This document shows positions 1-64,000 of a DNA stretch of 64,000 bases, one piece after another. This stretch comes from Leisingera daeponensis (GTDB lineage Bacteria; Pseudomonadota; Alphaproteobacteria; Rhodobacterales; Rhodobacteraceae), in assembly GCF_019801465.1 (NCBI RefSeq), contig NZ_JAHVJA010000002.1, positions 558,001 to 622,000 on the forward strand, read 5' to 3'. How positions within the stretch are numbered: the first letter of the stretch is position 1; every line of letters starts with the position of its first letter. The notes beneath the pieces are model-generated. The model was not told where the DNA came from. It worked only from the letters and a program-made list of their open reading frames with translations, and made no database searches. The translations under genes and the position numbers were made by a program.

Positions 1-388
1 CATCGCGGCCAGCGGCACAGGCACTCTGGGGGTGATGCTGGCGGCCGGCTTCTTCGGCTTTACGACCTTCCCGATCTTTTCGGTCTCCGCCGCCCACGCC
101 AACGACTTCGCCACCTCCGCCGAGCGGGTCGAGCTGTCGGCAGCGCTGATGTTCTGGTACGCGCTTGGCGCCATCGCCTCGCCCTATGTCTCCTCGGCGC
201 TGATCGACAGCTTCGGTCCGCCAGCGCTGTTCGCCTATGTCGCTTTCGGCCACTTGCTGCTGATCGTCTTCGGCCTCAGCAGAATGCGCGCTCGCCCGGT
301 GCCGGAAGAGCGCACGCACTATGTCTATGCGCCGCGCACCTCCTTCACCATCGGCCGCCTGCTGAAACGCTCGCGCGAAGAGCGGTAG
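1..388 (+). CDS. MFS transporter, C-terminal part (5' end outside window)
   Basis: The frame is open from the first bases of the window and ends at a TAG at 386-388, so only the C-terminal ~128 residues are present. What remains is hydrophobic: a glycine-rich helix (LAAGFFGF), a helix around FWYALGAIASP and another around FAYVAFGHLLLIVFGL. A basic cytoplasmic tail ending KRSREER follows. This pattern is that of the last helices of a major facilitator superfamily permease of the YcaD-like group. An internal ATG at 32 exists but is not a likely start, because upstream coding continues in frame. Substrate cannot be inferred. Family assignment is from known MFS patterns, not a search. Confidence 0.7.
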   Translation, partial: IAASGTGTLGVMLAAGFFGFTTFPIFSVSAAHANDFATSAERVELSAALMFWYALGAIASPYVSSALIDSFGPPALFAYVAFGHLLLIVFGLSRMRARPVPEERTHYVYAPRTSFTIGRLLKRSREER

Positions 389-488
389 CGCCGCCGCCCC
401 CCAATTTTCAACGAAATACGCACACGGGGTTCCCGCCGCCCGCCGCATAGGCTAGACGGGCCTCTGACGCATTACCTGGATGGACGGC

Positions 489-2207
489 ATGGCACGCATT
501 CTGATCACTTCGGCGCTTCCCTACATCAACGGGATCAAGCATCTGGGCAACCTGATCGGCAGCCAGCTGCCTGCTGATCTTTACGCCCGCTACAACCGCG
601 GCCGCGGGCATGAAGTCATGTTCCTTTGCGCCACCGACGAACACGGCACACCGGCAGAACTGGCTGCGGCCAAGGCCGGCAAGCCGGTGGCGGACTACTG
701 CGCCGAAATGCACGAGGTGCAAACCGACATCGCGCAGCGCTTTGGCCTGTCGTTCGACCATTACGGCCGCTCCTCCAGCCCGCAGAACCATGCGCTGACC
801 CAGCATTTCGCGGGCAAGTTGGCCGATGCGGGACTGATCTCGGAAGTCAGCGAAAAGCAGGTCTACTCCAACGCGGATGGCCGGTTCCTGCCCGACCGCT
901 ATATCGAGGGCACCTGCCCCAACTGCGGTTACGAGAAGGCGCGCGGCGACCAGTGCGAGGAATGCACCAAGCAGCTCGACCCCACCGACCTGATCAATCC
1001 GCGCTCCGCGATCTCCGGCTCCACCGACTTGGAAGTGCGTGAAACCAAGCACCTGTTCCTGCGCCAGTCCGCGATGCGCGATCAGCTCGACGCCTGGATC
1101 GACACCAAGAAAGACTGGCCGGTGCTGACCACCTCCATCGCAAAGAAATGGCTGCATGACGGCGACGGCCTGCAGGACCGCGGCATCACCCGCGATCTGG
1201 ACTGGGGCGTGCCGGTCAAGAAGGGCGGCGCGGACTGGCCGGGTATGGAGGGCAAGGTCTTCTATGTCTGGTTCGATGCGCCGATCGAATATATTGCCGC
1301 TGCAAGCGAGTGGGCCGAAAAGAATGGGCTTGCGGACGCCGACTGGCAGCGCTGGTGGCGCACCGACAAGGGCGCCGAAGACGTCAAATACGTCCAGTTC
1401 ATGGGCAAGGACAACGTCCCCTTCCACACCCTTTCGTTCCCAGCCACCATTCTGGGTTCGGGTGAGCCGTGGAAGATGGTCGACCACCTGAAGAGCTTCA
1501 ACTATCTGAACTATGACGGCGGCCAGTTCTCCACCTCGCAGGGCCGCGGCGTCTTCATGGATCAGGCGCTGGAAATCCTGCCCGCCGATTACTGGCGCTG
1601 GTGGCTGCTGAGCCACGCGCCGGAAAGCTCGGACTCCGAATTCACCTGGGAGAACTTCCAGCAGTCGGTGAACAAGGATCTGGCGGACGTGCTGGGCAAC
1701 TTCGTCAGCCGCATCACCAAGTTCTGCCGTTCCAAGTTCGGCGAGGAAGTGCCCTCGGCTGGCGAATACGGCGAGCAGGAACAGGTGCTGATCGCAGAAC
1801 TCACCACCCGCATCCGCGCCTATGAGGGCCACATGGAAGCGATGGAGGTCCGCAAGTCGGCGCAGGAACTGCGGGCGATCTGGGTTGCGGGCAATGAATA
1901 CCTGCAGTCCGCCGCGCCCTGGTCGGTGTTCAAGGAAGACCCTGAGCGCGCTGCTGCGCAGGTGCGCCTGGGCCTCAATCTGATCCGCCTTTACGCGGTG
2001 CTGTCGGCGCCGTTCATCCCGCAAGCGAGCAACACGCTGATGGCAGCGCTGAACACGGACGACCGCAGCTGGCCGGACGATGTGGCGGCAGCCCTGTCCG
2101 CCCTGCCCGCAGGCCACGCCTTTACCGTGCCGGAGGTGCTGTTCGCCAAGATCACCGACGAACAGCGCGAAGAATGGCAGGAACGCTTCTCCGGCACCCG
2201 CGCCTGA
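489..2207 (+). CDS. metG: Methionyl-tRNA synthetase
   Basis: Charges tRNA-Met with methionine in the cytoplasm. Class I signature HLGN is at residues 18-21. A zinc knuckle CxxC...CxxC (C143, C146, C156, C159) sits in the connective peptide. The KMSKS loop appears as the variant FSTSQ at about residues 347-351, as in many alphaproteobacterial enzymes. The protein is ~572 aa and has no C-terminal tRNA-binding extension, so it is the short form. An ATG at 480 is in frame. I prefer 489 because the protein then begins [12 protein letters not shown], the usual start of this family. A strong intrinsic terminator lies just downstream, so it appears to be monocistronic. Function is confident. Confidence 0.97.
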
Positions 2208-2232
2208 GGCACTGGACATTGACTGCGACAGA

Positions 2233-2260
2233 GGCCGCCCGCTGGGCGGCCTTTTTGTTT
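2233..2260 (+). terminator. Intrinsic terminator after metG
   Basis: An 8-bp perfect stem (GGCCGCCC at 2233-2240, GGGCGGCC at 2244-2251) with a 3-nt loop is followed at once by TTTTTGTTT. It lies 25 nt after the metG stop codon. Confidence 0.9.
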
Positions 2261-2310
2261 GCCATCCCATTGCCACTGCACACAATTCATTTCCGACAAA
2301 AAAACTCGGA

Positions 2311-2343
2311 TTGACATAGGTGAGTAAATAAATCAGGTATATG
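2311..2343 (+). promoter_or_regulatory. Probable hemP promoter with overlapping Iron-Rhodo-box
   Basis: TTGACA at 2311-2316 can serve as the -35 element and GGTATATG at about 2336-2343 as the -10 region. Between them sits TGAGTAAATAAATCA at 2321-2335, an exact TGA-N9-TCA. This is the Iron-Rhodo-box consensus described for iron-repressed genes in Rhodobacteraceae. Placement between -35 and -10 fits repression under iron sufficiency. The rest of 2208-2574 holds the metG terminator and a small dyad (ACTCGG 2361-2366 / CCGAGT 2378-2383) in the leader. No other gene is seen in this gap. Confidence 0.65.
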
Positions 2344-2574
2344 GCATTCCAGCCAGCCTGACTCGGATCGGGCGAGCCCGAGTGACATTCAATCAACCGA
2401 GATCGCCCCCATGCCGACCAGAGCAAGCCGCCCGCGCGGCCCTGAGATCAAGGAACCGGACACCGAGGACATGCGTCACCTGTGGACGCAGGTCTTTGCG
2501 CCGTCCGGCGCTCTGTCCGGTTTTTGTCTGGAATGGCTTCTGGACAGGGCGGAATTCAGCAATGGGCGCAAGTC

Positions 2575-2745
2575 ATGAACCAGATCACATCCAAACCTGT
2601 CCCCACTGAGGCCACCGCTGAGGTGTTCCCCACCTACCACGCCGAAGACCTGACCCGCGGCGGCGCACAAGCCCGAATTCTTCTGAACGGGCAGATTTAC
2701 TCACTGCGCATCACCCGCGCAGGCAAGCTGATCCTGACGAAATGA
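2575..2745 (+). CDS. hemP: Hemin uptake protein HemP
   Basis: A 56-aa protein with the HemP family C-terminus: RILLNGQIYSLRITRAGKLI followed by LTK. HemP proteins are small iron-regulated proteins needed for heme uptake or for induction of heme uptake genes; the mechanism is debated. An in-frame ATG at 2482 would add 31 residues unlike the family, so I chose ATG 2575. The start region lacks a strong ribosome site. It follows an Iron-Rhodo-box and heads an iron gene block. Its stop overlaps the next start (ATGA at 2742-2745), which indicates translational coupling. Confidence 0.85.
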   Translation: MNQITSKPVPTEATAEVFPTYHAEDLTRGGAQARILLNGQIYSLRITRAGKLILTK

Positions 2746-3221
2746 GCGGCGCGGCTGCCCAGCCCCGCGGCGGCGTGACCGTCGGGACCCTCTCGGACCT
2801 GCCGCCGCTGGAAGCCGGAGCGGTGATCTATCTGCGCCATTGGTTTTCCGGCAGTGAAACGCGCGACCAGATGCGCCGCGATTTTGAGGTGAACTTCGGC
2901 CCTGAGGTCGCGGAAGCGGCGTTTGAGGCCTTCGGGTACCTGTGCAATTTCTGCGCCACCCACGGACGCCGGCCGCTGGTGCGCCACGGCATGACCTGCC
3001 GTTGTCTCGGCGCGGACGAAAATTGCTTTGCCAACCTGCTGGCATCTGCAGCTGAAGGCCAGAAGGACGATGCTCATATCCTCGCCTCGCTAATCGTCAC
3101 CCCGCGCAAGGCGCCGGAACTGGTGCGGCTTGCCTCAGACTGCGGCCTGCTGATGCGCGAAGTAATGGGACTTAAGCTGCCCCGGCAAACCGGGCGCCCG
3201 GCCACAGCCACCCTTCACTGA
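2742..3221 (+). CDS. Hypothetical protein coupled to hemP
   Basis: A 159-aa soluble protein with no recognised catalytic motif. It has cysteines in CNFC (about residues 68-71) and CRC (about 86-88), with further cysteines later, so metal or Fe-S binding is possible but not shown. The start overlaps the hemP stop by four bases, so the two are co-translated and share iron control. I recognise the arrangement (hemP plus a conserved hypothetical) as common in Rhodobacteraceae iron loci but cannot name a function. Confidence 0.75.
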   Translation: MSGAAAQPRGGVTVGTLSDLPPLEAGAVIYLRHWFSGSETRDQMRRDFEVNFGPEVAEAAFEAFGYLCNFCATHGRRPLVRHGMTCRCLGADENCFANLLASAAEGQKDDAHILASLIVTPRKAPELVRLASDCGLLMREVMGLKLPRQTGRPATATLH

Positions 3222-3244
3222 AATTGACCCCAAGGACTTAGCTG

Positions 3245-4513
3245 ATGAAATCCGTTTTTTTCGCGGGCACTGCCCTCGCCGGTCTTACATTCGGTACCGC
3301 CGCAGCATTTGCCGCTGACAAAGCTGCGGTGCTGACCAACTACGCCAATATCGCAGAGGCCAAGTATCAGGACAGTCTCGCCACCGCGCAATTGCTGAAA
3401 GCCGCGGTCGATGGACTGATCGCGCACCCGTCGGCCGAGAACCTGGCAGCCGCACGCGCCGCCTGGATCGCCTCCCGGGTTCCCTACCAGCAGTCCGAGG
3501 TGTTCCGGTTCGGCAACGCCATCGTCGACGACTGGGAGGGAAAGGTGAACGCCTGGCCGCTGGACGAGGGGCTGATCGACTATGTCGACGCCTCCTATGG
3601 CGGCCCGACTGAAGAAAACACCCTGGCAGCGCTGAATGTGATCGCCAACCCCGGTTTTGAGCTTTCCGGCAAAGTCATCGACGCTGCCAAAATCACCCCG
3701 GAGCTTCTGGAAGGCGCCCTGCATGAGGCCGACGGGGTCGAGGCGAATGTCGCCACCGGCTACCACGCCATCGAGTTCCTTCTCTGGGGCCAGGACCTGA
3801 AAGGAACGGAGCACGGCGCGGGCGACCGCCCCTGGACCGACTATGCCCAGGGCGACGCCTGCACAGGCGGCAACTGCATCCGCCGCGGCGAATACCTGCA
3901 AGCAGCAACCGACCTGCTGATCTCCGATCTGGAATGGATCACCGCGCAGTGGGGTGACACCGGCGACGCCCGCAACGCGCTTCTGGCTGATGAGGACGCA
4001 GGCATCACCGCGATGCTGACCGGCATGGGATCGCTGTCATACGGTGAGCAGGCCGGCGAGCGGATGCGCCTCGGCCTGATGCTGAACGACCCGGAAGAAG
4101 AGCACGATTGCTTTTCCGACAACACCCACAACAGCCACTACTATGACGGCCTGGGCGTGCAGAACGTCTATCTGGGTGAATATGTCCGGGTGAACGGCGA
4201 ACTGGTCTCCGGTGCCTCTCTCTCCGATCTGGTGGCCGAAATGGACGCGGATCTGGACGCCGAAATGCGCCGCAAGCTGTCGGCAACCATGCGGGCATTG
4301 GGCCGCATCAAGACTGCAGCGGAGGCAGGCTTCTCCTATGACCAGATGCTGGCGCAGGACAACCGAGCCGGTCAAGCGCTGGTGATGGACGGTGTGAACG
4401 GGCTCATTGACCAGACCCGCTCGATCGAGCGCGTTGTTTCGGCGCTGGACCTGAACGGTGTCGCCATCGAAGGCTCCGACAGCCTCGACAATCCCTCCGC
4501 GGTCTTTCAATAA
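3245..4513 (+). CDS. Imelysin-family (M75) iron-regulated protein, IrpA-like
   Basis: A 422-aa exported protein. A Sec signal peptide spans residues 1-23 (MKSVFFAG...AAAFA). The imelysin GxHxxE motif is intact as GYHAIE at residues 172-177, followed by FLLWGQD, typical of IrpA and insulin-cleaving membrane protease homologues. Despite the peptidase name, family members are periplasmic proteins linked to iron uptake. Cysteines in DACTGGNC and DCFSDN are typical of the IrpA subgroup. It lies 23 nt after the hemP-coupled gene, probably in the same iron-repressed transcript. Family confidence is high; exact biochemical role is not known. Confidence 0.9.
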   Translation: MKSVFFAGTALAGLTFGTAAAFAADKAAVLTNYANIAEAKYQDSLATAQLLKAAVDGLIAHPSAENLAAARAAWIASRVPYQQSEVFRFGNAIVDDWEGKVNAWPLDEGLIDYVDASYGGPTEENTLAALNVIANPGFELSGKVIDAAKITPELLEGALHEADGVEANVATGYHAIEFLLWGQDLKGTEHGAGDRPWTDYAQGDACTGGNCIRRGEYLQAATDLLISDLEWITAQWGDTGDARNALLADEDAGITAMLTGMGSLSYGEQAGERMRLGLMLNDPEEEHDCFSDNTHNSHYYDGLGVQNVYLGEYVRVNGELVSGASLSDLVAEMDADLDAEMRRKLSATMRALGRIKTAAEAGFSYDQMLAQDNRAGQALVMDGVNGLIDQTRSIERVVSALDLNGVAIEGSDSLDNPSAVFQ

Positions 4514-4597
4514 TATCTGCCAGGAATAGATCAGAAAAACAGGGAGACCAGCCGGAAATCTGCGGCCGGCCTTTCCCCGCATGAAAGCCAAACCTGG

Positions 4598-5611
4598 ATG
4601 ACCATCAGAACTTCCACTGTGATTGCGCTAAGCACCTCCGCCCTCCTTTGCACAGGCCCGGCCCTTGCGGAGGGTTTCAGTTGGGAAGGTGAAATAGAGA
4701 TCGGCAACGACAGCGTGCTGTCCTCAGATGACCCAAACGAAGAAATCCGAGACACCTTTGCTTCGATTTCCGCTTCTGGCACCTACACTTTCGGCAACGA
4801 TGTCGAAATCTTCGCCTCAATCACCGCCGAGTCGCTGACCGATCCGACCGAGGACCGCACCTTTGACGACATGGGTGTCTATATCGAGGAACTGGGCGTG
4901 GCTTTCGAAATCGGCGATGCCACGACCGTCGCAATCGGTAAACTGAGCCCGGTCTTTGGCACAGCTGGGGATGACGCTGCAGGGTATTTCGGCGACTCTC
5001 TCGCCGATGACTACGAACTGACAGAGCAGATCGGTATCCTGTCCGACGTGGAACTGAATGGCACGGGCACCCTGTCATTCGGAGTGTTTTACGCCGATGA
5101 CAGTGCCCTCAGCCGTTCCATCGGCTTCGACCGCGGCCGCACCACCACCGCCGACGGCGGCGCGGGCAACACTGGGAAACTAAACAACTTCGTAGTGCAA
5201 TGGACGCAGGAAACCGGCAGCACCACCTTTCACGTCGGCGCCCGCCACCTGAGCGCAGGCCAAGGAGACGTGGATGACGAGCAAGGCATGGTTGCGGGGC
5301 TCGCGCATTCCTTCGACAATGGCTTTGACCTCTATGGCGAAGTTGCCTCTTTCTCCAATGCCGGCGGATCGGCCGATGATGCGGTCTATGCGACGCTGAC
5401 CGGCGCCTACACCATTGGCCGCCTGACACTGTCGGGCGGCTTGGCGCACCGCGACTTCGACACTTCTGGCGACACCGATCTGATCACAATCGGCGCCGAC
5501 TATGAGTTTGAAAGCGGCGCCTCCATCGGCGGCGGCCTGGCCCGCGTTGACGAGGCCGGCGTCAAAAGCACGGTCCTGGGGATGAGCCTGATAATCCCGC
5601 TGGGCGGCTGA
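4598..5611 (+). CDS. Porin-like outer-membrane beta-barrel protein
   Basis: A 337-aa protein with a Sec signal peptide (cleavage probably after GPALA, about residue 24). An acidic, Gly/Thr/Ser-rich sequence of alternating amphipathic strands follows (e.g. GTYTFGNDVEIFASI, GASIGGGLARVDEAG). The protein ends with a short hydrophobic strand SLIIPLGG. This composition is that of alphaproteobacterial general porins, although the terminal residue is Gly rather than the usual aromatic. It follows the irpA-like gene by 84 nt and is closed by a terminator. Placement suggests a role in uptake across the outer membrane under iron limitation; this is inference. Confidence 0.75.
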   Translation: MTIRTSTVIALSTSALLCTGPALAEGFSWEGEIEIGNDSVLSSDDPNEEIRDTFASISASGTYTFGNDVEIFASITAESLTDPTEDRTFDDMGVYIEELGVAFEIGDATTVAIGKLSPVFGTAGDDAAGYFGDSLADDYELTEQIGILSDVELNGTGTLSFGVFYADDSALSRSIGFDRGRTTTADGGAGNTGKLNNFVVQWTQETGSTTFHVGARHLSAGQGDVDDEQGMVAGLAHSFDNGFDLYGEVASFSNAGGSADDAVYATLTGAYTIGRLTLSGGLAHRDFDTSGDTDLITIGADYEFESGASIGGGLARVDEAGVKSTVLGMSLIIPLGG

Positions 5612-5656
5612 AACAGCTATCATTATACAGGTTTTTCCCAAACCACAGCTATCCTT

Positions 5657-5687
5657 GGGGCTGCAACATGCAGCCCCTTATTTGTAT
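5657..5687 (+). terminator. Intrinsic terminator after the porin-like gene
   Basis: GGGGCTGC (5657-5664) pairs with GCAGCCCC (5670-5677) across a 5-nt loop and is followed by TTATTTGTATT. It closes the hemP-porin transcription unit before bfd. Confidence 0.85.
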
Positions 5688-5817
5688 TGGCTTTCCGCTC
5701 CGGCCCCATTCCCAAGTGTTTTACTCTGAAACCCCTTGAAACCCCAGTAATTCTGTCGGATATATTAACCAACGGAATCACTAGGCCTTTGCGCCGCCGG
5801 GCAAGGACGCGAGCAGC

Positions 5818-6111
5818 ATGATCGTTTGCCACTGCACACAGATCTCGGACCACGACATCCGCATGGCTATCGACTGGATGCGACGCGCCGATCCTGAAAC
5901 GATAATAACTCCGGGCAAAGTCTATCACGCCTTGGGAAAATCCGCCGATTGCGGCGGATGCATGCCCCTTTTTCTCGACACCATGCGCACCAGCAGTAAG
6001 CTGGAAGTACCTGCGCAGCTCGCGAATTTACGCGCAGATTTAATTCGGGAGAAAAATAATGAAGGGCGACGCCAAGGTCATCGACTATCTGAACAAGGCT
6101 CTGCGGCATGA
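5818..6111 (+). CDS. bfd: Bacterioferritin-associated ferredoxin
   Basis: A 97-aa protein with the Bfd [2Fe-2S] ligand pattern C4-x-C6 ... C45-x-x-C48 (CHC and CGGC). Bfd binds bacterioferritin and passes electrons that reduce and release stored iron. The C-terminus extends beyond the usual core and overlaps the start of bfr by 53 nt in another frame. The bfr ribosome site (GGGAG near 6047-6051) therefore lies inside this coding region. Co-expression with bfr is strongly implied. Confidence 0.9.
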
Positions 6112-6547
6112 GCTGACGGCGGTCAGCCAGTACTGGCTGCACTACCGGCTGCAGGACGATTGGGGTCTGGGCAGCATGGCAAAGAAAAGCCGCGAGGAAA
6201 GCATCGAAGAGATGCAGCACGCGGATAAATTGATTGAAAGGATTTTGTTCCTCGGCGGCCATCCGAACCTGCAGAAGCTTGACCCGCTGCGGATCGGCCA
6301 GACGCCGAAAGAAACCCTCGAATGCGACCTTGCCGCCGAAGTGGACGCCCGCGCGCTCTACAAAGAAGCCCGCGACGCCTGCAACAAGGCAGGGGACTAT
6401 GTCTCACAGAAGCTGTTTGAAGATCTGATGGCGGATGAAGAAGGCCACATCGATTTCCTCGAAACGCAGCTTGAACTGCATGACCGGATCGGTGCTGAAA
6501 ACTATGCCCAACTCAACGCCACCAAGATGGAAGAGGTGGAAGACTGA
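6059..6547 (+). CDS. bfr: Bacterioferritin
   Basis: A 162-aa four-helix iron-storage subunit. All di-iron ferroxidase ligands are present: E18, E51, H54, E94, E127 and H130. The heme-bridging methionine M52 is also present (EMQH at 51-54). Twenty-four subunits form the hollow cage that oxidises Fe(II) and stores Fe(III). It overlaps bfd at its start and the next gene at its end, so the three are tightly coupled. A GGGAG ribosome site precedes ATG 6059. Confidence 0.97.
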
Positions 6548-8066
6548 ACTCACGCTGGCTGCCGCTTTTGCGGCGGCCACCCCGGTTGCGGCGCTGGACT
6601 TGGCCAGCCGGTACCAGGCAGAGCCGCATCTCTCCCCCCTCCCCCGCACCGATGCCGAACGCGTCCGGATCGAGGCCGTGACAGCCCCAGCCACGGATTT
6701 CTCCGCGCCTGAGCCCTTTGAGAATCTGCCCGCAGGCGCCGCCACAGTGCGGGCCCGTTCGGATGACGAGGCGTTCTCGCAGCATTCCGCCAATCTCAGC
6801 TTTGAGCAGGAACTGGAGTTCAAACTCGGCAATGGGCTGTTCAAGAAAATCTGGGTCTTCGCGCCTGCATCAACCTTGGGCTCCGACGGGCTCGGCCCGC
6901 TCTACAACGCACGCTCATGCCAGCGCTGCCACCTGAAGGACGGCCGAGGCCATGTGCCGGAGCAGCCGGACTATGCCTCCACCAGTATGTTCCTGCGGGT
7001 TTCCATACCCGGCCCGGTGCCGTCCGAAATGCAGGTGATCAGCGATTACATCGGCACCGCCCCAGATCCGAATTACGGGCAACAGTTGCAGGATTTCTCT
7101 GCCCCCGGCATCCACTCAGAGTACAAACTGCAGGTCGATTACGGGGAATTCGAAGTCCCCCTGAACGGCGGACAGACTGCAACCCTGCGGCGCCCACTCT
7201 ATACCGCCGCAAATCTTGGCTATGGCCCGCTGGCGGAAGGGGCCATGCTCTCCCCGCGCGTTGCGCCGCCGATGATCGGCCTGGGCCTGCTGGAGACAAT
7301 CCCTGCCGCCGATATCCTTGCCCACGCGGATGAGGAGGACGCCGACGGCAACGGCATTTCCGGCCGCGCCAATCTGGTCTGGTCGCAGGAGTTCAATCAA
7401 ATTATGCTGGGCCGCTTCGGGCTGAAGGCCGGCTCCCCGACGGTGCATGAACAATCCGCCGGCGCCTTTTCCGGCGACATTGGCATATCTACGCCGCTGT
7501 TTCCGGCCCATGCCGGCGAATGCACCAATCAGCAGATCAAATGCCAATCCGCCCCGCATGGCGGCAGTGATTCCCGTGAAACCGAAATCGACCAGCCAAA
7601 CATGGATCTGGTCACCTTCTACAGCCGTAATCTCGGCGTGCCCGCCCGCCGTAATACGGATGATCCAAAGGTTCTGCGCGGCAAGCAGGTGTTCTATGAC
7701 AGCGGCTGCACCTCCTGCCACGTGCCGAAATACGTGACACACCGGCTGCAGGACCGCCCGGAGCAAAGTTTCCAACTGGTCTGGCCTTACTCAGACCTTT
7801 TACTGCACGACATGGGCGAGGGCCTGGCAGACCACCGGCCCGAGGCCCGCGCCACGGGGCGCGAATGGCGCACCGCACCGCTCTGGGGGATTGGCCTGAC
7901 GCAGCAGGTCTCGCCCCGCGCCACCTTCCTGCACGACGGCCGCGCCCGCACTTTGCTGGAGGCCATCCTGTGGCACGGCGGCGAGGCGGAGGCCGCCAAA
8001 ACCCGCGTGGTTGAGCTGTCGCCGCGGGACCGCGCCGCCCTGATTTCCTTCCTGGAGAGTCTTTGA
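6504..8066 (+). CDS. Di-heme DUF1111-family oxidoreductase (cytochrome c-like)
   Basis: About 520 aa from ATG 6504. Two CxxCH c-type heme sites are visible, CQRCH at 139-143 and CTSCH at 402-406, with a di-heme peroxidase-like body between them. This is the DUF1111 (putative thiol oxidoreductase) pattern. From ATG 6504 the protein begins with a basic stretch (RWKRWK) and a hydrophobic stretch ending TPVAA, a plausible Sec signal for periplasmic heme attachment. A start further upstream at 6435 would destroy the signal, so I chose 6504. It overlaps bfr by 44 nt in another frame. Family members sit with imelysins in iron-uptake operons; a redox role on iron is inferred. Confidence 0.85.
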
Positions 8067-9061
8067 TGCGCGCCCTAGCCCTGATCACCGCCCTGGCCGC
8101 CGCGCCCGCAGCGGCGTCTGATATGTCCAGCAGCATCACCGATCGGCTGATCCTTCCGGCTTTCAAAGATCTGGCAAGCAGCAGCCAAGCACTTGCCGAG
8201 GCGGCTGAAGCTGACTGCTCGGCAAAATCCAAAACCTTGCGTGCTGCATATGGCGCGGCATTTGACGCCTGGATCGCCGCCAGCCATTACCGCTTTGGCC
8301 CCACCGAAACAGACAGCCGCGCCTTTGCTCTGGCCTTCTGGCCCGACAGCCGCAGCAAAACCCCCAAAGCGCTTGGCAGCCTGATCGGCAGCGAGGATGC
8401 CGGTATTACCGACCCGGCCGGTTTCGCAAGCTATTCCATCGCCGCACGTGGCTTTTACGCATTGGAATACCTGCTGTATGACCCGGAACTCTCCGCCGTC
8501 GGCAGCCCGGACTACCGCTGTGCCCTGACCCGCGCTGTAAGCACCGACATTGCCGCCACGGCACAAGCCATCGCCGCCGACTGGGAGAAAAACTACGCCA
8601 CCGAAATGCGCGTTCCCGCCGCCCGCTACCGCAGCGAAGAGGAAATCACCCAGGAGCTGCTGAAGGCGCTTACCACCGGGCTGCAAGTGCTGGATGACAT
8701 GCGCCTGGGCCGCCCGCTCGGCACCCATGACACCCCCCGCCCCAACCGCGCCGAAGCCCGCCGCTCAGGGCGCAGCCTGCGCCATGTGCTGCTGTCGCTG
8801 AACGCGATGGAGCCGCTGGCAATAGCCTTGGCGCAGAAAAATACAGAACTGAAAGCGGATCTAGCTCATGAGTTCAGCAAGATCCGCAACCGCGCCGAAA
8901 CCCTAGACGATCCTGTCTTTGCCGGCGTAGCGGACCCGGCCTCCCGCATCCGGATCGAGGCGCTGCGCCAGCAGGTGAAGGACCTCCGAAGCCTGGTCTC
9001 GGACCGTCTCAGCCCGGCACTCGGCGTGGCAGCCGGCTTTAACTCTCTCGATGGCGACTAA
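8066..9061 (+). CDS. Second imelysin-family protein
   Basis: A 331-aa exported protein. The signal peptide is [18 protein letters not shown]. The imelysin fold signature is recognisable, but the GxHxxE motif reads GFYALE (about residues 129-134), with tyrosine in place of histidine. Cysteines at ADC and YRC resemble other imelysins. ATG 8066 overlaps the last base of the preceding stop (TGATG), giving coupling; a TTG at 8063 is less likely. Together with the di-heme protein and the DUF1513 protein it forms the conserved periplasmic iron cassette. Confidence 0.88.
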   Translation: MRALALITALAAAPAAASDMSSSITDRLILPAFKDLASSSQALAEAAEADCSAKSKTLRAAYGAAFDAWIAASHYRFGPTETDSRAFALAFWPDSRSKTPKALGSLIGSEDAGITDPAGFASYSIAARGFYALEYLLYDPELSAVGSPDYRCALTRAVSTDIAATAQAIAADWEKNYATEMRVPAARYRSEEEITQELLKALTTGLQVLDDMRLGRPLGTHDTPRPNRAEARRSGRSLRHVLLSLNAMEPLAIALAQKNTELKADLAHEFSKIRNRAETLDDPVFAGVADPASRIRIEALRQQVKDLRSLVSDRLSPALGVAAGFNSLDGD

Positions 9062-9077
9062 GCGAAAGGCGCAGATC

Positions 9078-10157
9078 ATGACCTCCCGCCGCGGTTTCCT
9101 TGCCGGCCTGATGGCATCCACCCTCACTCCGCAGGCAAGCTGGGCCGCCGCGGGCAGTCCGGCCTTCCTGTCAGCAGGCAAGGACGCCAGCGGTGCCTTC
9201 CTGCTAGCAGGCCTCTCAAGAACCGGTGAAATCCTGTTCCGGCATCCCCTGCCCGGACGCGGCCACGCGGCCGCAGCGCATCCCTCCCGCCCCGAAGCGG
9301 TCGCCTTCGCCCGCCGCCCGGGCCGCTTTGCCGATGTGATAGACTGCCGGACCGGCGGCGCCCTTGCCCGGCTGGAACCGCCTGCAGGCCGTCATTTCTA
9401 TGGCCACGGGGTGTTTTCCCCGGACGGCAGCCGCCTGTTCACCACCGAAAACGACTATGAAAACGCCCGCGGCATGATCGGTGTCTGGAATGCCGCAGAC
9501 GGCTACTGCCGCATCGCCTCCTTCTCTTCTGGCGGCCTCGGCCCGCATGACATGCTGCTGCGCCGCGACGCGCCGGGGCTGGCAGTCGCCAATGGCGGCA
9601 TCGAGACCCACCCCGACAGCGGCCGAGCCAAGCTGAACCTGCCCGACATGCGTTCCAACCTCAGCTACCTGAGCCTTGAGGGCGAAATACAGGAGCAGAT
9701 GGAACTGCCGCAGGACCTTCGCCTGAACTCGATCCGCCATCTTGCCGTGCACGCTGACGGCACCGTTGGTTTCGCCATGCAGTGGCAGGGCGATACGGGC
9801 GAACTGGTCCCCACAGCCGGTTTGCATCTCCCCGGCAGCGAACCGCGCTTGATGGCTGGGGACGATGCACGGGTGCTGAACATGCAGGGATACGGCGGCT
9901 CTATCGCCTTTTCTGCTGACGGCAGCCGGATCGGCGTCACCTCGCCGCGCGGCGGGGTTCTGCAGGTGCTGGACACGGTCAGCGGAGCCTTACTGCACGA
10001 ACACAGGATGGGCGACGTCTGCGGGCTGGCCCCCTCCTCCGGCGGTTTCATGGCCAGCACCGGCACCGGCCAGTTTATAGCAGTCTCGGACACCGCCCAG
10101 CATCTGCTGCACCGCGCAAATCTGGCCTGGGACAATCACCTGATCCCGCTCGCCTGA
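9078..10157 (+). CDS. DUF1513 protein, Tat-exported beta-propeller-like
   Basis: A 359-aa protein that begins MTSRRGFLAGLMAS, a twin-arginine signal (SRRGFL). The body has repeated propeller-like blades, with motifs such as GVFSPDGSRLF and IAFSADGSRIGV. DUF1513 proteins are habitual neighbours of imelysin and DUF1111 genes. Tat export suggests a folded, possibly cofactor-bearing protein in the periplasm. An in-frame ATG at 9051 overlaps the upstream gene; 9078 has a GAAAGG ribosome site about 9 nt upstream and gives the proper Tat signal. Last gene before a terminator. Confidence 0.87.
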   Translation: MTSRRGFLAGLMASTLTPQASWAAAGSPAFLSAGKDASGAFLLAGLSRTGEILFRHPLPGRGHAAAAHPSRPEAVAFARRPGRFADVIDCRTGGALARLEPPAGRHFYGHGVFSPDGSRLFTTENDYENARGMIGVWNAADGYCRIASFSSGGLGPHDMLLRRDAPGLAVANGGIETHPDSGRAKLNLPDMRSNLSYLSLEGEIQEQMELPQDLRLNSIRHLAVHADGTVGFAMQWQGDTGELVPTAGLHLPGSEPRLMAGDDARVLNMQGYGGSIAFSADGSRIGVTSPRGGVLQVLDTVSGALLHEHRMGDVCGLAPSSGGFMASTGTGQFIAVSDTAQHLLHRANLAWDNHLIPLA

Positions 10158-10180
10158 AATCGAACAGCCTGGCACTTCTT

Positions 10181-10210
10181 AAGGCGCGCCCGCCACGGCG
10201 CGCCTTTTCG
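10181..10210 (+). terminator. Intrinsic terminator after the iron cassette
   Basis: AAGGCGCGCC (10181-10190) pairs perfectly with GGCGCGCCTT (10197-10206) over a 6-nt loop and is followed by TTCGCTTT. Confidence 0.85.
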
Positions 10211-10296
10211 CTTTGGACGCCAACGAAGCCAATACGAAAACGGTTGATGACTCTTTGCGCCCGATGCGCTACAGAATCGCAGCGAAAGGAAAGCAA

Positions 10297-11082
10297 ATGG
10301 ATGCCAGTCGCCGTCAGAACGAAATCATCACTCTGCTGAACCGGCAGGACAGGGTCGAGGTCGAGGATCTCTCCCGCCGTTTTGGCGTATCCCTGCAAAC
10401 CGTGCGCGCGGACCTGCGCGACCTGTCGGCACGCGGCGCACTCTCCCGCGTGCACGGCGGCGCCGTCCGGGTCAGCTCCGCCGCCAGCCAAGGCTATGAA
10501 GACCGGCGCAGGCTGAACGCAGGGAACAAGCTGGCGATGGCCGCCCTGGCAGCTGAGCTGATCCCGGACAACTGTTCGCTCTCGCTCAACATCGGCACCT
10601 CCACCGAACAAGTTGCTCGGGCTTTGTCCGGCCACAGCGGCCTGACGGTGATGTCCAACAACATAAACATTATCAACACGATGATGGGCGGACAGGCCAA
10701 GGAACTGATCCTGGCCGGCGGCACCGTGCGGCAGAGCGACGGTGCCATCGTAGGTGAAGACGCGGTGGACTTCTTCGGCCGCTACAAGGTGGATTTTGCT
10801 GTCATCGGTGCCTCCGCCCTGGACGCTGACGGCGCGGTTATGGACCACGACGCCCGCGAGGTTTCGGTCGCCCGCGCAATCCTGAAAAACGCACGCCAAA
10901 AGGTACTGGTCTGCGATGGCAGCAAATTCGACCGCTCCGCCCCGGTGCGGATCTGCGACGTTGCGGACTTGGACGTAGTGATCACCGACCGGCCTGTTCC
11001 GGACGAATTCGCCGAAGCCGCACATGCGGCCGGCACCCGCATCCTGACCGCAGGACAAAACGAAAGCAGCGAAAATGACTGA
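10297..11082 (+). CDS. glpR: DeoR-family transcriptional regulator, GlpR type
   Basis: A 261-aa repressor. The N-terminal winged helix-turn-helix (RRQNEIITLLNRQDRVEVED, then SLQTVRADLRDL) has the DeoR signature. The C-terminal DeoR sugar-phosphate sensor domain includes SLNIGTSTEQVARAL and LILAGGTVRQSDGAIVG. ATG 10297 has an AGGAAA ribosome site; the in-frame ATG at 10264 and the longer upstream frame are less likely. It overlaps glpD by 8 nt, so regulator and glycerol-3-phosphate dehydrogenase are co-expressed. It probably responds to glycerol 3-phosphate. Confidence 0.88.
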   Translation: MDASRRQNEIITLLNRQDRVEVEDLSRRFGVSLQTVRADLRDLSARGALSRVHGGAVRVSSAASQGYEDRRRLNAGNKLAMAALAAELIPDNCSLSLNIGTSTEQVARALSGHSGLTVMSNNINIINTMMGGQAKELILAGGTVRQSDGAIVGEDAVDFFGRYKVDFAVIGASALDADGAVMDHDAREVSVARAILKNARQKVLVCDGSKFDRSAPVRICDVADLDVVITDRPVPDEFAEAAHAAGTRILTAGQNESSEND

Positions 11083-12652
11083 AACGCCTGTAACGGACCT
11101 GTTCATCATCGGCGGCGGCATCAACGGCTGCGGCATTGCCCGCGATGCGGCAGGCCGCGGGCTGTCGGTGGCACTGGCGGAAATGAACGACCTCGCCTCC
11201 GCCACCTCATCGGCCTCGACCAAACTGTTCCACGGCGGGCTGCGCTACCTCGAATACTTCGAGTTCCGCCTGGTCCGCGAGGCGCTGATCGAGCGCGAGG
11301 TTCTGCTGAAGGCGATGCCGCATATCTCCTGGCCGATGCGCTTTGTGCTGCCGTTCCACAAGGACATGCGGTTCGACAGCGAGACCCCAACGTCGAAACT
11401 GCTGACGACGGTGATGCCCTGGATGAAGGGCCGCCGCCCCGCCTGGCTGATCCGGCTTGGCCTGTTCCTGTATGACAGCCTTGGCAAGCGCGGCATCCTG
11501 CCCGGAACAGCGAAGCTGGACCTGGCTGCTGACCCGGCTGGCAGGCCCTTGAAGGACAAGTTCAGAACCGCCTTTGAGTATTCCGACTGTTGGATCGAGG
11601 ACGCCCGCCTGGTGGTCCTGAATGCCCGCGACGCCGAGACCCGCGGCGCTCAAATCCTGACCCGGACCAAGGTGCTGTCTGCCGAGCGCCATGCTGACCA
11701 CTGGGTGATCACCCTGCAGGACCAGGCCACCGGCGGCACCCATCAGCGCCGCGCCAGAATGCTGATCAACGCCGGCGGGCCGTGGGTCGCCGACGTGCTT
11801 CACCAGAAGCTGGGCCAGAACAGCCGCGAGAATGTCCGCTTGGTGCGGGGCAGCCATATCGTGGTGCCGAAAATGTTCGACCATGGGCGTTGCTATTTCT
11901 TTCAGGGTACGGACGGGCGGATCATCTTCGCCATTCCTTACGAGGAGGACTTCACCCTGATCGGCACAACAGACGCTGACCATCCGGACCCGGACACCGC
12001 ACCTGAATGCACCGCAGCTGAGCAGGACTATCTGATTGATTTCGCGTCCGGGTATTTCAATCAAACGCTCAAGCGCGAGGATATCGTCTGGACCTACTCC
12101 GGCGTGCGCCCGCTCTATGATGACGGTGCCAGCTCAGCCACCGCCGCGACGCGCGAATATGTGCTGACGCTGGATCAGGCACAGGCGCCGCTGCTTAACG
12201 TGTTCGGCGGCAAGATCACCACCTACCGCAAACTGGCAGAGGCGGCACTGGCCAAGATCGGCGAGGTGTTCCCGAAGCTGCCCGGCGATTGGACCGCAGG
12301 CGTTGCCCTGCCCGGCGGCGACTTTGCAGTGACGGATGCCGAGACATTGCGCAGCAGGCTGGCAGCGGACTATCCGTTCCTCACACCCTACTGGACCCGC
12401 CGCCTGATCCGCGCCTATGGCACTGAGGCCCGGGAAATCCTGGGCGACGCAAAATCCACCGCCGATCTGGGTCAGGACTTCGGCGCGACGATCACCGCGC
12501 AGGAACTGGACTGGGCGGTTACCCGCGAATGGGTACGCACAGGCGAAGACTACCTGTGGCGGCGCACCAAGCTGGGGTTGCGGCTGGATGAAGCCCAGCG
12601 CGGGGCCGTGGATGCGTATATCCAGGGAAAAGCAGCTCAGCTCGCAGCTTAG
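11075..12652 (+). CDS. glpD: Glycerol-3-phosphate dehydrogenase, FAD-dependent
   Basis: A 525-aa membrane-associated flavoenzyme that oxidises glycerol 3-phosphate to dihydroxyacetone phosphate and feeds the quinone pool. The Rossmann dinucleotide motif GGGINGCG is near residues 12-19. The GlpD motifs ASATSSASTKLFHGGLRYLE and YSGVRPLYDD are present, and the C-terminal domain of the family is complete. It overlaps the glpR stop. No glycerol transporter or kinase gene is adjacent in this window. Confidence 0.96.
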   Translation: MTETPVTDLFIIGGGINGCGIARDAAGRGLSVALAEMNDLASATSSASTKLFHGGLRYLEYFEFRLVREALIEREVLLKAMPHISWPMRFVLPFHKDMRFDSETPTSKLLTTVMPWMKGRRPAWLIRLGLFLYDSLGKRGILPGTAKLDLAADPAGRPLKDKFRTAFEYSDCWIEDARLVVLNARDAETRGAQILTRTKVLSAERHADHWVITLQDQATGGTHQRRARMLINAGGPWVADVLHQKLGQNSRENVRLVRGSHIVVPKMFDHGRCYFFQGTDGRIIFAIPYEEDFTLIGTTDADHPDPDTAPECTAAEQDYLIDFASGYFNQTLKREDIVWTYSGVRPLYDDGASSATAATREYVLTLDQAQAPLLNVFGGKITTYRKLAEAALAKIGEVFPKLPGDWTAGVALPGGDFAVTDAETLRSRLAADYPFLTPYWTRRLIRAYGTEAREILGDAKSTADLGQDFGATITAQELDWAVTREWVRTGEDYLWRRTKLGLRLDEAQRGAVDAYIQGKAAQLAA

Positions 12653-12663
12653 CGCACAAGGGC

Positions 12664-12711
12664 GGGCCACTCCGCGGGGAGGCGCATTCGCGCGGCCCCG
12701 CGGGGTGGCCC
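12664..12711. terminator. Bidirectional hairpin between glpD and cobO
   Basis: Two 16-base arms (12664-12679 and 12696-12711) are complementary except for one G-U pair, with a 16-nt GC-rich loop. The hairpin sits between the convergent glpD and cobO genes and can terminate both. The T-run is weak on the plus strand (TTCTAAG). Confidence 0.65.
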
Positions 12712-12730
12712 GGCCTTCTAAGTAAGCTTG

Positions 12731-13366
12731 TTAAAACTCGACCCCCTTCTGCGCCTTCACGCCGGCACGGAACGGATGCTTAATCTGCCCCATCTCTGTC
12801 ACCAGATCGGCGATCTCGATCAGTTCTTCCTTGGCGTTGCGCCCGGTCAGCACCACATGGGTCATCGGCGGCTTTTTCTCCACCAGGAACTCCAGAACCT
12901 CCTCCAGGTCCAGATACTCATAGCGCAGCGCGATGTTGATCTCGTCCAGCAGAACCATGGTATTGCGCTCATCCAGGATCATCTCTTTGGCCTTTTCCCA
13001 GCCCTTCTGTGCGGCGGCAATGTCGCGGGCCTTGTCCTGCGTCTCCCAGGTAAAGCCCTCGCCCATCGCATAGAACTGGCACAGATCGCTGAAATTCTCC
13101 TCGATCAGCGTCCGTTCGCCGGTCTGCCAGGCGCCCTTGATGAATTGCACCACAGCGCAGGGCATCTTATGGGCGATGCAGCGCATAATCATGCCGAAGC
13201 CCGACGAGGACTTGCCCTTGCCTGGCCCGGTATGGACGATGATCAGCCCCTTCTCGCCCTCCTTGGTCTTCATCATCCGGTCGCGCGCCGCCTTCTTCTT
13301 GGCCATCTTGGACGCATGGCGGGCGGCTTCTTCTTCTGAAATGCCGGTTTCGGACTTTTCGCTCAT
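12731..13366 (-). CDS. cobO: Cob(I)yrinic acid a,c-diamide adenosyltransferase
   Basis: A 211-aa ATP:corrinoid adenosyltransferase of the BtuR/CobO family. The P-loop GPGKGKSS is at residues 47-54. MVLLDEINIALRY, VVLTGRNA and the C-terminal KHPFRAGVKAQKGVEF are diagnostic. It attaches the 5'-deoxyadenosyl group to the cobalt. The upstream in-frame ATG at 13603 would add ~79 unrelated residues lying over the riboswitch region. Start 13366 has a GGAG ribosome site and gives MSEKSETG. It is transcribed divergently from the riboswitch-led operon. Confidence 0.96.
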   Translation of the reverse strand: MSEKSETGISEEEAARHASKMAKKKAARDRMMKTKEGEKGLIIVHTGPGKGKSSSGFGMIMRCIAHKMPCAVVQFIKGAWQTGERTLIEENFSDLCQFYAMGEGFTWETQDKARDIAAAQKGWEKAKEMILDERNTMVLLDEINIALRYEYLDLEEVLEFLVEKKPPMTHVVLTGRNAKEELIEIADLVTEMGQIKHPFRAGVKAQKGVEF

Positions 13367-13430
13367 GGGGGCTCTCCAGCTGTTTGACCCCATGTCTTGA
13401 CAAAGAAGGGTGCGATAGCGCAAGGGGGTT

Positions 13431-13623
13431 TCGCTGGTTCCTGCAATTGCAGGCGAAGAGGGAATGTGAAGGCCGCCGAGTTTCATTGGTGTCTCAAGCA
13501 CAGCCGCCCCCGCGACCGTGACCGGATGAGGCCGCCATGCCACTGGGAGAGAGCCCGGGAAGGCAGGATGGCCGGCAAGGCCTGAGTGCCTTGGCATCCG
13601 CAAGCCGGGAGACCTGCCAGCGA
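13431..13623 (+). ncRNA. Cobalamin (AdoCbl) riboswitch
   Basis: The aptamer is bounded by a P1 stem, TCGCTGG (13431-13437) with CCAGCGA (13617-13623). The conserved elements appear in order: GGTTCCTGC with GCAGG, AGGGAA, TTGGTG (13487-13492), GCCGCCCCCGCGACCGT (B12-box core, 13503-13519), CCACTGGG, GGGAAGGC and GCAAGCCGGGAGACCTGCC. This is the class of RNA that binds adenosylcobalamin and shuts off cobalamin genes. It is on the plus strand and precedes the DUF1636-cobW-cobN operon. Confidence 0.93.
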
Positions 13624-13731
13624 TGATGAATTCAACGGGCGGGCGGGGTGTTCCGCGACCGGTTGAGGGGCAGGCACTCTGCAGCCCCCTTTCGGCCTTC
13701 CCGCACGCCTGCCGCGACAGGAGACGCGCCG
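13624..13731 (+). promoter_or_regulatory. Probable riboswitch expression platform
   Basis: The stretch between aptamer and first start codon contains GGGGC (13667-13671) able to pair with GCCCC (13684-13688) ahead of a short T-run, and a GACAGGAG ribosome site near 13716-13723. Either attenuation or ribosome-site sequestration is possible; the sequence does not decide. No gene is seen here. Confidence 0.45.
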
Positions 13732-14142
13732 ATGGTTGACGATTTGGCAGGCAAGACCGCCAGCACCCCGGGACCGGTCACGCTGACCGTATGCCTCACC
13801 TGCCGCCGCGAGGGCGCCGACCCCGAGGCTGCCCGCCCCGGCGCGGTCCTGCACGCCGCTCTGGAAGAGGCCGGCATGCCGGAAGGCGTCCGCCTGCGCG
13901 GTGTCGAATGCCTGTCGTCCTGCAAGCGCGGCTGTGCCGTGGCCCTGGTCGGCGGCGCAGAGCGCTGGACCTATGTTTATGGCGACCTTGATCCGGACCA
14001 GCACGTTCCGGAAATCCTGGAAGGCGCCGCAGCCTATGCCGCCACCGCTGACGGCGTCGTGCCCTGGCGCGAGCGCCCGCAGACCTTCCGCAAGCAATCC
14101 GTTGCCCGCATCCCGCCGGCCAAGTTCTTCTCCGAGGAGTAA
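13732..14142 (+). CDS. DUF1636 cysteine-containing protein of the cobalamin operon
   Basis: A 136-aa protein with cysteines CLTC (about 20-23) and CLSSCKRGC (about 60-70). This arrangement is like thioredoxin-fold [2Fe-2S] ferredoxins. DUF1636 proteins are recurrent companions of cobW and cobN, and a metal-handling or redox role in cobalt insertion is suspected, not shown. It is the first gene after the cobalamin riboswitch and ends 2 nt before cobW. ATG 13732 has a CAGGAG ribosome site; the frame is open further upstream but runs through the expression platform. Confidence 0.85.
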   Translation: MVDDLAGKTASTPGPVTLTVCLTCRREGADPEAARPGAVLHAALEEAGMPEGVRLRGVECLSSCKRGCAVALVGGAERWTYVYGDLDPDQHVPEILEGAAAYAATADGVVPWRERPQTFRKQSVARIPPAKFFSEE

Positions 14143-14144
14143 TC

Positions 14145-15185
14145 ATGAGCGACCTCAACAAGATCCCCGTCACCGTCATCACCGGCTTCCTCGGTGCGGG
14201 CAAAACCACCCTGATCCGGCACCTGATGCAGAACCCGCAAGGCAAGCGCCTGGCCGTGGTGGTGAACGAATTCGGCACCGCCGGTGTGGACGGCGACATC
14301 CTGAAATCCTGCGCCGATGAGAACTGCCCCGCGGAAAACATCATGGAGCTGGCCAACGGCTGCATCTGCTGCACCGTGGCCGATGACTTCATCCCCACTA
14401 TCGAGCAGCTGATGAACCTGCCGGAAAAACCCGATCACATCGTGATCGAAACCTCCGGCCTGGCGCTGCCGAAGCCTTTGCTGAAAGCCTTTGACTGGCC
14501 CGCGATCCGTTCACGCATCACCGTCGACGGCGTGATCGCTTTGGCCGATGCCGAGGCTGTCGCCAAGGGCCAGTTTGCCCCCGATCTGGACGCCGTGCAG
14601 GCCCAGCGCGAAGCGGATGACAGCATCGACCACGAAACCCCGCTGTCCGAGGTGTTCGAGGACCAGATCTCCTGCGCCGACATCGTGCTTCTGTCCAAGG
14701 CCGACCTGGCCGGCGACGCAGGCGTCGAGAAGGCCCGCGCTGTGATCGAGGCCGAGGCGCCGCGCAAGCTGCCGATCCTGCCGATGAGCGAAGGCGTCAT
14801 CGACCCGCGCATCATCCTAGGCCTTGGCGCCGCTGCCGAGGACGACCTGGAATCCCGTCCCAGCCACCACGACGGCCACCATGACCACGAGCATGACGAT
14901 TTTGAAAGCATCGTTGTCGAAATGGGCGAAGTCTCCGACCCGGAAGCGCTGCAGAATGCCATCGTGAAACTCGCCCGCGAGCGCAATATCCTGCGCGTCA
15001 AAGGCTATGTCGCGGTGGAGGGAAAGCCGATGCGGATGCTGGTTCAGGCCGTGGGCGAGCGCCTGCGCGCCCAGTATGACCAGCCCTGGGGCGCGCAGCC
15101 GCGCAAAACCGCCCTGGTGGTCATCGCCGAGCATGACGACATCGACGAACAGGCCATCCGCGCCGAGCTGGGGGCCTGCAACTGA
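14145..15185 (+). CDS. cobW: CobW GTPase, cobalt-handling metallochaperone
   Basis: A 346-aa COG0523 GTPase. The P-loop GFLGAGKTT is at residues 14-22. The metal-binding CxCC motif GCICC has C73, C75 and C76, and LLSKADL is the nucleotide-specificity motif. A His/Asp-rich segment (SHHDGHHDHEHDD) precedes the C-terminal CobW_C domain. CobW is thought to supply Co(II) for insertion by CobNST. It lies between DUF1636 and cobN and is under riboswitch control. Confidence 0.95.
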   Translation: MSDLNKIPVTVITGFLGAGKTTLIRHLMQNPQGKRLAVVVNEFGTAGVDGDILKSCADENCPAENIMELANGCICCTVADDFIPTIEQLMNLPEKPDHIVIETSGLALPKPLLKAFDWPAIRSRITVDGVIALADAEAVAKGQFAPDLDAVQAQREADDSIDHETPLSEVFEDQISCADIVLLSKADLAGDAGVEKARAVIEAEAPRKLPILPMSEGVIDPRIILGLGAAAEDDLESRPSHHDGHHDHEHDDFESIVVEMGEVSDPEALQNAIVKLARERNILRVKGYVAVEGKPMRMLVQAVGERLRAQYDQPWGAQPRKTALVVIAEHDDIDEQAIRAELGACN

Positions 15186-15195
15186 TATGATGGAA

Positions 15196-15277
15196 GAGAA
15201 GCGAAATCCGGGATGTTCCGCCCGGCCGCAAGGCCGGGCAGCGCCCATCCCGCCCCCCCACGGGGCGGGCGCTTCTC
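15196..15277 (+). other. Nested RNA structure between cobW and cobN
   Basis: Three sets of complementary arms nest: GAGAAGCG (15196-15203) with CGCTTCTC (15270-15277); GGGATG (15210-15215) with CATCCC (15246-15251); and GCCCGGCC (15220-15227) with GGCCGGGC (15232-15239) over a GCAA tetraloop. The right part can alternatively form a GCGCCC/GGGCGC hairpin before TTCTCGTTT, which would resemble a weak terminator. It could be an attenuator, an RNA-processing site or a palindromic repeat. Confidence 0.6.
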
Positions 15278-15334
15278 GTTTACCCCGCCGGGCCGGACGC
15301 TGCCCTATGCGAACAATCTGACAGGGACCACCCC

Positions 15335-18300
15335 ATGCACGTCGTCTTCCGCGAAAGCCACGGCCTTGACGAGACCGATACCCCGCAGGACCTCGGGCAG
15401 ACGCCTGCGGACCTTGTGGTGCTGTCGTTTTCCGACAGTGATCTCGGGGCCTTCGCAGCGGGCTGGCACCGGGCGGATGGCAAACTGCCCAGCTTGCGCC
15501 TCGCCAATCTGGTAGCGCTCAAGCACCCCCTGTCGGTCGATGTCTACGCAGAACAGACACTTGAGGGCGCCAAAGGCGTCCTCGTCCGCCTGATCGGCGG
15601 CGAAAGCTACTGGTCCTACGGCCTTGCCACCCTGCAGGACCTTGCCCGCCGCAAGGGCATCGCGCTGGCAATCCTGCCCGCCGACGGCCGCGAGGATGCG
15701 CGGCTCGACGAGCTGTCCACCCTTCCCGTCTCCACCCTGCGCCGCCTGCAATCCCTGTGCGATGCCGGCGGAGCCGTTGCCGCTCAGGCCGCGCTGGCCC
15801 AGCTATCGCTCGCAGCCGGCCTCTACGCCGGGCCGGTGATCGGCCTCAAAACCACCCCCGAACATGGCTTCTATGACCCGGCCAAGGGCGTGCTGGCCGA
15901 CCTGCCGCCGCAGGACAAACCGCTGGTGCTGGTGAGCTTCTACCGCTCCTACCTCACCGCCGCCGACACCGCCCCGGTGGATGCACTGATCGCGGAACTG
16001 CGCGCCCGCGGCTACGCCGCCTATGGCGCCTTTGCCGCCAGCCTCAAGGCCCCCACCGCCGCCGACTGGCTGCGCCAGAAGCTCCCCGTTCTGAACCCTG
16101 CCGCGATCATCAACGCCACCGCCTTTTCGGCGCAAGGCACTGACGGCAGCGCCTCGCCGCTCAGCACGACCGGTTGCCCCGTGTTCCAAGTCGCCCTCTC
16201 CACCGTGCGCAGGAAGGACTGGGCCGAGGCCGGCCGCGGACTGTCGCCTGCCGACCTCGCCATGCACGTCGTCCTGCCCGAGGTCGACGGCCGCATTTTC
16301 GCCGGCGTTGTCAGCTTCAAGTCCCCGGGCAAGAAAAACCCGGACCTGCAGTACTCCCGTTTCGCCCACCGCGCCGACGCGGACCGCATCAAGGCCGCCG
16401 TTGACCGCATCGAGGGCTGGCAGCGCCTCGCCAGACTGCCGAATGCAGACAAACGACTTGCCCTGATCCTGTCCACTTACCCCGGCCGCGACCACAATCT
16501 TGCTCACGCCGTTGGTTTGGACGCCCTCGCCTCCTGCGACGAAATCCTGCGCGAACTCTCCGCCCAAGGCTACGCCGTCGAAGCGACGGAAAACACCGGC
16601 CTGCGGCTGATGGATGAGACGCTGAGCGTTCCGCTGGACGACTACCGCAAGGCTCTTGCCACCCTGCCGCAAGACCTGCAGGACACTCTGGCCGAGGCTT
16701 GGGGCGCCCCGGAACAGGACATAGACTGCCGCGATGGCGCCTTTCATTTCAAGGCCCTGCGCGCAGGCACAGCCCTCATCGCACTGCAGCCCGAGCGCGG
16801 CGAAGTGAAAACCCGCGTCGATGACTACCACGACCTGGACCGCACCCCGCGCCACGCCTATGTGGCGTTTTATTTGTGGCTGCGCGCGCAAACAGACGCG
16901 ATCGTCCACATCGGCGCCCATGGTACGCTGGAATGGTTGCCGGGCAAGGCGGTGGCGCTTTCCGGCGCCTGCTGGCCCGAGGTGCTGACCGGCCCGCTGC
17001 CGGTGGCCTATCCCTTCATCGTCAACGACCCGGGCGAGGCCGCACAGGCCAAGCGCCGCATCGGTGCCGTCACCCTCGGCCACCTGCCGCCGCCGCTCGC
17101 CCAGACCCACCTGCCCGAGGGCATGGCGCGGCTCGAAAGCCTGCTGGACGAATATTCCACCGCCGATGGCCTCGACCCGGCCCGCCGAGACCGGCTGATC
17201 GGCGACATCCGGGCAGAGGCGCAGGGAACCGGCGTGGAGGCCGACCTCGGCCTCACCCCAGACACCTCCCCCGCCGAGGCCATCACCCGCATCGACGCCT
17301 TTGTCTGCGACATCAAGGAAAGCCAGTACGGCGAGGGGCTGCACATTTTCGGCGCTGGCCAATGCGGCGCGGAAGAACGCGCCGGGCTGATCGCCGCGCT
17401 GGACGGCAAGATCGTCACCCCCGGCCCCTCCGGCTCGCCCTTCCGCGGCCGCGCCGATGTGATCCCCACCGGGCGCAACCTCTTTACCACTGACCCGCGG
17501 GCGGTTCCGTCGCGGGCGGCGCATGCGCAAGGGGTCAAACTGGCGGAAGAGCTGCTGCGCCGCCACCTGCAGGACCACGGCGACTGGCCCAAGGGGCTGG
17601 TGATCGACCTCTGGGGCTCCGCCACCATGCGCACCGCGGGCGAGGAATTTGCCATGGCGCTGCATCTGGCAGGGCTGGCACCGAAATGGGACGAAGGCTC
17701 CGAGCGCGTCTCCGGGTTCGAGGTACTGCCGCTGTCGATGCTGAACCGCCCGCGCATCGACGTGACCCTGCGGGTCTCCGGCCTGTTCCGCGATGTCTTC
17801 CCCGGTCTCGCCCAAATGTTCGAAACTGCCGCCGCAGCCCTTGCCCAGCGCGAGGAAACCCAGGCAGACAACCCCTATCTGACAGAGACCCCCCGCGTCT
17901 TCGGCCCCAAGCCGGGCCAGTACGGCCTCTCGATGAATCCGCATCTGGACGACTACACCGACGATGCACGGCAGGCAGCGGGCGAAGCCTGGCTCAACGC
18001 CTCTTCCCACGCGATCGACGCGAAGGGCACCATCCACGACGCCCGCGAGGCGCTGGAAACCCGCTTGCAGGGCGCAGACAGTTTTGTGCACCTGCAGGAC
18101 CTGCCGGAAACCGATCTGCTGGTTGCCTCCGACTACGCGGCGCATGAGGCGGGTTTCGCCGCCGCTATGGCGCGCATCGGCCAAGCAACACCTGCGCTCT
18201 ACCACATGGACGCCACACGGCCCGACAAGCCGCAGGCACGCTCCCTGGGCGAGGAAATCGCCCGCGTCACCCGCGCCCGCGCCGCCAACCCGGACTGGGC

Positions 18301-18580
18301 CACCTCGATGATGAACCACGGCTTCCGCGGCGCGGCGGAAATCGCCGCCACGCTCGACCACATGGCCGCCTTCGCGCATCTGGCGCAGGTGGTTCAGCCG
18401 CACCTGTTCGATCTCTACTTCGAGGCGACTCTGGGCCGCAGCGATCTGGTAGACTTCATGGAGCGCGAAAACCCTGCCGCCCTGCAGGCCATGCGCGACC
18501 GTTTCCGCGCCCTGTTCGACGCAGGCCTTTGGAGCACGCGGCGCAACTCGATCATGGCCGAGCTGGAGGGCGCAGCATGA
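15335..18580 (+). CDS. cobN: Cobaltochelatase subunit CobN
   Basis: A 1081-aa large subunit of the aerobic ATP-dependent cobaltochelatase (CobNST), which inserts Co(II) into hydrogenobyrinic acid a,c-diamide. Family motifs include HIGAHGTLEWLPGKAVAL, FHVY-type equivalents and VIDLWGSATMRTAGEE. The ChlH/CobN body runs the whole length. It is shorter than the ~1275 aa Pseudomonas denitrificans enzyme. The CobS and CobT partners are not in this window. The stop overlaps the cobG start (ATGA at 18577-18580). Confidence 0.96.
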   Translation: MHVVFRESHGLDETDTPQDLGQTPADLVVLSFSDSDLGAFAAGWHRADGKLPSLRLANLVALKHPLSVDVYAEQTLEGAKGVLVRLIGGESYWSYGLATLQDLARRKGIALAILPADGREDARLDELSTLPVSTLRRLQSLCDAGGAVAAQAALAQLSLAAGLYAGPVIGLKTTPEHGFYDPAKGVLADLPPQDKPLVLVSFYRSYLTAADTAPVDALIAELRARGYAAYGAFAASLKAPTAADWLRQKLPVLNPAAIINATAFSAQGTDGSASPLSTTGCPVFQVALSTVRRKDWAEAGRGLSPADLAMHVVLPEVDGRIFAGVVSFKSPGKKNPDLQYSRFAHRADADRIKAAVDRIEGWQRLARLPNADKRLALILSTYPGRDHNLAHAVGLDALASCDEILRELSAQGYAVEATENTGLRLMDETLSVPLDDYRKALATLPQDLQDTLAEAWGAPEQDIDCRDGAFHFKALRAGTALIALQPERGEVKTRVDDYHDLDRTPRHAYVAFYLWLRAQTDAIVHIGAHGTLEWLPGKAVALSGACWPEVLTGPLPVAYPFIVNDPGEAAQAKRRIGAVTLGHLPPPLAQTHLPEGMARLESLLDEYSTADGLDPARRDRLIGDIRAEAQGTGVEADLGLTPDTSPAEAITRIDAFVCDIKESQYGEGLHIFGAGQCGAEERAGLIAALDGKIVTPGPSGSPFRGRADVIPTGRNLFTTDPRAVPSRAAHAQGVKLAEELLRRHLQDHGDWPKGLVIDLWGSATMRTAGEEFAMALHLAGLAPKWDEGSERVSGFEVLPLSMLNRPRIDVTLRVSGLFRDVFPGLAQMFETAAAALAQREETQADNPYLTETPRVFGPKPGQYGLSMNPHLDDYTDDARQAAGEAWLNASSHAIDAKGTIHDAREALETRLQGADSFVHLQDLPETDLLVASDYAAHEAGFAAAMARIGQATPALYHMDATRPDKPQARSLGEEIARVTRARAANPDWATSMMNHGFRGAAEIAATLDHMAAFAHLAQVVQPHLFDLYFEATLGRSDLVDFMERENPAALQAMRDRFRALFDAGLWSTRRNSIMAELEGAA

Positions 18581-19743
18581 GTGCCGCCGCCGCCCCCAAG
18601 GTCTATGGCTGGTGCCCTGGCGCCCTGCGCCCGATGATGTCCGGCGACGGGCTGGTGGTGAGGGTGCGCGCGCCGCTGGGCAGACTGTCTGTTGCCCAAG
18701 CGCGCGGAGTGGCAAGGCTTTCGCAAGAGTACGGCAACGGTCTCCTCGACATCTCCGCCCGCGCCAACCTGCAGATGCGCGGCATCCGCGAAGAAGCGCA
18801 CGAAGAACTGATCGCAGGCCTGCGCGGTCTCGGACTGATCGACCCCGACCCACGCGCCGAAGCCCGCCGCAATGTCATCCTTGCCCCGTTCTGGCAGGAA
18901 GGCGGCGACACCCGCGCCATTGCCTCAGAGCTCAGCGCCGCTCTGACGGCCGCAACGGACCTTTCACTGCCCGGGAAGTTCGGCTTTGCCGTGGACTGCG
19001 GCGAGACGCCGGTGCTGCAGGACACTGCTGCGGACATCCGCATCGAACGCGCAGGCGGCCAGCTGGTCCTGCGTGCCGACGGGGCGGAAACCGGCAAGGC
19101 CGTCACACGTGAATCCGCGGCAGAAGAGGCCCTGTCCCTAGCCCGCTGGTTCGTTGAGACCGGCGGTGTCACCGATGGCCGCGGCCGGATGAAGCTGCAT
19201 TTAGCCAAGGGCATCGCGCTGCCCGCAGGCCACACGGCTCCAAGGGCAATCGCCAGCTTCACCGCAAAACCGGGCATTGTCTCCGCAGGGAGGCTTGCAG
19301 CATTGGAGTTCGGCCAGATGCCCGCCGCAACGCTCGCGCAGCTGGCGGACCACGGCGAGATCCGCCTCACCCCCTGGCGGATGCTGCTGGTGGAAGGCCC
19401 AAAGGATCTCCCGCCCCTGCCCGGCCTGATCCTGGATGCAACGGATCCGCGCCTGCAAGTGGTCGCTTGCACCGGCGCCCCCGGCTGCCTGCAGGCGCTT
19501 TCCTCCACCCGCAGTCTGGCGCGGGAATTGGCCCCCTTTATCCCCGCCGGGACCCGCCTGCATGTTTCCGGCTGCACCAAGGGCTGCGCTTGCCCCCGCA
19601 CCGCACCGCTGACCCTGACCGCCACCGGCCAGAATGAATTTTCCCTGATCCGCAATGGCACTGCCGCGGATCAGCCGCTAAAGACCCGCCTGAGCGCCGA
19701 CGCTTTGCGCGCCGCTCCCGAACTTCTGAGAGAGGGCAGCTGA
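18577..19743 (+). CDS. cobG: Precorrin-3B synthase
   Basis: A 388-aa sulfite/nitrite-reductase-like monooxygenase that uses oxygen to make precorrin-3B, the oxygen-dependent step of the aerobic pathway. [4Fe-4S] ligands are C298, C304, C333 and C337 (CTGAPGC and CTKGC). The two ferredoxin-like nitrite-reductase half domains are present (DISARANLQMRGI is diagnostic). ATG 18577 overlaps cobN; the longer frame from 18529 is less likely. Presence of cobG shows that this strain uses CobG rather than CobZ. Confidence 0.94.
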   Translation: MSAAAAPKVYGWCPGALRPMMSGDGLVVRVRAPLGRLSVAQARGVARLSQEYGNGLLDISARANLQMRGIREEAHEELIAGLRGLGLIDPDPRAEARRNVILAPFWQEGGDTRAIASELSAALTAATDLSLPGKFGFAVDCGETPVLQDTAADIRIERAGGQLVLRADGAETGKAVTRESAAEEALSLARWFVETGGVTDGRGRMKLHLAKGIALPAGHTAPRAIASFTAKPGIVSAGRLAALEFGQMPAATLAQLADHGEIRLTPWRMLLVEGPKDLPPLPGLILDATDPRLQVVACTGAPGCLQALSSTRSLARELAPFIPAGTRLHVSGCTKGCACPRTAPLTLTATGQNEFSLIRNGTAADQPLKTRLSADALRAAPELLREGS

Positions 19744-19744
19744 C

Positions 19745-20374
19745 ATGCTCCACACCTATGAAACCGACGGCGCCGCGATCTACGCCGAAAGCTTTGCCAC
19801 CATCCGCCGCGAAGCCGATCTGGCCCGCTTCAACAAGGACGAGGAAAGCGTTGTCGTGCGCATGATCCACGCCGCCGGCATGGTGGGGCTGGAAGAGCAC
19901 GTGCGCTTCTCCGAGGGCATGGCCGAAACCGCCCGCGCAGCCTTGGCGAACGGCGCGCCGATCCTCTGCGACGCCTATATGGTTTCCGAGGGCATCACCC
20001 GCCCGCGCCTGCCCGCGGACAATGAGGTGATCTGCACTCTGCGCGACCCGAAGGTGCCGGAGCTGGCCAAGGAAATGTCCAACACCCGCTCTGCCGCCGC
20101 GCTGGAGCTGTGGCGCCCGAAACTGGAGGGTGCGGTTGTGGCGATCGGCAACGCCCCCACTGCGCTGTTCCACCTGCTGAACATGCTGAAGGACCCGTCC
20201 TGCCCCCGCCCCGCTGCCATCATCGGCTGCCCGGTGGGCTTTGTCGGCGCGATGGAATCAAAGGAGGCGCTGATGGAAGACCTGCCGGTTCCGTCGATGA
20301 TCGTGAAGGGCCGCCTGGGCGGCTCCGCCATCACCGTCGCCGCGGTCAATGCGCTGGCGAGCTGGAAAGAGTAA
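19745..20374 (+). CDS. cobH: Precorrin-8X methylmutase
   Basis: A 209-aa isomerase that moves the C11 methyl to C12, giving hydrogenobyrinic acid. Diagnostic stretches are RMIHAAGMVGLEEHV (with the catalytic histidine), GAPILCDAYMVSEGI, IGNAPTALFHLL and GCPVGFVGAMESKE. It begins 1 nt after the cobG stop. Confidence 0.97.
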   Translation: MLHTYETDGAAIYAESFATIRREADLARFNKDEESVVVRMIHAAGMVGLEEHVRFSEGMAETARAALANGAPILCDAYMVSEGITRPRLPADNEVICTLRDPKVPELAKEMSNTRSAAALELWRPKLEGAVVAIGNAPTALFHLLNMLKDPSCPRPAAIIGCPVGFVGAMESKEALMEDLPVPSMIVKGRLGGSAITVAAVNALASWKE

Positions 20375-20377
20375 CCG

Positions 20378-21094
20378 ATGGGCACAGTCATCTGCGCAGG
20401 GCTTGGCCCCGGGGATCCCGACCTGATGAGCGTCCGCTCGCACCGGCTGATCTCCTCCGCGCGCCACATCGCCTATTTCCGCAAGGCCGGCCGCCAGGGC
20501 CAGGCCCGCGCCATTGTCGAGGGCATGCTGGCAGAGGGCGTCACCGAGCACGCGATGGAATATCCGGTGACGACCGAGATCCATTTCTCGGACCCCGAAT
20601 ACAACCGGGTGCTGGCAGAGTTCTATGACCGCTGGGCCGATACGCTCGCCGAGATCGCGCAGGACGAAGACGTGGTGGTGCTGTGCGAGGGCGATCCGTT
20701 TCTCTATGGCTCCTACATGCATCTCTACACCCGCCTAAAGGGCCGCGCCGAGCAGGAGATCGTGCCCGGCATCACCGGCATGTCCGGCTGCTGGACCGCC
20801 TCCGGCCAGCCGATTACCTGGGGGGACGATGTGCTGACCGTGGCGATGGCCACCCTTAGCGAGGATGAGCTGGCCAAACGCGCCGCCGAGACCGACGCGC
20901 TGGTGGTGATGAAGATCGGCCGCAACCTGCCCAAGCTGCGCCGCGCGCTGGAACGTGCGGGCCGCGCGGATGACGCCTGGCTGGTCGAGCGCGGCACCAT
21001 GCCGGGCCAGACCGTGCAGAAGCTCTCGGAGATCGACGGCGAGGTGCCTTACTTCTCCATCGTTTTGGTTCACGGACAGGGGCGCCGGCCATGA
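20378..21094 (+). CDS. cobI: Precorrin-2 C20-methyltransferase
   Basis: A 238-aa SAM-dependent tetrapyrrole methylase. The N-terminal GLGPGDPDLMSVRS is the family P-loop-like motif. VVLCEGDPFLYGSYMHLY and PGITGMSGCWTASGQPITWGDD are typical of CobI. It forms precorrin-3A from precorrin-2. Spaced 3 nt from cobH and overlapping cobJ by 4 nt. Confidence 0.96.
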   Translation: MGTVICAGLGPGDPDLMSVRSHRLISSARHIAYFRKAGRQGQARAIVEGMLAEGVTEHAMEYPVTTEIHFSDPEYNRVLAEFYDRWADTLAEIAQDEDVVVLCEGDPFLYGSYMHLYTRLKGRAEQEIVPGITGMSGCWTASGQPITWGDDVLTVAMATLSEDELAKRAAETDALVVMKIGRNLPKLRRALERAGRADDAWLVERGTMPGQTVQKLSEIDGEVPYFSIVLVHGQGRRP

Positions 21095-21855
21095 AACTAT
21101 CGCAAAACGGCTGGGTGGTGATCGCGGGGCTTGGCCCGGGCAACGAGGCGCTGGTGACCCAGGAAGTGCGTAACGCCATTGATGAGGCCACGGACATCGT
21201 TGGTTACATCCCCTATGTGAAGCGCATCGCGCCGCGCGAGGGGCTGACCCTGCACGCCACCGACAACCGGGTCGAGGTCGACCGCGCCACCCATGCGCTG
21301 GAGATGGCCGCCGAGGGCAAACGCGTGGTCGTGGTCTCCTCCGGTGATCCGGGGGTGTTCGCCATGGCCTCCGCCGTGTTCGAGGCGCTGGAGAACAACG
21401 CGGATAGCCACCCGGACTGGCTGGATCTGGACATCAAGGTGCTGCCCGGCATCACCGCGATGCTGGCCGCTGCTGCCGCCATCGGCGCGCCGCTGGGGCA
21501 TGATTTCGCGGCCATCAACCTCAGCGACAACCTGAAGCCCTGGAGCCTGATCGAAAAGCGCCTGCAGCTGGTCGGCGAGGCCGGGCTGGCAATGGCGTTC
21601 TACAACCCGCGCTCCAAGTCGCGGCCGCATCAGTTTGCCCGCGCGCTGGACATCCTGCGCGAGGCCTGCGGCCAGGACACGCTGATCACCTTTGCCCGCG
21701 ACGTGACCAAGCCCGGGCAGGAGCTGCTAACGGTGCCGCTGAAGGAGGCCACGCCCGAGATGGCCGACATGCGCACTGTGGTGATTGTCGGCAACCGCGA
21801 CACCCGGCGGGTCGGCAACTACGTCTACACCCCGCGCTACGCAGCCGAGGGCTAA
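21091..21855 (+). CDS. cobJ: Precorrin-3B C17-methyltransferase
   Basis: A 254-aa tetrapyrrole methylase that methylates C17 during ring contraction to precorrin-4. Motifs are GLGPGNEALVT, VVSSGDPGVFAMASAVFEAL, PGITAMLAAAAAIGAPLGHDF and MAFYNPRSKSR. It overlaps cobI by ATGA at its start, and its 3' end overlaps the 3' end of antisense cobK by 4 nt. Confidence 0.96.
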   Translation: MKLSQNGWVVIAGLGPGNEALVTQEVRNAIDEATDIVGYIPYVKRIAPREGLTLHATDNRVEVDRATHALEMAAEGKRVVVVSSGDPGVFAMASAVFEALENNADSHPDWLDLDIKVLPGITAMLAAAAAIGAPLGHDFAAINLSDNLKPWSLIEKRLQLVGEAGLAMAFYNPRSKSRPHQFARALDILREACGQDTLITFARDVTKPGQELLTVPLKEATPEMADMRTVVIVGNRDTRRVGNYVYTPRYAAEG

Positions 21856-22592
21856 GCCGGGGGATGGGACAGCCAGGCCATAACCTCTGCCACGCTGCCC
21901 ATGACGGGGCGCTCGGGCACCTCGGGTCTGCCGATCATGATGACCGGCAGGCTCAGCTCACGTGCGGCAGTGAGTTTGGCCGCGGCGCCCGCGCCGCCTG
22001 CGTTTTTGGCCACCACATGTGTGATGCCATGGCGCTGCATCAGCGCGGTGTCGCCCGCGACGTCAAAAGGCCCGCGGGCGATCTCGACCGTAGTGTGCGG
22101 CAGCGGCAAGTCCGCCTCCGGCGCGTCTACCAGCCGCAGCAGGTAGTGGTGATGAGGCTTGGCGGCGAACTGTGCAAGGTTCTGCTTGCCGATCGCCAGG
22201 AACACCCGCGCGGAGGCGTCGGGCAGAGCGTCTACGGCCGCCTCGATGCTGTCCGCGTGAACCCATTGGTCGCCCTCCCCCGCCTGCCAGGCCGGGCGTT
22301 CAAAGGCGCAGAGGGGCACACCCGCCGCTTCGCAGGCGTGCACCGCGTTGGTGCTCATCTGTGCCGCGAAGGGGTGGGTTGCGTCAACCACATGGGTGAT
22401 GCTTTCGGTCTTCAGATATTCCGCAAGCCCCTCCACGGCGCCAAAGCCGCCAACGCGGGTGGGCAGCGGCTGGCTGACGGGCTTGGCGGTGCGGCCCGCG
22501 TAGGAGAACACCGCATCCCTGCCCGCCTCGGCCAGGGCCTTGGCGAGCGTCGAGGCTTCGGTGGTGCCGCCCAGGAGAAGGATGCGTGTCAT
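21852..22592 (-). CDS. cobK: Precorrin-6A reductase, antisense inside the cob operon
   Basis: A 246-aa NAD(P)H-dependent reductase: MTRILLLGGTTEASTLAKAL at the N-terminus, VVDATHPFAAQMS and KNAGGAGAAAKL are CobK/CbiJ hallmarks. It reduces precorrin-6A to 6B. It lies between cobJ and cobL on the opposite strand. Its ATG complement (22590-22592) shares the palindrome CATG with the cobL start (22591-22593). There is therefore no intergenic promoter, and cobK must be transcribed from within cobL. An upstream in-frame ATG at 22793 is antisense to cobL and unlikely. Confidence 0.94.
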   Translation of the reverse strand: MTRILLLGGTTEASTLAKALAEAGRDAVFSYAGRTAKPVSQPLPTRVGGFGAVEGLAEYLKTESITHVVDATHPFAAQMSTNAVHACEAAGVPLCAFERPAWQAGEGDQWVHADSIEAAVDALPDASARVFLAIGKQNLAQFAAKPHHHYLLRLVDAPEADLPLPHTTVEIARGPFDVAGDTALMQRHGITHVVAKNAGGAGAAAKLTAARELSLPVIMIGRPEVPERPVMGSVAEVMAWLSHPPA

Positions 22593-23778
22593 GTCTGATC
22601 CGTGGCTTACGATAATCGGTCTGGGCGAAAATGGACTGGATTCCTTAAGCGATGCAAGCCGGAAGGCGCTAGCGGAGGCCGAGGTCGTAATCGGCGGCCC
22701 GCGGCATCTGGAGCTGGCGGGTGCAGCGGCCAAGGGCCAGCCCTGGCCGGTGCCGTTCTCCATCGGGCCGGTGCTGGCGGCGCGCGGGCGCAAGGTCGCC
22801 GTTCTGGCCTCGGGCGATCCGTTCTGGCATGGCGCCGGCGGCTCGCTGGCGCGGCATCTGGAGGATGGCGAGTGGGTCTCTTACCCGGTTCCGTCCACAT
22901 TTGCGCTGGCGGCCAACCATCTGGCCTGGAAGCTGGAGGAGGTTCTGTGCCTCGGCTTGCACGCGGCCCCCTATGCGCGGGTGCGCCCTCTGCTCGGGGC
23001 CGGGACGCGTGTGATCTGCACCATGCGGGACGGGGCTGCGCCGGCGGAGCTGGCGGAGTGGCTGACCGCTGAGGGCTTCGGCGCCTCGCAATTGACAGTG
23101 ATGGAGTGCCTGGGCGGGCCGCGTCAGAAAGTGCGTTCTGCGCCGGCGCAAGGGTTTGATCTGAAGGACATTCAGGCGCCTGTTGCCGTGGCGGTCGAGG
23201 CCGCAGGCAGCAACGGGCTGCCGCAGGCGTCTGGCCTGGCGGATGATCTCTTTGCCAGCGACGGGCAGATCACCAAGCGACCGATCCGGGCGCTGACCTT
23301 GTCGGCCTTGGCACCGCGCGCGGGGGAACTCCTTTGGGACATCGGCGGCGGCTCCGGCTCGGTCTCGGCCGAGTGGTGCCTGGCGGCCCGCGGCGCGCGG
23401 GCGATCACCTTTGAGCCGCGCGAGAGCCGGCTGGAAAACATCCGCGCCAACGCGGCGGCCTTCGGGCTGGATCACCGGATGACAGCGGTTCCGGGCAAGG
23501 CTCCGCACGTGCTGGAGGGCCAGCCCCTGCCCGATTGCGTCTTCATCGGCGGCGGCGGATCGCAAGAGCTGCTGGACCGCCTGTGGGATATCCTGCCCGG
23601 GGGCACACGGCTGGTCGCCAATGGCGTGACGCTGGAGACAGAGACCCTGCTGATGCAGGCCCATGCCCGACGCGGCGGGCATCTGTTGAAAGCGGAGATT
23701 GCCGAGGCCGGCCCCTTGGGATCCATGCGCGACTGGCGCCGGGCGCGGCCGGTAATCCAGTGGAGCGTCACGCGATGA
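22591..23778 (+). CDS. cobL: Precorrin-6Y C5,15-methyltransferase (decarboxylating)
   Basis: A 395-aa bifunctional enzyme. The N-terminal CbiE-like tetrapyrrole methylase begins WLTIIGLGENG, with VLASGDPFWHGAGG. The C-terminal CbiT-like Rossmann methyltransferase includes LLWDIGGGSGSVSAEW. It methylates C5 and C15 and decarboxylates the acetate side chain. The ATG at 22591 overlaps the divergent cobK start, so translation of this gene relies on read-through mRNA from cobJ across antisense cobK. Confidence 0.95.
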   Translation: MSDPWLTIIGLGENGLDSLSDASRKALAEAEVVIGGPRHLELAGAAAKGQPWPVPFSIGPVLAARGRKVAVLASGDPFWHGAGGSLARHLEDGEWVSYPVPSTFALAANHLAWKLEEVLCLGLHAAPYARVRPLLGAGTRVICTMRDGAAPAELAEWLTAEGFGASQLTVMECLGGPRQKVRSAPAQGFDLKDIQAPVAVAVEAAGSNGLPQASGLADDLFASDGQITKRPIRALTLSALAPRAGELLWDIGGGSGSVSAEWCLAARGARAITFEPRESRLENIRANAAAFGLDHRMTAVPGKAPHVLEGQPLPDCVFIGGGGSQELLDRLWDILPGGTRLVANGVTLETETLLMQAHARRGGHLLKAEIAEAGPLGSMRDWRRARPVIQWSVTR

Positions 23779-24152
23779 AGGTGGCGGGCATCGGATTCCG
23801 CAGTTCTGCCACGGCGGCGGATTTGCAGGCGGCGCTGGCGCTGACCGGCGAAGGGGTGGATGCCGTCGCCTCCATCGCAGAGAAAGCCGAAACGCCTGCG
23901 ATGCAAGCGTTCGCCCGGGCCGCCGGCCTGCCGGTGATTGCATTGCAGGAAACAGAAATTGCCGGCGAGCAGACCCTCAGCTGCTCGCCAAGGATCAAGG
24001 CGCGGTTCGGCACCGGCTCGCTGGCGGAAGCCGCGGCGCTGGCCGGGGCGCGCAAAGGGGCACCGGGCGCCAGGGCGCGCCTTCTCGCCCCCAGAGTTGT
24101 CACCGCGGATGGGCTTGCCACCGCGGCCATAGCAGAAAGACTTGAGCCATGA
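23775..24152 (+). CDS. cobE: CobE / CbiG C-terminal-domain protein
   Basis: A 125-aa protein equal to the C-terminal domain of Cbi[21 protein letters not shown] at the start, with [19 protein letters not shown] later. CobE is required for cobalamin synthesis in aerobic producers and may act as a carrier or chaperone for corrin intermediates. It starts in the cobL stop (ATGA) and overlaps cobM by 4 nt. Confidence 0.9.
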
Positions 24153-24943
24153 CCGTTCACTTCATTGGCGCCGGACCGGGCGCTGCCGACCTTCTGACCC
24201 TGCGCGGGCGCGACATCATCGCGTCCTGCCCGGTCTGCCTCTATGCCGGTTCCCTGGTGCCGGAGGAAATCCTGAGCCATTGTCCGGCGGACGCGAAAAT
24301 CGTGAACACCGCGGCGATGGACCTCGATGCCATCGTGGCAGAGATCAAGGCGGCGCATGAGGCGGGCCAGGACGTGGCGCGGCTGCATTCCGGAGACCTG
24401 TCGGTGTGGTCGGCCATGGGCGAGCAGATCCGCCGCCTGAAGGCTGAGGGCATCCCCGTGAGCGTCACCCCGGGTGTGCCCTCCTTTGCTGCTGCCGCTG
24501 CCGCACTGGGGACCGAGCTGACCCTGCCCGGCCTCGGCCAGTCAGTGGTGCTGACCCGCACACCGGGGCGCGCGTCGTCTATGCCTGCAGGCGAGTCGCT
24601 GGAAAACTTTGCCAGGACCGGCACCACGCTGGCGATTCACCTGTCGATCGGCAATCTGGACCATGTGGTCGAGAGCCTCACACCGCATTACGGCGCGGAT
24701 TGCCCGGTCGCGGTGGTTTACCGTGCCAGCTGGCCGGATCAGCAGATCATCCGCGCCACGCTGGAAACACTGAAAGAGTCGCTGGACGAGAAAATCTCCC
24801 GCACCGCGCTGATCCTTGTTGGTCCGGTCCTGAAGGGCGAGGGCTTTGACGAAAGCTGCCTCTATTCCACCGATTACGACCGCCGCTACCGCCCGCAAAG
24901 CGCCGACAGCCCGTGGTCGAGCTGGAACCACGGGGACGACTAA
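24149..24943 (+). CDS. cobM: Precorrin-4 C11-methyltransferase
   Basis: A 264-aa tetrapyrrole methylase. It begins [46 protein letters not shown] and [19 protein letters not shown] are CobM-specific. It produces precorrin-5. Start overlaps the cobE stop; cobB begins 4 nt after its stop. Confidence 0.97.
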
Positions 24944-24947
24944 GGCC

Positions 24948-26267
24948 ATGACCAACCTGAACCCTCCCGGACTGATGATTTCGGCGCCCTCCTCGGGCAC
25001 CGGCAAGACCACCGTGATGCTGGGCCTTTTGCGGGCGCTGGCCGAGGACGGGCTGACCGTGCAGCCCTACAAGAGCGGGCCGGATTATATCGACCCGGCC
25101 TTCCACCTGGCAGCCGCCAAGCGCCCAAGCTTCAACCTGGACACCTGGGCGATGGATGGCGGGCTGCTGGATGCGGTCACGGCCCAATCCGCGGGTGCGG
25201 AAATCTGCGTCGGTGAAGGCTCCATGGGCCTCTATGACGGCGTTGCGACCCGCGGCCAGTCGGGCTTCGGCTCCTCCGCCGAGACCGCCAAGCGGATGGG
25301 CTGGCCGGTGGTGCTGGTGGTAGATGTGGGCGGCCAGGCACAATCGGCGGCGGCCACCGCGCTGGGGTTCAAAAATTACGACCCGGAGCTGCCCTTTGCC
25401 GGTGTTATCCTGAACCGCGTCGCCAGCCCGCGGCATGAACGGCTGACCCGGCTGGGGATGGAGAAGGCAGGCATCAAGGTGCTGGGCTCCCTGCCCCGCC
25501 GCGGCGACCTGACCCTGCCGGAGCGCCACCTGGGCCTGATCCAAGCGGTGGAGCACCCGGATCTGGAGGCCGCCATCGCGGGTTATGCATCCTTCCTGCG
25601 CGAGCATGTGGATCTGGAGGCCATTAAGGCCGCCGCCATGGCCGGCCAGGCGCCTGCACCTGCCAGCCTGCCCACACCGCCCGCCCAGCGCATTGCGCTG
25701 GCGCGGGATGCAGCGTTTTCCTTTACCTATCCGCACCTGCTGACCGGCTGGCGGGCGGCCGGCGCTGAAATCCTGCCGTTCTCGCCGCTGGCGGATGAGG
25801 CCCCGGCGGCGGATGCCGATCTGGTCTGGCTGCCCGGCGGCTATCCGGAACTGCATGGCGGCACGCTGGCCGCGGCGGAGACCTTCCGCACGGGCGTGCG
25901 CAAACATGCCGAAACCAAACCGGTGCACGGCGAATGCGGCGGCTACATGGCCCTGGGCGAGGCGCTGATCGACAAGGAAGGCACCCGGCATGCGATGCTG
26001 GGCCTGCTCGGTCTTGTGACCTCCTACGAGAAGCGCAAGTTCCACCTGGGCTACCGCCGCGCGGTGCTGCAGGCAGGCATGCCCGGCTTTTGCGCGGGCA
26101 CGGCGTTGCGCGGACATGAGTTCCACTATTCCACCATTCTGGAAGAACCCGACGCGCCCCTGGCCAATGTCAAGGATGCAGACGGCGGCCCGGTGCCCGA
26201 GACTGGTTCCATCAAGGGCCATGTGACCGGCACCTTCTTCCACCTGATCACCGGAGAAAGCGCATGA
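24948..26267 (+). CDS. cobB: Hydrogenobyrinic/cobyrinic acid a,c-diamide synthase
   Basis: A 439-aa ATP- and glutamine-dependent amidase. The N-terminal dethiobiotin-synthetase-like domain has P-loop SSGTGKTT near residues 15-22 and KSGPDYIDPAFH. The C-terminal glutamine amidotransferase has C330 in GECGGYMALGEAL and the terminal HVTGTFFH. It amidates side chains a and c before cobalt insertion. ATG 24948 is chosen over the in-frame ATG 24846 inside cobM because it gives the canonical short N-terminus. Confidence 0.95.
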   Translation: MTNLNPPGLMISAPSSGTGKTTVMLGLLRALAEDGLTVQPYKSGPDYIDPAFHLAAAKRPSFNLDTWAMDGGLLDAVTAQSAGAEICVGEGSMGLYDGVATRGQSGFGSSAETAKRMGWPVVLVVDVGGQAQSAAATALGFKNYDPELPFAGVILNRVASPRHERLTRLGMEKAGIKVLGSLPRRGDLTLPERHLGLIQAVEHPDLEAAIAGYASFLREHVDLEAIKAAAMAGQAPAPASLPTPPAQRIALARDAAFSFTYPHLLTGWRAAGAEILPFSPLADEAPAADADLVWLPGGYPELHGGTLAAAETFRTGVRKHAETKPVHGECGGYMALGEALIDKEGTRHAMLGLLGLVTSYEKRKFHLGYRRAVLQAGMPGFCAGTALRGHEFHYSTILEEPDAPLANVKDADGGPVPETGSIKGHVTGTFFHLITGESA

Positions 26268-26998
26268 GCGGTTTTGTGAGCTTTGTGTCCTCCGGCCCCG
26301 GCGACCCGGAATTGCTGACCGTCAAGGCGGTGAAGCGGCTGGAAGCGGCGGATGCGGTGCTGTTCGACGATCTATCCTCCGGTCCAATCCTGAGCCATGC
26401 GCGCACAGACGCCGATCTGGTGGGCGTCGGCAAACGGGCCGGCCGCCCCTCGCCCAAGCAGGACCATGTGAGCCAGCTGCTGGTGGATTACGCCCAGAGC
26501 GGCCTGAAGGTTGTGCGGCTGAAATCCGGCGATTCCGGCGTCTTCGGGCGGCTGGAGGAAGAAATGACCGCTCTGCGCGAGGCCGGTATCGGGTTTGAGA
26601 TCGTGCCCGGCGTCACCGCGGCCTCCGCGGCGGCAGCGGCAGCAAATATCCCGCTGACCCGGCGGCTCACTGCGCGCAGGCTGCAATTCATCACCGGCCA
26701 TGACGTGACCGGCGGTCTGCCCGACGACCTGAACATGGCGGCGCTGGCCGACCCGCACGCGACCACCGTGGTCTATATGGGCAAGAGCACTTTTGCCGCG
26801 CTGGCGGAGAAGCTGATGGAAGCGGGCCTGCCCGCAGATACGCACGCCTTGGTCGCCCTGGGAGTTTCCACGCCGGAGCAGAAACTGTTCTGCCACAATG
26901 TGGGGGAGCTGCCATCAGTGCTGCGCGCGATGGAAACCAAGGCGCCGGTGCTGATCCTGTACGGGCCGCTGGCGGACCGGGACCTGCCCGGCGCATGA
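26264..26998 (+). CDS. cobA: Uroporphyrinogen-III C-methyltransferase (SUMT)
   Basis: A 244-aa SAM-dependent enzyme that methylates uroporphyrinogen III at C2 and C7 to give precorrin-2, the entry to the pathway. Motifs are SSGPGDPELLTVKAVKRL, DAVLFDDL, VVRLKSGDSGVFGRLEEE, PGVTAASAAAAAANIPLTRR and TVVYMG. It is the stand-alone form with no siroheme CysG fusion. Overlaps cobB by 4 nt. Confidence 0.95.
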   Translation: MSGFVSFVSSGPGDPELLTVKAVKRLEAADAVLFDDLSSGPILSHARTDADLVGVGKRAGRPSPKQDHVSQLLVDYAQSGLKVVRLKSGDSGVFGRLEEEMTALREAGIGFEIVPGVTAASAAAAAANIPLTRRLTARRLQFITGHDVTGGLPDDLNMAALADPHATTVVYMGKSTFAALAEKLMEAGLPADTHALVALGVSTPEQKLFCHNVGELPSVLRAMETKAPVLILYGPLADRDLPGA

Positions 26999-27023
26999 GC
27001 CGGCCATCAAGGAAGACACTGTC

Positions 27024-27776
27024 ATGATTGAGCTTTCCCTGATCGGTATCGGCACCGGCAACCCGCAGCACATGACGCTGCAGGCAATCGGCGCTTTGAA
27101 CGCGCAGGACCTGATCCTTATTCCAAACAAGGGCTCGGGCAAGGACGACCTGGCAGGCCTGCGGCGCGAGATCTGCAACCGGGTGATTGAAGGCAATGGC
27201 CCAAGGATTGTTGAATTTTCGCTGCCCGTCCGTGACGAGGCCATTAAGAGCTACCGCAAGCGGGTGGACGACTGGCACGACGCTATCGCCGAAATATGGT
27301 GGCAAAATTTAAGCGCCGGCCTGCCGGAAGGCGGCAAGGCCGGGTTTCTGGTCTGGGGCGATCCGTCGCTTTACGACAGCACCATGCGGATTGCCGAAAG
27401 GCTGCAGAAACTGGCGGACATCAAGCTGACGGTGATCCCCGGCATCACCTCCATCCAGGCGCTTACGGCAGCACATGCGATCCCGGTGAATGAGATCGGT
27501 GCGCCCTTCACCATCACCACCGGGCGGCAATTGCGGGAAAACGGCTGGCCGGACAGCGCGGAAACGCTGGTGATCATGCTGGACGGCGAATGCTCCTTTC
27601 AGTCCATTGCGCCTGAGGGCGTGGAAATCTTCTGGACAGCCTATGCCGGGATGGAAAACCAGATATCCGTGTCCGGCCCGCTTGCCGAAGTCTCCAGCCA
27701 GATCATGGAGACCCGGGCAAAAGCGCGGGCCGAACACGGCTGGATCATGGATATCTACCTGCTGCGCCGGGGATAG
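27024..27776 (+). CDS. cobF: Precorrin-6A synthase (deacetylating)
   Basis: A 250-aa tetrapyrrole methylase that methylates C1 of precorrin-5 and releases acetate, a step specific to the aerobic pathway. It begins LSLIGIGTGNPQHMTLQAI; VWGDPSLYDSTMRIAERL and PGITSIQALTAAHAIPVNEIG are typical CobF stretches. It is the last gene of the operon, 25 nt after cobA, with an AAGGAAG ribosome site. Confidence 0.95.
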   Translation: MIELSLIGIGTGNPQHMTLQAIGALNAQDLILIPNKGSGKDDLAGLRREICNRVIEGNGPRIVEFSLPVRDEAIKSYRKRVDDWHDAIAEIWWQNLSAGLPEGGKAGFLVWGDPSLYDSTMRIAERLQKLADIKLTVIPGITSIQALTAAHAIPVNEIGAPFTITTGRQLRENGWPDSAETLVIMLDGECSFQSIAPEGVEIFWTAYAGMENQISVSGPLAEVSSQIMETRAKARAEHGWIMDIYLLRRG

Positions 27777-27791
27777 GCTGCGGCTTCAGCC
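27776..27791. terminator. Small hairpin between convergent cobF and the CHAD gene
   Basis: GGCTG (27776-27780) pairs with CAGCC (27787-27791). It spans both stop codons and has no T-run, so it is weak evidence for termination. No better terminator is seen at the end of the cob operon. Confidence 0.3.
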
Positions 27792-29270
27792 GTGAAACAA
27801 GGTGCGGATGCGCGCTTGCGTTTCCGGGCTATTAAAAGCCTCGGCTTTCGCCTCGACCACGGCGCGCGCCGCCAGCTGGTTCTGGTGCAGAGCTCCAATC
27901 AGGGCGCCCGCGCTCAGCGCGATGCTCCGGGTCGCCGCCGGGCTGGCAGCGAAATCCAGCAGCGCCGCCTGCTGGACCGAACAGTCATTGAAACGGCCCA
28001 GAGTGTTCTGCAGTTTTTTCAGGGGTTTCAGCACCGTTTTCAGCTCCGCATTATCAAACAGCGGCGCAAACAGCTCCATCAGATAGCGCAGTTTCTTGCA
28101 GCTGCTGCGCAGGGCATGAACTTGATCATCCGGCGTTTCCGGGGTGATAGCTGCGGCCAGGCGGCAAACCTTACTGTAACGTTTCCAGATCAGCGCTTTG
28201 GCAAAGTCCAGCGCTGGCTGTTCTGCCTTGGCCCCTGCCCCCAGCACCGCACCTTCGGCAAACTCCGCCTGCAGCGCCGCAATCTGCCATTTGTACCGGG
28301 CCCCAGCCAGATGCAGCGCCAGCCGCTGATGCTGCTGTTTCCGCTCCCCCTCGGAGACTGCAAACAATGAATCCAGACCTGGATGCAGAGTATCCGGCAC
28401 CTGCGCATAAAACCTTTGCCGCTCCAGCAGGCAGACATCCAGGTCGCGCAGCCGCCCGGTGACAGCCATCAGGCCGGAGAAGGCCCGTTTGAGGCGCAGC
28501 GTTTCGACAGCCGCGAATACCCCCTTGAACAGGCTCAGCACCGAGCGGACCCGGCGCAGAGAAATACGGTAATCGTGCAGAAACTCCGTATCCAGGTCCG
28601 AAATAATGCCCGGCTCGTTCTGCCGGGCAACGCGGAGGCAGGAACGGATGATCGCCGCAGCCGCTTCCATTGCCGGCATCTCCGGAAGGAGCGGCACCGG
28701 CGGCTTCAGAGTGTAGACAGGACGCCCCGGCGCCAGCAGCGCATATATATCTTCAGGGTCTGCAGGTTCCGCCCCCAGACCAGTCAGAAAACGCACGGCT
28801 GCCTCCCGCAGCGCGCCCGGTTCGGCCTGTAAATCGAGCAGCGAAATCCTCCCGAAGACCCCGGAAAACTGCCAGCTGACCAAGGTCCCCCCGGACGCCT
28901 GTTTGCAGATGATCCGGTACCGCTGGCGGACAAGCCTGCCCGACGCCGCAGGCAGCAGGCAGCGCAGCGGAAACAGGCCCTTCAAGGCTTCCTTCACCGG
29001 CCCTGGACGCAAGTCGTGCAGGAAATTGCCCCCGCGTTTGGCGGATTGTGTCAGACTACACCCGGGCCCCAGAAGGTGCAGTTTCCCGCCGCGCTCCACC
29101 AGGAGCCGGCCGCTGGCGCGGATGGAGCCATCAAAGCAATCCCAAGCCGTGAACCTTGCAGGTTTACCCTTGTTTTGCCGGCGAAACTGAAGTTCGCCAG
29201 GACTACCGGCCAGCTTCAACGCCTCGTCCGCAGTCGGATTTGTCAGAAAAAACTGTGCGGCATCGGCCAT
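27786..29270 (-). CDS. CHAD-domain protein with a degenerate CYTH-like half
   Basis: A 494-aa protein. The C-terminal ~290 residues are a CHAD domain, a helical histidine-rich domain that binds polyphosphate: FLHDYRISLRRVRSVLSLFK, GRLRDLDVCLLER and HALRSSCKKLRYLMELFAP are its landmarks. The N-terminal ~190 residues keep the outline of a CYTH triphosphate-tunnel domain (WDCFDGSIRASGRLLVERGG resembles its YFDTPDLRLR segment) but lack ExExK and other catalytic residues. Start at ATG 29270 gives MADAAQFFL; the upstream in-frame start at 29429 is less likely. Convergent with cobF. Polyphosphate binding is inferred from family. Confidence 0.8.
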   Translation of the reverse strand: MADAAQFFLTNPTADEALKLAGSPGELQFRRQNKGKPARFTAWDCFDGSIRASGRLLVERGGKLHLLGPGCSLTQSAKRGGNFLHDLRPGPVKEALKGLFPLRCLLPAASGRLVRQRYRIICKQASGGTLVSWQFSGVFGRISLLDLQAEPGALREAAVRFLTGLGAEPADPEDIYALLAPGRPVYTLKPPVPLLPEMPAMEAAAAIIRSCLRVARQNEPGIISDLDTEFLHDYRISLRRVRSVLSLFKGVFAAVETLRLKRAFSGLMAVTGRLRDLDVCLLERQRFYAQVPDTLHPGLDSLFAVSEGERKQQHQRLALHLAGARYKWQIAALQAEFAEGAVLGAGAKAEQPALDFAKALIWKRYSKVCRLAAAITPETPDDQVHALRSSCKKLRYLMELFAPLFDNAELKTVLKPLKKLQNTLGRFNDCSVQQAALLDFAASPAATRSIALSAGALIGALHQNQLAARAVVEAKAEAFNSPETQARIRTLFHG

Positions 29271-29444
29271 ATCACTCGGGTCCGGCTGGTCTCCTGTAAA
29301 CGGATCGGGCGCAAGCTTTGCGCCCACAATCAACCTAGGCCGGGAACTGATCTTGTGTAGGGGAACGCTCGGGAACCGAGCCCTGCGGACTTGGTTCAGT
29401 GTGGCGGAGGGGATGGGCCTGACGTCCAACCTTCTCTGCTTTTT

Positions 29445-32400
29445 CTATTCGAGATCGGGGACAGGAAACTCGTACTCCAGAGCCTCGGCTTTATCGACAC
29501 CGGTAAGCGTCACCTCGCCACGGATTTTGGCCGCGAGTTGCTCAAGGGGGTTGAAAATGAAGCGAACCTTGAGGCAACCGTCACCCTCCTCAAGACCAGC
29601 AACCACGGCAAGAAAGAAATCCGGATCGTTCTGTGCCGCCTCTACCTCGCTAGGTGTGAGAGTGATGTCTGTTGGGAACGCTGAGCCCGAGCTCATCTTG
29701 ATTTCATAGCACTGCCGCAACTCATCGATCGCATCCACGCCGATTCCCCGCTTCGAGCGAACATCTTGTATTTGCTCGGGGTTGAGCCGAAGCGCCCGTC
29801 TGACGGCTTCTAAGGCCAGTTGTTCCCGGTCACTGACAGGCGGCAGAACCGTTCGGTCGGCAGGTTTCGCGCTGCCCGCGTTGCTACCGGAACCGGATGG
29901 GAACGTTCGGCTCGCCTGGCCTTTGGTTCGGGACTTGACGAAGATCACCCCGCTGCCACTGGCGCCTTCATTGACGATTGAGCCCTGCGTGGTCTCAAGA
30001 TCTTCAATGTCCCGGAGCTTCCGTACCTGCACGGGCGTTTGGTTCTGGGCCGCAGGCTTGCTGCGAGATGGCTTCTGCGTCTTCCTCTGGCTTTCGGTCC
30101 GTTCGCTTGCCTGAGCCTGAAGGGCAGCTAGCCTCGTGGCGTTGCCGGCGGCATCTGGTTTCGTAGACGGGAGAACGATCTGGCTTGCACCCCAGCCCTG
30201 GTTCGCTTTCTGCCATACTGAAGCCCACGCCCAAGCAAGCTTCTGCCTGTCACCGTCGAACAGAGAAGCAACAGCTTGCCCACCGGCATCTGATGAGCCT
30301 GCATCTTCCAACGTGCGCACAATCATTGTCATTGGTTCAGACATCATATGGGCGCGAGCCGGGATACAGATCTCGGGATGCCCCTCCAGCTCAGCAGTAA
30401 TTTCCAGAGAAGGATCAATGACTAAGCGAGATCGCATCAGTTCTTCCCATGTGCAATTCAAGCTTTCATGAAGTTTAATGTCAGTGCGGATGAGTTCATC
30501 AGCCAACAACGCGACAGCTTCGGCAAAGAGCTTGCGCTTGTTCTCTCCTTCCAGGATTCCGGCAGTGCTCAAGGACTTTGGTCGGAAGCTTTCGAGACGA
30601 AGGTGGGTGACACCGAGGAATTCAAACAAAGGTTCAACGTCGGTAAAGCTGCTCAGGCCAAGGCGCCAGACTGTCAAACCGGGAATTTCGGCCTGTGCTA
30701 TTGCCTCTCCATCGAGCACATACATCGGGCGACTCGTCGACCACTCGGTTCCCGTCCAGAGCGGCAGGCGCCGGAGAGTGGACCGCAACTGCGGTGTAGC
30801 GTCCGATATGAGCCCGGCTAGTGACCGAAATGCCATCACCATGACGCCCCGGTCTGATGGCGAGAGAGTCGACATTCGCGCAATATCGCGAAGTACTTCG
30901 ACGCAATCCTTCGCGGACGGCTCCGGAATTGCTAGCGAAACCCAAAGTGGTTCTAAACCAGATATATGAGGTGCGAACACACGATACTCGCCGAATATCC
31001 GCGGGCCCCGAAGAATGGCTTCGGGAGAATGCCAACTGTCATCGGCGAGAAGCAGTCCGTCCCGCCCGGGAGATGCCCGGAATGCATTTCTCAGGCGCTG
31101 TGGTGTCAGGGCACGGCCAGCCTTCAGATCCACTGCGTTCGAACGGAGGTCGGCAGCAAGAAGTTGATAGATTGTATGAACTTGGTCGGTGACTACCTGC
31201 GTCAGCGGCTTTTCTCGCAAACCCTCAAGTCGCTCGATCAGATCATCGCCGGATGGACCTAGTTTAATGCCCAAAGCCTTCAGCAGATCGGGCCGAATGG
31301 CGTTCTGATCATATTTTGTAAGGTAAGCTCCCCTGTCAGTACCGTACGTGAGACGGTTCGCTTCTGTGGGCAGCGCAAGCTGGGTCGGTGCCCGAAGGGC
31401 GCCGTTGCCGTTCGGTAGCCACACTGCTGCTGAAAGACGCGCTAGCCAAGTGGCTTGGACTTCGCGAGAGTTGGTCCAGTATCCATTATAGCCGACAACG
31501 CACTTTGAAATTTGGTAATCTGAATAGCGCCGTTCCCACCCACGACTAAGTACAGCCAGAAGAGCCAGCCCCCGTTTCTTTCGAAGTCGGGCTGGCCCAG
31601 ACTGAATGTTCTCAACAACCGCTTCCATATCAGGTGACCAGCGGTCGTCTAGAAGATATTGCTCACCGTATCCACCAGCCCTGATCGCCCTGAGCTGCGC
31701 GTCGGGGCGGTGAACGCCCGCGACAGCGCTGGCGGGCCGTGTGTCGCGCGACCATCGTACTTTCTCGTTCAAGGGCACGATGAGGCGCGGATCACGCGCA
31801 ACGCCGAGCGCCGAAAGGAATCTCTGTGCCCCCGCTTCGCTGCGACCACGCTCATGCTTTAGTAACTTCGCATACTCAGGATCCACCCATACTAGGCCCG
31901 GCGTTCGGCCAGCTGCTTTCGCAAAGCTGTGAGTTTCGCGATCAATCTGTGCTGGAAGATACGCCTCGTGAGGACGGGACCATGCTCTTTCAGGCCGCTG
32001 AGAGTCTGGCATGTATGTGATCGTCCGCAGTTCGATATTGGAGCCAATCTTTGCTCCCATCGTCCGCTGTTCGTCGCGAGGAAGGTGCACCCAAGCGTCC
32101 CGAAGTGCGATCAGATCGTCGTTATCGAGACGCACTGGCTCCACGGCATCTTTGTTGGATCTTGCCAGGAGCTTCAGAGCTTCCGCAGGTTGATCGCAAG
32201 CCTCTCGAAGAATTCTCATCTCTTTGAGTTTAGCGATGACCGTTTCTGCATCTTGGTTGTCGGCCTGGTAGGCCTGATGCAGTGGCAAAGCGAGGCCAAG
32301 ACGCCCCGCGAGGCTTTGCGGGTTGTCGTGAAGGACAAGGATCCGTGGGCCGCCCCGTGGTGGACATTCTACGATAGTGCCATCGGCAAGAAGGAAGGCG

Positions 32401-33944
32401 CTTTTTTCCAGAAACTCGCCCCATAGTCCCTGCTCAAGCGCTAGAGCTGCTATTGAAACAAACCAAGAGGGATCGCGGTGCCCAATCGCGTCGGGGTGAT
32501 CGAAAAGTTCCAGAGAATCCGAAAGGTCAAGCGCTTGTGGATCTTCGAGATCATCCAAGACCAAGCGCCATCGCCCATCTCCATCTCGGCACCCGGGGTC
32601 TAGTGCCATTCGGCCTGGCGCGAGCAGTTCAAGGTCTTCTGGCGTCAGCAGGCCATCAAGTCCCGCGTCTTCATAGACGATTTGCGAGAGCTCAACCTTA
32701 ACTGTTCTTGCAGGTAGGCGAAGGTCAGATCTCAACCGCTTGTGGCATGTTTCGACCACGTCTTGAGCAAATGCGGCCTTGATCCAGTCAGCGGTTTCTA
32801 GCGTCTCCGTCATGAGCGGGACGTGCGTCCAAGCAGCTGCGGGCTCGCGTGCAAATGCATTGAGTGCCACCGCACCGAGCAGATGGCCGAGATCAGCTAG
32901 GCGCCTCTTGTTCCACGAGGTAGCCAAGATTGTCGAGCGTGCGCCATCAGGGTCGAACTGCGCATTTAGGCTGATTGGTGCGGCTATTTCGATCGGAAGA
33001 GGTATCCGGTCATGGAGGGCACCTTCCAGGTGCAGGTCTGCGGAAACGCAGATCCCGAGCGGCGTCGTCTTGCCAGTTGCCTTATTTCGTCGCGCCTCGC
33101 CGGCGGTCACCGGTAGCTCGGTCCAGTATCGATCAAACTTCTGACCGGCAAGCTCCATCGGCTCTTGGATGATGAGACCATCGTGGCGGACGGAGCATGT
33201 CACGGCGTTCAACACAGCTTCGACATCCCGCCCTGGCTCCACTTGTATGGAGTAGCCGCGAACCGATCCCGGCGCATCCAAATCGACATAGCTGAGCCGA
33301 CGAATGTGCCGTAGGAATTTAAGGCTATCTACCCCGAGGTTTTCCACTGCATCTGGGATGTCCGCAACATCGACCTCAGGGGCGAGTGGCACGACAAGCA
33401 TCGTCTCCCTACGTTGCGGATCATATAGTCCTTCGACGGATTTGGCGGGCTCGACGATCTCGGGCGCTTCGTCGAGCATCGCGAAATGAAAGGGCGCGCA
33501 ATGCATCTCGAGCGGCCCGCCGAGCGATTTCAGTGTCTTCTGACCAATTCCAAACCGCCCAGAAGCCTCATCATCTGTGGCCTTCGTGGAAAGCCAAGGC
33601 AAAACCATCGCTCCCAAATGAGCAAGCGAGACGGGCTTTCCATTGTGTATTATCAGCAGTTCTTGGCGCGGTGAGTGCCGAAGACCGATCCGAAGCTCAG
33701 ACGCACCAAGATCGTCGGCGTTTTGCAAAGCCTCGGAAAGACCCTGAAATGGTCTGGGGCTAAGCATACTGGCGCCGACCTCGGCGCCCCTTTGGCTTGC
33801 ACGGAAGATCGAGGGCTGTCGACGTATGATTTCTGCGAACTCAGCGATCGCACCCTGCGCCCATTCTAGACTGGGGCTTTGAGGCACCCAACCGGTATCA
33901 GGCCACGACTCGCATAGTTTCTCAGCAGCTTGTCTGCCCTGCAT
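29445..33944 (-). CDS. Giant sacsin/NOV-like GHKL ATPase with C-terminal DUF3883-type nuclease domain
   Basis: About 1499 aa. The N-terminus is an HSP90-like GHKL ATPase of the sacsin/NO VEIN type: N-box EALQNADD (E71, N75), HNGKP at 100-104 and glycine box GRFGIGQKT at 129-137. A long middle has no motif I recognise. A Lys/Gln/Ser-rich linker follows, then a DUF3883-like tail with a PD-(D/E)xK pattern: GVDAID, YEIK (E1414, K1416) and TPSEVEAAQNDPDFFLAVV. ATG 33944 is the first good ATG, but its ribosome site is weak. TTG at 33974-33972 lies 12 nt downstream of a GAGGGG and may be the real start. The gene follows the DUF4357 gene and the helicase gene on the same strand. Such ATPases occur in bacterial defence islands; function here is inferred. 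Confidence 0.85.
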   Translation of the reverse strand: MQGRQAAEKLCESWPDTGWVPQSPSLEWAQGAIAEFAEIIRRQPSIFRASQRGAEVGASMLSPRPFQGLSEALQNADDLGASELRIGLRHSPRQELLIIHNGKPVSLAHLGAMVLPWLSTKATDDEASGRFGIGQKTLKSLGGPLEMHCAPFHFAMLDEAPEIVEPAKSVEGLYDPQRRETMLVVPLAPEVDVADIPDAVENLGVDSLKFLRHIRRLSYVDLDAPGSVRGYSIQVEPGRDVEAVLNAVTCSVRHDGLIIQEPMELAGQKFDRYWTELPVTAGEARRNKATGKTTPLGICVSADLHLEGALHDRIPLPIEIAAPISLNAQFDPDGARSTILATSWNKRRLADLGHLLGAVALNAFAREPAAAWTHVPLMTETLETADWIKAAFAQDVVETCHKRLRSDLRLPARTVKVELSQIVYEDAGLDGLLTPEDLELLAPGRMALDPGCRDGDGRWRLVLDDLEDPQALDLSDSLELFDHPDAIGHRDPSWFVSIAALALEQGLWGEFLEKSAFLLADGTIVECPPRGGPRILVLHDNPQSLAGRLGLALPLHQAYQADNQDAETVIAKLKEMRILREACDQPAEALKLLARSNKDAVEPVRLDNDDLIALRDAWVHLPRDEQRTMGAKIGSNIELRTITYMPDSQRPERAWSRPHEAYLPAQIDRETHSFAKAAGRTPGLVWVDPEYAKLLKHERGRSEAGAQRFLSALGVARDPRLIVPLNEKVRWSRDTRPASAVAGVHRPDAQLRAIRAGGYGEQYLLDDRWSPDMEAVVENIQSGPARLRKKRGLALLAVLSRGWERRYSDYQISKCVVGYNGYWTNSREVQATWLARLSAAVWLPNGNGALRAPTQLALPTEANRLTYGTDRGAYLTKYDQNAIRPDLLKALGIKLGPSGDDLIERLEGLREKPLTQVVTDQVHTIYQLLAADLRSNAVDLKAGRALTPQRLRNAFRASPGRDGLLLADDSWHSPEAILRGPRIFGEYRVFAPHISGLEPLWVSLAIPEPSAKDCVEVLRDIARMSTLSPSDRGVMVMAFRSLAGLISDATPQLRSTLRRLPLWTGTEWSTSRPMYVLDGEAIAQAEIPGLTVWRLGLSSFTDVEPLFEFLGVTHLRLESFRPKSLSTAGILEGENKRKLFAEAVALLADELIRTDIKLHESLNCTWEELMRSRLVIDPSLEITAELEGHPEICIPARAHMMSEPMTMIVRTLEDAGSSDAGGQAVASLFDGDRQKLAWAWASVWQKANQGWGASQIVLPSTKPDAAGNATRLAALQAQASERTESQRKTQKPSRSKPAAQNQTPVQVRKLRDIEDLETTQGSIVNEGASGSGVIFVKSRTKGQASRTFPSGSGSNAGSAKPADRTVLPPVSDREQLALEAVRRALRLNPEQIQDVRSKRGIGVDAIDELRQCYEIKMSSGSAFPTDITLTPSEVEAAQNDPDFFLAVVAGLEEGDGCLKVRFIFNPLEQLAAKIRGEVTLTGVDKAEALEYEFPVPDLE

Positions 33945-33978
33945 ATTGTCCGACAAATCATTAGAAGCCGACAAAGCG

Positions 33979-34311
33979 CTATACACCCCTCGCTTCTTTG
34001 ATCGTCTTGCCGTCAGACGGCCTGCGCCAGCTTTGGGGGCCGCTGCAATTCCCATCCTTGACGACGCCCCCAGCCACACTTGAGCTGCCGAAGAGATGAT
34101 CGCGCGAGAAACGATACAGGTCCGGGTCAGTGTCCGGGACGAGGACACCCTGCCGAACCAGACGGTCCCGCTCCTCACGATCCCGTTTCACACGAGGAGA
34201 GCCCTCCCGCATCGCCGTGGAGCCCTCGCGGACAAGGAAACCACCGGCCTCGGGGCGGCCATAGGCTTGAGCCTTCTGCGGACGCATTACAAACCAATCG
34301 TTCTCGCTCAT
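33979..34311 (-). CDS. Small DUF4357-domain protein
   Basis: A 110-aa protein. The DUF4357-like pattern is VKRDREERDRLVRQGVLVPD ... YRFSRDHLFGSSSVAGGVV. This small domain is usually found at the C-termini of nuclease or restriction-related proteins, here free-standing. ATG 34311 has an AGGGA ribosome site. It starts 17 nt after the helicase gene stop and is followed by the sacsin-like gene within ~35 nt, so it is the middle gene of a three-gene operon. It could be an adaptor or DNA-binding accessory; this is inference. The longer in-frame start at 34353 would overlap the helicase gene. Confidence 0.7.
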   Translation of the reverse strand: MSENDWFVMRPQKAQAYGRPEAGGFLVREGSTAMREGSPRVKRDREERDRLVRQGVLVPDTDPDLYRFSRDHLFGSSSVAGGVVKDGNCSGPQSWRRPSDGKTIKEARGV

Positions 34312-34328
34312 GCATTCCCTCTTTCGTT

Positions 34329-37300
34329 CTATTTGATCAATGGCAGAGCACACAGCGTATTCACCAGCTGCATTTGCTCAACAGAATTGCACTTCGCCTC
34401 GCGCAATCGGGGCGCTCCAAATACCAATGCGAGTCCCTTGGCGCGGGAGAACGCAACATTGATGCGATTTAGCGAAAACAGAAACTCCATCCCGCGCGAG
34501 GTTTCTTCAGCGGAAGATGCCGTCATGGAAACCAGGCAAACCGGTGCTTCTTGTCCCTGAAACTTGTCCACGGTTCCGACGCGAACGCCCAACGGAAGGG
34601 CATCCCGCAAAGCGTTTACCTGTGCGTTGTATGGGGCGACGACGATGATGTCCGTATCGCGCATCGGCCGCGTGCTGCCGTCCTTCTCCGTCCAGCTGCC
34701 GTCAAGGAGGTCAGTGACGGTTTTGCCAATAGCGTCGACTTCTTCCTGTGCGATCTGGGCATTACCCTCATGCGGGACCGGCACCCAGAAAGCTCCGGCT
34801 TCGGGGAGCGCCGTGCCTGTCACGCACTGGTTAGCCGTATCAGGATGGCTGGTCAGTCGGCCTTCATACACCTGTTCTGAGACAAACCGACAGACGTCAG
34901 GGTGCATGCGCCGTGAAGTGGGAAGGAAAATGCCCCGGTCGGCTGGAACCGTCGCATGCTCACCGAGCATCCAATCCAGGCACGACAGGTTCGCAGGCTC
35001 GGGATGCGCTCCCTGAATGACTTGCGGCAACTGGCGTGGGTCGCCCACAAGGACGATGTTTCGCGCGGCACGCCCCATGGCAGCCATGTTGGCAAGTCCG
35101 ACCTGACCTGCCTCGTCCACGAACAGCCAATCAAAGGCCTGAACATTTTCGTCGCGCGAAAAGAACCACGCGGTGCCGCCCACGACATGCCCGGTTTTCG
35201 CGGCTTCTGCGTTGTCAGTCGTACGATGTACAGGGCAGCCTTCGGGATAACCATCCTCGATGCTGGAAACCTTGTGGACGAGATCAAGATTGATCGGCAG
35301 GTCTTCGTCTTCCAAAGCTGAAAGACAGCCCATCAGCACATTCCTGATAGCCTCGTGGCTGTTGGATGCGACGCCGACGCGATGGCCCTTGCGCACCAAA
35401 GACAGGATCGCGCGCGCGCTCACATAGGTCTTGCCGGTACCAGGTGGCCCCTGGATCGGCAGGACCGTTCCATCCATGTCATTCACCACGGCAATAGTGC
35501 CCGCTACAGGGTCTGCCCCGCCCAAAAGATCGCCCCGCGGGCCAGAGCGCAGACGCGGTGCAGCGCGCGAGAGCAGGTCATCCACGGCCGTATATTGGCC
35601 CGCGCCGCATTGATCATCGATCACATCACGCAAAGCACTGGCAATGACGCCTGTCTGGATCGGCCAGTCCGGATGCAGCGTCAGCTGTTCCGTCAGTAGG
35701 TCGGCCTTGCCCGGGCCTGCTTTGACGGTGATCTGACGAGCGCGGCGATCCATAGACTCGATCCCAACCGTTGTAGGTGGGCTATCGAATACGGGAACCG
35801 TCGCCTTCTTGCCGCTCCGCAGTTTCGTCTCCTGTTCGGGATAGGTGTATCGGCGCGCGAAGGATCGCTTGACGGGTTCGACAGGACCCGCTGCCTCAAG
35901 CCCGCCAAGTGCATCGAGATCGTCGAGCAGATCATCCTCGTCCTTTGCGGTGCTATCGAATACGGCCCATTGCGCGGGCTTTAACTCGCGGTTGTGAAAG
36001 ACGCCGAGGTTGAACAGCATATCCTGCCGCGCCTCGGGCAAGCCTGATGTTGCTAGCAGGTTGCGCAGAGCTTGCGTGTCGGCGTCCTCTTCGACTTCTT
36101 TATCGCCTGCATCCGGGGCAAGTTTTGGCCAAGGGCCGACAGGTCGGATGCCTACCAGCCAGTCGCGCAATTCCTCGGTCGAGATGCAATCGACGCGGTT
36201 GTAATCCTCGATCTCGTCCAGAATCTGCTGGTCTTGCGTTTTACGCCAACGCTCATAGGCCACGACCGAGCCACCCGCTGTCTTGACCTCACCGTCCCGC
36301 TTGCGGTCGTAAAATGCTTCCATCGATTTGATGGAATAGTTTGGTTCCGACCCGATCAGCCCGCCGCGGACCACGGCGAACAAGTCGACGAAGCGCCGTT
36401 CCCGGAGCAGCCGGTCGAGGAAAGCTTCACCGATACCATATTTCGTGGTCAGGCGTTTCAGCGCGGTGATCTCGTATGGCGCGTAGTGATAAATGCGCGC
36501 AGTGGGGTATTGCGAAATCCGCGCGCGAAAGAACGCCAGCAAGTCCGACAATGCCCGCGCTTCTGTGTCGTGGTCATGGGCCCAGAACGCCTGGAACTGC
36601 CCGTCGAACCAGATGCCGTGCAGATATTCGAGGCCGCCTTCATAGTGAGGATCGCCTTCGATGTCGTAGAACAGGTCGCCCGTCTGGGGTTCCGGCAGGA
36701 GGTCGAAACCTTTGCCAGGCTCCAGTGCCCGCAGTTCAAAATCTGGCTCCCCGGTTTTGCGGGCCTGTTGCAGGCGGGCCTGAGTGACCAATCGGGCCTG
36801 GGTGTTTTCGGCCATTCCGCGCACCGGGTGATCCAGCGTCGAGAGAGCCTCCAATGTGTTAACACCCGCTGCTTCTAGCTTTTTCACCTGACCACGACTG
36901 ATGTTGGCGACATTGAACAAGCTGTCTTCGGCGTGCCAGACGCTGTTGCAATGTTCGACCCAGCGGCACAGACCGCAATCCGCACATGGCACCGGGCGTG
37001 TTGGCTGCGGATCGGCGACGAAGGCTTCCAACCGTTGTCGCGCCATCCGAGCATAGGAAGAGTAGTCTGCCAGGCGCAGCGTAGCGCGGGTGCCGTCTCC
37101 CAATTCGACATGCGCGAACTCGGGCACCACCCCCTGAATTTCCGCCAACAGATCGGAATACAGAACCAGCTGAAGCACATGTTTGGGATCGGCCCGACGT
37201 TTCAGCTTGGTGTCGGCCACCTCGTAGCTGAACGGTCCGAGCGCTGAGGGTGTCTCAACACGCTCCAGGAAGTCGGACCAGCCGCCCCAGTTCCCCGACA

Positions 37301-37607
37301 GAAACGCGCCCTGAAACACGACGTCCGGACCAGTAGTGAGCGCCGCGCGCGTGGTTTCAGCGTTTTCGCCAAGTTTGCCGCGCGCGATTTCCATGACCGT
37401 GCGCCCGCCCTTTTTGAGGCGAGCCAAATGCGCGGCCTCGTGGGCATCGCCCTGCTTTTGCAACAGTGCTGCGTCTTCGGTGTCGTCGCCCGGCTCCGGG
37501 CCCGTTCCCCGCATATGTGCCAGATCAAGGGTGGTCGCATGTGCGCAGCCTGTGAAGCGCATGAGATCCGTTGCGGACAGAAAGATGCGACCGTCGAGAT
37601 CCCTCAT
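34329..37607 (-). CDS. RecB-like nuclease / RNase H-like / SF1 helicase fusion
   Basis: A 1092-aa protein of the TM0106 RecB-like nuclease-helicase type. Residues ~1-225 are a PD-(D/E)xK nuclease with D112 (SDFL), D132 and K134 (ADTK). Fe-S cluster cysteines are C21, C211, C214 and C220, with an extra C208. Residues ~310-480 look like an RNase H-fold exonuclease (FYDIEGDPHYEGG, YHYAPYEITALKRL, YNRVDCISTEELRDWL). From ~720 lies a UPF1/Dna2-like SF1 helicase: GPPGTGKT, DEAGQ (~832), GDPRQLP, VDKFQGQE (~1014) and NVAFSRAK. ATG 37607 has a GGAG ribosome site. First gene of a minus-strand operon; the promoter must lie in 37608-37712, shared with the WYL regulator. Confidence 0.88.
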   Translation of the reverse strand: MRDLDGRIFLSATDLMRFTGCAHATTLDLAHMRGTGPEPGDDTEDAALLQKQGDAHEAAHLARLKKGGRTVMEIARGKLGENAETTRAALTTGPDVVFQGAFLSGNWGGWSDFLERVETPSALGPFSYEVADTKLKRRADPKHVLQLVLYSDLLAEIQGVVPEFAHVELGDGTRATLRLADYSSYARMARQRLEAFVADPQPTRPVPCADCGLCRWVEHCNSVWHAEDSLFNVANISRGQVKKLEAAGVNTLEALSTLDHPVRGMAENTQARLVTQARLQQARKTGEPDFELRALEPGKGFDLLPEPQTGDLFYDIEGDPHYEGGLEYLHGIWFDGQFQAFWAHDHDTEARALSDLLAFFRARISQYPTARIYHYAPYEITALKRLTTKYGIGEAFLDRLLRERRFVDLFAVVRGGLIGSEPNYSIKSMEAFYDRKRDGEVKTAGGSVVAYERWRKTQDQQILDEIEDYNRVDCISTEELRDWLVGIRPVGPWPKLAPDAGDKEVEEDADTQALRNLLATSGLPEARQDMLFNLGVFHNRELKPAQWAVFDSTAKDEDDLLDDLDALGGLEAAGPVEPVKRSFARRYTYPEQETKLRSGKKATVPVFDSPPTTVGIESMDRRARQITVKAGPGKADLLTEQLTLHPDWPIQTGVIASALRDVIDDQCGAGQYTAVDDLLSRAAPRLRSGPRGDLLGGADPVAGTIAVVNDMDGTVLPIQGPPGTGKTYVSARAILSLVRKGHRVGVASNSHEAIRNVLMGCLSALEDEDLPINLDLVHKVSSIEDGYPEGCPVHRTTDNAEAAKTGHVVGGTAWFFSRDENVQAFDWLFVDEAGQVGLANMAAMGRAARNIVLVGDPRQLPQVIQGAHPEPANLSCLDWMLGEHATVPADRGIFLPTSRRMHPDVCRFVSEQVYEGRLTSHPDTANQCVTGTALPEAGAFWVPVPHEGNAQIAQEEVDAIGKTVTDLLDGSWTEKDGSTRPMRDTDIIVVAPYNAQVNALRDALPLGVRVGTVDKFQGQEAPVCLVSMTASSAEETSRGMEFLFSLNRINVAFSRAKGLALVFGAPRLREAKCNSVEQMQLVNTLCALPLIK

Positions 37608-37712
37608 GGCTACTCCATTACCTTTGCAAATCAATCTCCAAGGGAATCACCTCGACAGACCGCAAGGTCATCAATACCGTTTGAGGGTGTCAATTTCTGG
37701 CATGGAGATCAA
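37608..37712. promoter_or_regulatory. Divergent promoter region between the helicase operon and the WYL regulator
   Basis: 105 nt separate the two divergent starts. GACC-GCAA-GGTC (37658-37669) is a small dyad near the middle and could be part of an operator. GGAG sites at both ends are the ribosome sites. Exact promoter boxes are not clear by eye. Confidence 0.45.
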
Positions 37713-38696
37713 ATGTCTTTTGCAAAAGCGCAGGATTTGCTTCGGCTTGCCCAGATGGCGGCGTCCCGCCGGGGAGGTGTCAGCCTTGAGGACATCTGCG
37801 CCGAGTTCGATGTGTCGCATCGCACCGCTCAACGGATGACCGAGGCTCTCGAAGCAACTTTCGTGAATGTTTCGACCACAGACGATGCCGAAAGGCGGCG
37901 TTACTGGCGGATGGACGCACCCTTGCCAGACCGACTGCAGCCCCGGCAGGAAACGGCGATCGAGGCGCTGGAAATTGCGGCACGTACCGCGCGCGACGAA
38001 GGGCGAATAAGGCACTCACGCGCTCTGGAGGATCTCCGCGACGGGCTGCTGGCGCGTTTGAATCCAAGGGATGCGCTTCGGTCGGAAGCCGATGCAGAAG
38101 CGGTGCTGGCTGGATTAGGCCAGGTCACGCGCCCAGGCCCTACCGTCACACTTAAGCCTGCAGTGACAGATGCTGTCATCGAAGCGCTGCGCGGTCCGTT
38201 CCGGCTGCGCGTCTGCTATGGCGCTCAGGGTGCTGCGCCGCGCGTGATCGAACCGCATGGCATGCTGCTGGGGCACCGCAGTTATCTCGTCGCACGCCAA
38301 CCCGCGCGTGGAGAAGACATCCTGAACTTCCGCATGGATCGGATTTATGAGGCGGAGGTTCTGAACGAGAGCTTTCAGCTGGCCTCGGGTTTCTCCCTAG
38401 AGACCTATGCCGCTCAGGCGTTTGGTGTCTATCAAGACCCTGAACAATATAGCGAAGTCGTGTGGCGCTTCTCGACGGAAGCCGCTGAGCGTGCCGCCGA
38501 ATTCCGTTTTCACCCGACCCAAGTTGTCGAGCCTCAGGACGATGGCAGCCTGATCGTCAGGTTCAAGGCGGCGGGCTGGCTGGAAATGGCATGGCACCTT
38601 TATCAATGGGGCGACAAGGTGGACGTGTTGGCGCCTGCGGGCTTGCGCGAATTGATTGCGGGCCACCAGAGGTCGGATTTCGACGCTCTGCCATGA
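37713..38696 (+). CDS. WYL-domain transcriptional regulator (YafY type)
   Basis: A 327-aa regulator. The N-terminal winged helix (RRGGVSLEDICAEFDVSHRT, then AQRMTEAL) is at about residues 17-50. A WYL domain follows with the signature altered to SYL at 190-192 in HGMLLGHRSYLVAR, then a WCX-like C-terminal extension. WYL regulators such as BrxR and CapW repress defence operons and respond to nucleic-acid or nucleotide signals. Its divergent position next to the nuclease-helicase operon fits that role. ATG 37713 has a GGAG ribosome site; the in-frame upstream ATG at 37428 lies antisense to the helicase gene. Confidence 0.85.
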   Translation: MSFAKAQDLLRLAQMAASRRGGVSLEDICAEFDVSHRTAQRMTEALEATFVNVSTTDDAERRRYWRMDAPLPDRLQPRQETAIEALEIAARTARDEGRIRHSRALEDLRDGLLARLNPRDALRSEADAEAVLAGLGQVTRPGPTVTLKPAVTDAVIEALRGPFRLRVCYGAQGAAPRVIEPHGMLLGHRSYLVARQPARGEDILNFRMDRIYEAEVLNESFQLASGFSLETYAAQAFGVYQDPEQYSEVVWRFSTEAAERAAEFRFHPTQVVEPQDDGSLIVRFKAAGWLEMAWHLYQWGDKVDVLAPAGLRELIAGHQRSDFDALP

Positions 38697-38718
38697 CGAT
38701 ATCGAACAGGAATGAGTT

Positions 38719-38892
38719 ATGAACAACGGTCTTGAGCATGCAGCCTTGAAAGCAAAACAACGCGCTATTCGCGAAGGCTTCCCCGAAACCATGGGACTGC
38801 GCGCCCATCGCGCCATCAGTTGGATCGGCCGTGCAGAAGCTTGCGGCGAGGACGATGATGCGCGTTTCATTTTCCTTTGGATCGCATTCAAA
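38719..38892 (+). pseudogene. 5' fragment of a HEPN-like gene, truncated by an IS
   Basis: The first ~58 codons read MNNGLEHAALKAKQRAIREG ... LRAHRAISWIGRAEACGEDD ... FIFLWIAF. This resembles the N-terminus of a conserved HEPN-type family in which IAFNAAY is followed ~150 residues later by an Rx4-6H catalytic motif. That motif is absent here. The reading frame runs on into IS sequence and stops at 38991. It starts 23 nt after the WYL gene and was probably co-transcribed with it. No continuation is seen beyond the IS. HEPN assignment is by recall of the family pattern. Confidence 0.55.
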
Positions 38893-39948
38893 GCGCCTTT
38901 GTTGCGCAAATCTGTTGATAGGCAGGCTTCCGCTTTCCCCGGGCGGACTTATCCTACGGGCTCTGTGACTGGTGTGCCCAGAGCGGTGTAGCGATTTTGC
39001 GCGGCGACGCGGATTTGGATTTCCGCAACTTGTCTGTCGAAGTCGCGTGCCGTGAGTAACTGCCCAAGAAGTGTCACACAGTTCACCTTGCTCTCAACAC
39101 GGCTTCTGCGGTGGTATCCGCTCCATCGCCGCCACAGGGCACGGCCCAGGTATCGCGACGCGTTGACCGCTTATTTTCGGGCGGTGGCCCCGGCGCTTGT
39201 GGGCTTCCAGGGTTTTGCGTTCTTGCGAGGCGGAATGACGGCGTCGGCACCACGGGCAGCAATCGCGTCGTGACATTTGCGCGTGCCATAAGCTCCGTTG
39301 GCGGTCACTGATCCGATGTCCTGATCAGACGGGATTTAGACGAGCAGTTCCGGCAGCATCGGCGCATCACCAACATTGCTGGTGGTGATCTCGACCGCCC
39401 GAACTTCTAGCGTTACTTCGTCGATCCGCATATGAATTTCTCGCCAAATCCGGCGTTTGGGGCCACCATGCTTGCGGGCGTTCCACTCCCCTTCACCCTC
39501 GGCCTTGATGCCGGTGTTATCGATAAGAAGATTCAGCGGGCCGGTTCCACCGCGATACGGCAGGCTCACGTTCAGTGTCTTCTGACGGCGGCAAACTGTG
39601 CTGAAATCGGGCACGACCCAATCCCGTCCAACGAGCCGCAGCAGACTTTCGACAAACCCGGTCGCCTGTCGCAGCGGCCTGCCGAACAACACCTACAAGG
39701 TCAGGCAGGTCTGAATCGCAGCGTCGCTGAATTACTGTTGTCGGCGCCGCTTGTCGCTCTGCGGTGGCACCCAGACCATCTCAGGATCAATTCAAACCGA
39801 AAGTGATCCGCGCTGCCTTAGTGCTGTGTTGTACGAAGGCCAGTTCCTAGTTTTGTACTACCTAGGGACCCAACTTCTTATGCTGTTTCAGCTATCATAC
39901 TGTATTCACGTAGTGAATTCCCAGCCGTCTTTTTGGCAACAAAGCCGC
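38893..39948. mobile_element. Decayed IS5-family insertion sequence
   Basis: The ends form imperfect inverted repeats: the left end at 38893-38908 (core CCTTTGTTGC) and the right end at 39933-39948 (GCAACAAAGCC). They match at 13 of 16 positions when one is reversed. Between them lies a full-length but inactivated IS5-type transposase on the minus strand. Length is about 1056 bp. The element interrupts the HEPN-like gene. No target duplication could be confirmed by eye. Confidence 0.75.
38949..39869 (-). pseudogene. IS5-family transposase pseudogene with six in-frame stops
   Basis: Read on the minus strand in one frame over 307 codons, the translation follows the IS5 transposase throughout: NWPSYNTALRQRGSL, DPEMVWVPP, PLRQATGFVESLLRLVG, LLIDNTGIKAEGEGEW, RKHGGPKRRIWREIHM, DIGSVTANGAYGTRKCHDAI, ALWRRWSGYHRRSRVE and RDFDRQVAEIQIRV. 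Premature stops lie at 39858-39860, 39792-39794, 39732-39734, 39693-39695, 39336-39338 and 39171-39173; the natural stop is at 38949-38951. The expected ATG reads GTC. No frameshift is needed. Decay is by substitution only. Confidence 0.85.
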
Positions 39949-40000
39949 TTCCGTCTACGCTCTCGTTGAAGCCGAACTGCAAATTTGTGAATCACCTTCA

Positions 40001-40894
40001 CTACCTGGACCGCCGAAACTTTTCGATGAGAACATCAGTAACTAAGCGCGCGGCCCGGCTGGTGGGACGCTGCTGGGTGGTCGTAAGTGCGACTGAACGA
40101 AGGAGTTGTGGGCTTTCTATGCGTGCAGAATGAAAAATACCTGAACGCAGTTCATCCTCGACTGCGGTTCGAGCGACCACCGAGAAGTACAGGCATTCCT
40201 GGATGATAGTCTTCTGCAGCTCGATGGCTTCAGCTTCCACCACTACATTGAGGGTGCTGCCGACTGATCTGGCCGCATCGCGCAAAAGCAATCTCAGTCC
40301 GTTGGGCTCAGGCGCGATCACCAACGGATACTCTGACAGCTGCTGCATGTTTACCACCTCGGGCAAACAGCGATGCCGCGCAGACCCGATGAGAAGTAGC
40401 TCGGAGCGAAACAGAACCGTTTCCCCCCCCTCGTCGGATCCCTTGTAAAAACCAAGCAGCCCGATATCGACACGGCCTTCGGACACCCAGCGATCTACCT
40501 GATCGCTGGATCCGACACGAAAGGACAGAAAAATCTCGGGCGCGTGATTTATCACATGTTTGGTGAGATCCGCTGCCACATGCTGGGCGACCGAGGGCAG
40601 CAAGCCGACGATTACCTTGCCTGATGGGTTGTCTGAAGCATTCCTTAGGTCGACCATCATCTGATCTGCCTCGAGCAGTAAGCGTTCTGCCCGTTCGAAT
40701 GCTACCTCGCCAACTTCGCTGGGTACTACCCCCCGACCGGTTCGCAGGAACAGCGGCGATCCGACAGCCTCTTCGAGTTCACGAACAATTCGGCTGATGC
40801 TCGGCTGTGCCATGCCCAGAGCAACCGCGGCTTTCGAGAAGCTGCCCAGTCGGCAGATTTCGGAAAAAACGCGCAAGGCGCGGAGATCATTCAT
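40001..40894 (-). CDS. LysR-type transcriptional regulator of the catabolic cluster
   Basis: A 297-aa LTTR. The N-terminal helix-turn-helix is MNDLRALRVFSEICRLGSFS and KAAVALGMAQPSISRIVREL, residues 1-60. The periplasmic-binding-like effector domain follows (GKVIVGLLPSVAQ, RVDIGLLGFY, YPLVIAPEP). It is divergent from the FAD oxidoreductase gene with an 81-nt spacer, the classic LTTR layout. It probably controls the 41-54 kb cluster in response to the substrate or an intermediate. The gene ends ~50 nt from the IS relic. Confidence 0.92.
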   Translation of the reverse strand: MNDLRALRVFSEICRLGSFSKAAVALGMAQPSISRIVRELEEAVGSPLFLRTGRGVVPSEVGEVAFERAERLLLEADQMMVDLRNASDNPSGKVIVGLLPSVAQHVAADLTKHVINHAPEIFLSFRVGSSDQVDRWVSEGRVDIGLLGFYKGSDEGGETVLFRSELLLIGSARHRCLPEVVNMQQLSEYPLVIAPEPNGLRLLLRDAARSVGSTLNVVVEAEAIELQKTIIQECLYFSVVARTAVEDELRSGIFHSARIESPQLLRSVALTTTQQRPTSRAARLVTDVLIEKFRRSR

Positions 40895-40902
40895 CCTTAG
40901 TC

Positions 40903-40917
40903 ATCCGAAATTTGGAT
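40903..40917. promoter_or_regulatory. Candidate LysR operator between the regulator and the FAD oxidoreductase
   Basis: ATCCGAAATTTGGAT is a near-palindrome. Its reverse complement, ATCCAAATTTCGGAT, matches ATCCAAATTCCGGAA at 44042-44056 at 13 of 15 positions. Both copies lie in intergenic DNA of the cluster, upstream of a start codon, which suggests one binding protein. The rest of 40895-40975 carries a GATACCT repeat (40915-40921 and 40946-40952). Confidence 0.5.
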
Positions 40918-40975
40918 ACCTGATATCTACTCTGACCGACTTTCTGATACCTTACCGGGCTTCTAACCTGACTGC

Positions 40976-42307
40976 ATGTCAAAAATTCACATAGATGAAA
41001 TCGTCCTACCTGCGCGCGAAGTTCCCGTTTGGCGTGAGGTGGATATTGTGGTCGTCGGCGGCGGGCTTGCGGGCGTCGGAGCGGCGATCGCTGCAGGCCG
41101 CGCAGGAGCACGCGTTCTGCTCGTCGAAGCCCAGGGATTTCTGGGCGGAACCATGACCGCGGTGACGGTCGGCTCCATTTGCGGCGAATACGTGCTTGAG
41201 AATGGGACACCCCGGCGCATCGTCGGCGGTCTGATCGAGGAACTGGTAAACAGGCTCATGGCACGTGGTGAAGCACGCGGTCCGGAGTGCTGGCTGCAAA
41301 CCGCGACGACGATCTACGACCCCTTTGCGATGCGCTGCGTGCTTGACGAAATGATACATGAAGCCGGTGTCGAGACCTTGATGCACACCCGCTGCATTGA
41401 CCTGGACCAGAAAGAGAACCGCATCACCGGCCTTGTCCTCGGCTTTCGATCCCAGCTTTTCGCGGTGCGCTGCCGACAGATTATCGACTGCACCGGCGAT
41501 GGCGAAGTCGCGGCGCTGGCCGGAGTTCCCTGGGAGTGCGATCTTGAGCACCTGCAGATGCCTTCGGCCATGTTCCGGTTCGGCGGGGTGGCCCCTGGCA
41601 CCCTCGACACGCTGGACCGCGCCGCGCTGCGCGCGCGGCTGGAGCTTGCGGTCGCCGAAGGAATGGATCTGCCCCGGACCGCTGGCGGTCTGTTCTCGCT
41701 GCGCGATGGGATGGTGCACGCCAATGTCACTCGGCTGGAACATGGAGCCCGCTCGCCCGATCCGCTGTCCGCCGAGGAGATGACGGCCACTGAGATCGAA
41801 GGGCGCCGTCAGGTCAAGCTGTACGAGTCCGCATTCCGCCGCTTCGTGCCTGGGTTCGAAAAGGCCTTCGTCGCCGACGCCGGCAGCCTGGCTGGGATTC
41901 GCGAAAGCCGCCGCATCTGCGGTCGGCACGTGCTGACCGCAGATGAAGTGCTGCGCGGTGCCAAGAGCGACACCGCCATCGCCTGTTCCGCCTGGCCGGT
42001 GGAGGATCACGGCGCCGATCGCAAGACCCGCTGGGTCTGGCTCGAGCCCGGCTCCTACTACCAGGTGCCGTTCGGCTGCCTGGTGCCGGAACGCGGCCCC
42101 GGCAACCTTCTGATCGCCGGGCGCTGCGTGTCGGCCGAGCATGATGCCCATGCCTCGCTACGGGTGGGCGCGACCTGCATGGCGATGGGCCAAGCGGCGG
42201 GCCTCGCCGCAGCGATTGCCATCGACGACGGCATCGCCGCGGTGGGCGCCATTGCGATCGACAAACTGCAGGCGCGGCTAACCGCTGACCAAGCTTTTTT
42301 GGGCTGA
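40976..42307 (+). CDS. FAD-dependent oxidoreductase (FAD_oxidored family)
   Basis: A 443-aa flavoprotein with an N-terminal Rossmann fold: VDIVVVGGGLAGVGAAIAAG at about residues 22-41 and the FAD-ribose glutamate E51. GGTMTAVTVGSICG and IIDCTGDGEVAALAGVPWE follow, and the C-terminal FAD contact is LLIAGRCVSAEHDAHASLRV. This is the PF12831-type pattern. The substrate is unknown; oxidation of a hydroxyl of the growth substrate is a reasonable guess. No signal peptide. First gene of the plus-strand cluster, with ilvD-like gene 3 nt downstream. Confidence 0.85.
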   Translation: MSKIHIDEIVLPAREVPVWREVDIVVVGGGLAGVGAAIAAGRAGARVLLVEAQGFLGGTMTAVTVGSICGEYVLENGTPRRIVGGLIEELVNRLMARGEARGPECWLQTATTIYDPFAMRCVLDEMIHEAGVETLMHTRCIDLDQKENRITGLVLGFRSQLFAVRCRQIIDCTGDGEVAALAGVPWECDLEHLQMPSAMFRFGGVAPGTLDTLDRAALRARLELAVAEGMDLPRTAGGLFSLRDGMVHANVTRLEHGARSPDPLSAEEMTATEIEGRRQVKLYESAFRRFVPGFEKAFVADAGSLAGIRESRRICGRHVLTADEVLRGAKSDTAIACSAWPVEDHGADRKTRWVWLEPGSYYQVPFGCLVPERGPGNLLIAGRCVSAEHDAHASLRVGATCMAMGQAAGLAAAIAIDDGIAAVGAIAIDKLQARLTADQAFLG

Positions 42308-42310
42308 GAC

Positions 42311-44020
42311 ATGACTGACACTACCAAAAAAACACTCCGCAGCAATTTCGACCCGGGCAGCACGCGCTGGGCCGTCAGGCGGGCGCAATGGCGCGCCCTA
42401 GGCATCCCTCCAGAGGACCTGGAAAAGCCTAAGGTGGCGATCGTCAACACCTCGTCGGAGCTGTCGATCTGCTTTGCACATCTCGACGGAATCGTAGCTG
42501 AGTTGAAGGCAGCGATCCGCGCCGCCGGCGGCGTGCCCTTCGAGATCAGGACCACTGCACCCTCGGATTTCGTCACCGGCGCTGCCCGCGGCGGGCGCTA
42601 CCTGATGCCGGCGCGGGAACTCGTCGCCCATGACATCGAGGTCAGCGTCGAGGGCGCGCAGCTCGACGGCATGATTTGCCTCGCCTCCTGCGATAAAACC
42701 GCACCGGCGCAGATGATGGCGATGGCACGTCTCGACATTCCGGCGCTGATCCTCGCCTGCGGCTACCAACGGAGCGGCCATATCGACGGCACGGCACTCG
42801 ACATCGAAGATGTCTTTGAAGGCGTCGGCGAATATCTGTCCGGCAAGATCACGCTGGCGACGCTGACCGCCATGACCGACCGCGCGATCACCGGGCCCGG
42901 CGTCTGTGCTGGCATGGGTACGGCCAACAGCATGCATATCATGGCCGAGGCGCTGGGCCTCGCCCTGCCAGGCACCACTCCCGTGGCGGCGGCCAGCGAG
43001 GCGCTGCGGCACAACACCCAGAGCGCCGGCCGCCGCATCGTCGAGATGATCGCAGAGGATTTGCGGCCCTCCTCCATCCTGAGCCGCGGCGCATTCCGTA
43101 ACGCGCTTGCGGTGTCATTGGCGGTCTCGGGATCGGTCAACGTATTGCGCCATCTGGCGGCGGTAGCGGCTGAGGCCGGGCTTGAACTCGACCTCTACGA
43201 GATGATCTCGGAGCTGGGCGAGCGCGTGCCGCAGCTGGCCGGGGTAAAGCCCTGCGGTCCGCATCGGATCGAAGACCTCGAGGCCGCCGGAGGCACCCGC
43301 GCGGTGATGCAGGCGCTGGCGCCCCTGCTAGACTTGAGTTGCCTGGGCGCGAGCGGGCAATGTCTGACAGACGAGATGCAGGCGGCCCCGAGCGCGCCGC
43401 CCCATCCAGCGCTGGGCAGCCTCGACAGCCCGTTCCGCCACGGCCCGTCGGTCATGGTCCTAAGGGGTACGCTTGCGCCTGAGGGCGCCATCCTGAAATC
43501 CGGGGACGGCAGCGCGCCCGAGCGGTTCTGCGGCCCGGCGCAGGTGTTCTCATCGCAGGAGGAGGCGCTCGACGCCCTAACTGGCAATGAGATCGCCCCC
43601 GGCTCCGTTGTCGTCCTGCGCGGGCTCGGCGCGCGCGGCGGGCCGGGCGTCGCTTCGGCCTCCTGGTTTGTCGCGGCGCTCAGCGGATCGGGCTTAGCCT
43701 CACAGGTCTGCGTGGTGACCGATGGCCAACTCTCGGGGTTGAACCACGGGCTGGTTGTCGGACAGGTCTGCCCGGAAGCCTCAGACCTCGGCCCCCTCGC
43801 CGCAGTGCGGGATGGCGATAGGATTTCGCTCGATCTCGGCGCACGGCGCATTGATCTCGATCTGGCGCCGGATGTGATCGCCCGGCGCATTTCCGAAGCG
43901 CCGAAGCTGCGCCAGGCAGAGCCCAAAGGGTGGCTCGCGCTCTATCAGCGCAATGTCGGCCCGCTGCCAAAGGGCGCGACCACCGGCGCCCCTATAAACT
44001 TCTCAGACTCATCCGAATAA
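42311..44020 (+). CDS. IlvD/Edd-family dehydratase
   Basis: A 569-aa Fe-S dehydratase. Cluster cysteines are C54 (SSELSICFAHLDG), C127 (CLASCDKTAPAQMM) and C199 (GPGVCAGMGTANSMH). The C-terminal swivel domain has VVLRGLGARGGPGVAS and VTDGQLSGLNHGLVVG. Family members dehydrate dihydroxy acids: branched-chain intermediates, gluconate 6-phosphate or sugar acids. Context favours an aldonic or other hydroxy acid rather than valine synthesis. It follows the oxidoreductase gene by 3 nt. Confidence 0.9.
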   Translation: MTDTTKKTLRSNFDPGSTRWAVRRAQWRALGIPPEDLEKPKVAIVNTSSELSICFAHLDGIVAELKAAIRAAGGVPFEIRTTAPSDFVTGAARGGRYLMPARELVAHDIEVSVEGAQLDGMICLASCDKTAPAQMMAMARLDIPALILACGYQRSGHIDGTALDIEDVFEGVGEYLSGKITLATLTAMTDRAITGPGVCAGMGTANSMHIMAEALGLALPGTTPVAAASEALRHNTQSAGRRIVEMIAEDLRPSSILSRGAFRNALAVSLAVSGSVNVLRHLAAVAAEAGLELDLYEMISELGERVPQLAGVKPCGPHRIEDLEAAGGTRAVMQALAPLLDLSCLGASGQCLTDEMQAAPSAPPHPALGSLDSPFRHGPSVMVLRGTLAPEGAILKSGDGSAPERFCGPAQVFSSQEEALDALTGNEIAPGSVVVLRGLGARGGPGVASASWFVAALSGSGLASQVCVVTDGQLSGLNHGLVVGQVCPEASDLGPLAAVRDGDRISLDLGARRIDLDLAPDVIARRISEAPKLRQAEPKGWLALYQRNVGPLPKGATTGAPINFSDSSE

Positions 44021-44034
44021 CGAATATCTCATAT

Positions 44035-44056
44035 TTCCGAAATCCAAATTCCGGAA
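44035..44056. promoter_or_regulatory. Second candidate LysR operator, upstream of the acyl-CoA synthetase gene
   Basis: An inverted repeat with arms TTCCG (44035-44039) and CGGAA (44052-44056) encloses ATCCAAATTCCGGAA, the near match to the site at 40903-40917. It lies in the 82-nt gap after the dehydratase gene, about 47 nt before the start at 44103. It may give the downstream CoA genes their own regulated promoter. Confidence 0.5.
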
Positions 44057-44102
44057 TTCAAGCAATGCTGTCACCTTGGGGATAGCAACAAGGGGAGGAA
44101 AC

Positions 44103-46187
44103 ATGCTGCAAGTACTTGCCGACCACGATCCGGTCCTTAACCCACGGAGCGTGGCCATATTGGGCGCCAGCGACGATCCCGACAAGGTCGGCGGGCGTGC
44201 CATTCGATATATGCTGGAATTCGGCTTCGACGGCACGATCTTCCCAGTCAACCCGAAGCGGTCGCAGATTCAGGGCTTGAGCGCCTATGCCAGTGTAGCC
44301 GATCTTCCCGCCGCGCCCGACCTCGGCGTTGTCTGCCTGCCTGCCAAGCTGGCGGCGAGAGCGGTCGCGGAGCTGGCCGAGATAGGCACCGCCGCCGCAA
44401 TCGTCATGACCTCCGGCTATGCGGAAACCGGCGAGGCAGGGGCCAGCGCGCAGAAGGAGCTGACCCGGATTGCCGAAGCCACTGGCATGCGCATCATCGG
44501 GCCAAATGCCCAGGGGATCGCGAATTTCGCCACCGGCGCAGTGGCCAACTTCTCGACCATGTTCACCTCGGTCGCGCCGCAGGACGGGCCGGTCGCGGTC
44601 ATCAGCCAGAGCGGCGCCGCCAGCGTGATGCCCTTTGCCCTGCTACGCGAGACCGGGATCGGCGTGCGCTACCTGATGGCGACGGGCAATGATGCCGACC
44701 TCTCGGCGCCGGAGCTGCTGACCCGGGTGCTCGAAGATGACGAGATCCGCGTCGTGTTGCTCTATCTCGAAGCGATCCGCGACCGCGAGACGCTGATCCG
44801 CGCCGGTGGCATGGCGCGCGAACGCGGAGTGACGCTGCGGGTGCTCAAGCCGGGCACCAGCGCCAAGGGCGCGGCCGCCGCCGCTTCGCACACCGGCGCG
44901 CTCGCCACCGAGGACAGGTCGGTTTCGGCCTTCTTCGACCGCCACGGCTATCAGCGCGCGACCAGCCTGCGCGACTGGCTGCGCCCGGTGCCGCTGCTGC
45001 TCGGAGCGCGGGACGTGGGCCGCGGCCGCATCGCGGCGCTCAGCCACAGCGGCGCCGTGGGGGTGATGATCGCCGATCACGCCGCCGCCGCCGGGCTTGA
45101 ACTACCGGATTTCGCCGAGGAGACCCGCCGTGCGCTGCACGATATCCTGCCCAGCTTCGGCACCGTGGGAAACCCGGTGGACCTGACCGCCGGGCTGCTC
45201 GGCGACAATGCCATGTTCGGCCGCGCGCTCACCGCGATCGCAGCCGACCCCAACATCGACGTGCTGCAGGTCTCGATCCCGGTCGCGGGCGACGGCTATG
45301 ACGTCCCAGCGCTGGCGGAGGCAAGCGCGGCGGCCGCAGCAGCCTCCGGCAAGCCGGTGGTCATGGCCGGCCCGCAGGCCGAAGTCCGCGCGGTCTTTCG
45401 CGCCAGGGGCATCCCCACCTATGACGAGGATCTCGACGTGGTGCGCGCCATTGCGGCGGCCGCCGCCCGACCTGAGCCATTGCCGATTGTCGCCGGGACC
45501 GCCCCGACGCTGCCCCCCCGGTCCGGCCCGCTTGACGAGGCCAAGAGCCTGTCGGTTCTAGCCGCGGCAGGGATCCGCTGCGTCGAGCATCGGGTCTGCG
45601 TGACGCCGGAGCAGGTGCTGGCCGCCTTTGATGAGATCGGCGGGCCGGTGGTCCTCAAGGGCTGCGCGGCGGAAGTGGCGCACAAGAGCGATCACGGGCT
45701 GGTGCATCTGGGACTCACTGACAGCGACGCGGTGCAGGCGGCAGTCACTGCGCTTGGCGATGGCCTCACCAGTCTCGGCCTGCCCTTCAAGGCCCTCGTC
45801 GCCCGCATGGAGCGCGGCAGCCGCGAGCTGATGGTCGGCGCGCGCCGCGACCCCGTGCTCGGACCGATGGTGGTGGTGGGCGACGGCGGCGTCTTTGTCG
45901 AGGTGCTGAAGGATGTCGCCACCCTGGCCGCCCCGGTCGACGCGGCCGCCGCCCGCCGCGCCCTGCAGGAGCTGCGCATCTGGCCAATCCTTCAGGGCGC
46001 GCGCGGCGCGCCGCCGATGGATGTAGTGGCGGTCTGCCAGGCCGTGGTCGGCCTCTCCGGACTGATGGAGGCCAACCCCTGGATCGAGAGCGTCGATGTG
46101 AACCCGCTGCTCGTCAAACCCGAGGGGCAAGGGGCCGTCGCGCTCGACGCGCTGGTGGTGCCGGCGCAACCGGAGGGTCTGGCATGA
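44103..46187 (+). CDS. ADP-forming acyl-CoA synthetase (acetate-CoA ligase family)
   Basis: A 694-aa fused NDP-forming CoA ligase. The CoA-binding Rossmann domain is at the start (VAILGASDDPDKVGGRAIRY). Succinyl-CoA ligase-like domains follow, with the catalytic phosphohistidine loop ASHTGAL and ALSHSGAVGVMIADHA. The C-terminal ATP-grasp has GGPVVLKGCAAEVAHKSDHG and VVVGDGGVFVEVLKDVA. Known relatives activate acetate, pimelate or hydroxycinnamates (FerA-like). ATG 44103 has a GGGGAGG ribosome site; the in-frame ATG 44076 has none. Overlaps the next gene by 4 nt. Confidence 0.9.
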   Translation: MLQVLADHDPVLNPRSVAILGASDDPDKVGGRAIRYMLEFGFDGTIFPVNPKRSQIQGLSAYASVADLPAAPDLGVVCLPAKLAARAVAELAEIGTAAAIVMTSGYAETGEAGASAQKELTRIAEATGMRIIGPNAQGIANFATGAVANFSTMFTSVAPQDGPVAVISQSGAASVMPFALLRETGIGVRYLMATGNDADLSAPELLTRVLEDDEIRVVLLYLEAIRDRETLIRAGGMARERGVTLRVLKPGTSAKGAAAAASHTGALATEDRSVSAFFDRHGYQRATSLRDWLRPVPLLLGARDVGRGRIAALSHSGAVGVMIADHAAAAGLELPDFAEETRRALHDILPSFGTVGNPVDLTAGLLGDNAMFGRALTAIAADPNIDVLQVSIPVAGDGYDVPALAEASAAAAAASGKPVVMAGPQAEVRAVFRARGIPTYDEDLDVVRAIAAAAARPEPLPIVAGTAPTLPPRSGPLDEAKSLSVLAAAGIRCVEHRVCVTPEQVLAAFDEIGGPVVLKGCAAEVAHKSDHGLVHLGLTDSDAVQAAVTALGDGLTSLGLPFKALVARMERGSRELMVGARRDPVLGPMVVVGDGGVFVEVLKDVATLAAPVDAAAARRALQELRIWPILQGARGAPPMDVVAVCQAVVGLSGLMEANPWIESVDVNPLLVKPEGQGAVALDALVVPAQPEGLA

Positions 46188-46963
46188 GCGTCGTGAGTGA
46201 GCGTCATGGCGCGGTGGAGGTCATCACGCTGAGCCGGCCCGAGCGGATGAACGCGGTCAACGGCGCGCTGCGCGACGGGCTGATCGCCGCCCTCCGGGCT
46301 GCCAATGACGATCCGCAGGTCGGCGCAATCGTGCTGACCGGGGCCGGCGATCGGGCCTTCTGCGCCGGGCAGGACCTTGAGGAGAGCCGGGCCGTCGCCC
46401 ATGTGGATCTGCCGCGCTGGCTGTCGCATCAGCGCGCGATGTACCAGGCGGTGCGCGACCTCGACAAGGGCTGTGTCGCGGCGCTGAACGGTGTGGCGGC
46501 CGGCGCCGGGTTTCAGTTAGCGCTCTGTGCCGATCTGCGGATCGGCCATGCCGGCATCCGTATCGGTCAGCCGGAGCTCAAGGCCGGTCTGGCGAGCATC
46601 GTCGGCTCCTATCTCATGACGCTGCACGTAGGCCTCTCGGTCAATACACAGCTGTCGCTGGCAGGCGATCTGATCACCGGCACCGAGGCACATCGCCTGA
46701 CGCTGATCAACGAGCTGGTCGCCCCCGAGGCGGTGCTCGAGACCGCGCTCGCGCGCGCCGAGGCCATGGCCGCCCTGCCCCGCACCGCGATGCGCGTGTC
46801 GAAGGCGCGCTTCCGCTCCCTCACCCAGCCTGGGTTCGACGCCGCCTGCGACGCGGCTGTCGGGCTGCAAATGGAATGCTACGCCAGCGGCGAGCCTCAG
46901 GCGGCCCAGGAGGCCTTTCTGGCCCGGCGCACCAGGAAAGAACTGACAGGAAAGACGCAATGA
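46184..46963 (+). CDS. Enoyl-CoA hydratase/isomerase family protein (1)
   Basis: A 259-aa crotonase. Signature stretches are VEVITLSRPERMNAVNG, GDRAFCAGQDL (oxyanion-hole segment), ALNGVAAGAGFQLALCADLRIG (second oxyanion segment) and IGQPELKAGL. The glutamate in QPEL matches one catalytic position. The other catalytic glutamate position is not obvious, so hydratase, isomerase or lyase activity cannot be told apart. Overlaps the synthetase and aldehyde dehydrogenase genes by 4 nt each. Confidence 0.88.
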   Translation: MSVVSERHGAVEVITLSRPERMNAVNGALRDGLIAALRAANDDPQVGAIVLTGAGDRAFCAGQDLEESRAVAHVDLPRWLSHQRAMYQAVRDLDKGCVAALNGVAAGAGFQLALCADLRIGHAGIRIGQPELKAGLASIVGSYLMTLHVGLSVNTQLSLAGDLITGTEAHRLTLINELVAPEAVLETALARAEAMAALPRTAMRVSKARFRSLTQPGFDAACDAAVGLQMECYASGEPQAAQEAFLARRTRKELTGKTQ

Positions 46964-48381
46964 TCGAGAAAACCGACCTTTACATCGACGGCGCATGGGT
47001 CGCGGCCGGGGACGTTCCCCTGGCCGAGGTAACCGATGCCGGCACCGGTGAAACCTTTGCCACAGTGCCGCTGGCCGATGCCGCTATGGCCGACCGCGCC
47101 GCCGAGGCCGCCGCGCGCGCCTTTCCCGCCTGGGCCGCCCTGCCCCCGGCCGAGCGCGCCGCCCATATCACCCGCCTGCGCGAGGCGCTGAAGGCGCGTC
47201 ACGAGGCGCTGGTTGAGTTGATCTCGCGCGAGACCGGGATGCCCCGCAAGCTGACCGGTATGATCCAGGTCGGCGGCCCGCTGGCGGCGTGGAAATTCTA
47301 TGCCGCGTTGGCGGCTGAGCCGCAGGTCCCGGAGGTCATCGGCAACTCGCGGGTGTACCGCGAACCGGTTGGGCCGGTCGCCTGCATCACGCCCTGGAAC
47401 TACCCGTTGCACCAGGTCACCTCGAAGGTGGCCGCAGCGCTGGCCGCCGGGGCCACAATGGTGCTGAAACCCTCGGAAGTGGCGCCGCTCAGCGCCTTTG
47501 CTCTGGCGGAGGCGGCCGAAGAAGCCGGGCTTCCGGCGGGTGTCTTCAACCTCGTAACCGGCACCGGCCCCGAGGTGGGCGAAGCGCTGGTGCGACACCC
47601 GGCGATTGCCGCGGTGTCCTTCACCGGATCGACCGCGGCGGGCAAGCGCGTGGCGGCACTGGCGGCGGAAGGCGTCAAGCGGGTCTCGCTGGAGCTTGGC
47701 GGGAAATCCGCCGCCGTGGTGCTCGAAGGCGCGGACCTGGCGGCGGCGGTCAAGGCGACGCTCGGCTCCTGCCTGCTCAACTCCGGCCAAACCTGCAACG
47801 CGATGACCCGGCTGATCGTGCCTGAGGCGCGGCTCGACGAGGTGGCTGAATTGCTCCGGACGGGGCTGTCGAAATTCACCCTCGGCGCGCCCGACGATCC
47901 GGCAACGCGGCTCGGACCGTTGGCCTCCGCCGAGCAGAAGACGCGTGTCTCGGCGATGATCGCCCGGGCCGAGGCGGCGGGTGTGCCGGTGATCGCGCGC
48001 GGCGAGGACGCCGGTGACCGGCCCGGGTTCTTCGTGACGCCGGTGGTCTTCGGCCCGGTGCCGGAGGATGCCGAGACCGCCCGAGAGGAGGTCTTCGGCC
48101 CGGTGCTCTCGGTGCTGGTGCACCGCGGGACCGAGGATGCCCTGCGCATTGCCAATGACACCGCTTACGGGCTGGCGGCCGCGGTCTGGGCCGCGGATGA
48201 CGCCGCGGCCGAGGACGCCGCCCGCGGCATTCGGGCCGGGCAGATCGACCTGAACGGCGCGCCCTTCAACCTCAGGGCGCCCTTCGGCGGCTTCGGCCAG
48301 TCCGGCATCGGCCGGGAGAACGGACCCTACGGGCTCGAGGAATTCCAGGAACTCAAATCGGTACAGTACAAGGAGGTCTGA
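46960..48381 (+). CDS. NAD(P)-dependent aldehyde dehydrogenase
   Basis: A 473-aa ALDH. The catalytic cysteine is C279 in [12 protein letters not shown] and the general base is E245 in [14 protein letters not shown]. The cofactor loop is [12 protein letters not shown] and [10 protein letters not shown] is typical. Specificity is not readable; relatives oxidise vanillin, betaine aldehyde or alpha-ketoglutarate semialdehyde. ATG 46960 overlaps the hydratase stop. The longer frame from 46876 lies within the hydratase gene. Confidence 0.93.
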
Positions 48382-48383
48382 GC

Positions 48384-49211
48384 ATGGACGGCTCACGTTA
48401 CGATTTCAGGACGCTCGCGGTCTCGCAGACCGGCCATGTGGCGACCGTCACCTTGGCCCGGCCAGACCGGATGAACGCCGTCACCCGGCGCATGGAGCAC
48501 GAGCTTTTCGACGCGATGCGCTCGCTCGATGCAGACAGCTCGGTGCGGATCATCGTGCTGACCGGCGAGGGCCGCGCCTTCTGTGCCGGCATGGACATGG
48601 AAGAGCTCGAGGGCCTGCCGCCAGAGGACATCGACGATCCGGCGATGACCCGGCCCTACCGCATGTCGACCCGCCCGGACTACCAGTCGCGCTACGGCTA
48701 TTTTCCCGGCTTCGACACGCCGATCATCGCCGCGATCAACGGCGCGGCAGCCGGGCTCGGGCTGATCTTCGCGCTTTACTCCGACATTCGCATCGCCTCG
48801 GAGAACGCCAAGTTCGTCACAGCCTTCGCCGGGCGCGGGCTGGTGGCCGAGCATGGAATCTCTTGGATACTGCCGCGTGTGGTGGGCCAAGCCCATGCCA
48901 CCGAGATGCTGTTTTCCTCGCGCAAGGTGAGCGCGCAGGAGGCGCTGGCGATGTCGCTGGTGCACCGGGTGCTGCCCTCCGAGGGCTTTGCCGAAGCGGT
49001 CGCGGAGTATGCACGGGGGCTGGCCGAAGAGGTTTCGCCCCGCTCGCTGCGGGTGATGAAGCGCCAGGTTTGGGAGGCGCCCTTCGAAACCCTGGCCGAA
49101 GCCACGACCCGGGCCAACCGCGAAATGGTCGCCTCGATCCGGAGCGAGGACTTCAAGGAGGGCGTGGCGCATTTCCTCGAAAAGCGCCCCCCCGCCTTCA
49201 CCGGCAGATAA
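48384..49211 (+). CDS. Enoyl-CoA hydratase/isomerase family protein (2)
   Basis: A 275-aa crotonase distinct from the one at 46184. It has VATVTLARPDRMNAVTRRM, GRAFCAGMDMEEL, AAINGAAAGLGLIFALYSDIRIA and FAGRGLVAEHGISWILPRVVG. The glutamate in AEHG matches the Glu164 position of rat enoyl-CoA hydratase. Starts 2 nt after the aldehyde dehydrogenase stop. Two crotonases beside one CoA synthetase suggest two successive CoA-ester steps, or hydratase plus retro-aldol cleavage. Confidence 0.88.
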   Translation: MDGSRYDFRTLAVSQTGHVATVTLARPDRMNAVTRRMEHELFDAMRSLDADSSVRIIVLTGEGRAFCAGMDMEELEGLPPEDIDDPAMTRPYRMSTRPDYQSRYGYFPGFDTPIIAAINGAAAGLGLIFALYSDIRIASENAKFVTAFAGRGLVAEHGISWILPRVVGQAHATEMLFSSRKVSAQEALAMSLVHRVLPSEGFAEAVAEYARGLAEEVSPRSLRVMKRQVWEAPFETLAEATTRANREMVASIRSEDFKEGVAHFLEKRPPAFTGR

Positions 49212-49241
49212 GCCCCGGACCAGCCATTGAGGGAGGAGAAC

Positions 49242-50402
49242 ATGGCGACAATCGAACAGATCTACGCAACGGTGCATTCATGCCAATTTGACGGCGTGGC
49301 GGTGACCCAGGGCGTCGGCAACATGGTCAAGCGTGACCTCGTGCTGGTGCGCGTGGTGGCCAGCGACGGCACGGTGGGCTACGGCGAAGCGCATATGGGG
49401 CTGAACCCCACGGCCATCGCCGAGGTTATCAACCATTCCATCGCGCCACAGCTGGTCGGGCGCGACTCGCATGACGTGGAAGGCTGTTGGCAGGCGGTCT
49501 ATCGCCATCAAATTGTGACCCACGGACTGGGCGCCGGCAGCGTCATCGCCATGAGCGGTGTTGACATCGCGCTCTGGGACCTACGCGGCAAGCTTCTGGG
49601 CTTGCCGGTCTACAAGCTGATGGGCGGCTCGAAAAAGCGACTGCGGGCCTATGCCGGGGGCATGGGACTGGGCTGGCAGCCCGATACCGACCTCGAGCGC
49701 GAAATCGGCAAACTCGTTGATCAAGGCTATACCGCCGTAAAGCTGCGGATCGGTCAAGGCATCGGACCCGATTCTTCAAAGGTGCGCCATATCCGCAAGG
49801 TCTTCGGCGACACGCTGGACATCGCGGTCGATGCCGCCACCCGCTATACCCAGAGCGATATCGCGGCGGTCACCCGGTTTTGCGAGGACGGCCAAGTGCT
49901 CTGGCTTGAGGAACCTTTCGCGCCGGATGATCTGCACGCCTATGCCGAGCTCCGCCAGGCGACGCAGGTGCCAATCGCGGCTGGCGAGAACCACTTCACC
50001 AAACATGCCTTCCGCGACCTGCTGGAGCGCCGTGCGATCACTATCTTGCAACCCGACAGCGCCAAGGCTGGCGGTCTGACCGAGACCAAGAAGATCGCGG
50101 ACATGGGCGCCGCCTGGCACCTGCAAGTCGCACCACACACCAGTCAAAGCGTGATCGGCACGGCCGCCAACGTTCACCTGCTTTGCGCGATCTCTAACGG
50201 GTTGATCTACGAGGCCGATATTTCGGCCAGGAACCCGTGGCGCGACGATCTCGCAACGAACCCCCTGAAGGTAGAGAAAGGGTTCATCGAACCCAACGAC
50301 CTTCCGGGATTGGGCTTGGAAATCGACGAAGCCATGCTCGAAGCCTACCCGGCAATCCCGGGCGCTTCCTATGTGCCGCCTGCCCGAACGGCCGCGGCTT
50401 AA
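49242..50402 (+). CDS. Mandelate racemase/muconate lactonizing enzyme family protein
   Basis: A 386-aa enolase-superfamily enzyme. Visible active-site positions are K167 and R169 (VKLRIG), metal ligands D197, E223 and about E249 (VDAATR, LEEPF, AGENHF), the Asp-His dyad D272 and H299 (QPDSAKAGG, APHTSQS), and E324. These align with mandelate racemase K164/K166, D195, E221, E247, D270, H297 and E317. They place it in the MR subgroup, whose members are mostly acid-sugar dehydratases or racemases. ATG 49242 has a GGGAGGAG ribosome site. Replacement of the second Lys by Arg is a specificity clue. Confidence 0.9.
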   Translation: MATIEQIYATVHSCQFDGVAVTQGVGNMVKRDLVLVRVVASDGTVGYGEAHMGLNPTAIAEVINHSIAPQLVGRDSHDVEGCWQAVYRHQIVTHGLGAGSVIAMSGVDIALWDLRGKLLGLPVYKLMGGSKKRLRAYAGGMGLGWQPDTDLEREIGKLVDQGYTAVKLRIGQGIGPDSSKVRHIRKVFGDTLDIAVDAATRYTQSDIAAVTRFCEDGQVLWLEEPFAPDDLHAYAELRQATQVPIAAGENHFTKHAFRDLLERRAITILQPDSAKAGGLTETKKIADMGAAWHLQVAPHTSQSVIGTAANVHLLCAISNGLIYEADISARNPWRDDLATNPLKVEKGFIEPNDLPGLGLEIDEAMLEAYPAIPGASYVPPARTAAA

Positions 50403-50427
50403 TCAATCAACCTTGGGAGGAGAAATC

Positions 50428-51414
50428 ATGAAAGACATCATCAAATCCGGTCTCGCCGTCGCGTCGACGGTCGCGCTACTGTCCAGCGTCATGCCTGCGC
50501 AGGCAGTGGAACAAAAAGATGTAACTGTGTCGGTAGGTTCCATCGGCGGCGGCTGGTTCGTGCTGATGACCACCTTATTCGAAACCTATCAGAAAGAAAT
50601 CGAAGGACTGCGTTACAACACCGTTCCAGGCGGCGGCGTCGCGAACCCGATCGCGGTCTCGGGCGGCAGCACGCAGTTTGGGCTGTCCTATTCGACCAAC
50701 CTCTTCGCCGCCTCCGAAGGCAAGGACCCCTATGACAACAAGATGGAGAACCTGCGCGCCATCGCGAACCTCGAAATCACCGCTTATATCCACCCCTTCG
50801 TCAAGGATGACGTGGGCATTTCGAGCCTGAGTGAGATCGCCGAGAAGCAGATCCCCATCAAGATCGACACGGGCCCGCGCGGCACCGGCGGCGAACTGGC
50901 GGCCAGCCGAGTGCTCGAGGCACATGGTGCGTCTTACCACAAGATCGAGGAATTCGGCGGCGCGATCACCCACAGCCCCTACCGTGAAGCCATCGACCGG
51001 GTGCGCGACGGTCATATCGACGCATTCATGAACGACGAACTGCTGGGCCAGCCGCTGTTTGCCGAGTTTGCCTCGGACGAGAACATCACGCTGCTGCCCC
51101 AAGACGAGGCGGCCATCCAGTACCTTAAGGAGACCTACGGCTATACACCGGCCGTGATCCCGGCAGGCACCTACGAAGGCCAGGATGCGGATCTGCCGAC
51201 CACGCTGCAAAGCGTCGTCTTCTTCACCAATGCCGACACGCCCGAAGAGACCGTCTATCAAATGACCAAGCTGCTCTTCGAGAAGAAGGAAGACCTCGTG
51301 GCCGGGCATGCCTCCTATGGCAACCTCGACCCGCAGGCAGGCTCCAAAGGTGTGCAGATCCCTCTGCATCCGGGCGCGGAACGGTTCTACCGCGAAATCG
51401 GCGCGATCGAATAA
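50428..51414 (+). CDS. TAXI-family TRAP transporter solute-binding protein
   Basis: A 328-aa periplasmic protein with a signal peptide (about residues 1-26, ending AQA). The TAXI family pattern is VSVGSIGGGWFVLMTTLFET, NTVPGGGVANPIAVSGGSTQFGLSYS and DTGPRGTGGELAASRVLEAHG. It binds the substrate in the periplasm and delivers it to the membrane component encoded next. TAXI systems commonly take carboxylates or amino acids. A GGGAGGAG ribosome site precedes ATG 50428. Confidence 0.92.
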   Translation: MKDIIKSGLAVASTVALLSSVMPAQAVEQKDVTVSVGSIGGGWFVLMTTLFETYQKEIEGLRYNTVPGGGVANPIAVSGGSTQFGLSYSTNLFAASEGKDPYDNKMENLRAIANLEITAYIHPFVKDDVGISSLSEIAEKQIPIKIDTGPRGTGGELAASRVLEAHGASYHKIEEFGGAITHSPYREAIDRVRDGHIDAFMNDELLGQPLFAEFASDENITLLPQDEAAIQYLKETYGYTPAVIPAGTYEGQDADLPTTLQSVVFFTNADTPEETVYQMTKLLFEKKEDLVAGHASYGNLDPQAGSKGVQIPLHPGAERFYREIGAIE

Positions 51415-51491
51415 TTGCGCTGGGCTCCGCCAAGCGGCGGGGCCCGACCATCCGTGAGTGAGGACACGGATACCATCTGGGAGGAACATAA

Positions 51492-53414
51492 ATGACCGTC
51501 CAAGTGACCGGACAACGCGATGGCGTTGGAAATCAACGACTTGTCCTGAAGGTTTTCGCGCTCTGCGTCGTCGCCTACCATCTTTATGCAGTCCAGTTCG
51601 GCGCGCCGAGCGTCATGCTGTTCCGCTCGTCCCACGTGTCGATGTACGTGGCCCTGATATTCCTGGCCTACAACGCCTTTCTAGGGCGCGAGGATGGCCG
51701 CATTCCCTGGCTCGACTTCGGGTTGGCGTTTCTGGCAATCCTGCCTGCCGCCTACATCCACCTCGAGCATGACAGGCTGCAGGATCGTTATCCCTACATC
51801 ACCGCGCTCGAGCCGCTGGACTGGGCCATGGGCATTCTCATGCTGGTTCTCGTCGTCGAAGCCTGCCGCCGGGCGCTCGGCTGGACGCTGCCGATCATGC
51901 TGGCGGTTTTTGTCCTGCATGCTTTCTTCGGCCCTTACTTCCCCGGCGTGCTGCAACAGCCCGCAATCACGCCCGAGCGGTTCCTCGACCACAGCTTCCT
52001 GACCACCGCCGGGCTCTACGGTTCAATCACCGGGCTGTCGGCAACATACGTGCTGATGTTCGTGATGTTCGGCGCGGTACTCGACAAGGCGCGCGGTGGC
52101 GAGTTGTTCATGCATCTTTCCGCCCTGCTGACCGGCAAGATGCGTGGCGGGCCCGGCAAGGCAGCAGTGATCTCCTCCGGCCTCTTCGGCTCACTCTCGG
52201 GCTCGGCGGTGGCCAATGTTTATGCCACCGGCAGTTTCACCATCCCGCTGATGATCCGCAACGGCTTCAACCCGCGCTTTGCCGCCGCAGTCGAGGCCGT
52301 GGCCTCCTCCAGCGGCCAGCTGGTTCCACCCATCATGGGATCGGCCGCATTTCTGATCGCCGATTTCACTTCGACGCCTTACGTTGGTGTTCTGTCAGCG
52401 GCGCTGATCCCGGCAATACTCTATCTCTTTGCGGTCTTCCTGATGGTCCATCTCGAAGCCCTGCGTATGGGACTGGCTACGATGGAGCCGTCTTTGGTGC
52501 AGCGTGCCCGCGAGGAGGTACTGGACTACATTCATATGCTTCTGCCGCTGGCCGTCATCATCTATCTGCTGCTGGAGCGGCATTCGCCCTTCAACGCCGC
52601 CTATTGGGCGATGCTGACCACCTTTGTTCTGGCGCAGCTACGGGCGCGTACCCGGATGTCCCTACGGGATATCTCAGATGCGCTGGAATTCGGCGGACGT
52701 ACCATCGCCCCGATCGCCGCCGCCCTGTTCATCGCCGGTCTCATCATCAGCACCATCGAACTGACCGGGCTCGGTCTACGGTTTACCTCGCTGCTGCTGT
52801 CGATCAGCGGCGGAGAGCTAACTATCACCCTGATCCTGGTCATGATCAGCTGCATCATCATGGGCATGGGCCTGCCTACCGCGGCAGCCTATACCATCGT
52901 GGCAATTTTTGCGGCGCCAGCGCTGATCAAACTGGGGGTGCAACCGTTGGCCGCGCATTTCTTCGTGTTCTACTACGCGATCCTGTCAGCAATCACCCCG
53001 CCGATCGCGGTCGCCGCCTATGCCGCGGCCAGCATTGCCGGTGGCACGTCACTACAGGCGACAGGCTTCACGGCGATGCGTCTCGGCGCCGCGGCCTACC
53101 TCACTCCCTTCGTGATCGTGGCCAATCCGGCGCTGCTGATGATCGGTGATCCGCTTCAAATCGTGCTGGCCGCGGCGACCGCCATTATCGGCATCGTTTC
53201 GCTCGCCGCCTGCGTCCAGGGCTGGCTGATCGGCGCGCTGACCGTGATCCAGAGGGGACTGCTGGCGGTCTCAGCAGTGCTGCTTTTGCTAGGTAGCTGG
53301 GAAACCGACCTGGCAGGCATCGCGCTCCTGGCCGGCATCGCCGCTTGGCAGAAGGTGCGCAGCCCACGCCAAATCGAAAAATCCAACCGGGGAGCACACG
53401 CCTATGATGGCTAA
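51492..53414 (+). CDS. TRAP transporter fused permease (4TM/12TM, DctQM type)
   Basis: A 640-aa membrane protein with many hydrophobic segments, i.e. a small and large TRAP subunit in one chain. The large-subunit signature is GLFGSLSGSAVANVYATGSFTIPLM, and GMGLPTAAAYTIVA and ITPPIAVAAYAAASIA are typical. It drives sodium-coupled uptake with the TAXI binding protein. GGGAGGAAC precedes ATG 51492. The 3' end overlaps the DapA-like gene by 11 nt. Confidence 0.95.
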   Translation: MTVQVTGQRDGVGNQRLVLKVFALCVVAYHLYAVQFGAPSVMLFRSSHVSMYVALIFLAYNAFLGREDGRIPWLDFGLAFLAILPAAYIHLEHDRLQDRYPYITALEPLDWAMGILMLVLVVEACRRALGWTLPIMLAVFVLHAFFGPYFPGVLQQPAITPERFLDHSFLTTAGLYGSITGLSATYVLMFVMFGAVLDKARGGELFMHLSALLTGKMRGGPGKAAVISSGLFGSLSGSAVANVYATGSFTIPLMIRNGFNPRFAAAVEAVASSSGQLVPPIMGSAAFLIADFTSTPYVGVLSAALIPAILYLFAVFLMVHLEALRMGLATMEPSLVQRAREEVLDYIHMLLPLAVIIYLLLERHSPFNAAYWAMLTTFVLAQLRARTRMSLRDISDALEFGGRTIAPIAAALFIAGLIISTIELTGLGLRFTSLLLSISGGELTITLILVMISCIIMGMGLPTAAAYTIVAIFAAPALIKLGVQPLAAHFFVFYYAILSAITPPIAVAAYAAASIAGGTSLQATGFTAMRLGAAAYLTPFVIVANPALLMIGDPLQIVLAAATAIIGIVSLAACVQGWLIGALTVIQRGLLAVSAVLLLLGSWETDLAGIALLAGIAAWQKVRSPRQIEKSNRGAHAYDG

Positions 53415-54375
53415 CGTCTCGACGCCGCAAGAGAAGCCGATAGCAGATCCGCTCTGGGTTCCCATACTCACCCACTATCAAGCCAACGCGCCCTCGCGCC
53501 TCGACCCAGAGTGTGCCGCGGATCACATCGCCCAGATCGCGCCGCACGTCCGTCAATTGCTGATCGCCGGCACCACTGGCGACGGCTGGTCCATGCCGCA
53601 GGCGTTGCTTGCCGACTGGCTCGATCTTCTACGCTCTGAAGACATGCCGCGCGGGCAAAAGCTGATGCTCGGCGTGCTTGAGCCGAACACCGAGGCGGTG
53701 GTGGCGCGGGCGCGCTGGATTGAGGGCCAGATCGGCAAGCGCCCATTGTCAGGCGAGGTCGTCGCGTTGACCATCTGCCCGCCGGTCGATCCGGCGGCGA
53801 CCCAGGAGCGCATCCTCTCGCACTTTGAGCGTGTAATGGAGGCCACCGAGCTGCCACTGGCAGTCTACCAACTGCCGCAGGTCACCGGATGCACCCTGTC
53901 AGCCGAAAGCTTTGACAAGCTAGTGGAAAGCGGCCGCATCGCCTTCTTCAAGGACACCAGCGGAACCGACGCAATCATTTCCGAAAGTCTGCGGGCGTCA
54001 GAAGTGACCATGCTACGCGGCGCCGAAGGTGACTATGCCCGTTGGATCGCGCCGGAGGGGCCCTACGACGGGTGGCTGCTTAGCACCGCGAACGGCCTTG
54101 CCCCCGAACTGCGGCAGATCGAGCGGGCCGTTCGACAAGGGGACAGGCAGCGGGCGCAAGCTTTAAGTGGTACACTGACCGAGGTCGTTGAAAGCCTTTT
54201 CGAGATTGCAAGCCGCTGGCCGTCCGAAAACACATTTGCGCTTGCCAATCGCGGCGTGGACGTAATTAGGCGGGGGGGAGCCGCCAAACACTTGAGCGGC
54301 ACCGGGTCTCCAATTGACCAGGACCTGCTGAAAGAAACTAGAGTTCTTTTGCGCTCTAAGCTTATGCCCCATTGA
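53404..54375 (+). CDS. DapA-family (dihydrodipicolinate synthase/aldolase) protein
   Basis: A 323-aa class I lyase. GTTGD at 56-60 binds the pyruvyl carboxylate, Y155 (VYQLPQVTG) is the proton shuttle and K183 (FFKDTSG) is the Schiff-base lysine. Known relatives cleave or dehydrate 2-keto-3-deoxy sugar acids or make dihydrodipicolinate. Position at the end of a catabolic operon with an IlvD-type dehydratase and an enolase-superfamily enzyme favours a keto-deoxy acid aldolase or dehydratase. Start is ATG 53404 or the adjacent ATG 53407; GGGGAG precedes both. Confidence 0.88.
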   Translation: MMANVSTPQEKPIADPLWVPILTHYQANAPSRLDPECAADHIAQIAPHVRQLLIAGTTGDGWSMPQALLADWLDLLRSEDMPRGQKLMLGVLEPNTEAVVARARWIEGQIGKRPLSGEVVALTICPPVDPAATQERILSHFERVMEATELPLAVYQLPQVTGCTLSAESFDKLVESGRIAFFKDTSGTDAIISESLRASEVTMLRGAEGDYARWIAPEGPYDGWLLSTANGLAPELRQIERAVRQGDRQRAQALSGTLTEVVESLFEIASRWPSENTFALANRGVDVIRRGGAAKHLSGTGSPIDQDLLKETRVLLRSKLMPH

Positions 54376-54486
54376 TTTCAGCCGGGCTACATAATTCACC
54401 GCGTGTAACAGAGCGGTGAATTATTTCTTACTCTCACTGGCTGAGCGAAGTTCGTCTACTGCCCCCGCCCCGAAATTCGAACACTG

Positions 54487-54731
54487 CTGCACCGCTTCGA
54501 CTTCCTCGACTGTACACAGTATTGTCCTGATCGGAAGGTCGGGAACGAGCAAAAGCCTTATCGCCACCGCCACCGGCGTGCAAACCATTGAGCACCATCG
54601 CAAATAAGTCCGCTTTTTCTAGACCGTCAAGCTGGTCAACGCCTTTGAACAGAAAAAGCCGCCGGCAAGGCGGGCGAGATTGTCGAAAGCCTACTGAGAA
54701 CCGATTTGGCGGTCCGTGATGAGTTGGCCTA
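54487..54731 (+). pseudogene. istB: Relic of an IS21-family IstB ATPase gene
   Basis: Pieces of IstB can be read in changing frames: LHRFDFLD (54487-54510), then IVLIGRSGTSKSLIATATGV and QTIEHHRK (decayed from the usual GTGKTHLA P-loop, ending at the TAA 54605-54607), then VKLVNAFEQKK, then AGKAGEIVESLLRTDLAV. At least two frameshifts and stop codons separate them. The rest of the IS (istA, terminal repeats) was not found. Confidence 0.65.
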
Positions 54732-55288
54732 AGCGTTCATGTCCCCCTCATTCAACACGTGCGCCGATCAGTCGCTCTTTACGGAGACCGACATGATCAC
54801 CTGTCAATGGAAATTGAGCTGGCCAAAGCTGCTCACCACCAGCGGCACCAAAAGCGCGCAGACCGCAGGAGAACGCCTGTTTGCTGTCTTGCTAATCGTC
54901 GCTTTCCCCTGCTCAGGAATCAAAGCCTCTGGCACACCCGGCACGGTTCACGAGGACTGCGCCGGTAGGTCGCCGGTGAAGAAGAAGCGGCAAGAAGATC
55001 TGAATAGCCCCCATAGAATCGCCCAGCGCAATGCACCAAACCAGTGTCAAGGCGTGCTTAGGCATTGGAATTTCATATACGACCCGAACAAAAAGAACAC
55101 TCTGTGTTTCGTCTAACGGCAACCCTTCCCTTCTTGAAGCCACGAACAACAGGCAGAACAACTAAGATTATATTTCAAAACCTTAGGAACTTCAGGCGTT
55201 ACAGCACTTTTTCCGCGCCTAAGCCCGCCTACGTCCCCTCGAAGGACACATGCCAAGTTTCTCCTGCGTCAAAACACAGGAGCAAACC
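54732..55288. other. Stretch with no recognisable gene
   Basis: Several short open frames exist but none has a family resemblance I can support. Sequence style is irregular and may be further IS debris. No tRNA or clear repeat is seen. Confidence 0.5.
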
Positions 55289-55489
55289 ATGCATGCAAGC
55301 CTTCAACTGCGAACCGACCACTTGGTTCCAATCGCCAATACGGTACGCCTAAGAAGCAACGCTCGTCGCAGGATAGAAGACACAGGCCGAAGACAGGAGT
55401 GTCGCAGCCCGGGTTACCGGACCTCAGCCAGAAAAGTATTTCGGACCATAGTCGCCCTCAACCGATCATCTTTCGAGGTGCGCTCATGA
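55289..55489 (+). CDS. Small hypothetical protein coupled to the primase-like gene
   Basis: A 66-aa basic protein starting MHASLQLRTDHLVPIANTVR. ATG 55289 has a strong ribosome site (CACAGGAG). The stop TGA (55487-55489) overlaps the next start as ATGA, the usual sign of coupling. No family is recognised. The alternative is a leader peptide whose only job is to open the next start. Confidence 0.4.
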   Translation: MHASLQLRTDHLVPIANTVRLRSNARRRIEDTGRRQECRSPGYRTSARKVFRTIVALNRSSFEVRS

Positions 55490-56358
55490 GAACCGCGCAA
55501 GACATCACAAAGGCGCTGGGCGGGAAATGGTACGGTCGTTACGGCACTGCCCCTTGCCCTGTTTGCCAGCAGGATGCCGACAAGTCTCACAACGCGCTTA
55601 CGATAAGCGACGGCGACTATCGTCTCCTGATGCATTGCAAGAAGTCCAATTGCGCCTTCAAGGATTTGGCGGTTGCCTGCGGGCTCGATTGGCAACGTTC
55701 AAAACCCGCATCGGCACAGTCTAATGCGTCACGCCGCCTCCCGAAACCCACTTACGATCGTTATGCAAAGAAGGCTTGGCACGAAGGCTGCTCGATTACC
55801 GGCACGCCCGCAGAAACCTACCTCCGCGTGGCTCGCGGCCTGAAAGGACCTTATCCGGACAGCTTGCGATTTCATCCCTCTCTTTGGCTTGGCCCCCTGC
55901 GTCGCAATCTGCCCGCCATGATCGCACGTATCGACGGGGGCTCGGGCTTCTCTATCAACCGGACATTCCTCCGCCCTGACGGTCATGGGAAAGCAGATAT
56001 TGGCAAAGGCTTGCAAAAAGCGCGCCTGGGAACCACCGAAGGGGGACACGTCAGACTCTCGGACGGTGGAGGCACCCTGGTCGTTGCCGAGGGCATTGAG
56101 TCAGCCATGTCGTATCTTCAGTTCTGCAGGCCGCCCGCAGCGATGACGTGGGCCTCACTAGGCACAGCGGCAATGAGCAGCCTGAACCTCCCGCCCGAAC
56201 CTAAGACGCTTATCATAGCAGCCGACGGAGACCGGGAAGGACACGCCGCCGCCCTCACACTGGAAGCGCGTGCAGCAGACCTCGGATGGGAGGTGGAGAT
56301 CGACGCCGCGCCCTCCGGTCTGGATTGGAACGACGTGCTCCTGCGAACGCAGACCTGA
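55486..56358 (+). CDS. Toprim-domain primase-like protein of a mobile element
   Basis: A 290-aa protein. A zinc ribbon at the start has C24, C27, C51 and C56 (PCPVC and HCKKSNC). A Toprim domain lies toward the C-terminus: the acidic TLVVAEGIESAMS and the DxD motif IIAADGDREGHAAA. This layout is common in plasmid, phage and integrative-element primases. It heads a run of element genes ending in a serine recombinase. ATG 55486 has GAGG upstream; the in-frame upstream start 55399 has no site. Confidence 0.82.
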   Translation: MRTAQDITKALGGKWYGRYGTAPCPVCQQDADKSHNALTISDGDYRLLMHCKKSNCAFKDLAVACGLDWQRSKPASAQSNASRRLPKPTYDRYAKKAWHEGCSITGTPAETYLRVARGLKGPYPDSLRFHPSLWLGPLRRNLPAMIARIDGGSGFSINRTFLRPDGHGKADIGKGLQKARLGTTEGGHVRLSDGGGTLVVAEGIESAMSYLQFCRPPAAMTWASLGTAAMSSLNLPPEPKTLIIAADGDREGHAAALTLEARAADLGWEVEIDAAPSGLDWNDVLLRTQT

Positions 56359-56420
56359 GAGTGCTTTCGCCTCATCCCCCCTCACCTGTCTCTCCCCTTC
56401 CACTGAAAAGGAGACCAAAT

Positions 56421-56768
56421 ATGTCTTACTCGGCAATGCAATGGGCATTCGAGCAAACCGATCTCAACACGACGACAAAGCTCATTCTGATCGGCCTAGC
56501 CTATCACAGAAACGACAAGGACTACCGATGCTACCCCAGCCAGTCCCTTCTGGCCAAGGAGGTGGGCGTTTCGGTTTCCACGATCAACAAAGGGTTGCAC
56601 GCGCTAGAACAGCGAGAGCTCATATCCCGTATGCGGCACTGTCACCCCGGCCACGGAGGAAGCATTTCGTCGTCTTACACCTTCCCGGCTTTAGACGGAC
56701 CCCATGCAGCTGAGCGGCACACCCCCTATCAACGGCGCCTAACCGCCCTGCGCCCCATCAACCAATAA
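56421..56768 (+). CDS. Helix-turn-helix protein (replication-initiator-like wHTH)
   Basis: A 115-aa protein. The winged helix is YPSQSLLAKEVGVSVSTINK, then GLHALEQRELI at about residues 42-72, the pattern of phage and plasmid HTH_36-type proteins (NTTTKLILIGLAYHRNDKDY is the typical lead-in). An AAAGGAG ribosome site precedes ATG 56421. It may control the element or start its replication. Confidence 0.75.
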   Translation: MSYSAMQWAFEQTDLNTTTKLILIGLAYHRNDKDYRCYPSQSLLAKEVGVSVSTINKGLHALEQRELISRMRHCHPGHGGSISSSYTFPALDGPHAAERHTPYQRRLTALRPINQ

Positions 56769-56788
56769 ACAGGGGAGGAAACAGGGAA

Positions 56789-57298
56789 ATGAACAAGACC
56801 GTAAAAAGAAGCGCCGCGAAAGAAGAAGGTGCGCTCCGAAAAAAAGCTGATGCGCCTGGATCTGCGAACACTTCCGAAAAGGACTGCGCGGACTGCCAAT
56901 CTGCGATTGCGCCTTCCTCTTTCACGGAAAAATGCGCCTCAAGCATGGGGGCCGGAGATGGCACCCAGAGCGCAGTGCCTCACAGCCCGCCTTTTGGGTC
57001 CTTCCGTGGCACTTCCCTATGCGGGGGGCGAAAGCGCGCGAACTCGCTAGTTCCAGCGATTTTTTTTGGGTGCGCACCCGGGTTCGCAGGTGCGCACACA
57101 CTCTGGTGCGCACCTATGCAAAACGATCTCGGGTATCAAACCCGCCGAGCGGTTGGTCCACTCACTTCCATTTTGCGGCACCGCATATCCCGCCGGTCCG
57201 TCGCAGATTTCGCGACCTCAATCCAGCAGCTCTCGAAGCGGCTCCGATTGGAACGGACTGTCCGCCTCTTCTCCCCTGTGCGGAGCATCGACCGATGA
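56789..57298 (+). CDS. Doubtful open frame, 169 aa
   Basis: It has a good ribosome site (GGGGAGGAAAC), and its stop overlaps the start at 57295 as ATGA. The N-terminal KKADAPGSANTSEKD region is ordinary, but the C-terminal half runs through the GTGCGCAC repeats and has a composition unlike a folded protein. It may be real only in its first part, or be chance. Confidence 0.25.
   Translation: MNKTVKRSAAKEEGALRKKADAPGSANTSEKDCADCQSAIAPSSFTEKCASSMGAGDGTQSAVPHSPPFGSFRGTSLCGGRKRANSLVPAIFFGCAPGFAGAHTLWCAPMQNDLGYQTRRAVGPLTSILRHRISRRSVADFATSIQQLSKRLRLERTVRLFSPVRSIDR
57070..57113. repeat. Three copies of the palindrome GTGCGCAC
   Basis: Perfect 8-bp palindromes at 57070-57077, 57090-57097 and 57106-57113, with centre spacings of 20 and 16 bp. 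They follow a T-run (57060-57067). They could bind an element-encoded regulator or mark a recombination region. Confidence 0.7.
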
Positions 57299-57486
57299 AG
57301 CGTCCTAACCCTATCTCTCCTGGCCACCTCGCACCTCACGAGCGTTTGCATGAGCTCTGCCGCTTGCTGGCGCTGGGCGTCCTGCGGCTCCGCCTGCGCA
57401 ATAGCGACCAATATGAGACACGCAACGGGAAGAGAGATCGTTCGACTACACAAAGCCTCGCCGACGAGCAGCACTGGCATGGCTAG
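57295..57486 (+). CDS. Small conserved protein of recombinase modules
   Basis: A 63-aa protein beginning MKRPNPISPGHLAPHERLHE with LCRLLALGVLRLRLRNSD. I recall short proteins of this pattern just upstream of DUF2924-recombinase gene pairs in alphaproteobacteria. Function unknown. Stop is 15 nt before the DUF2924 start. Confidence 0.55.
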   Translation: MKRPNPISPGHLAPHERLHELCRLLALGVLRLRLRNSDQYETRNGKRDRSTTQSLADEQHWHG

Positions 57487-57501
57487 ACTGGAGAACCGAA
57501 A

Positions 57502-57945
57502 ATGACCGACACAATCCCTGCGCGTCTCGCCGCGCTGAAGACAACCCCGACGCCGGAATTGAAGGCGCAGTGGCGCACCCTGTTTGACAGCGAACCGCCA
57601 GCATTTAATCGCCGCTATCTCGAGAGCCGGTTGGCCTACCGCATCCAGGAGCTGGCCTATGGAGGCCTCAAGTCCCAGACCATCCGTCGGCTGGAGCGGA
57701 TCGGTAATGACCTCGACGGCGGTGACCGCAAGAAGAGCCGCGTCCGCGCGAACCTCAAACCCATCGTCGGCACGCGGCTTGTGCGCGAATGGCAGGGTGT
57801 CGAGCACGTTGTCACGGTCACCACCGACGGGTTTGAATGGCAGGGCAGACCCTACAAGTCCCTCTCCGCCATCGCCCGCGGCATCGCCGGCACTCGATGG
57901 AACGGCTGGGTGTTCTTTGGCCTCAAGAGCCGGAGGAGCGCATGA
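57502..57945 (+). CDS. DUF2924 protein
   Basis: A 147-aa protein of DUF2924: PAFNRRYLESRLAYRIQELA, RLVREWQGVEHVVTV and GFEWQGRPYKSLSAIARGIA are its hallmarks. This domain is a habitual partner of large serine recombinases in alphaproteobacterial elements and may help recombination; its role is unproven. Overlaps the recombinase start by 4 nt (ATGA). Confidence 0.88.
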   Translation: MTDTIPARLAALKTTPTPELKAQWRTLFDSEPPAFNRRYLESRLAYRIQELAYGGLKSQTIRRLERIGNDLDGGDRKKSRVRANLKPIVGTRLVREWQGVEHVVTVTTDGFEWQGRPYKSLSAIARGIAGTRWNGWVFFGLKSRRSA

Positions 57946-59252
57946 TCGAGCCTTCTCCGCGAAAACTTCGTTGCGCGATCTACACCCGGAAGTCCTCCGA
58001 AGAAGGGCTAGAACAGGAGTTCAACTCCCTCCACGCACAGCGCGAAGCCTGCGAGGCTTACATCGCCAGTCAACGCTCCGAGGGCTGGGTCCTTCTTCGT
58101 GACCACTACGACGATGGAGGTATCTCCGGGGGCACCTTAGATCGCCCTGCCCTGCACCGCCTTCTGCAGGACATCGAGGACGGGCTGATCGATGTCGTGG
58201 TCGTCTACAAGATTGACCGCCTTAGCCGTGCACTCACGGACTTCACCAAGCTGGTAGAGGTCTTCGATCGGACCGGAGTGACCTTTGTCAGCGTGACGCA
58301 ATCCTTCAACACCACGACATCCATGGGACGGCTGACATTAAATATCCTGCTCAGCTTCGCCCAGTTTGAACGTGAGGTCACCGCCGAACGCATTCGAGAC
58401 AAATTCGCCGCCAGCCGAAAAAAAGGCATCTGGATGGGGGGCATGACGCCCTACGGCTATCGCGTTGAGAACCGCAAGCTTGTTCCAGACGGCGAGCATG
58501 TCGAACACGTCCGCTGGATCTTCGAACGGTTCATAGAGATCGGCTCGGGAACAGAGCTGGCCCGCGAAGTTTGTAAGCGTGGCATTCGCACGCCAAAGGG
58601 CAACCGGATCGACAAGAAATTCATCTATCGCTTGCTGAACAACCGCACCTATATCGGCGAAGTTGCCTACAAAGGGAACGTTTATCCCGGCGAGCATGAC
58701 GCGATCATCGATCGTACGACCTGGGACAAGGTCCATGCGATCCTTCAGGAAAGCCCGAGAAAGCGTGCGGCCCGAACCCGTGCCGAGACCCCCGCACCGC
58801 TGAAGGGACTGTTGTATGGCCCTGACGGCGCCGCATTCTCGCCGTCCCATACGCGGAAAGGCGCAAGGCTCTACCGATACTACGTGAGCCAAACCGTTCT
58901 GAAGCATGGCGCCGGCACGTGTCCCATAGGTCGTGTCCCCGCGGGAGAGATCGAGGCCGCGGTCATCGAGCACCTTCGCAAGGTGTTCCGCCAACCCGAG
59001 ATCATCGCGGGGACTTGGAAAGCTGCAAAGACGCGGGATGGGGCCGTATCCGAGGCCGAGGCTCGTACGGCACTCCAGCAGCTCGATCCACTTTGGGATG
59101 AGCTCTTCCCGACCGAGCAGGCCCGTATCCTGGCGCTGTTGGTCGAGCGGATAGACATTGGCCCGGAGGGCCTGAACATCCGTCTCCGGATCAACGGGCT
59201 AACCTGTCTCGCCCGCGAGATGTTGTCTGGCGACAACGGAGTAGCGGCATGA
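57942..59252 (+). CDS. Large serine recombinase
   Basis: A 436-aa site-specific recombinase. The N-terminal resolvase domain has the nucleophile S18 or S19 in AIYTRKSSEEG, and VVYKIDRLSRALTDF and LNILLSFAQFEREVTAERI. A recombinase domain follows (TPYGYRVENRKL, NRTYIGEVAYKG), then the zinc-ribbon region, where one expected pair is weak (GAGTCPIGRVPA). It probably integrates or excises the element. Overlaps its neighbours on both sides by 4 nt. Confidence 0.93.
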   Translation: MIEPSPRKLRCAIYTRKSSEEGLEQEFNSLHAQREACEAYIASQRSEGWVLLRDHYDDGGISGGTLDRPALHRLLQDIEDGLIDVVVVYKIDRLSRALTDFTKLVEVFDRTGVTFVSVTQSFNTTTSMGRLTLNILLSFAQFEREVTAERIRDKFAASRKKGIWMGGMTPYGYRVENRKLVPDGEHVEHVRWIFERFIEIGSGTELAREVCKRGIRTPKGNRIDKKFIYRLLNNRTYIGEVAYKGNVYPGEHDAIIDRTTWDKVHAILQESPRKRAARTRAETPAPLKGLLYGPDGAAFSPSHTRKGARLYRYYVSQTVLKHGAGTCPIGRVPAGEIEAAVIEHLRKVFRQPEIIAGTWKAAKTRDGAVSEAEARTALQQLDPLWDELFPTEQARILALLVERIDIGPEGLNIRLRINGLTCLAREMLSGDNGVAA

Positions 59253-59650
59253 GCCAACTCCGCGCCTCCCCCGAAACCCTGACCGTCCATGTGCCATTCC
59301 GATTGAAAAAGCGCGGCGGGCGAAAGGAAATACAACTCCCAGCGGATGCACCGCCGCAACCGGCGACCGACAACGCACTCATAAAGGCGCTGGGCAGAGC
59401 GTTTCGGTGGAAACGGATGTTGGACACTGGCGACTTCACAACCATCAATGAACTCGCCCGTCACGAGAACATCGCCCCCTCCTACATGACGCGCGTACTC
59501 CGCCTCACTCTGCTGGCCCCTGACATCGTCGAGGCCATCCTGGACGGCCGACAGGGCCCAGAGGCCACTTTGGCGCGGCTAATGCAACCATTCCCCCTGG
59601 AGTGGTGCGAGCAGGCGGACCACTTCAGTCAGTTGGGTGCGACGCTTTGA
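59249..59650 (+). CDS. Helix-turn-helix protein downstream of the recombinase
   Basis: A 133-aa protein. After a basic start (KKRGGRKEIQLP), a ParB/KorB-like helix-turn-helix is seen: TTINELARHENIAPSYMTRV with LRLTLLAPDIVEAILDGRQ. It commonly trails DUF2924-recombinase pairs and may act in directionality or partition; inferred. Starts inside the recombinase stop (ATGA). Confidence 0.8.
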   Translation: MSQLRASPETLTVHVPFRLKKRGGRKEIQLPADAPPQPATDNALIKALGRAFRWKRMLDTGDFTTINELARHENIAPSYMTRVLRLTLLAPDIVEAILDGRQGPEATLARLMQPFPLEWCEQADHFSQLGATL

Positions 59651-59782
59651 GAACATTCCACCCTACTGTCGCTCCTGTTCGTGCCCTCACTCTTCGGCGT
59701 GATCGAGGCGCTGCGACATCGCTACGGATGCGGAACGCAGTCCACGTCCAAGCCAGGAGGCGCGGCTTGTTGGCGTGCTCCG

Positions 59783-61330
59783 TCACTTGCGGCCGAGGCC
59801 CAGCGCATACCGCAGTTCCCTGATGTGATGCGCCGGTTCCAGTTTGCCGGTCTTCTTGTCGGTTTCGCGTCTAATGTCCGTGCCGCCTTTCATTTTCCAA
59901 TAGGAATTGTGGGTCATTACGCGGCGGCGGTGGTTCGGGTCGCGCGCTCCAGTCTCCGGCACCAGTTGCGGCATCACAGCGATGTCGCGGATGCCGCAAA
60001 AATGCCCCTCGCCCTTGCCGATCCCGAATACCGATCCCAGCGGGCCGGAGATTAGGTCACCGGTCACCACGGCCTTGTGCGGCGAATAGATATTGGTCCA
60101 GCGAGTGTAGCCGAAGACCGCGGCATGATGCGGCCAGCGCGGCATCTTGACCTCGCTGGAAAGGTCGTCCTTTTCCTCGTCGGTCAGCTTGCCGATGCCG
60201 GCGATGGCGCCACGGCGGAAGGTGAAATGACACAGTTTGGTTTCGCCGTCATATTCGAGCGTTGGCGGGCAGGTCGCCAGCAGGCGTTCCTTCTTCCGGG
60301 CGTCGAGGTCTTCGCGGCTTTCGGCAAGCAGGAATTCAGCGTGGGTCAGCGGCGAGCCGAGGGTCACGAAATCGGTGACCTGCCAGGTGGCGCCAAGCTG
60401 GTTCAGCTCCTCTCGGGCGGCGTCCTGTAGCTGCTGGTAGCGCTCTGGTGTCAGCTTTTCGGGGAGTTCGCCAAGTGACGAGAGACCCAGTCGGTGGCGG
60501 ACGGCATCTTCGAGCGCGGCGCGGGCCGGCTGCCTTGTATCTGCGTCTAACTCCTTGCGCAGTCCACGGCAGTTATAGGCGAAGCAGACTGACAGGATGT
60601 CATAGGCCACGATCGTGCCCAGCGAATGGGCCACAACGATGATCCGGTCGAAATGCGGCTCTTCGGGATGGGTCGTGTCCCGCTGGGCGATCAGCGCATT
60701 CAGGAAATCCACGCCCGTGCGGCGGATTTCCTCGCGCCGGGCGATGTTGGGCGGGTCGGCCTTGGTGTAGCGGACCACGTCGCCGAAGCGCGCGACCATG
60801 ACGTTGGCCACCACCCAAGCGGTGGCCGCGCTGACCCCGGCCATCAGCAGCGACCATGCCGGCGCGACGGTTGCGTCCGGCGCCTTAGGCCAGGCCGCCC
60901 AGATTGCCAACCCAGCGATGACCAGCGTGATGATCCATAGTACGATCCATGCCGTGCGCACGTTGCGGGGCACACGGGTGAACGGGTTGCGAAACAGCAG
61001 GCCGAATATCCAGTCGCGGACCTGTTCCCAGGTGGTGCCGTGGACCAGATGCGCCCAGTAGAATTCGAAGAAGTCGGTGTAGTAGCCGTTGTTGCCCTTC
61101 TCGGTGGTGATCCGGCGGGTTTCGTACAGACCGGTGTGGTCGTCCGGACGGGTCCATGTCGGGTTCGTCGAGCGTTTCTCATCGTCGCCCTGAACCGGAC
61201 GGTCCCTGTCGATGACATTCGGGTTCTCGCGCCAGACGGAGTCCACGAAGCCGCGCACGGTCTCCATCGGGACCTGTTCGCCCATGCCGTGCATGATTAC
61301 CACGGCCTGCCGCAACTGTTTCTTGGTCAT
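59783..61330 (-). CDS. Membrane-anchored alpha/beta hydrolase-like protein
   Basis: A 515-aa protein. It begins with a basic segment and VVIMHGMGEQV (the HGMGEQ oxyanion-type loop). Two transmembrane helices are at about 127-147 and 159-180. The nucleophile elbow is VAHSLGTIVAYD with S236. DFVTLGSPLTHAEF is a lipase-like core strand, and a candidate histidine lies in the C-terminal third (H452 region). It could attack lipids, esters or signals. ATG 61330 follows GGGGCGG; the in-frame ATG 61354 is also possible. It is divergent from the HNH-ATPase operon across 151 nt, so it may belong to the same system. Confidence 0.75.
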   Translation of the reverse strand: MTKKQLRQAVVIMHGMGEQVPMETVRGFVDSVWRENPNVIDRDRPVQGDDEKRSTNPTWTRPDDHTGLYETRRITTEKGNNGYYTDFFEFYWAHLVHGTTWEQVRDWIFGLLFRNPFTRVPRNVRTAWIVLWIITLVIAGLAIWAAWPKAPDATVAPAWSLLMAGVSAATAWVVANVMVARFGDVVRYTKADPPNIARREEIRRTGVDFLNALIAQRDTTHPEEPHFDRIIVVAHSLGTIVAYDILSVCFAYNCRGLRKELDADTRQPARAALEDAVRHRLGLSSLGELPEKLTPERYQQLQDAAREELNQLGATWQVTDFVTLGSPLTHAEFLLAESREDLDARKKERLLATCPPTLEYDGETKLCHFTFRRGAIAGIGKLTDEEKDDLSSEVKMPRWPHHAAVFGYTRWTNIYSPHKAVVTGDLISGPLGSVFGIGKGEGHFCGIRDIAVMPQLVPETGARDPNHRRRVMTHNSYWKMKGGTDIRRETDKKTGKLEPAHHIRELRYALGLGRK

Positions 61331-61481
61331 CGTCACCGCCCCGCTGAAATACAATCCTGAAATCCATTAGCAGAGTGAACTGCTGCGGCGATCCCGTCAA
61401 AAGCGAAGCCGATTTTGTGCTTTTACTTGCGAAAACCCCCTTCAATAGGGTCAATTCAAGCAAATCCCGTTTGGATAGCCC
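61331..61481. promoter_or_regulatory. Divergent promoter region of the hydrolase and HNH-ATPase genes
   Basis: A relatively AT-rich 151-nt spacer (around TTTTGTGCTTTTACTTGCG, 61412-61430). Promoters for both directions must lie here, but boxes are not clear. CCCCCTTCAATAGGG (61437-61451) has a short CCC/GGG dyad. Confidence 0.4.
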
Positions 61482-63743
61482 ATGATTCTCGTGAACCGAA
61501 GCCGCGCGCCGAATCCGCTTGATCCGTCGACCAAGCTTGGCGAAGCCGCCATAGCCGAGATTGACCGGATCAGGCAGGAGCTGGAGAGCGGCGAGGCGCG
61601 GCAGCGCAGGCTGGTGTTTAAGGTCTACAGGGACAAACGGGTCCGGGAAGCCCTGGAAGAGTTGTTTCATGGCAAATGCGCCTATTGCGAAACCTCGATT
61701 TCTGCTAATCAGCCGATCGAGATCGACCAGTTCAGGCCCAAAGGCGGCGTGACCGAGGCGCCCAATCATCCGGGCTACTGGTGGCTGGCTAATAGCTGGG
61801 ACAACCTGCTGGCGGCCTGCATCGACTGCAACCGGCAGCGCAACCACTTGTCGAAGATGGAGCCCTCGGTCCAGACCAGCGGCAAGGGCAACCGGTTCCC
61901 GCTTGTCGACGAGGCGCAGCGTGCCTGCAGCCCGTCAGACGATATCGGACGGGAACAGCCGCTGCTGCTGAACCCGACCATGGACGAACCTTCCGATCAC
62001 CTTGTCTTCGATGCCGATGGCATGGTGCACAGCGACACCGAGCGAGGCAATGCCACGATTGCCGTGCTGGGGCTGAACCGTGTCGGTCTGGTTCAGGCGC
62101 GTCAGCGAGTGATGACCACGTTCAAAGCTTTGGCAGAGCCGTTTATGGCGGGACGGGATACCTCGGACGAGAACCTGGACCGGCTGATGAAGATGGCCGA
62201 GGACGATGCGCCTTATGCCGGCATGATCCGCCAAGCGTTGTCGCGGGAAGAGGAAATGCGCGCTCTGCTGGATTCGCTTGAGGCCGTCGCGCCCGCCAGA
62301 AAACCGGGCAAGGTCACCAAGTCGCGGCTGAAACGGGCGAAAGCGGAGTCGAAGAGCTACACCAGCCGGATGTCGGACTATTCGCTGGACACCCAAGAGG
62401 GCCGGCAGAAGTTCAAGTCGCAGCAACGTTTCATCGAACGGATGACGATCCACAATATCCGGGCGATCCGCGATCTGGAGATCGATTTCGGCCAGCAGTC
62501 GCACGGACCGACTCCCTGGCTGATGCTTCTGGGCGAGAACGGCACCGGCAAGAGTACCGTTTTGCAGGCCATCGCGCTGGTGGTGTCGGGCCATGACCAG
62601 GTGCACAACCTGCTGAAAAGCGGGCGGCTTGATCCGGCAACGCTGGTGCGCTACCGCTGCCAGTCGGGCCGGGTCACGGTCAAGCTGAGCGGATTTCCCA
62701 AGCCCCATGAACTGATCGTCTATCGCGACCGGCTGGAATTCCACAGCCCGCACGGACAGGTCATGACCCTGACGGCTGACGGTTCGGCCTCAGGCGAAGG
62801 CTGGGAGGCGCAAACGCTGGTCCTGGGCTACGGCGCGACGCGTCTGCTGCCGCGAAAGGAGAGGTCCGAGACGGGGGAGAAGTTTTCGCGGGTCGAGAAC
62901 CTGTTCGACGCCTTTGTCCCACTGATCGACGCGCAGACATGGCTGATGGGGCTGGACGGCAAGACCTTTGACGAAACCGCAATTGTGCTGAAGGATCTGC
63001 TGGCGCTCGATGAGGCGTCGGAGCTGATCCGCGACCAGGGGCAAGTCTGGGTGCGTGATGGCAACAGCAAGACCGCGCTGAAGGACCTGAGCGACGGTTA
63101 CCAGACCATCGTGGCGGTCACCGTCGATCTGCTGGAGGTATTGTCGCGGATCTGGCCCAACCTGACAGAGGCGGAAGGCGTCGTTCTGATCGACGAGATC
63201 GACGCCCACCTGCACCCGACCTGGCAGATGGAGATCGTCGGCAGCCTGCGCAAGGCCCTGCCCGGCGTGCAATACATCACCACCACGCATCAGCCGCTCT
63301 GCCTGCGCGGTCTGACCAGGGGCGAAGTGGTGGTCATGCAGCGCGGTGAAGACGGGCTAGTCGAGCCGCTGACCGACCTGCCCTCGCCGGAGGATTTCCG
63401 CGTCGACCAGCTGCTGACCTCGGATTTTTTCGGGCTGCGCTCGACCGTGGACCCCGAGGTCGAGGCGCTGTTCGACACCTATTACGCGCTGCTCGCGCTC
63501 GACACGCGCACGCCAGAACAGGAGGCCGAACTGGCCCGGTTGCAGGACGAACTAAAAGACCGCCGCTACCTGGGCAATACCCAGCGCGAGACCCTGTTCT
63601 ACGAGGCTATCGACGCGATGCTGGCCAAACGGAAAACTGGCGAAAGGCGATCCCCGGAAAACCTGCGCAGCGAGGCGGTCGAACAGGTCAGCAGCATGTG
63701 GAAGCAGGTCCTGGCCGAGGAGGAGGGCGGGAAACCGTTATGA
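61482..63743 (+). CDS. HNH-domain / SMC-like AAA ATPase fusion protein
   Basis: A 753-aa protein. Residues ~60-125 are an HNH zinc fold: C66 and C69 (KCAYCET), then IDQFRP at 81-86, then C113 and C116 (CIDCN) and H122. The first HNH histidine, expected in IDHFRP, is glutamine Q83 here. From ~320 lies an ABC/SMC-type ATPase like PtuA: Walker A GENGTGKS at 351-358, signature-like LSDGYQTIV at ~536, Walker B VVLIDEIDAHLHP at 567-579 and switch TTTHQP. The start codon overlap with the next gene is ATGA. In Septu the ATPase (PtuA) and HNH nuclease (PtuB) are separate; here a HNH is fused and another is next door. A defence role is inferred. Confidence 0.85.
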   Translation: MILVNRSRAPNPLDPSTKLGEAAIAEIDRIRQELESGEARQRRLVFKVYRDKRVREALEELFHGKCAYCETSISANQPIEIDQFRPKGGVTEAPNHPGYWWLANSWDNLLAACIDCNRQRNHLSKMEPSVQTSGKGNRFPLVDEAQRACSPSDDIGREQPLLLNPTMDEPSDHLVFDADGMVHSDTERGNATIAVLGLNRVGLVQARQRVMTTFKALAEPFMAGRDTSDENLDRLMKMAEDDAPYAGMIRQALSREEEMRALLDSLEAVAPARKPGKVTKSRLKRAKAESKSYTSRMSDYSLDTQEGRQKFKSQQRFIERMTIHNIRAIRDLEIDFGQQSHGPTPWLMLLGENGTGKSTVLQAIALVVSGHDQVHNLLKSGRLDPATLVRYRCQSGRVTVKLSGFPKPHELIVYRDRLEFHSPHGQVMTLTADGSASGEGWEAQTLVLGYGATRLLPRKERSETGEKFSRVENLFDAFVPLIDAQTWLMGLDGKTFDETAIVLKDLLALDEASELIRDQGQVWVRDGNSKTALKDLSDGYQTIVAVTVDLLEVLSRIWPNLTEAEGVVLIDEIDAHLHPTWQMEIVGSLRKALPGVQYITTTHQPLCLRGLTRGEVVVMQRGEDGLVEPLTDLPSPEDFRVDQLLTSDFFGLRSTVDPEVEALFDTYYALLALDTRTPEQEAELARLQDELKDRRYLGNTQRETLFYEAIDAMLAKRKTGERRSPENLRSEAVEQVSSMWKQVLAEEEGGKPL

Positions 63744-64000
63744 TCAAGGTGCCGCGCGATCCGACACTGCCCGATCTGCCGGTCTACACCCGGCAGAATT
63801 CAAAGGCGCTGGATGGCACCAAGATCACCAAATACGACCAGGAAAAGGAAAAGGCGATTGCCTTCTTCACCGACCCGGCCAACTACGAAAATGACGAGAA
63901 GAAGACCAAGAAGTCGTTCAAGTTCGTGGTCTACAAGAACGACGGGCTGGTGGCGCTTCTGGAAAAGACCTTTGGCAAGAAGTGCGCCTACTGCGAAAGC
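63740..64000 (+). CDS. HNH endonuclease-like protein (PtuB-like), 5' part only
   Basis: The first 87 residues are in the window and the frame is open at its end. It begins MIKVPRDPTLPDLPVYTRQN, has a Lys-rich segment (DEKKTKKSFKFVVYKND) and reaches KKCAYCES, the first zinc pair (C82, C85) of an HNH fold like that of PtuB and TIGR02646 proteins. The start overlaps the ATPase stop by 4 nt, so the two proteins are made together. The catalytic histidines lie outside the window. Confidence 0.75.
   Translation, partial: MIKVPRDPTLPDLPVYTRQNSKALDGTKITKYDQEKEKAIAFFTDPANYENDEKKTKKSFKFVVYKNDGLVALLEKTFGKKCAYCES

Follow-up and report, generated by a model that had tools for sequence, protein, structure and literature searches.

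A WYL regulator gene and a Dna2-like nuclease-helicase gene form a recurrent head behind which unrelated tails are exchanged in Leisingera daeponensis and other bacteria. The locus occupies positions 29445 to 38696 of a 64-kb stretch of L. daeponensis DNA (NZ_JAHVJA010000002.1, 558,001 to 622,000, forward strand), here called the window, whose numbering is used throughout. The tail swaps have junctions in the DNA, the locus lies on an island, and its genes are under purifying selection. We propose, with a probability of about 0.48, that the locus is a modular anti-phage operon in which the head stays constant and the tail can be exchanged. Its anti-phage activity, its regulation, and any joint action of the two parts are predictions drawn from sequence comparisons.

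Gene layout and conservation

Every open reading frame (ORF) claimed at 29445 to 38696 by an earlier note on this DNA was present in the sequence. Its three close minus-strand genes were confirmed: the helicase (34329 to 37607; ATG at 37607; 1,092 amino acids), a DUF4357 protein (33979 to 34311; ATG at 34311; 110 amino acids), and a GHKL ATPase (29445 to 33944; ATG at 33944; 1,499 amino acids) are separated by 17 and 34 bp, gaps that depend on the start codons we chose for all three. The plus-strand WYL-WCX regulator gene (37713 to 38696) starts 105 bp from the divergent helicase ATG. The same gene order was found in two further genera, in Nitratireductor arenosus and in a Hoeflea metagenome-assembled genome (MAG), and dN/dS relative to the window was 0.06 to 0.16 across all four genes; the arrangement therefore goes beyond chance. 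These results support the suggestion of a defense-type operon that encodes nuclease modules and two ATP-driven proteins and has a WYL gene divergent from it.

The nuclease-helicase of the head

The helicase scored 259.6 bits against TIGR03491, the TM0106 family of RecB-like nucleases (curated cutoff of 97.45), and a profile search also detected RNase_H_2 and AAA_11/AAA_12 domains. Its catalytic residues are conserved in the alignment, and the four-Cys cluster of the nuclease is kept in 19 of 21 sequences. The top Foldseek match was Dna2 (E value of 9.3e-24), but with a TM score of 0.36 and an rmsd of 26; structural realignment of the helicase part to Dna2, mainly over residues 385 to 1092, gave Z scores of 19.8 to 20.0. 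Given that span, the lack of RecB-nuclease entries among the realigned structures carries no weight. The protein is thus Dna2-like, with a RecB/Cas4-type nuclease carrying a Cys cluster fused, via a DEDD/RNase_H_2 domain, to a UPF1/DNA2-type SF1 helicase. Other identities were rejected. The best matches to Mokosh (MkoA/MkoC) cover the C-terminal helicase part alone (e.g., residues 814 to 1087, 154 bits in all), and those to Druantia (DruK), Hhe, and PLuB are partial or weak. Viral contigs carry 32 relatives of the helicase, five of them 76 to 81% identical.

The DUF4357 protein and the TmtA ATPase

Pfam assigned the 110-amino-acid protein to DUF4357 (1.1e-11). Its predicted structure (pLDDT of 46) was too low in confidence for use, and a sequence search against solved structures gave zero matches for it and only weak antibody matches (E values of 0.014 to 0.86) for the ATPase.

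By profile, the tail ATPase is a relative of TmtA, which PADLOC lists as Tiamat: PADLOC profile PDLC03968 matched residues 74 to 1571 of the 1,577-amino-acid ORF with 1,318 bits. The sacsin N-terminal ATP-binding domain was also detected (NCBIfam NF047352, 55.7 bits; cutoff of 50). Residues E71, Q74, N75, A76, D78, G129, G132, and G134 are identical in all nine aligned sequences, window included, while the C-terminal E-x-K motif (E1414-I-K1416) aligns in four of the nine (window, L002, L003, and L004). The ATPase had been described as sacsin-like, of GHKL type, and ending in a PD-(D/E)xK-like DUF3883 domain; the GHKL type, the sacsin domain, and the C-terminal E-x-K hold, but Pfam found no family in the protein and hence no DUF3883.

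Helicase, DUF4357, and a TmtA of the window's type occur together only in the window, L002, and L003 among 71 surveyed stretches. The DUF4357 protein is also present in L005 and L145, where a TmtA of another type follows it (PDLC03971 and PDLC03964, respectively), and many of the remaining stretches carry unrelated tails. The earlier note had proposed that the three genes form a new system without a name. We rejected this on the almost full-length match to TmtA and the rarity of the set; by the note's own refuting conditions, genes rarely adjacent in other genomes or a match to a named system, the claim fails as written. In its place stands the broader claim of a constant head with interchangeable tails.

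Tails are exchanged at the end of the helicase gene

In another genome of the same genus (G687), 31 kb spanning the regulator and the helicase are 99.83% identical to the window (34348 to 64000 and on to 65627, past its end), and McrBC replaces DUF4357-TmtA. The window and locus L042 are 99.73% identical over 7,776 bp, a match that ends 19 nt short of the helicase stop codon; beyond that break, the window has DUF4357-TmtA and L042 has McrBC. L003 (TmtA) and L148 (McrBC) are 94.6% identical over 4,380 bp. This first junction (34344 to 34348) is shared by the differently tailed loci L042, L043, L044, L045, and L046, whose identity to the window ends 15 to 19 nt short of the helicase stop. A second junction lies at the end of DUF4357 (33992 to 34024), where the alignments of the window with L005 and L145 end, 305 and 337 nt past the helicase stop. 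Among 19 pairs of differently tailed loci, the alignment breaks no more than 60 nt from the helicase stop in 16 and at the end of DUF4357 in 3; many of the loci are close relatives, and the pairs are not independent. No convincing repeats flanking the tail cassette were found within the window.

Tail class scarcely follows the helicase tree: over 36 loci it changes 16 times, compared with a minimum of 5 and a mean of 17.4 after shuffling. Between the window and L003, dS was 0.30 for TmtA, 1.32 for the helicase, and 1.99 for WYL, and dS of DUF4357 and TmtA is far below that of the helicase. Tail and head thus have different histories. The tails include TmtA/sacsin, McrBC, Mre11-Rad50, and PsyrTA families. 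Tails start directly after the helicase, and in several cases the stop and start codons overlap; in several loci small genes (DUF4357 or p137/p138) stand between the helicase and the tail.

The locus lies at the edge of a tRNA-Ser island

The operon borders one end of an island of 46.7 kb that lies next to tRNA-Ser. A relative (G672) has the empty site: the sequence that matches window position 29343 lies 56 bp from a tRNA-Ser(TGA) gene, and the match to position 76079 onward begins at the same gene, so that the flanks are contiguous at the tRNA. A motif at 29402 to 29435 (minus strand) resembles a tRNA-Ser 3′ end, although it has little in common with the end of tRNA-Ser(TGA) beyond CCGCCAC; it is probably an attachment remnant. 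Its reading as a complete tRNA or an Rfam family was rejected: no tRNA was detected in the 64-kb window, and Rfam gave two chance-level matches in the one stretch tested (L043, 11700 to 12200). A copy with three mismatches in G677 is surrounded by 19 kb without any of our reference genes. A serine recombinase is encoded within the island (57837 to 59252), and no integrase was identified beside the tRNA.

The WYL regulator and its candidate operator

The regulator contains WCX (1.3e-13) and WYL (1.4e-7) domains, both above the Pfam cutoff; HTH_11 and HTH_23 matched below it. A WYL gene is labeled in 35 of the 43 stretches whose helicase is at least 70% identical, fragments included. Only a fragment of it is left in L043. 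ORF calling gave no WYL gene in L044 or L145, although tblastn detected the first 100 WYL residues in both. A candidate operator, TGCCA-N5-TGACA (37688 to 37702, minus strand), overlaps a TTGACA box 95 nt upstream of the helicase ATG, and 37 of 41 WYL-helicase gaps match it at 8 or more of 10 positions. This conserved palindrome supports putative control of the operon by WYL.

Next to the regulator, an ORF at 38719 to 38991 (plus strand) bears a HEPN label, and its homology stops near 38900. It had been called a HEPN-like remnant. The first 59 amino acids of its L042 copy are 79.7% identical to a 221-amino-acid HEPN-annotated protein that adjoins a WYL gene on a plasmid, which agrees with that label; Pfam, however, found no HEPN family in the full-length 221-amino-acid protein.

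A model for the modular operon

In the model that we favor, the head comprises the WYL regulator, an operator palindrome at the −35 box, and the nuclease-helicase, and the tail would be an effector cassette spanning the helicase stop codon to the end of the tRNA-Ser island, here DUF4357 and the Tiamat-type ATPase. The WYL protein would keep expression low until the cell is infected or its DNA is damaged. TmtA may act as an ATP-gated clamp that cuts via its C-terminal nuclease, and the ends so made would be destroyed by the helicase, which is predicted to unwind DNA ends and to degrade them through its two nuclease domains, Cas4-like and DEDD. Tails may be exchanged by crossover near the helicase 3′ end and at the common island end. 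The tails have unrelated chemistries, which we counted against this model, as we did the truncated or uncalled WYL genes of L043, L044, and L145.

More tentatively, the head could be a plug-in immune core, in which a single regulator would switch on a DNA-end-processing machine and this machine would work together with unrelated captured effectors, so that a bacterium could change its immune specificity in one recombination step. Those effectors, on the same tentative footing, would include Tiamat/sacsin, McrBC, Mre11-Rad50, PsyrTA, and DrmD-bearing tails, captured as cassettes between the helicase stop and the island end.

Alternative explanations

Joint action is only slightly more likely than independent stacking, in which the helicase would be a stand-alone defense gene near island ends, and complete, self-sufficient defense systems would land behind it and borrow its promoter, with no biochemical cooperation. 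Heads without a recognized tail (L014, L147, and L049) and broken or partial helicases with the tail retained (L045, L054, and L167) fit this explanation and show that neither head nor tail strictly needs the other. It also fits that tails match systems listed singly by PADLOC (TmtA and PsyrTA) and can stand in a row, as in L052 (Mre11-Rad50, HEC-07, and a TmtA-like protein) and in L153 and L154 (McrBC and a BrxH-like pair). Stacking is harder to reconcile with junctions at the helicase stop, the stop/start codon overlaps, and the small genes between helicase and tail. The same is true of the retention of the helicase in other gene orders: distant helicases (36 to 63% identical) lie beside Mre11-Rad50, McrBC, Zorya, BREX, or ubiquitin-like genes.

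It is very improbable that the helicase, DUF4357, and the window ATPase evolved as a dedicated three-protein complex; the identical arrangement of these genes in L002 and L003 and purifying selection on all three would fit, but the set occurs in only 3 of 71 stretches, dS differs sharply between its members, and other tails stand behind the same head. Enzymes of the Dna2 and RecB types act in DNA repair in other settings, and the helicase has a match in 258 plasmid records, yet a repair or maintenance gene of mobile elements with defense neighbors by chance is just as improbable, given its scattered distribution (37 of 394 family genomes and 9 of 385 class genomes), the WYL gene, and mostly defense-family neighbors in the 43 nearest stretches.

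Significance and comparison with known systems

Catalogues usually list defense systems as fixed sets of genes, and this locus is a natural swap experiment: within one genus, one head with 99.7% DNA identity precedes two different effectors. Natural near-isogenic pairs are available for plating, which allows a direct test of whether the nuclease-helicase works with many effectors or contributes no more than its promoter. The shared core would escape profile searches that assign TmtA or PsyrTA gene by gene. Among the papers listed by our literature searches, none describes the WYL/helicase head or its tail swaps.

Tiamat was reportedly described by Millman et al. in 2022 as a single-gene anti-phage system. 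The window ATPase matches the TmtA profile nearly end to end but differs in being encoded by the last gene of an operon that also carries the nuclease-helicase and DUF4357 genes, opposite a divergent WYL gene. Like Dna2/UPF1-type nuclease-helicases and TIGR03491 proteins, the window helicase joins a nuclease to an SF1 helicase; it differs by the added DEDD/RNase_H_2 domain between the two and by occurring with defense genes. Pseudomonas GI-Hotspot 9 is similarly an island hotspot where both Tiamat and type IV restriction are abundant, although the available part of that report describes no constant first gene with tail swaps at a stop codon (PMC12629846). BrxR and other WYL regulators likewise stand at defense loci, with a pseudo-palindrome at the −35 box whose halves are separated by a 5-nt spacer (PMC9122589, PMC9122601). 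By sequence, the window palindrome has the same geometry (PMC9122589), but its WYL gene diverges from one helicase gene that is followed by variable tails. CapK/CapS, as far as the available text describes it, likewise places a single regulatory module ahead of diverse immune operons (PMC13373217), whereas the constant head of the window includes an enzyme gene besides the regulator, and that regulator is of the WYL type.

Gene content of the operon

As an earlier note on this DNA claimed, three minus-strand genes and a divergent WYL gene are present in the window. The former encode a helicase (1092 aa; 37607-34329), a DUF4357 protein (110 aa; 34311-33979), and an ATPase (1499 aa; 33944-29445), with start codons of our choice; the plus-strand WYL-WCX gene (327 aa; 37713-38696) lies 105 bp from the helicase ATG. 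Every main part of the operon falls in an already described family. The helicase matched the TIGR03491 profile along its full span and also matched RNase_H_2 and AAA_11/12. Across 21 aligned helicases (window included), nuclease residues D112, K134, Q146, and Y150, the DEDD-type residues, and the Walker residues were identical in all, D132 was conserved in 20, and four Cys residues in 19. Dna2 was the best Foldseek match of the helicase structure model (mean pLDDT, 69.8; E value of 9.3e-24), yet with a TM score of 0.36 and an rmsd of 26; the helicase part of the model aligned with IGHMBP2, UPF1, and Dna2 at Z scores of 19 to 21.5.

The earlier note could match the set to no named system, but the ATPase has one: PADLOC profile PDLC03968 (TmtA) matched residues 74 to 1571 of its 1577-aa ORF with 1318 bits. 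We take TmtA to be the Tiamat system, reportedly shown by Millman and colleagues in 2022 as a single-gene system. The DUF3883 domain placed at the ATPase C terminus found no match in a Pfam search, and the E-I-K motif aligned in the window and three others of the 9 sequences compared. Genome and plasmid searches showed that the three-gene set is rare, whereas the helicase is not. Among 292 genomes of the order and 21 of the genus, the ATPase occurred only in the window's own; five plasmid records held relatives (29 to 31% identity), and a species-representative collection held it in 2 loci (86 to 90% identity). Searches for the helicase found it in 14 of the 148 relatives, in 37 of 394 genomes of the family, and in 9 of 385 of the class (overlapping samples, each count including the window). 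It was also matched in 258 plasmid records, 60 of which cover at least 80% of its length.

Genes behind the helicase

We surveyed 71 stretches: the window, loci L002 and L003, 22 plasmid neighborhoods that we picked among the matches listed (60 of 258), and 46 helicase sites beyond the window, of 49 that the relative, family, and class genome searches gave; two pieces in genome G766 and G687:C6 (the record of L012) were omitted. Gene calling followed a longest-ORF rule, which small genes can escape, and labels came from BLAST against reference genes. The best helicase segment was ≥70% identical in 43 stretches, including near copies (L012, L047, L151, and L152; also L009 and L016). By our assignment, the genes behind the helicase (the tail) were McrBC in 16, TmtA/sacsin in 10, Mre11-Rad50 in 4 (among them L052, also with HEC-07 and a TmtA-like protein), PsyrTA in 1, a 476-aa protein plus a BrxH-like helicase in 1, and, in L167, where the helicase is reduced to a piece, a mixed set with weak matches to GajB and BrxD. 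Two stretches held tail remnants (L011 and L150), three had no recognized tail (L014, L147, and L049), and the class was left unassigned in five (L146, L155, L156, L158, and L166). Counting fragments, a WYL homologue was labeled somewhere in 35 of the 43, and tblastn detected the first 100 WYL residues in two others (L044 and L145); HEPN homologues, counting remnants, occurred in 28.

Several smaller features accompany these loci. In 9 of the 43 (e.g., L006 8035-8304), a ~90-aa protein without a Pfam match is encoded between the WYL and helicase genes, often with a second operator-like site ahead of the helicase. Just past the truncated HEPN-like gene of the window, positions 39000-39950 have numerous partial copies in related genomes (as many as 24 matches in one) and are probably what is left of an insertion sequence. 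Proteins of 137 to 138 aa, also without a Pfam match, occupy the place of the window's DUF4357 protein in L052 (9690-10103) and L046 (6678-7094), with relatives in L149, L157, L159, and L167. A ubiquitin-like set (multiubiquitin, ThiF, and DUF6527) lies directly behind the helicase in L018 (12410-16029) and, with an added E2/UBC, directly ahead of it in L062 (5609-8966).

Junctions and separate histories

The McrBC locus L042 matched the window at 99.73% identity across 7776 bp, part of a 31,280-bp piece at 99.83%, and the match ended 19 nt ahead of the helicase stop; beyond it lie McrBC in L042 and DUF4357-TmtA in the window. Outside the shared piece, the two chromosomes are not the same: what flanks the L042 tail on its far side was found elsewhere in the window's genome (79% identity), and the window's flank gene elsewhere in the same-genus genome G687 (84% identity). 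Because G143 carries the same island part with an McrBC tail at 93 to 95%, we infer that the more recent arrival is probably the tail found in the window. The L042 McrB (7811-8230) has a DUF4357-like N terminus with 52% identity to the DUF4357 protein of the window; its Pfam DUF4357 score (4.7e-8; 33.3 bits) is under the cutoff of 38.4.

Among 34 labeled loci, leaving out remnants and unassigned tails, 19 pairs differed in their tails and aligned across the end of the helicase gene at ≥84% DNA identity. In 16 of these pairs, which have loci in common and are not independent, the alignment ended ≤60 nt from the helicase stop. In the other three, formed by the window, L145, and L005, it ended 305 to 337 nt past the stop, at the end of DUF4357, which there precedes three different TmtA types.

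Judged from divergence, the histories of the head (WYL gene and helicase) and the tail differ: between the window and L003, dS was 1.32 for the helicase and 1.99 for WYL, and 0.43 for DUF4357 and 0.30 for TmtA. The dN/dS values against L003 and L002 were 0.06 to 0.16. A quick helicase tree without bootstrap (36 loci, 3 outgroups; remnants L011 and L150 scored in their class, L052 as Mre11-Rad50) required at least 16 tail-class changes, against a minimum of 5 and a shuffled mean of 17.4 (40 of 200 shuffles as low); therefore, tail class barely tracks the helicase. Some clustering was seen for Mre11-Rad50 (4 of 500 shuffles as low) and McrBC (21 of 500).

Island and end motif

A 34-nt motif (29402-29435) begins 9 bp after the ATPase stop. 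Of 25 tail ends inspected, 11 have a similar motif ≤140 nt behind the tail; the motif is partial in L005, ~5 kb further away in L148, and missing in the other 12 (L002, L003, L145, L149, and L005 were assessed by eye). It resembles the 3′ end of a tRNA-Ser but has little beyond the last bases in common with tRNA-Ser(TGA), which lies on the same strand 46.7 kb away. Genome G672 has an empty site: its match to window position 29343 lies 56 bp from that tRNA, with the right flank contiguous with the tRNA. With ≤3 mismatches, the motif occurs in 5 of 21 genus genomes, four with the helicase and one without (G677); G681 has the helicase and lacks the motif. The G677 copy (G677:C1:1691649-1691678; L177 and L181) has 3 mismatches, and the 19 kb around it held no reference genes of this analysis. 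The island also carries a serine recombinase and an AAA_21 ATPase (57837-59252 and 61482-63743) and, past the window, an Mrr-type endonuclease and a HerA-like helicase (L143 2013-3227 and 4817-6649), possibly further defense genes.

Possible function and comparison with known systems

The architecture, junctions, and conservation of the operon are evident from these comparisons. By analogy with its families, WYL repression would be lifted upon infection or DNA damage, and the helicase would degrade DNA ends using two nuclease kinds. TmtA may be an ATP-gated clamp bearing a terminal nuclease, by analogy with a hypothesis proposed for the GHKL-Shedu protein VcSduA (PMC12137116). Head and tail might cooperate, or the tails might merely be piled under one promoter; we hold these nearly equal because there are loci without a tail, tails kept beside broken or partial helicases (L045, L054, and L167), and unrelated tail chemistries, all of which speak against joint action. 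Searches of an open-access library found no description of the head, the swappable tails, or the junctions; the accessible portions of PMC11090510, PMC5704561, PMC9122601, PMC12458937, PMC12839542, PMC3710099, and PMC12629846 do not describe a head with swappable tails.

In L160 to L162, ~60% identical helicases lie directly behind Mre11-Rad50 genes, followed in L161 and L162 by a HEPN gene; this arrangement brings to mind end resection by MRN and DNA2. The palindrome TGTCA-N5-TGACA (≥8 of 10 positions) occurs in 37 of 41 WYL-helicase gaps, the very gaps from which it was defined, so that shuffle values are descriptive. It mostly begins 94 to 98 nt ahead of the helicase ATG, and several loci whose gap has an extra small gene carry two copies. 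BrxR binds a pseudopalindrome with half-sites 5 nt apart that overlaps a -35 box (PMC9122589); compared by sequence, the candidate operator here has the same geometry.
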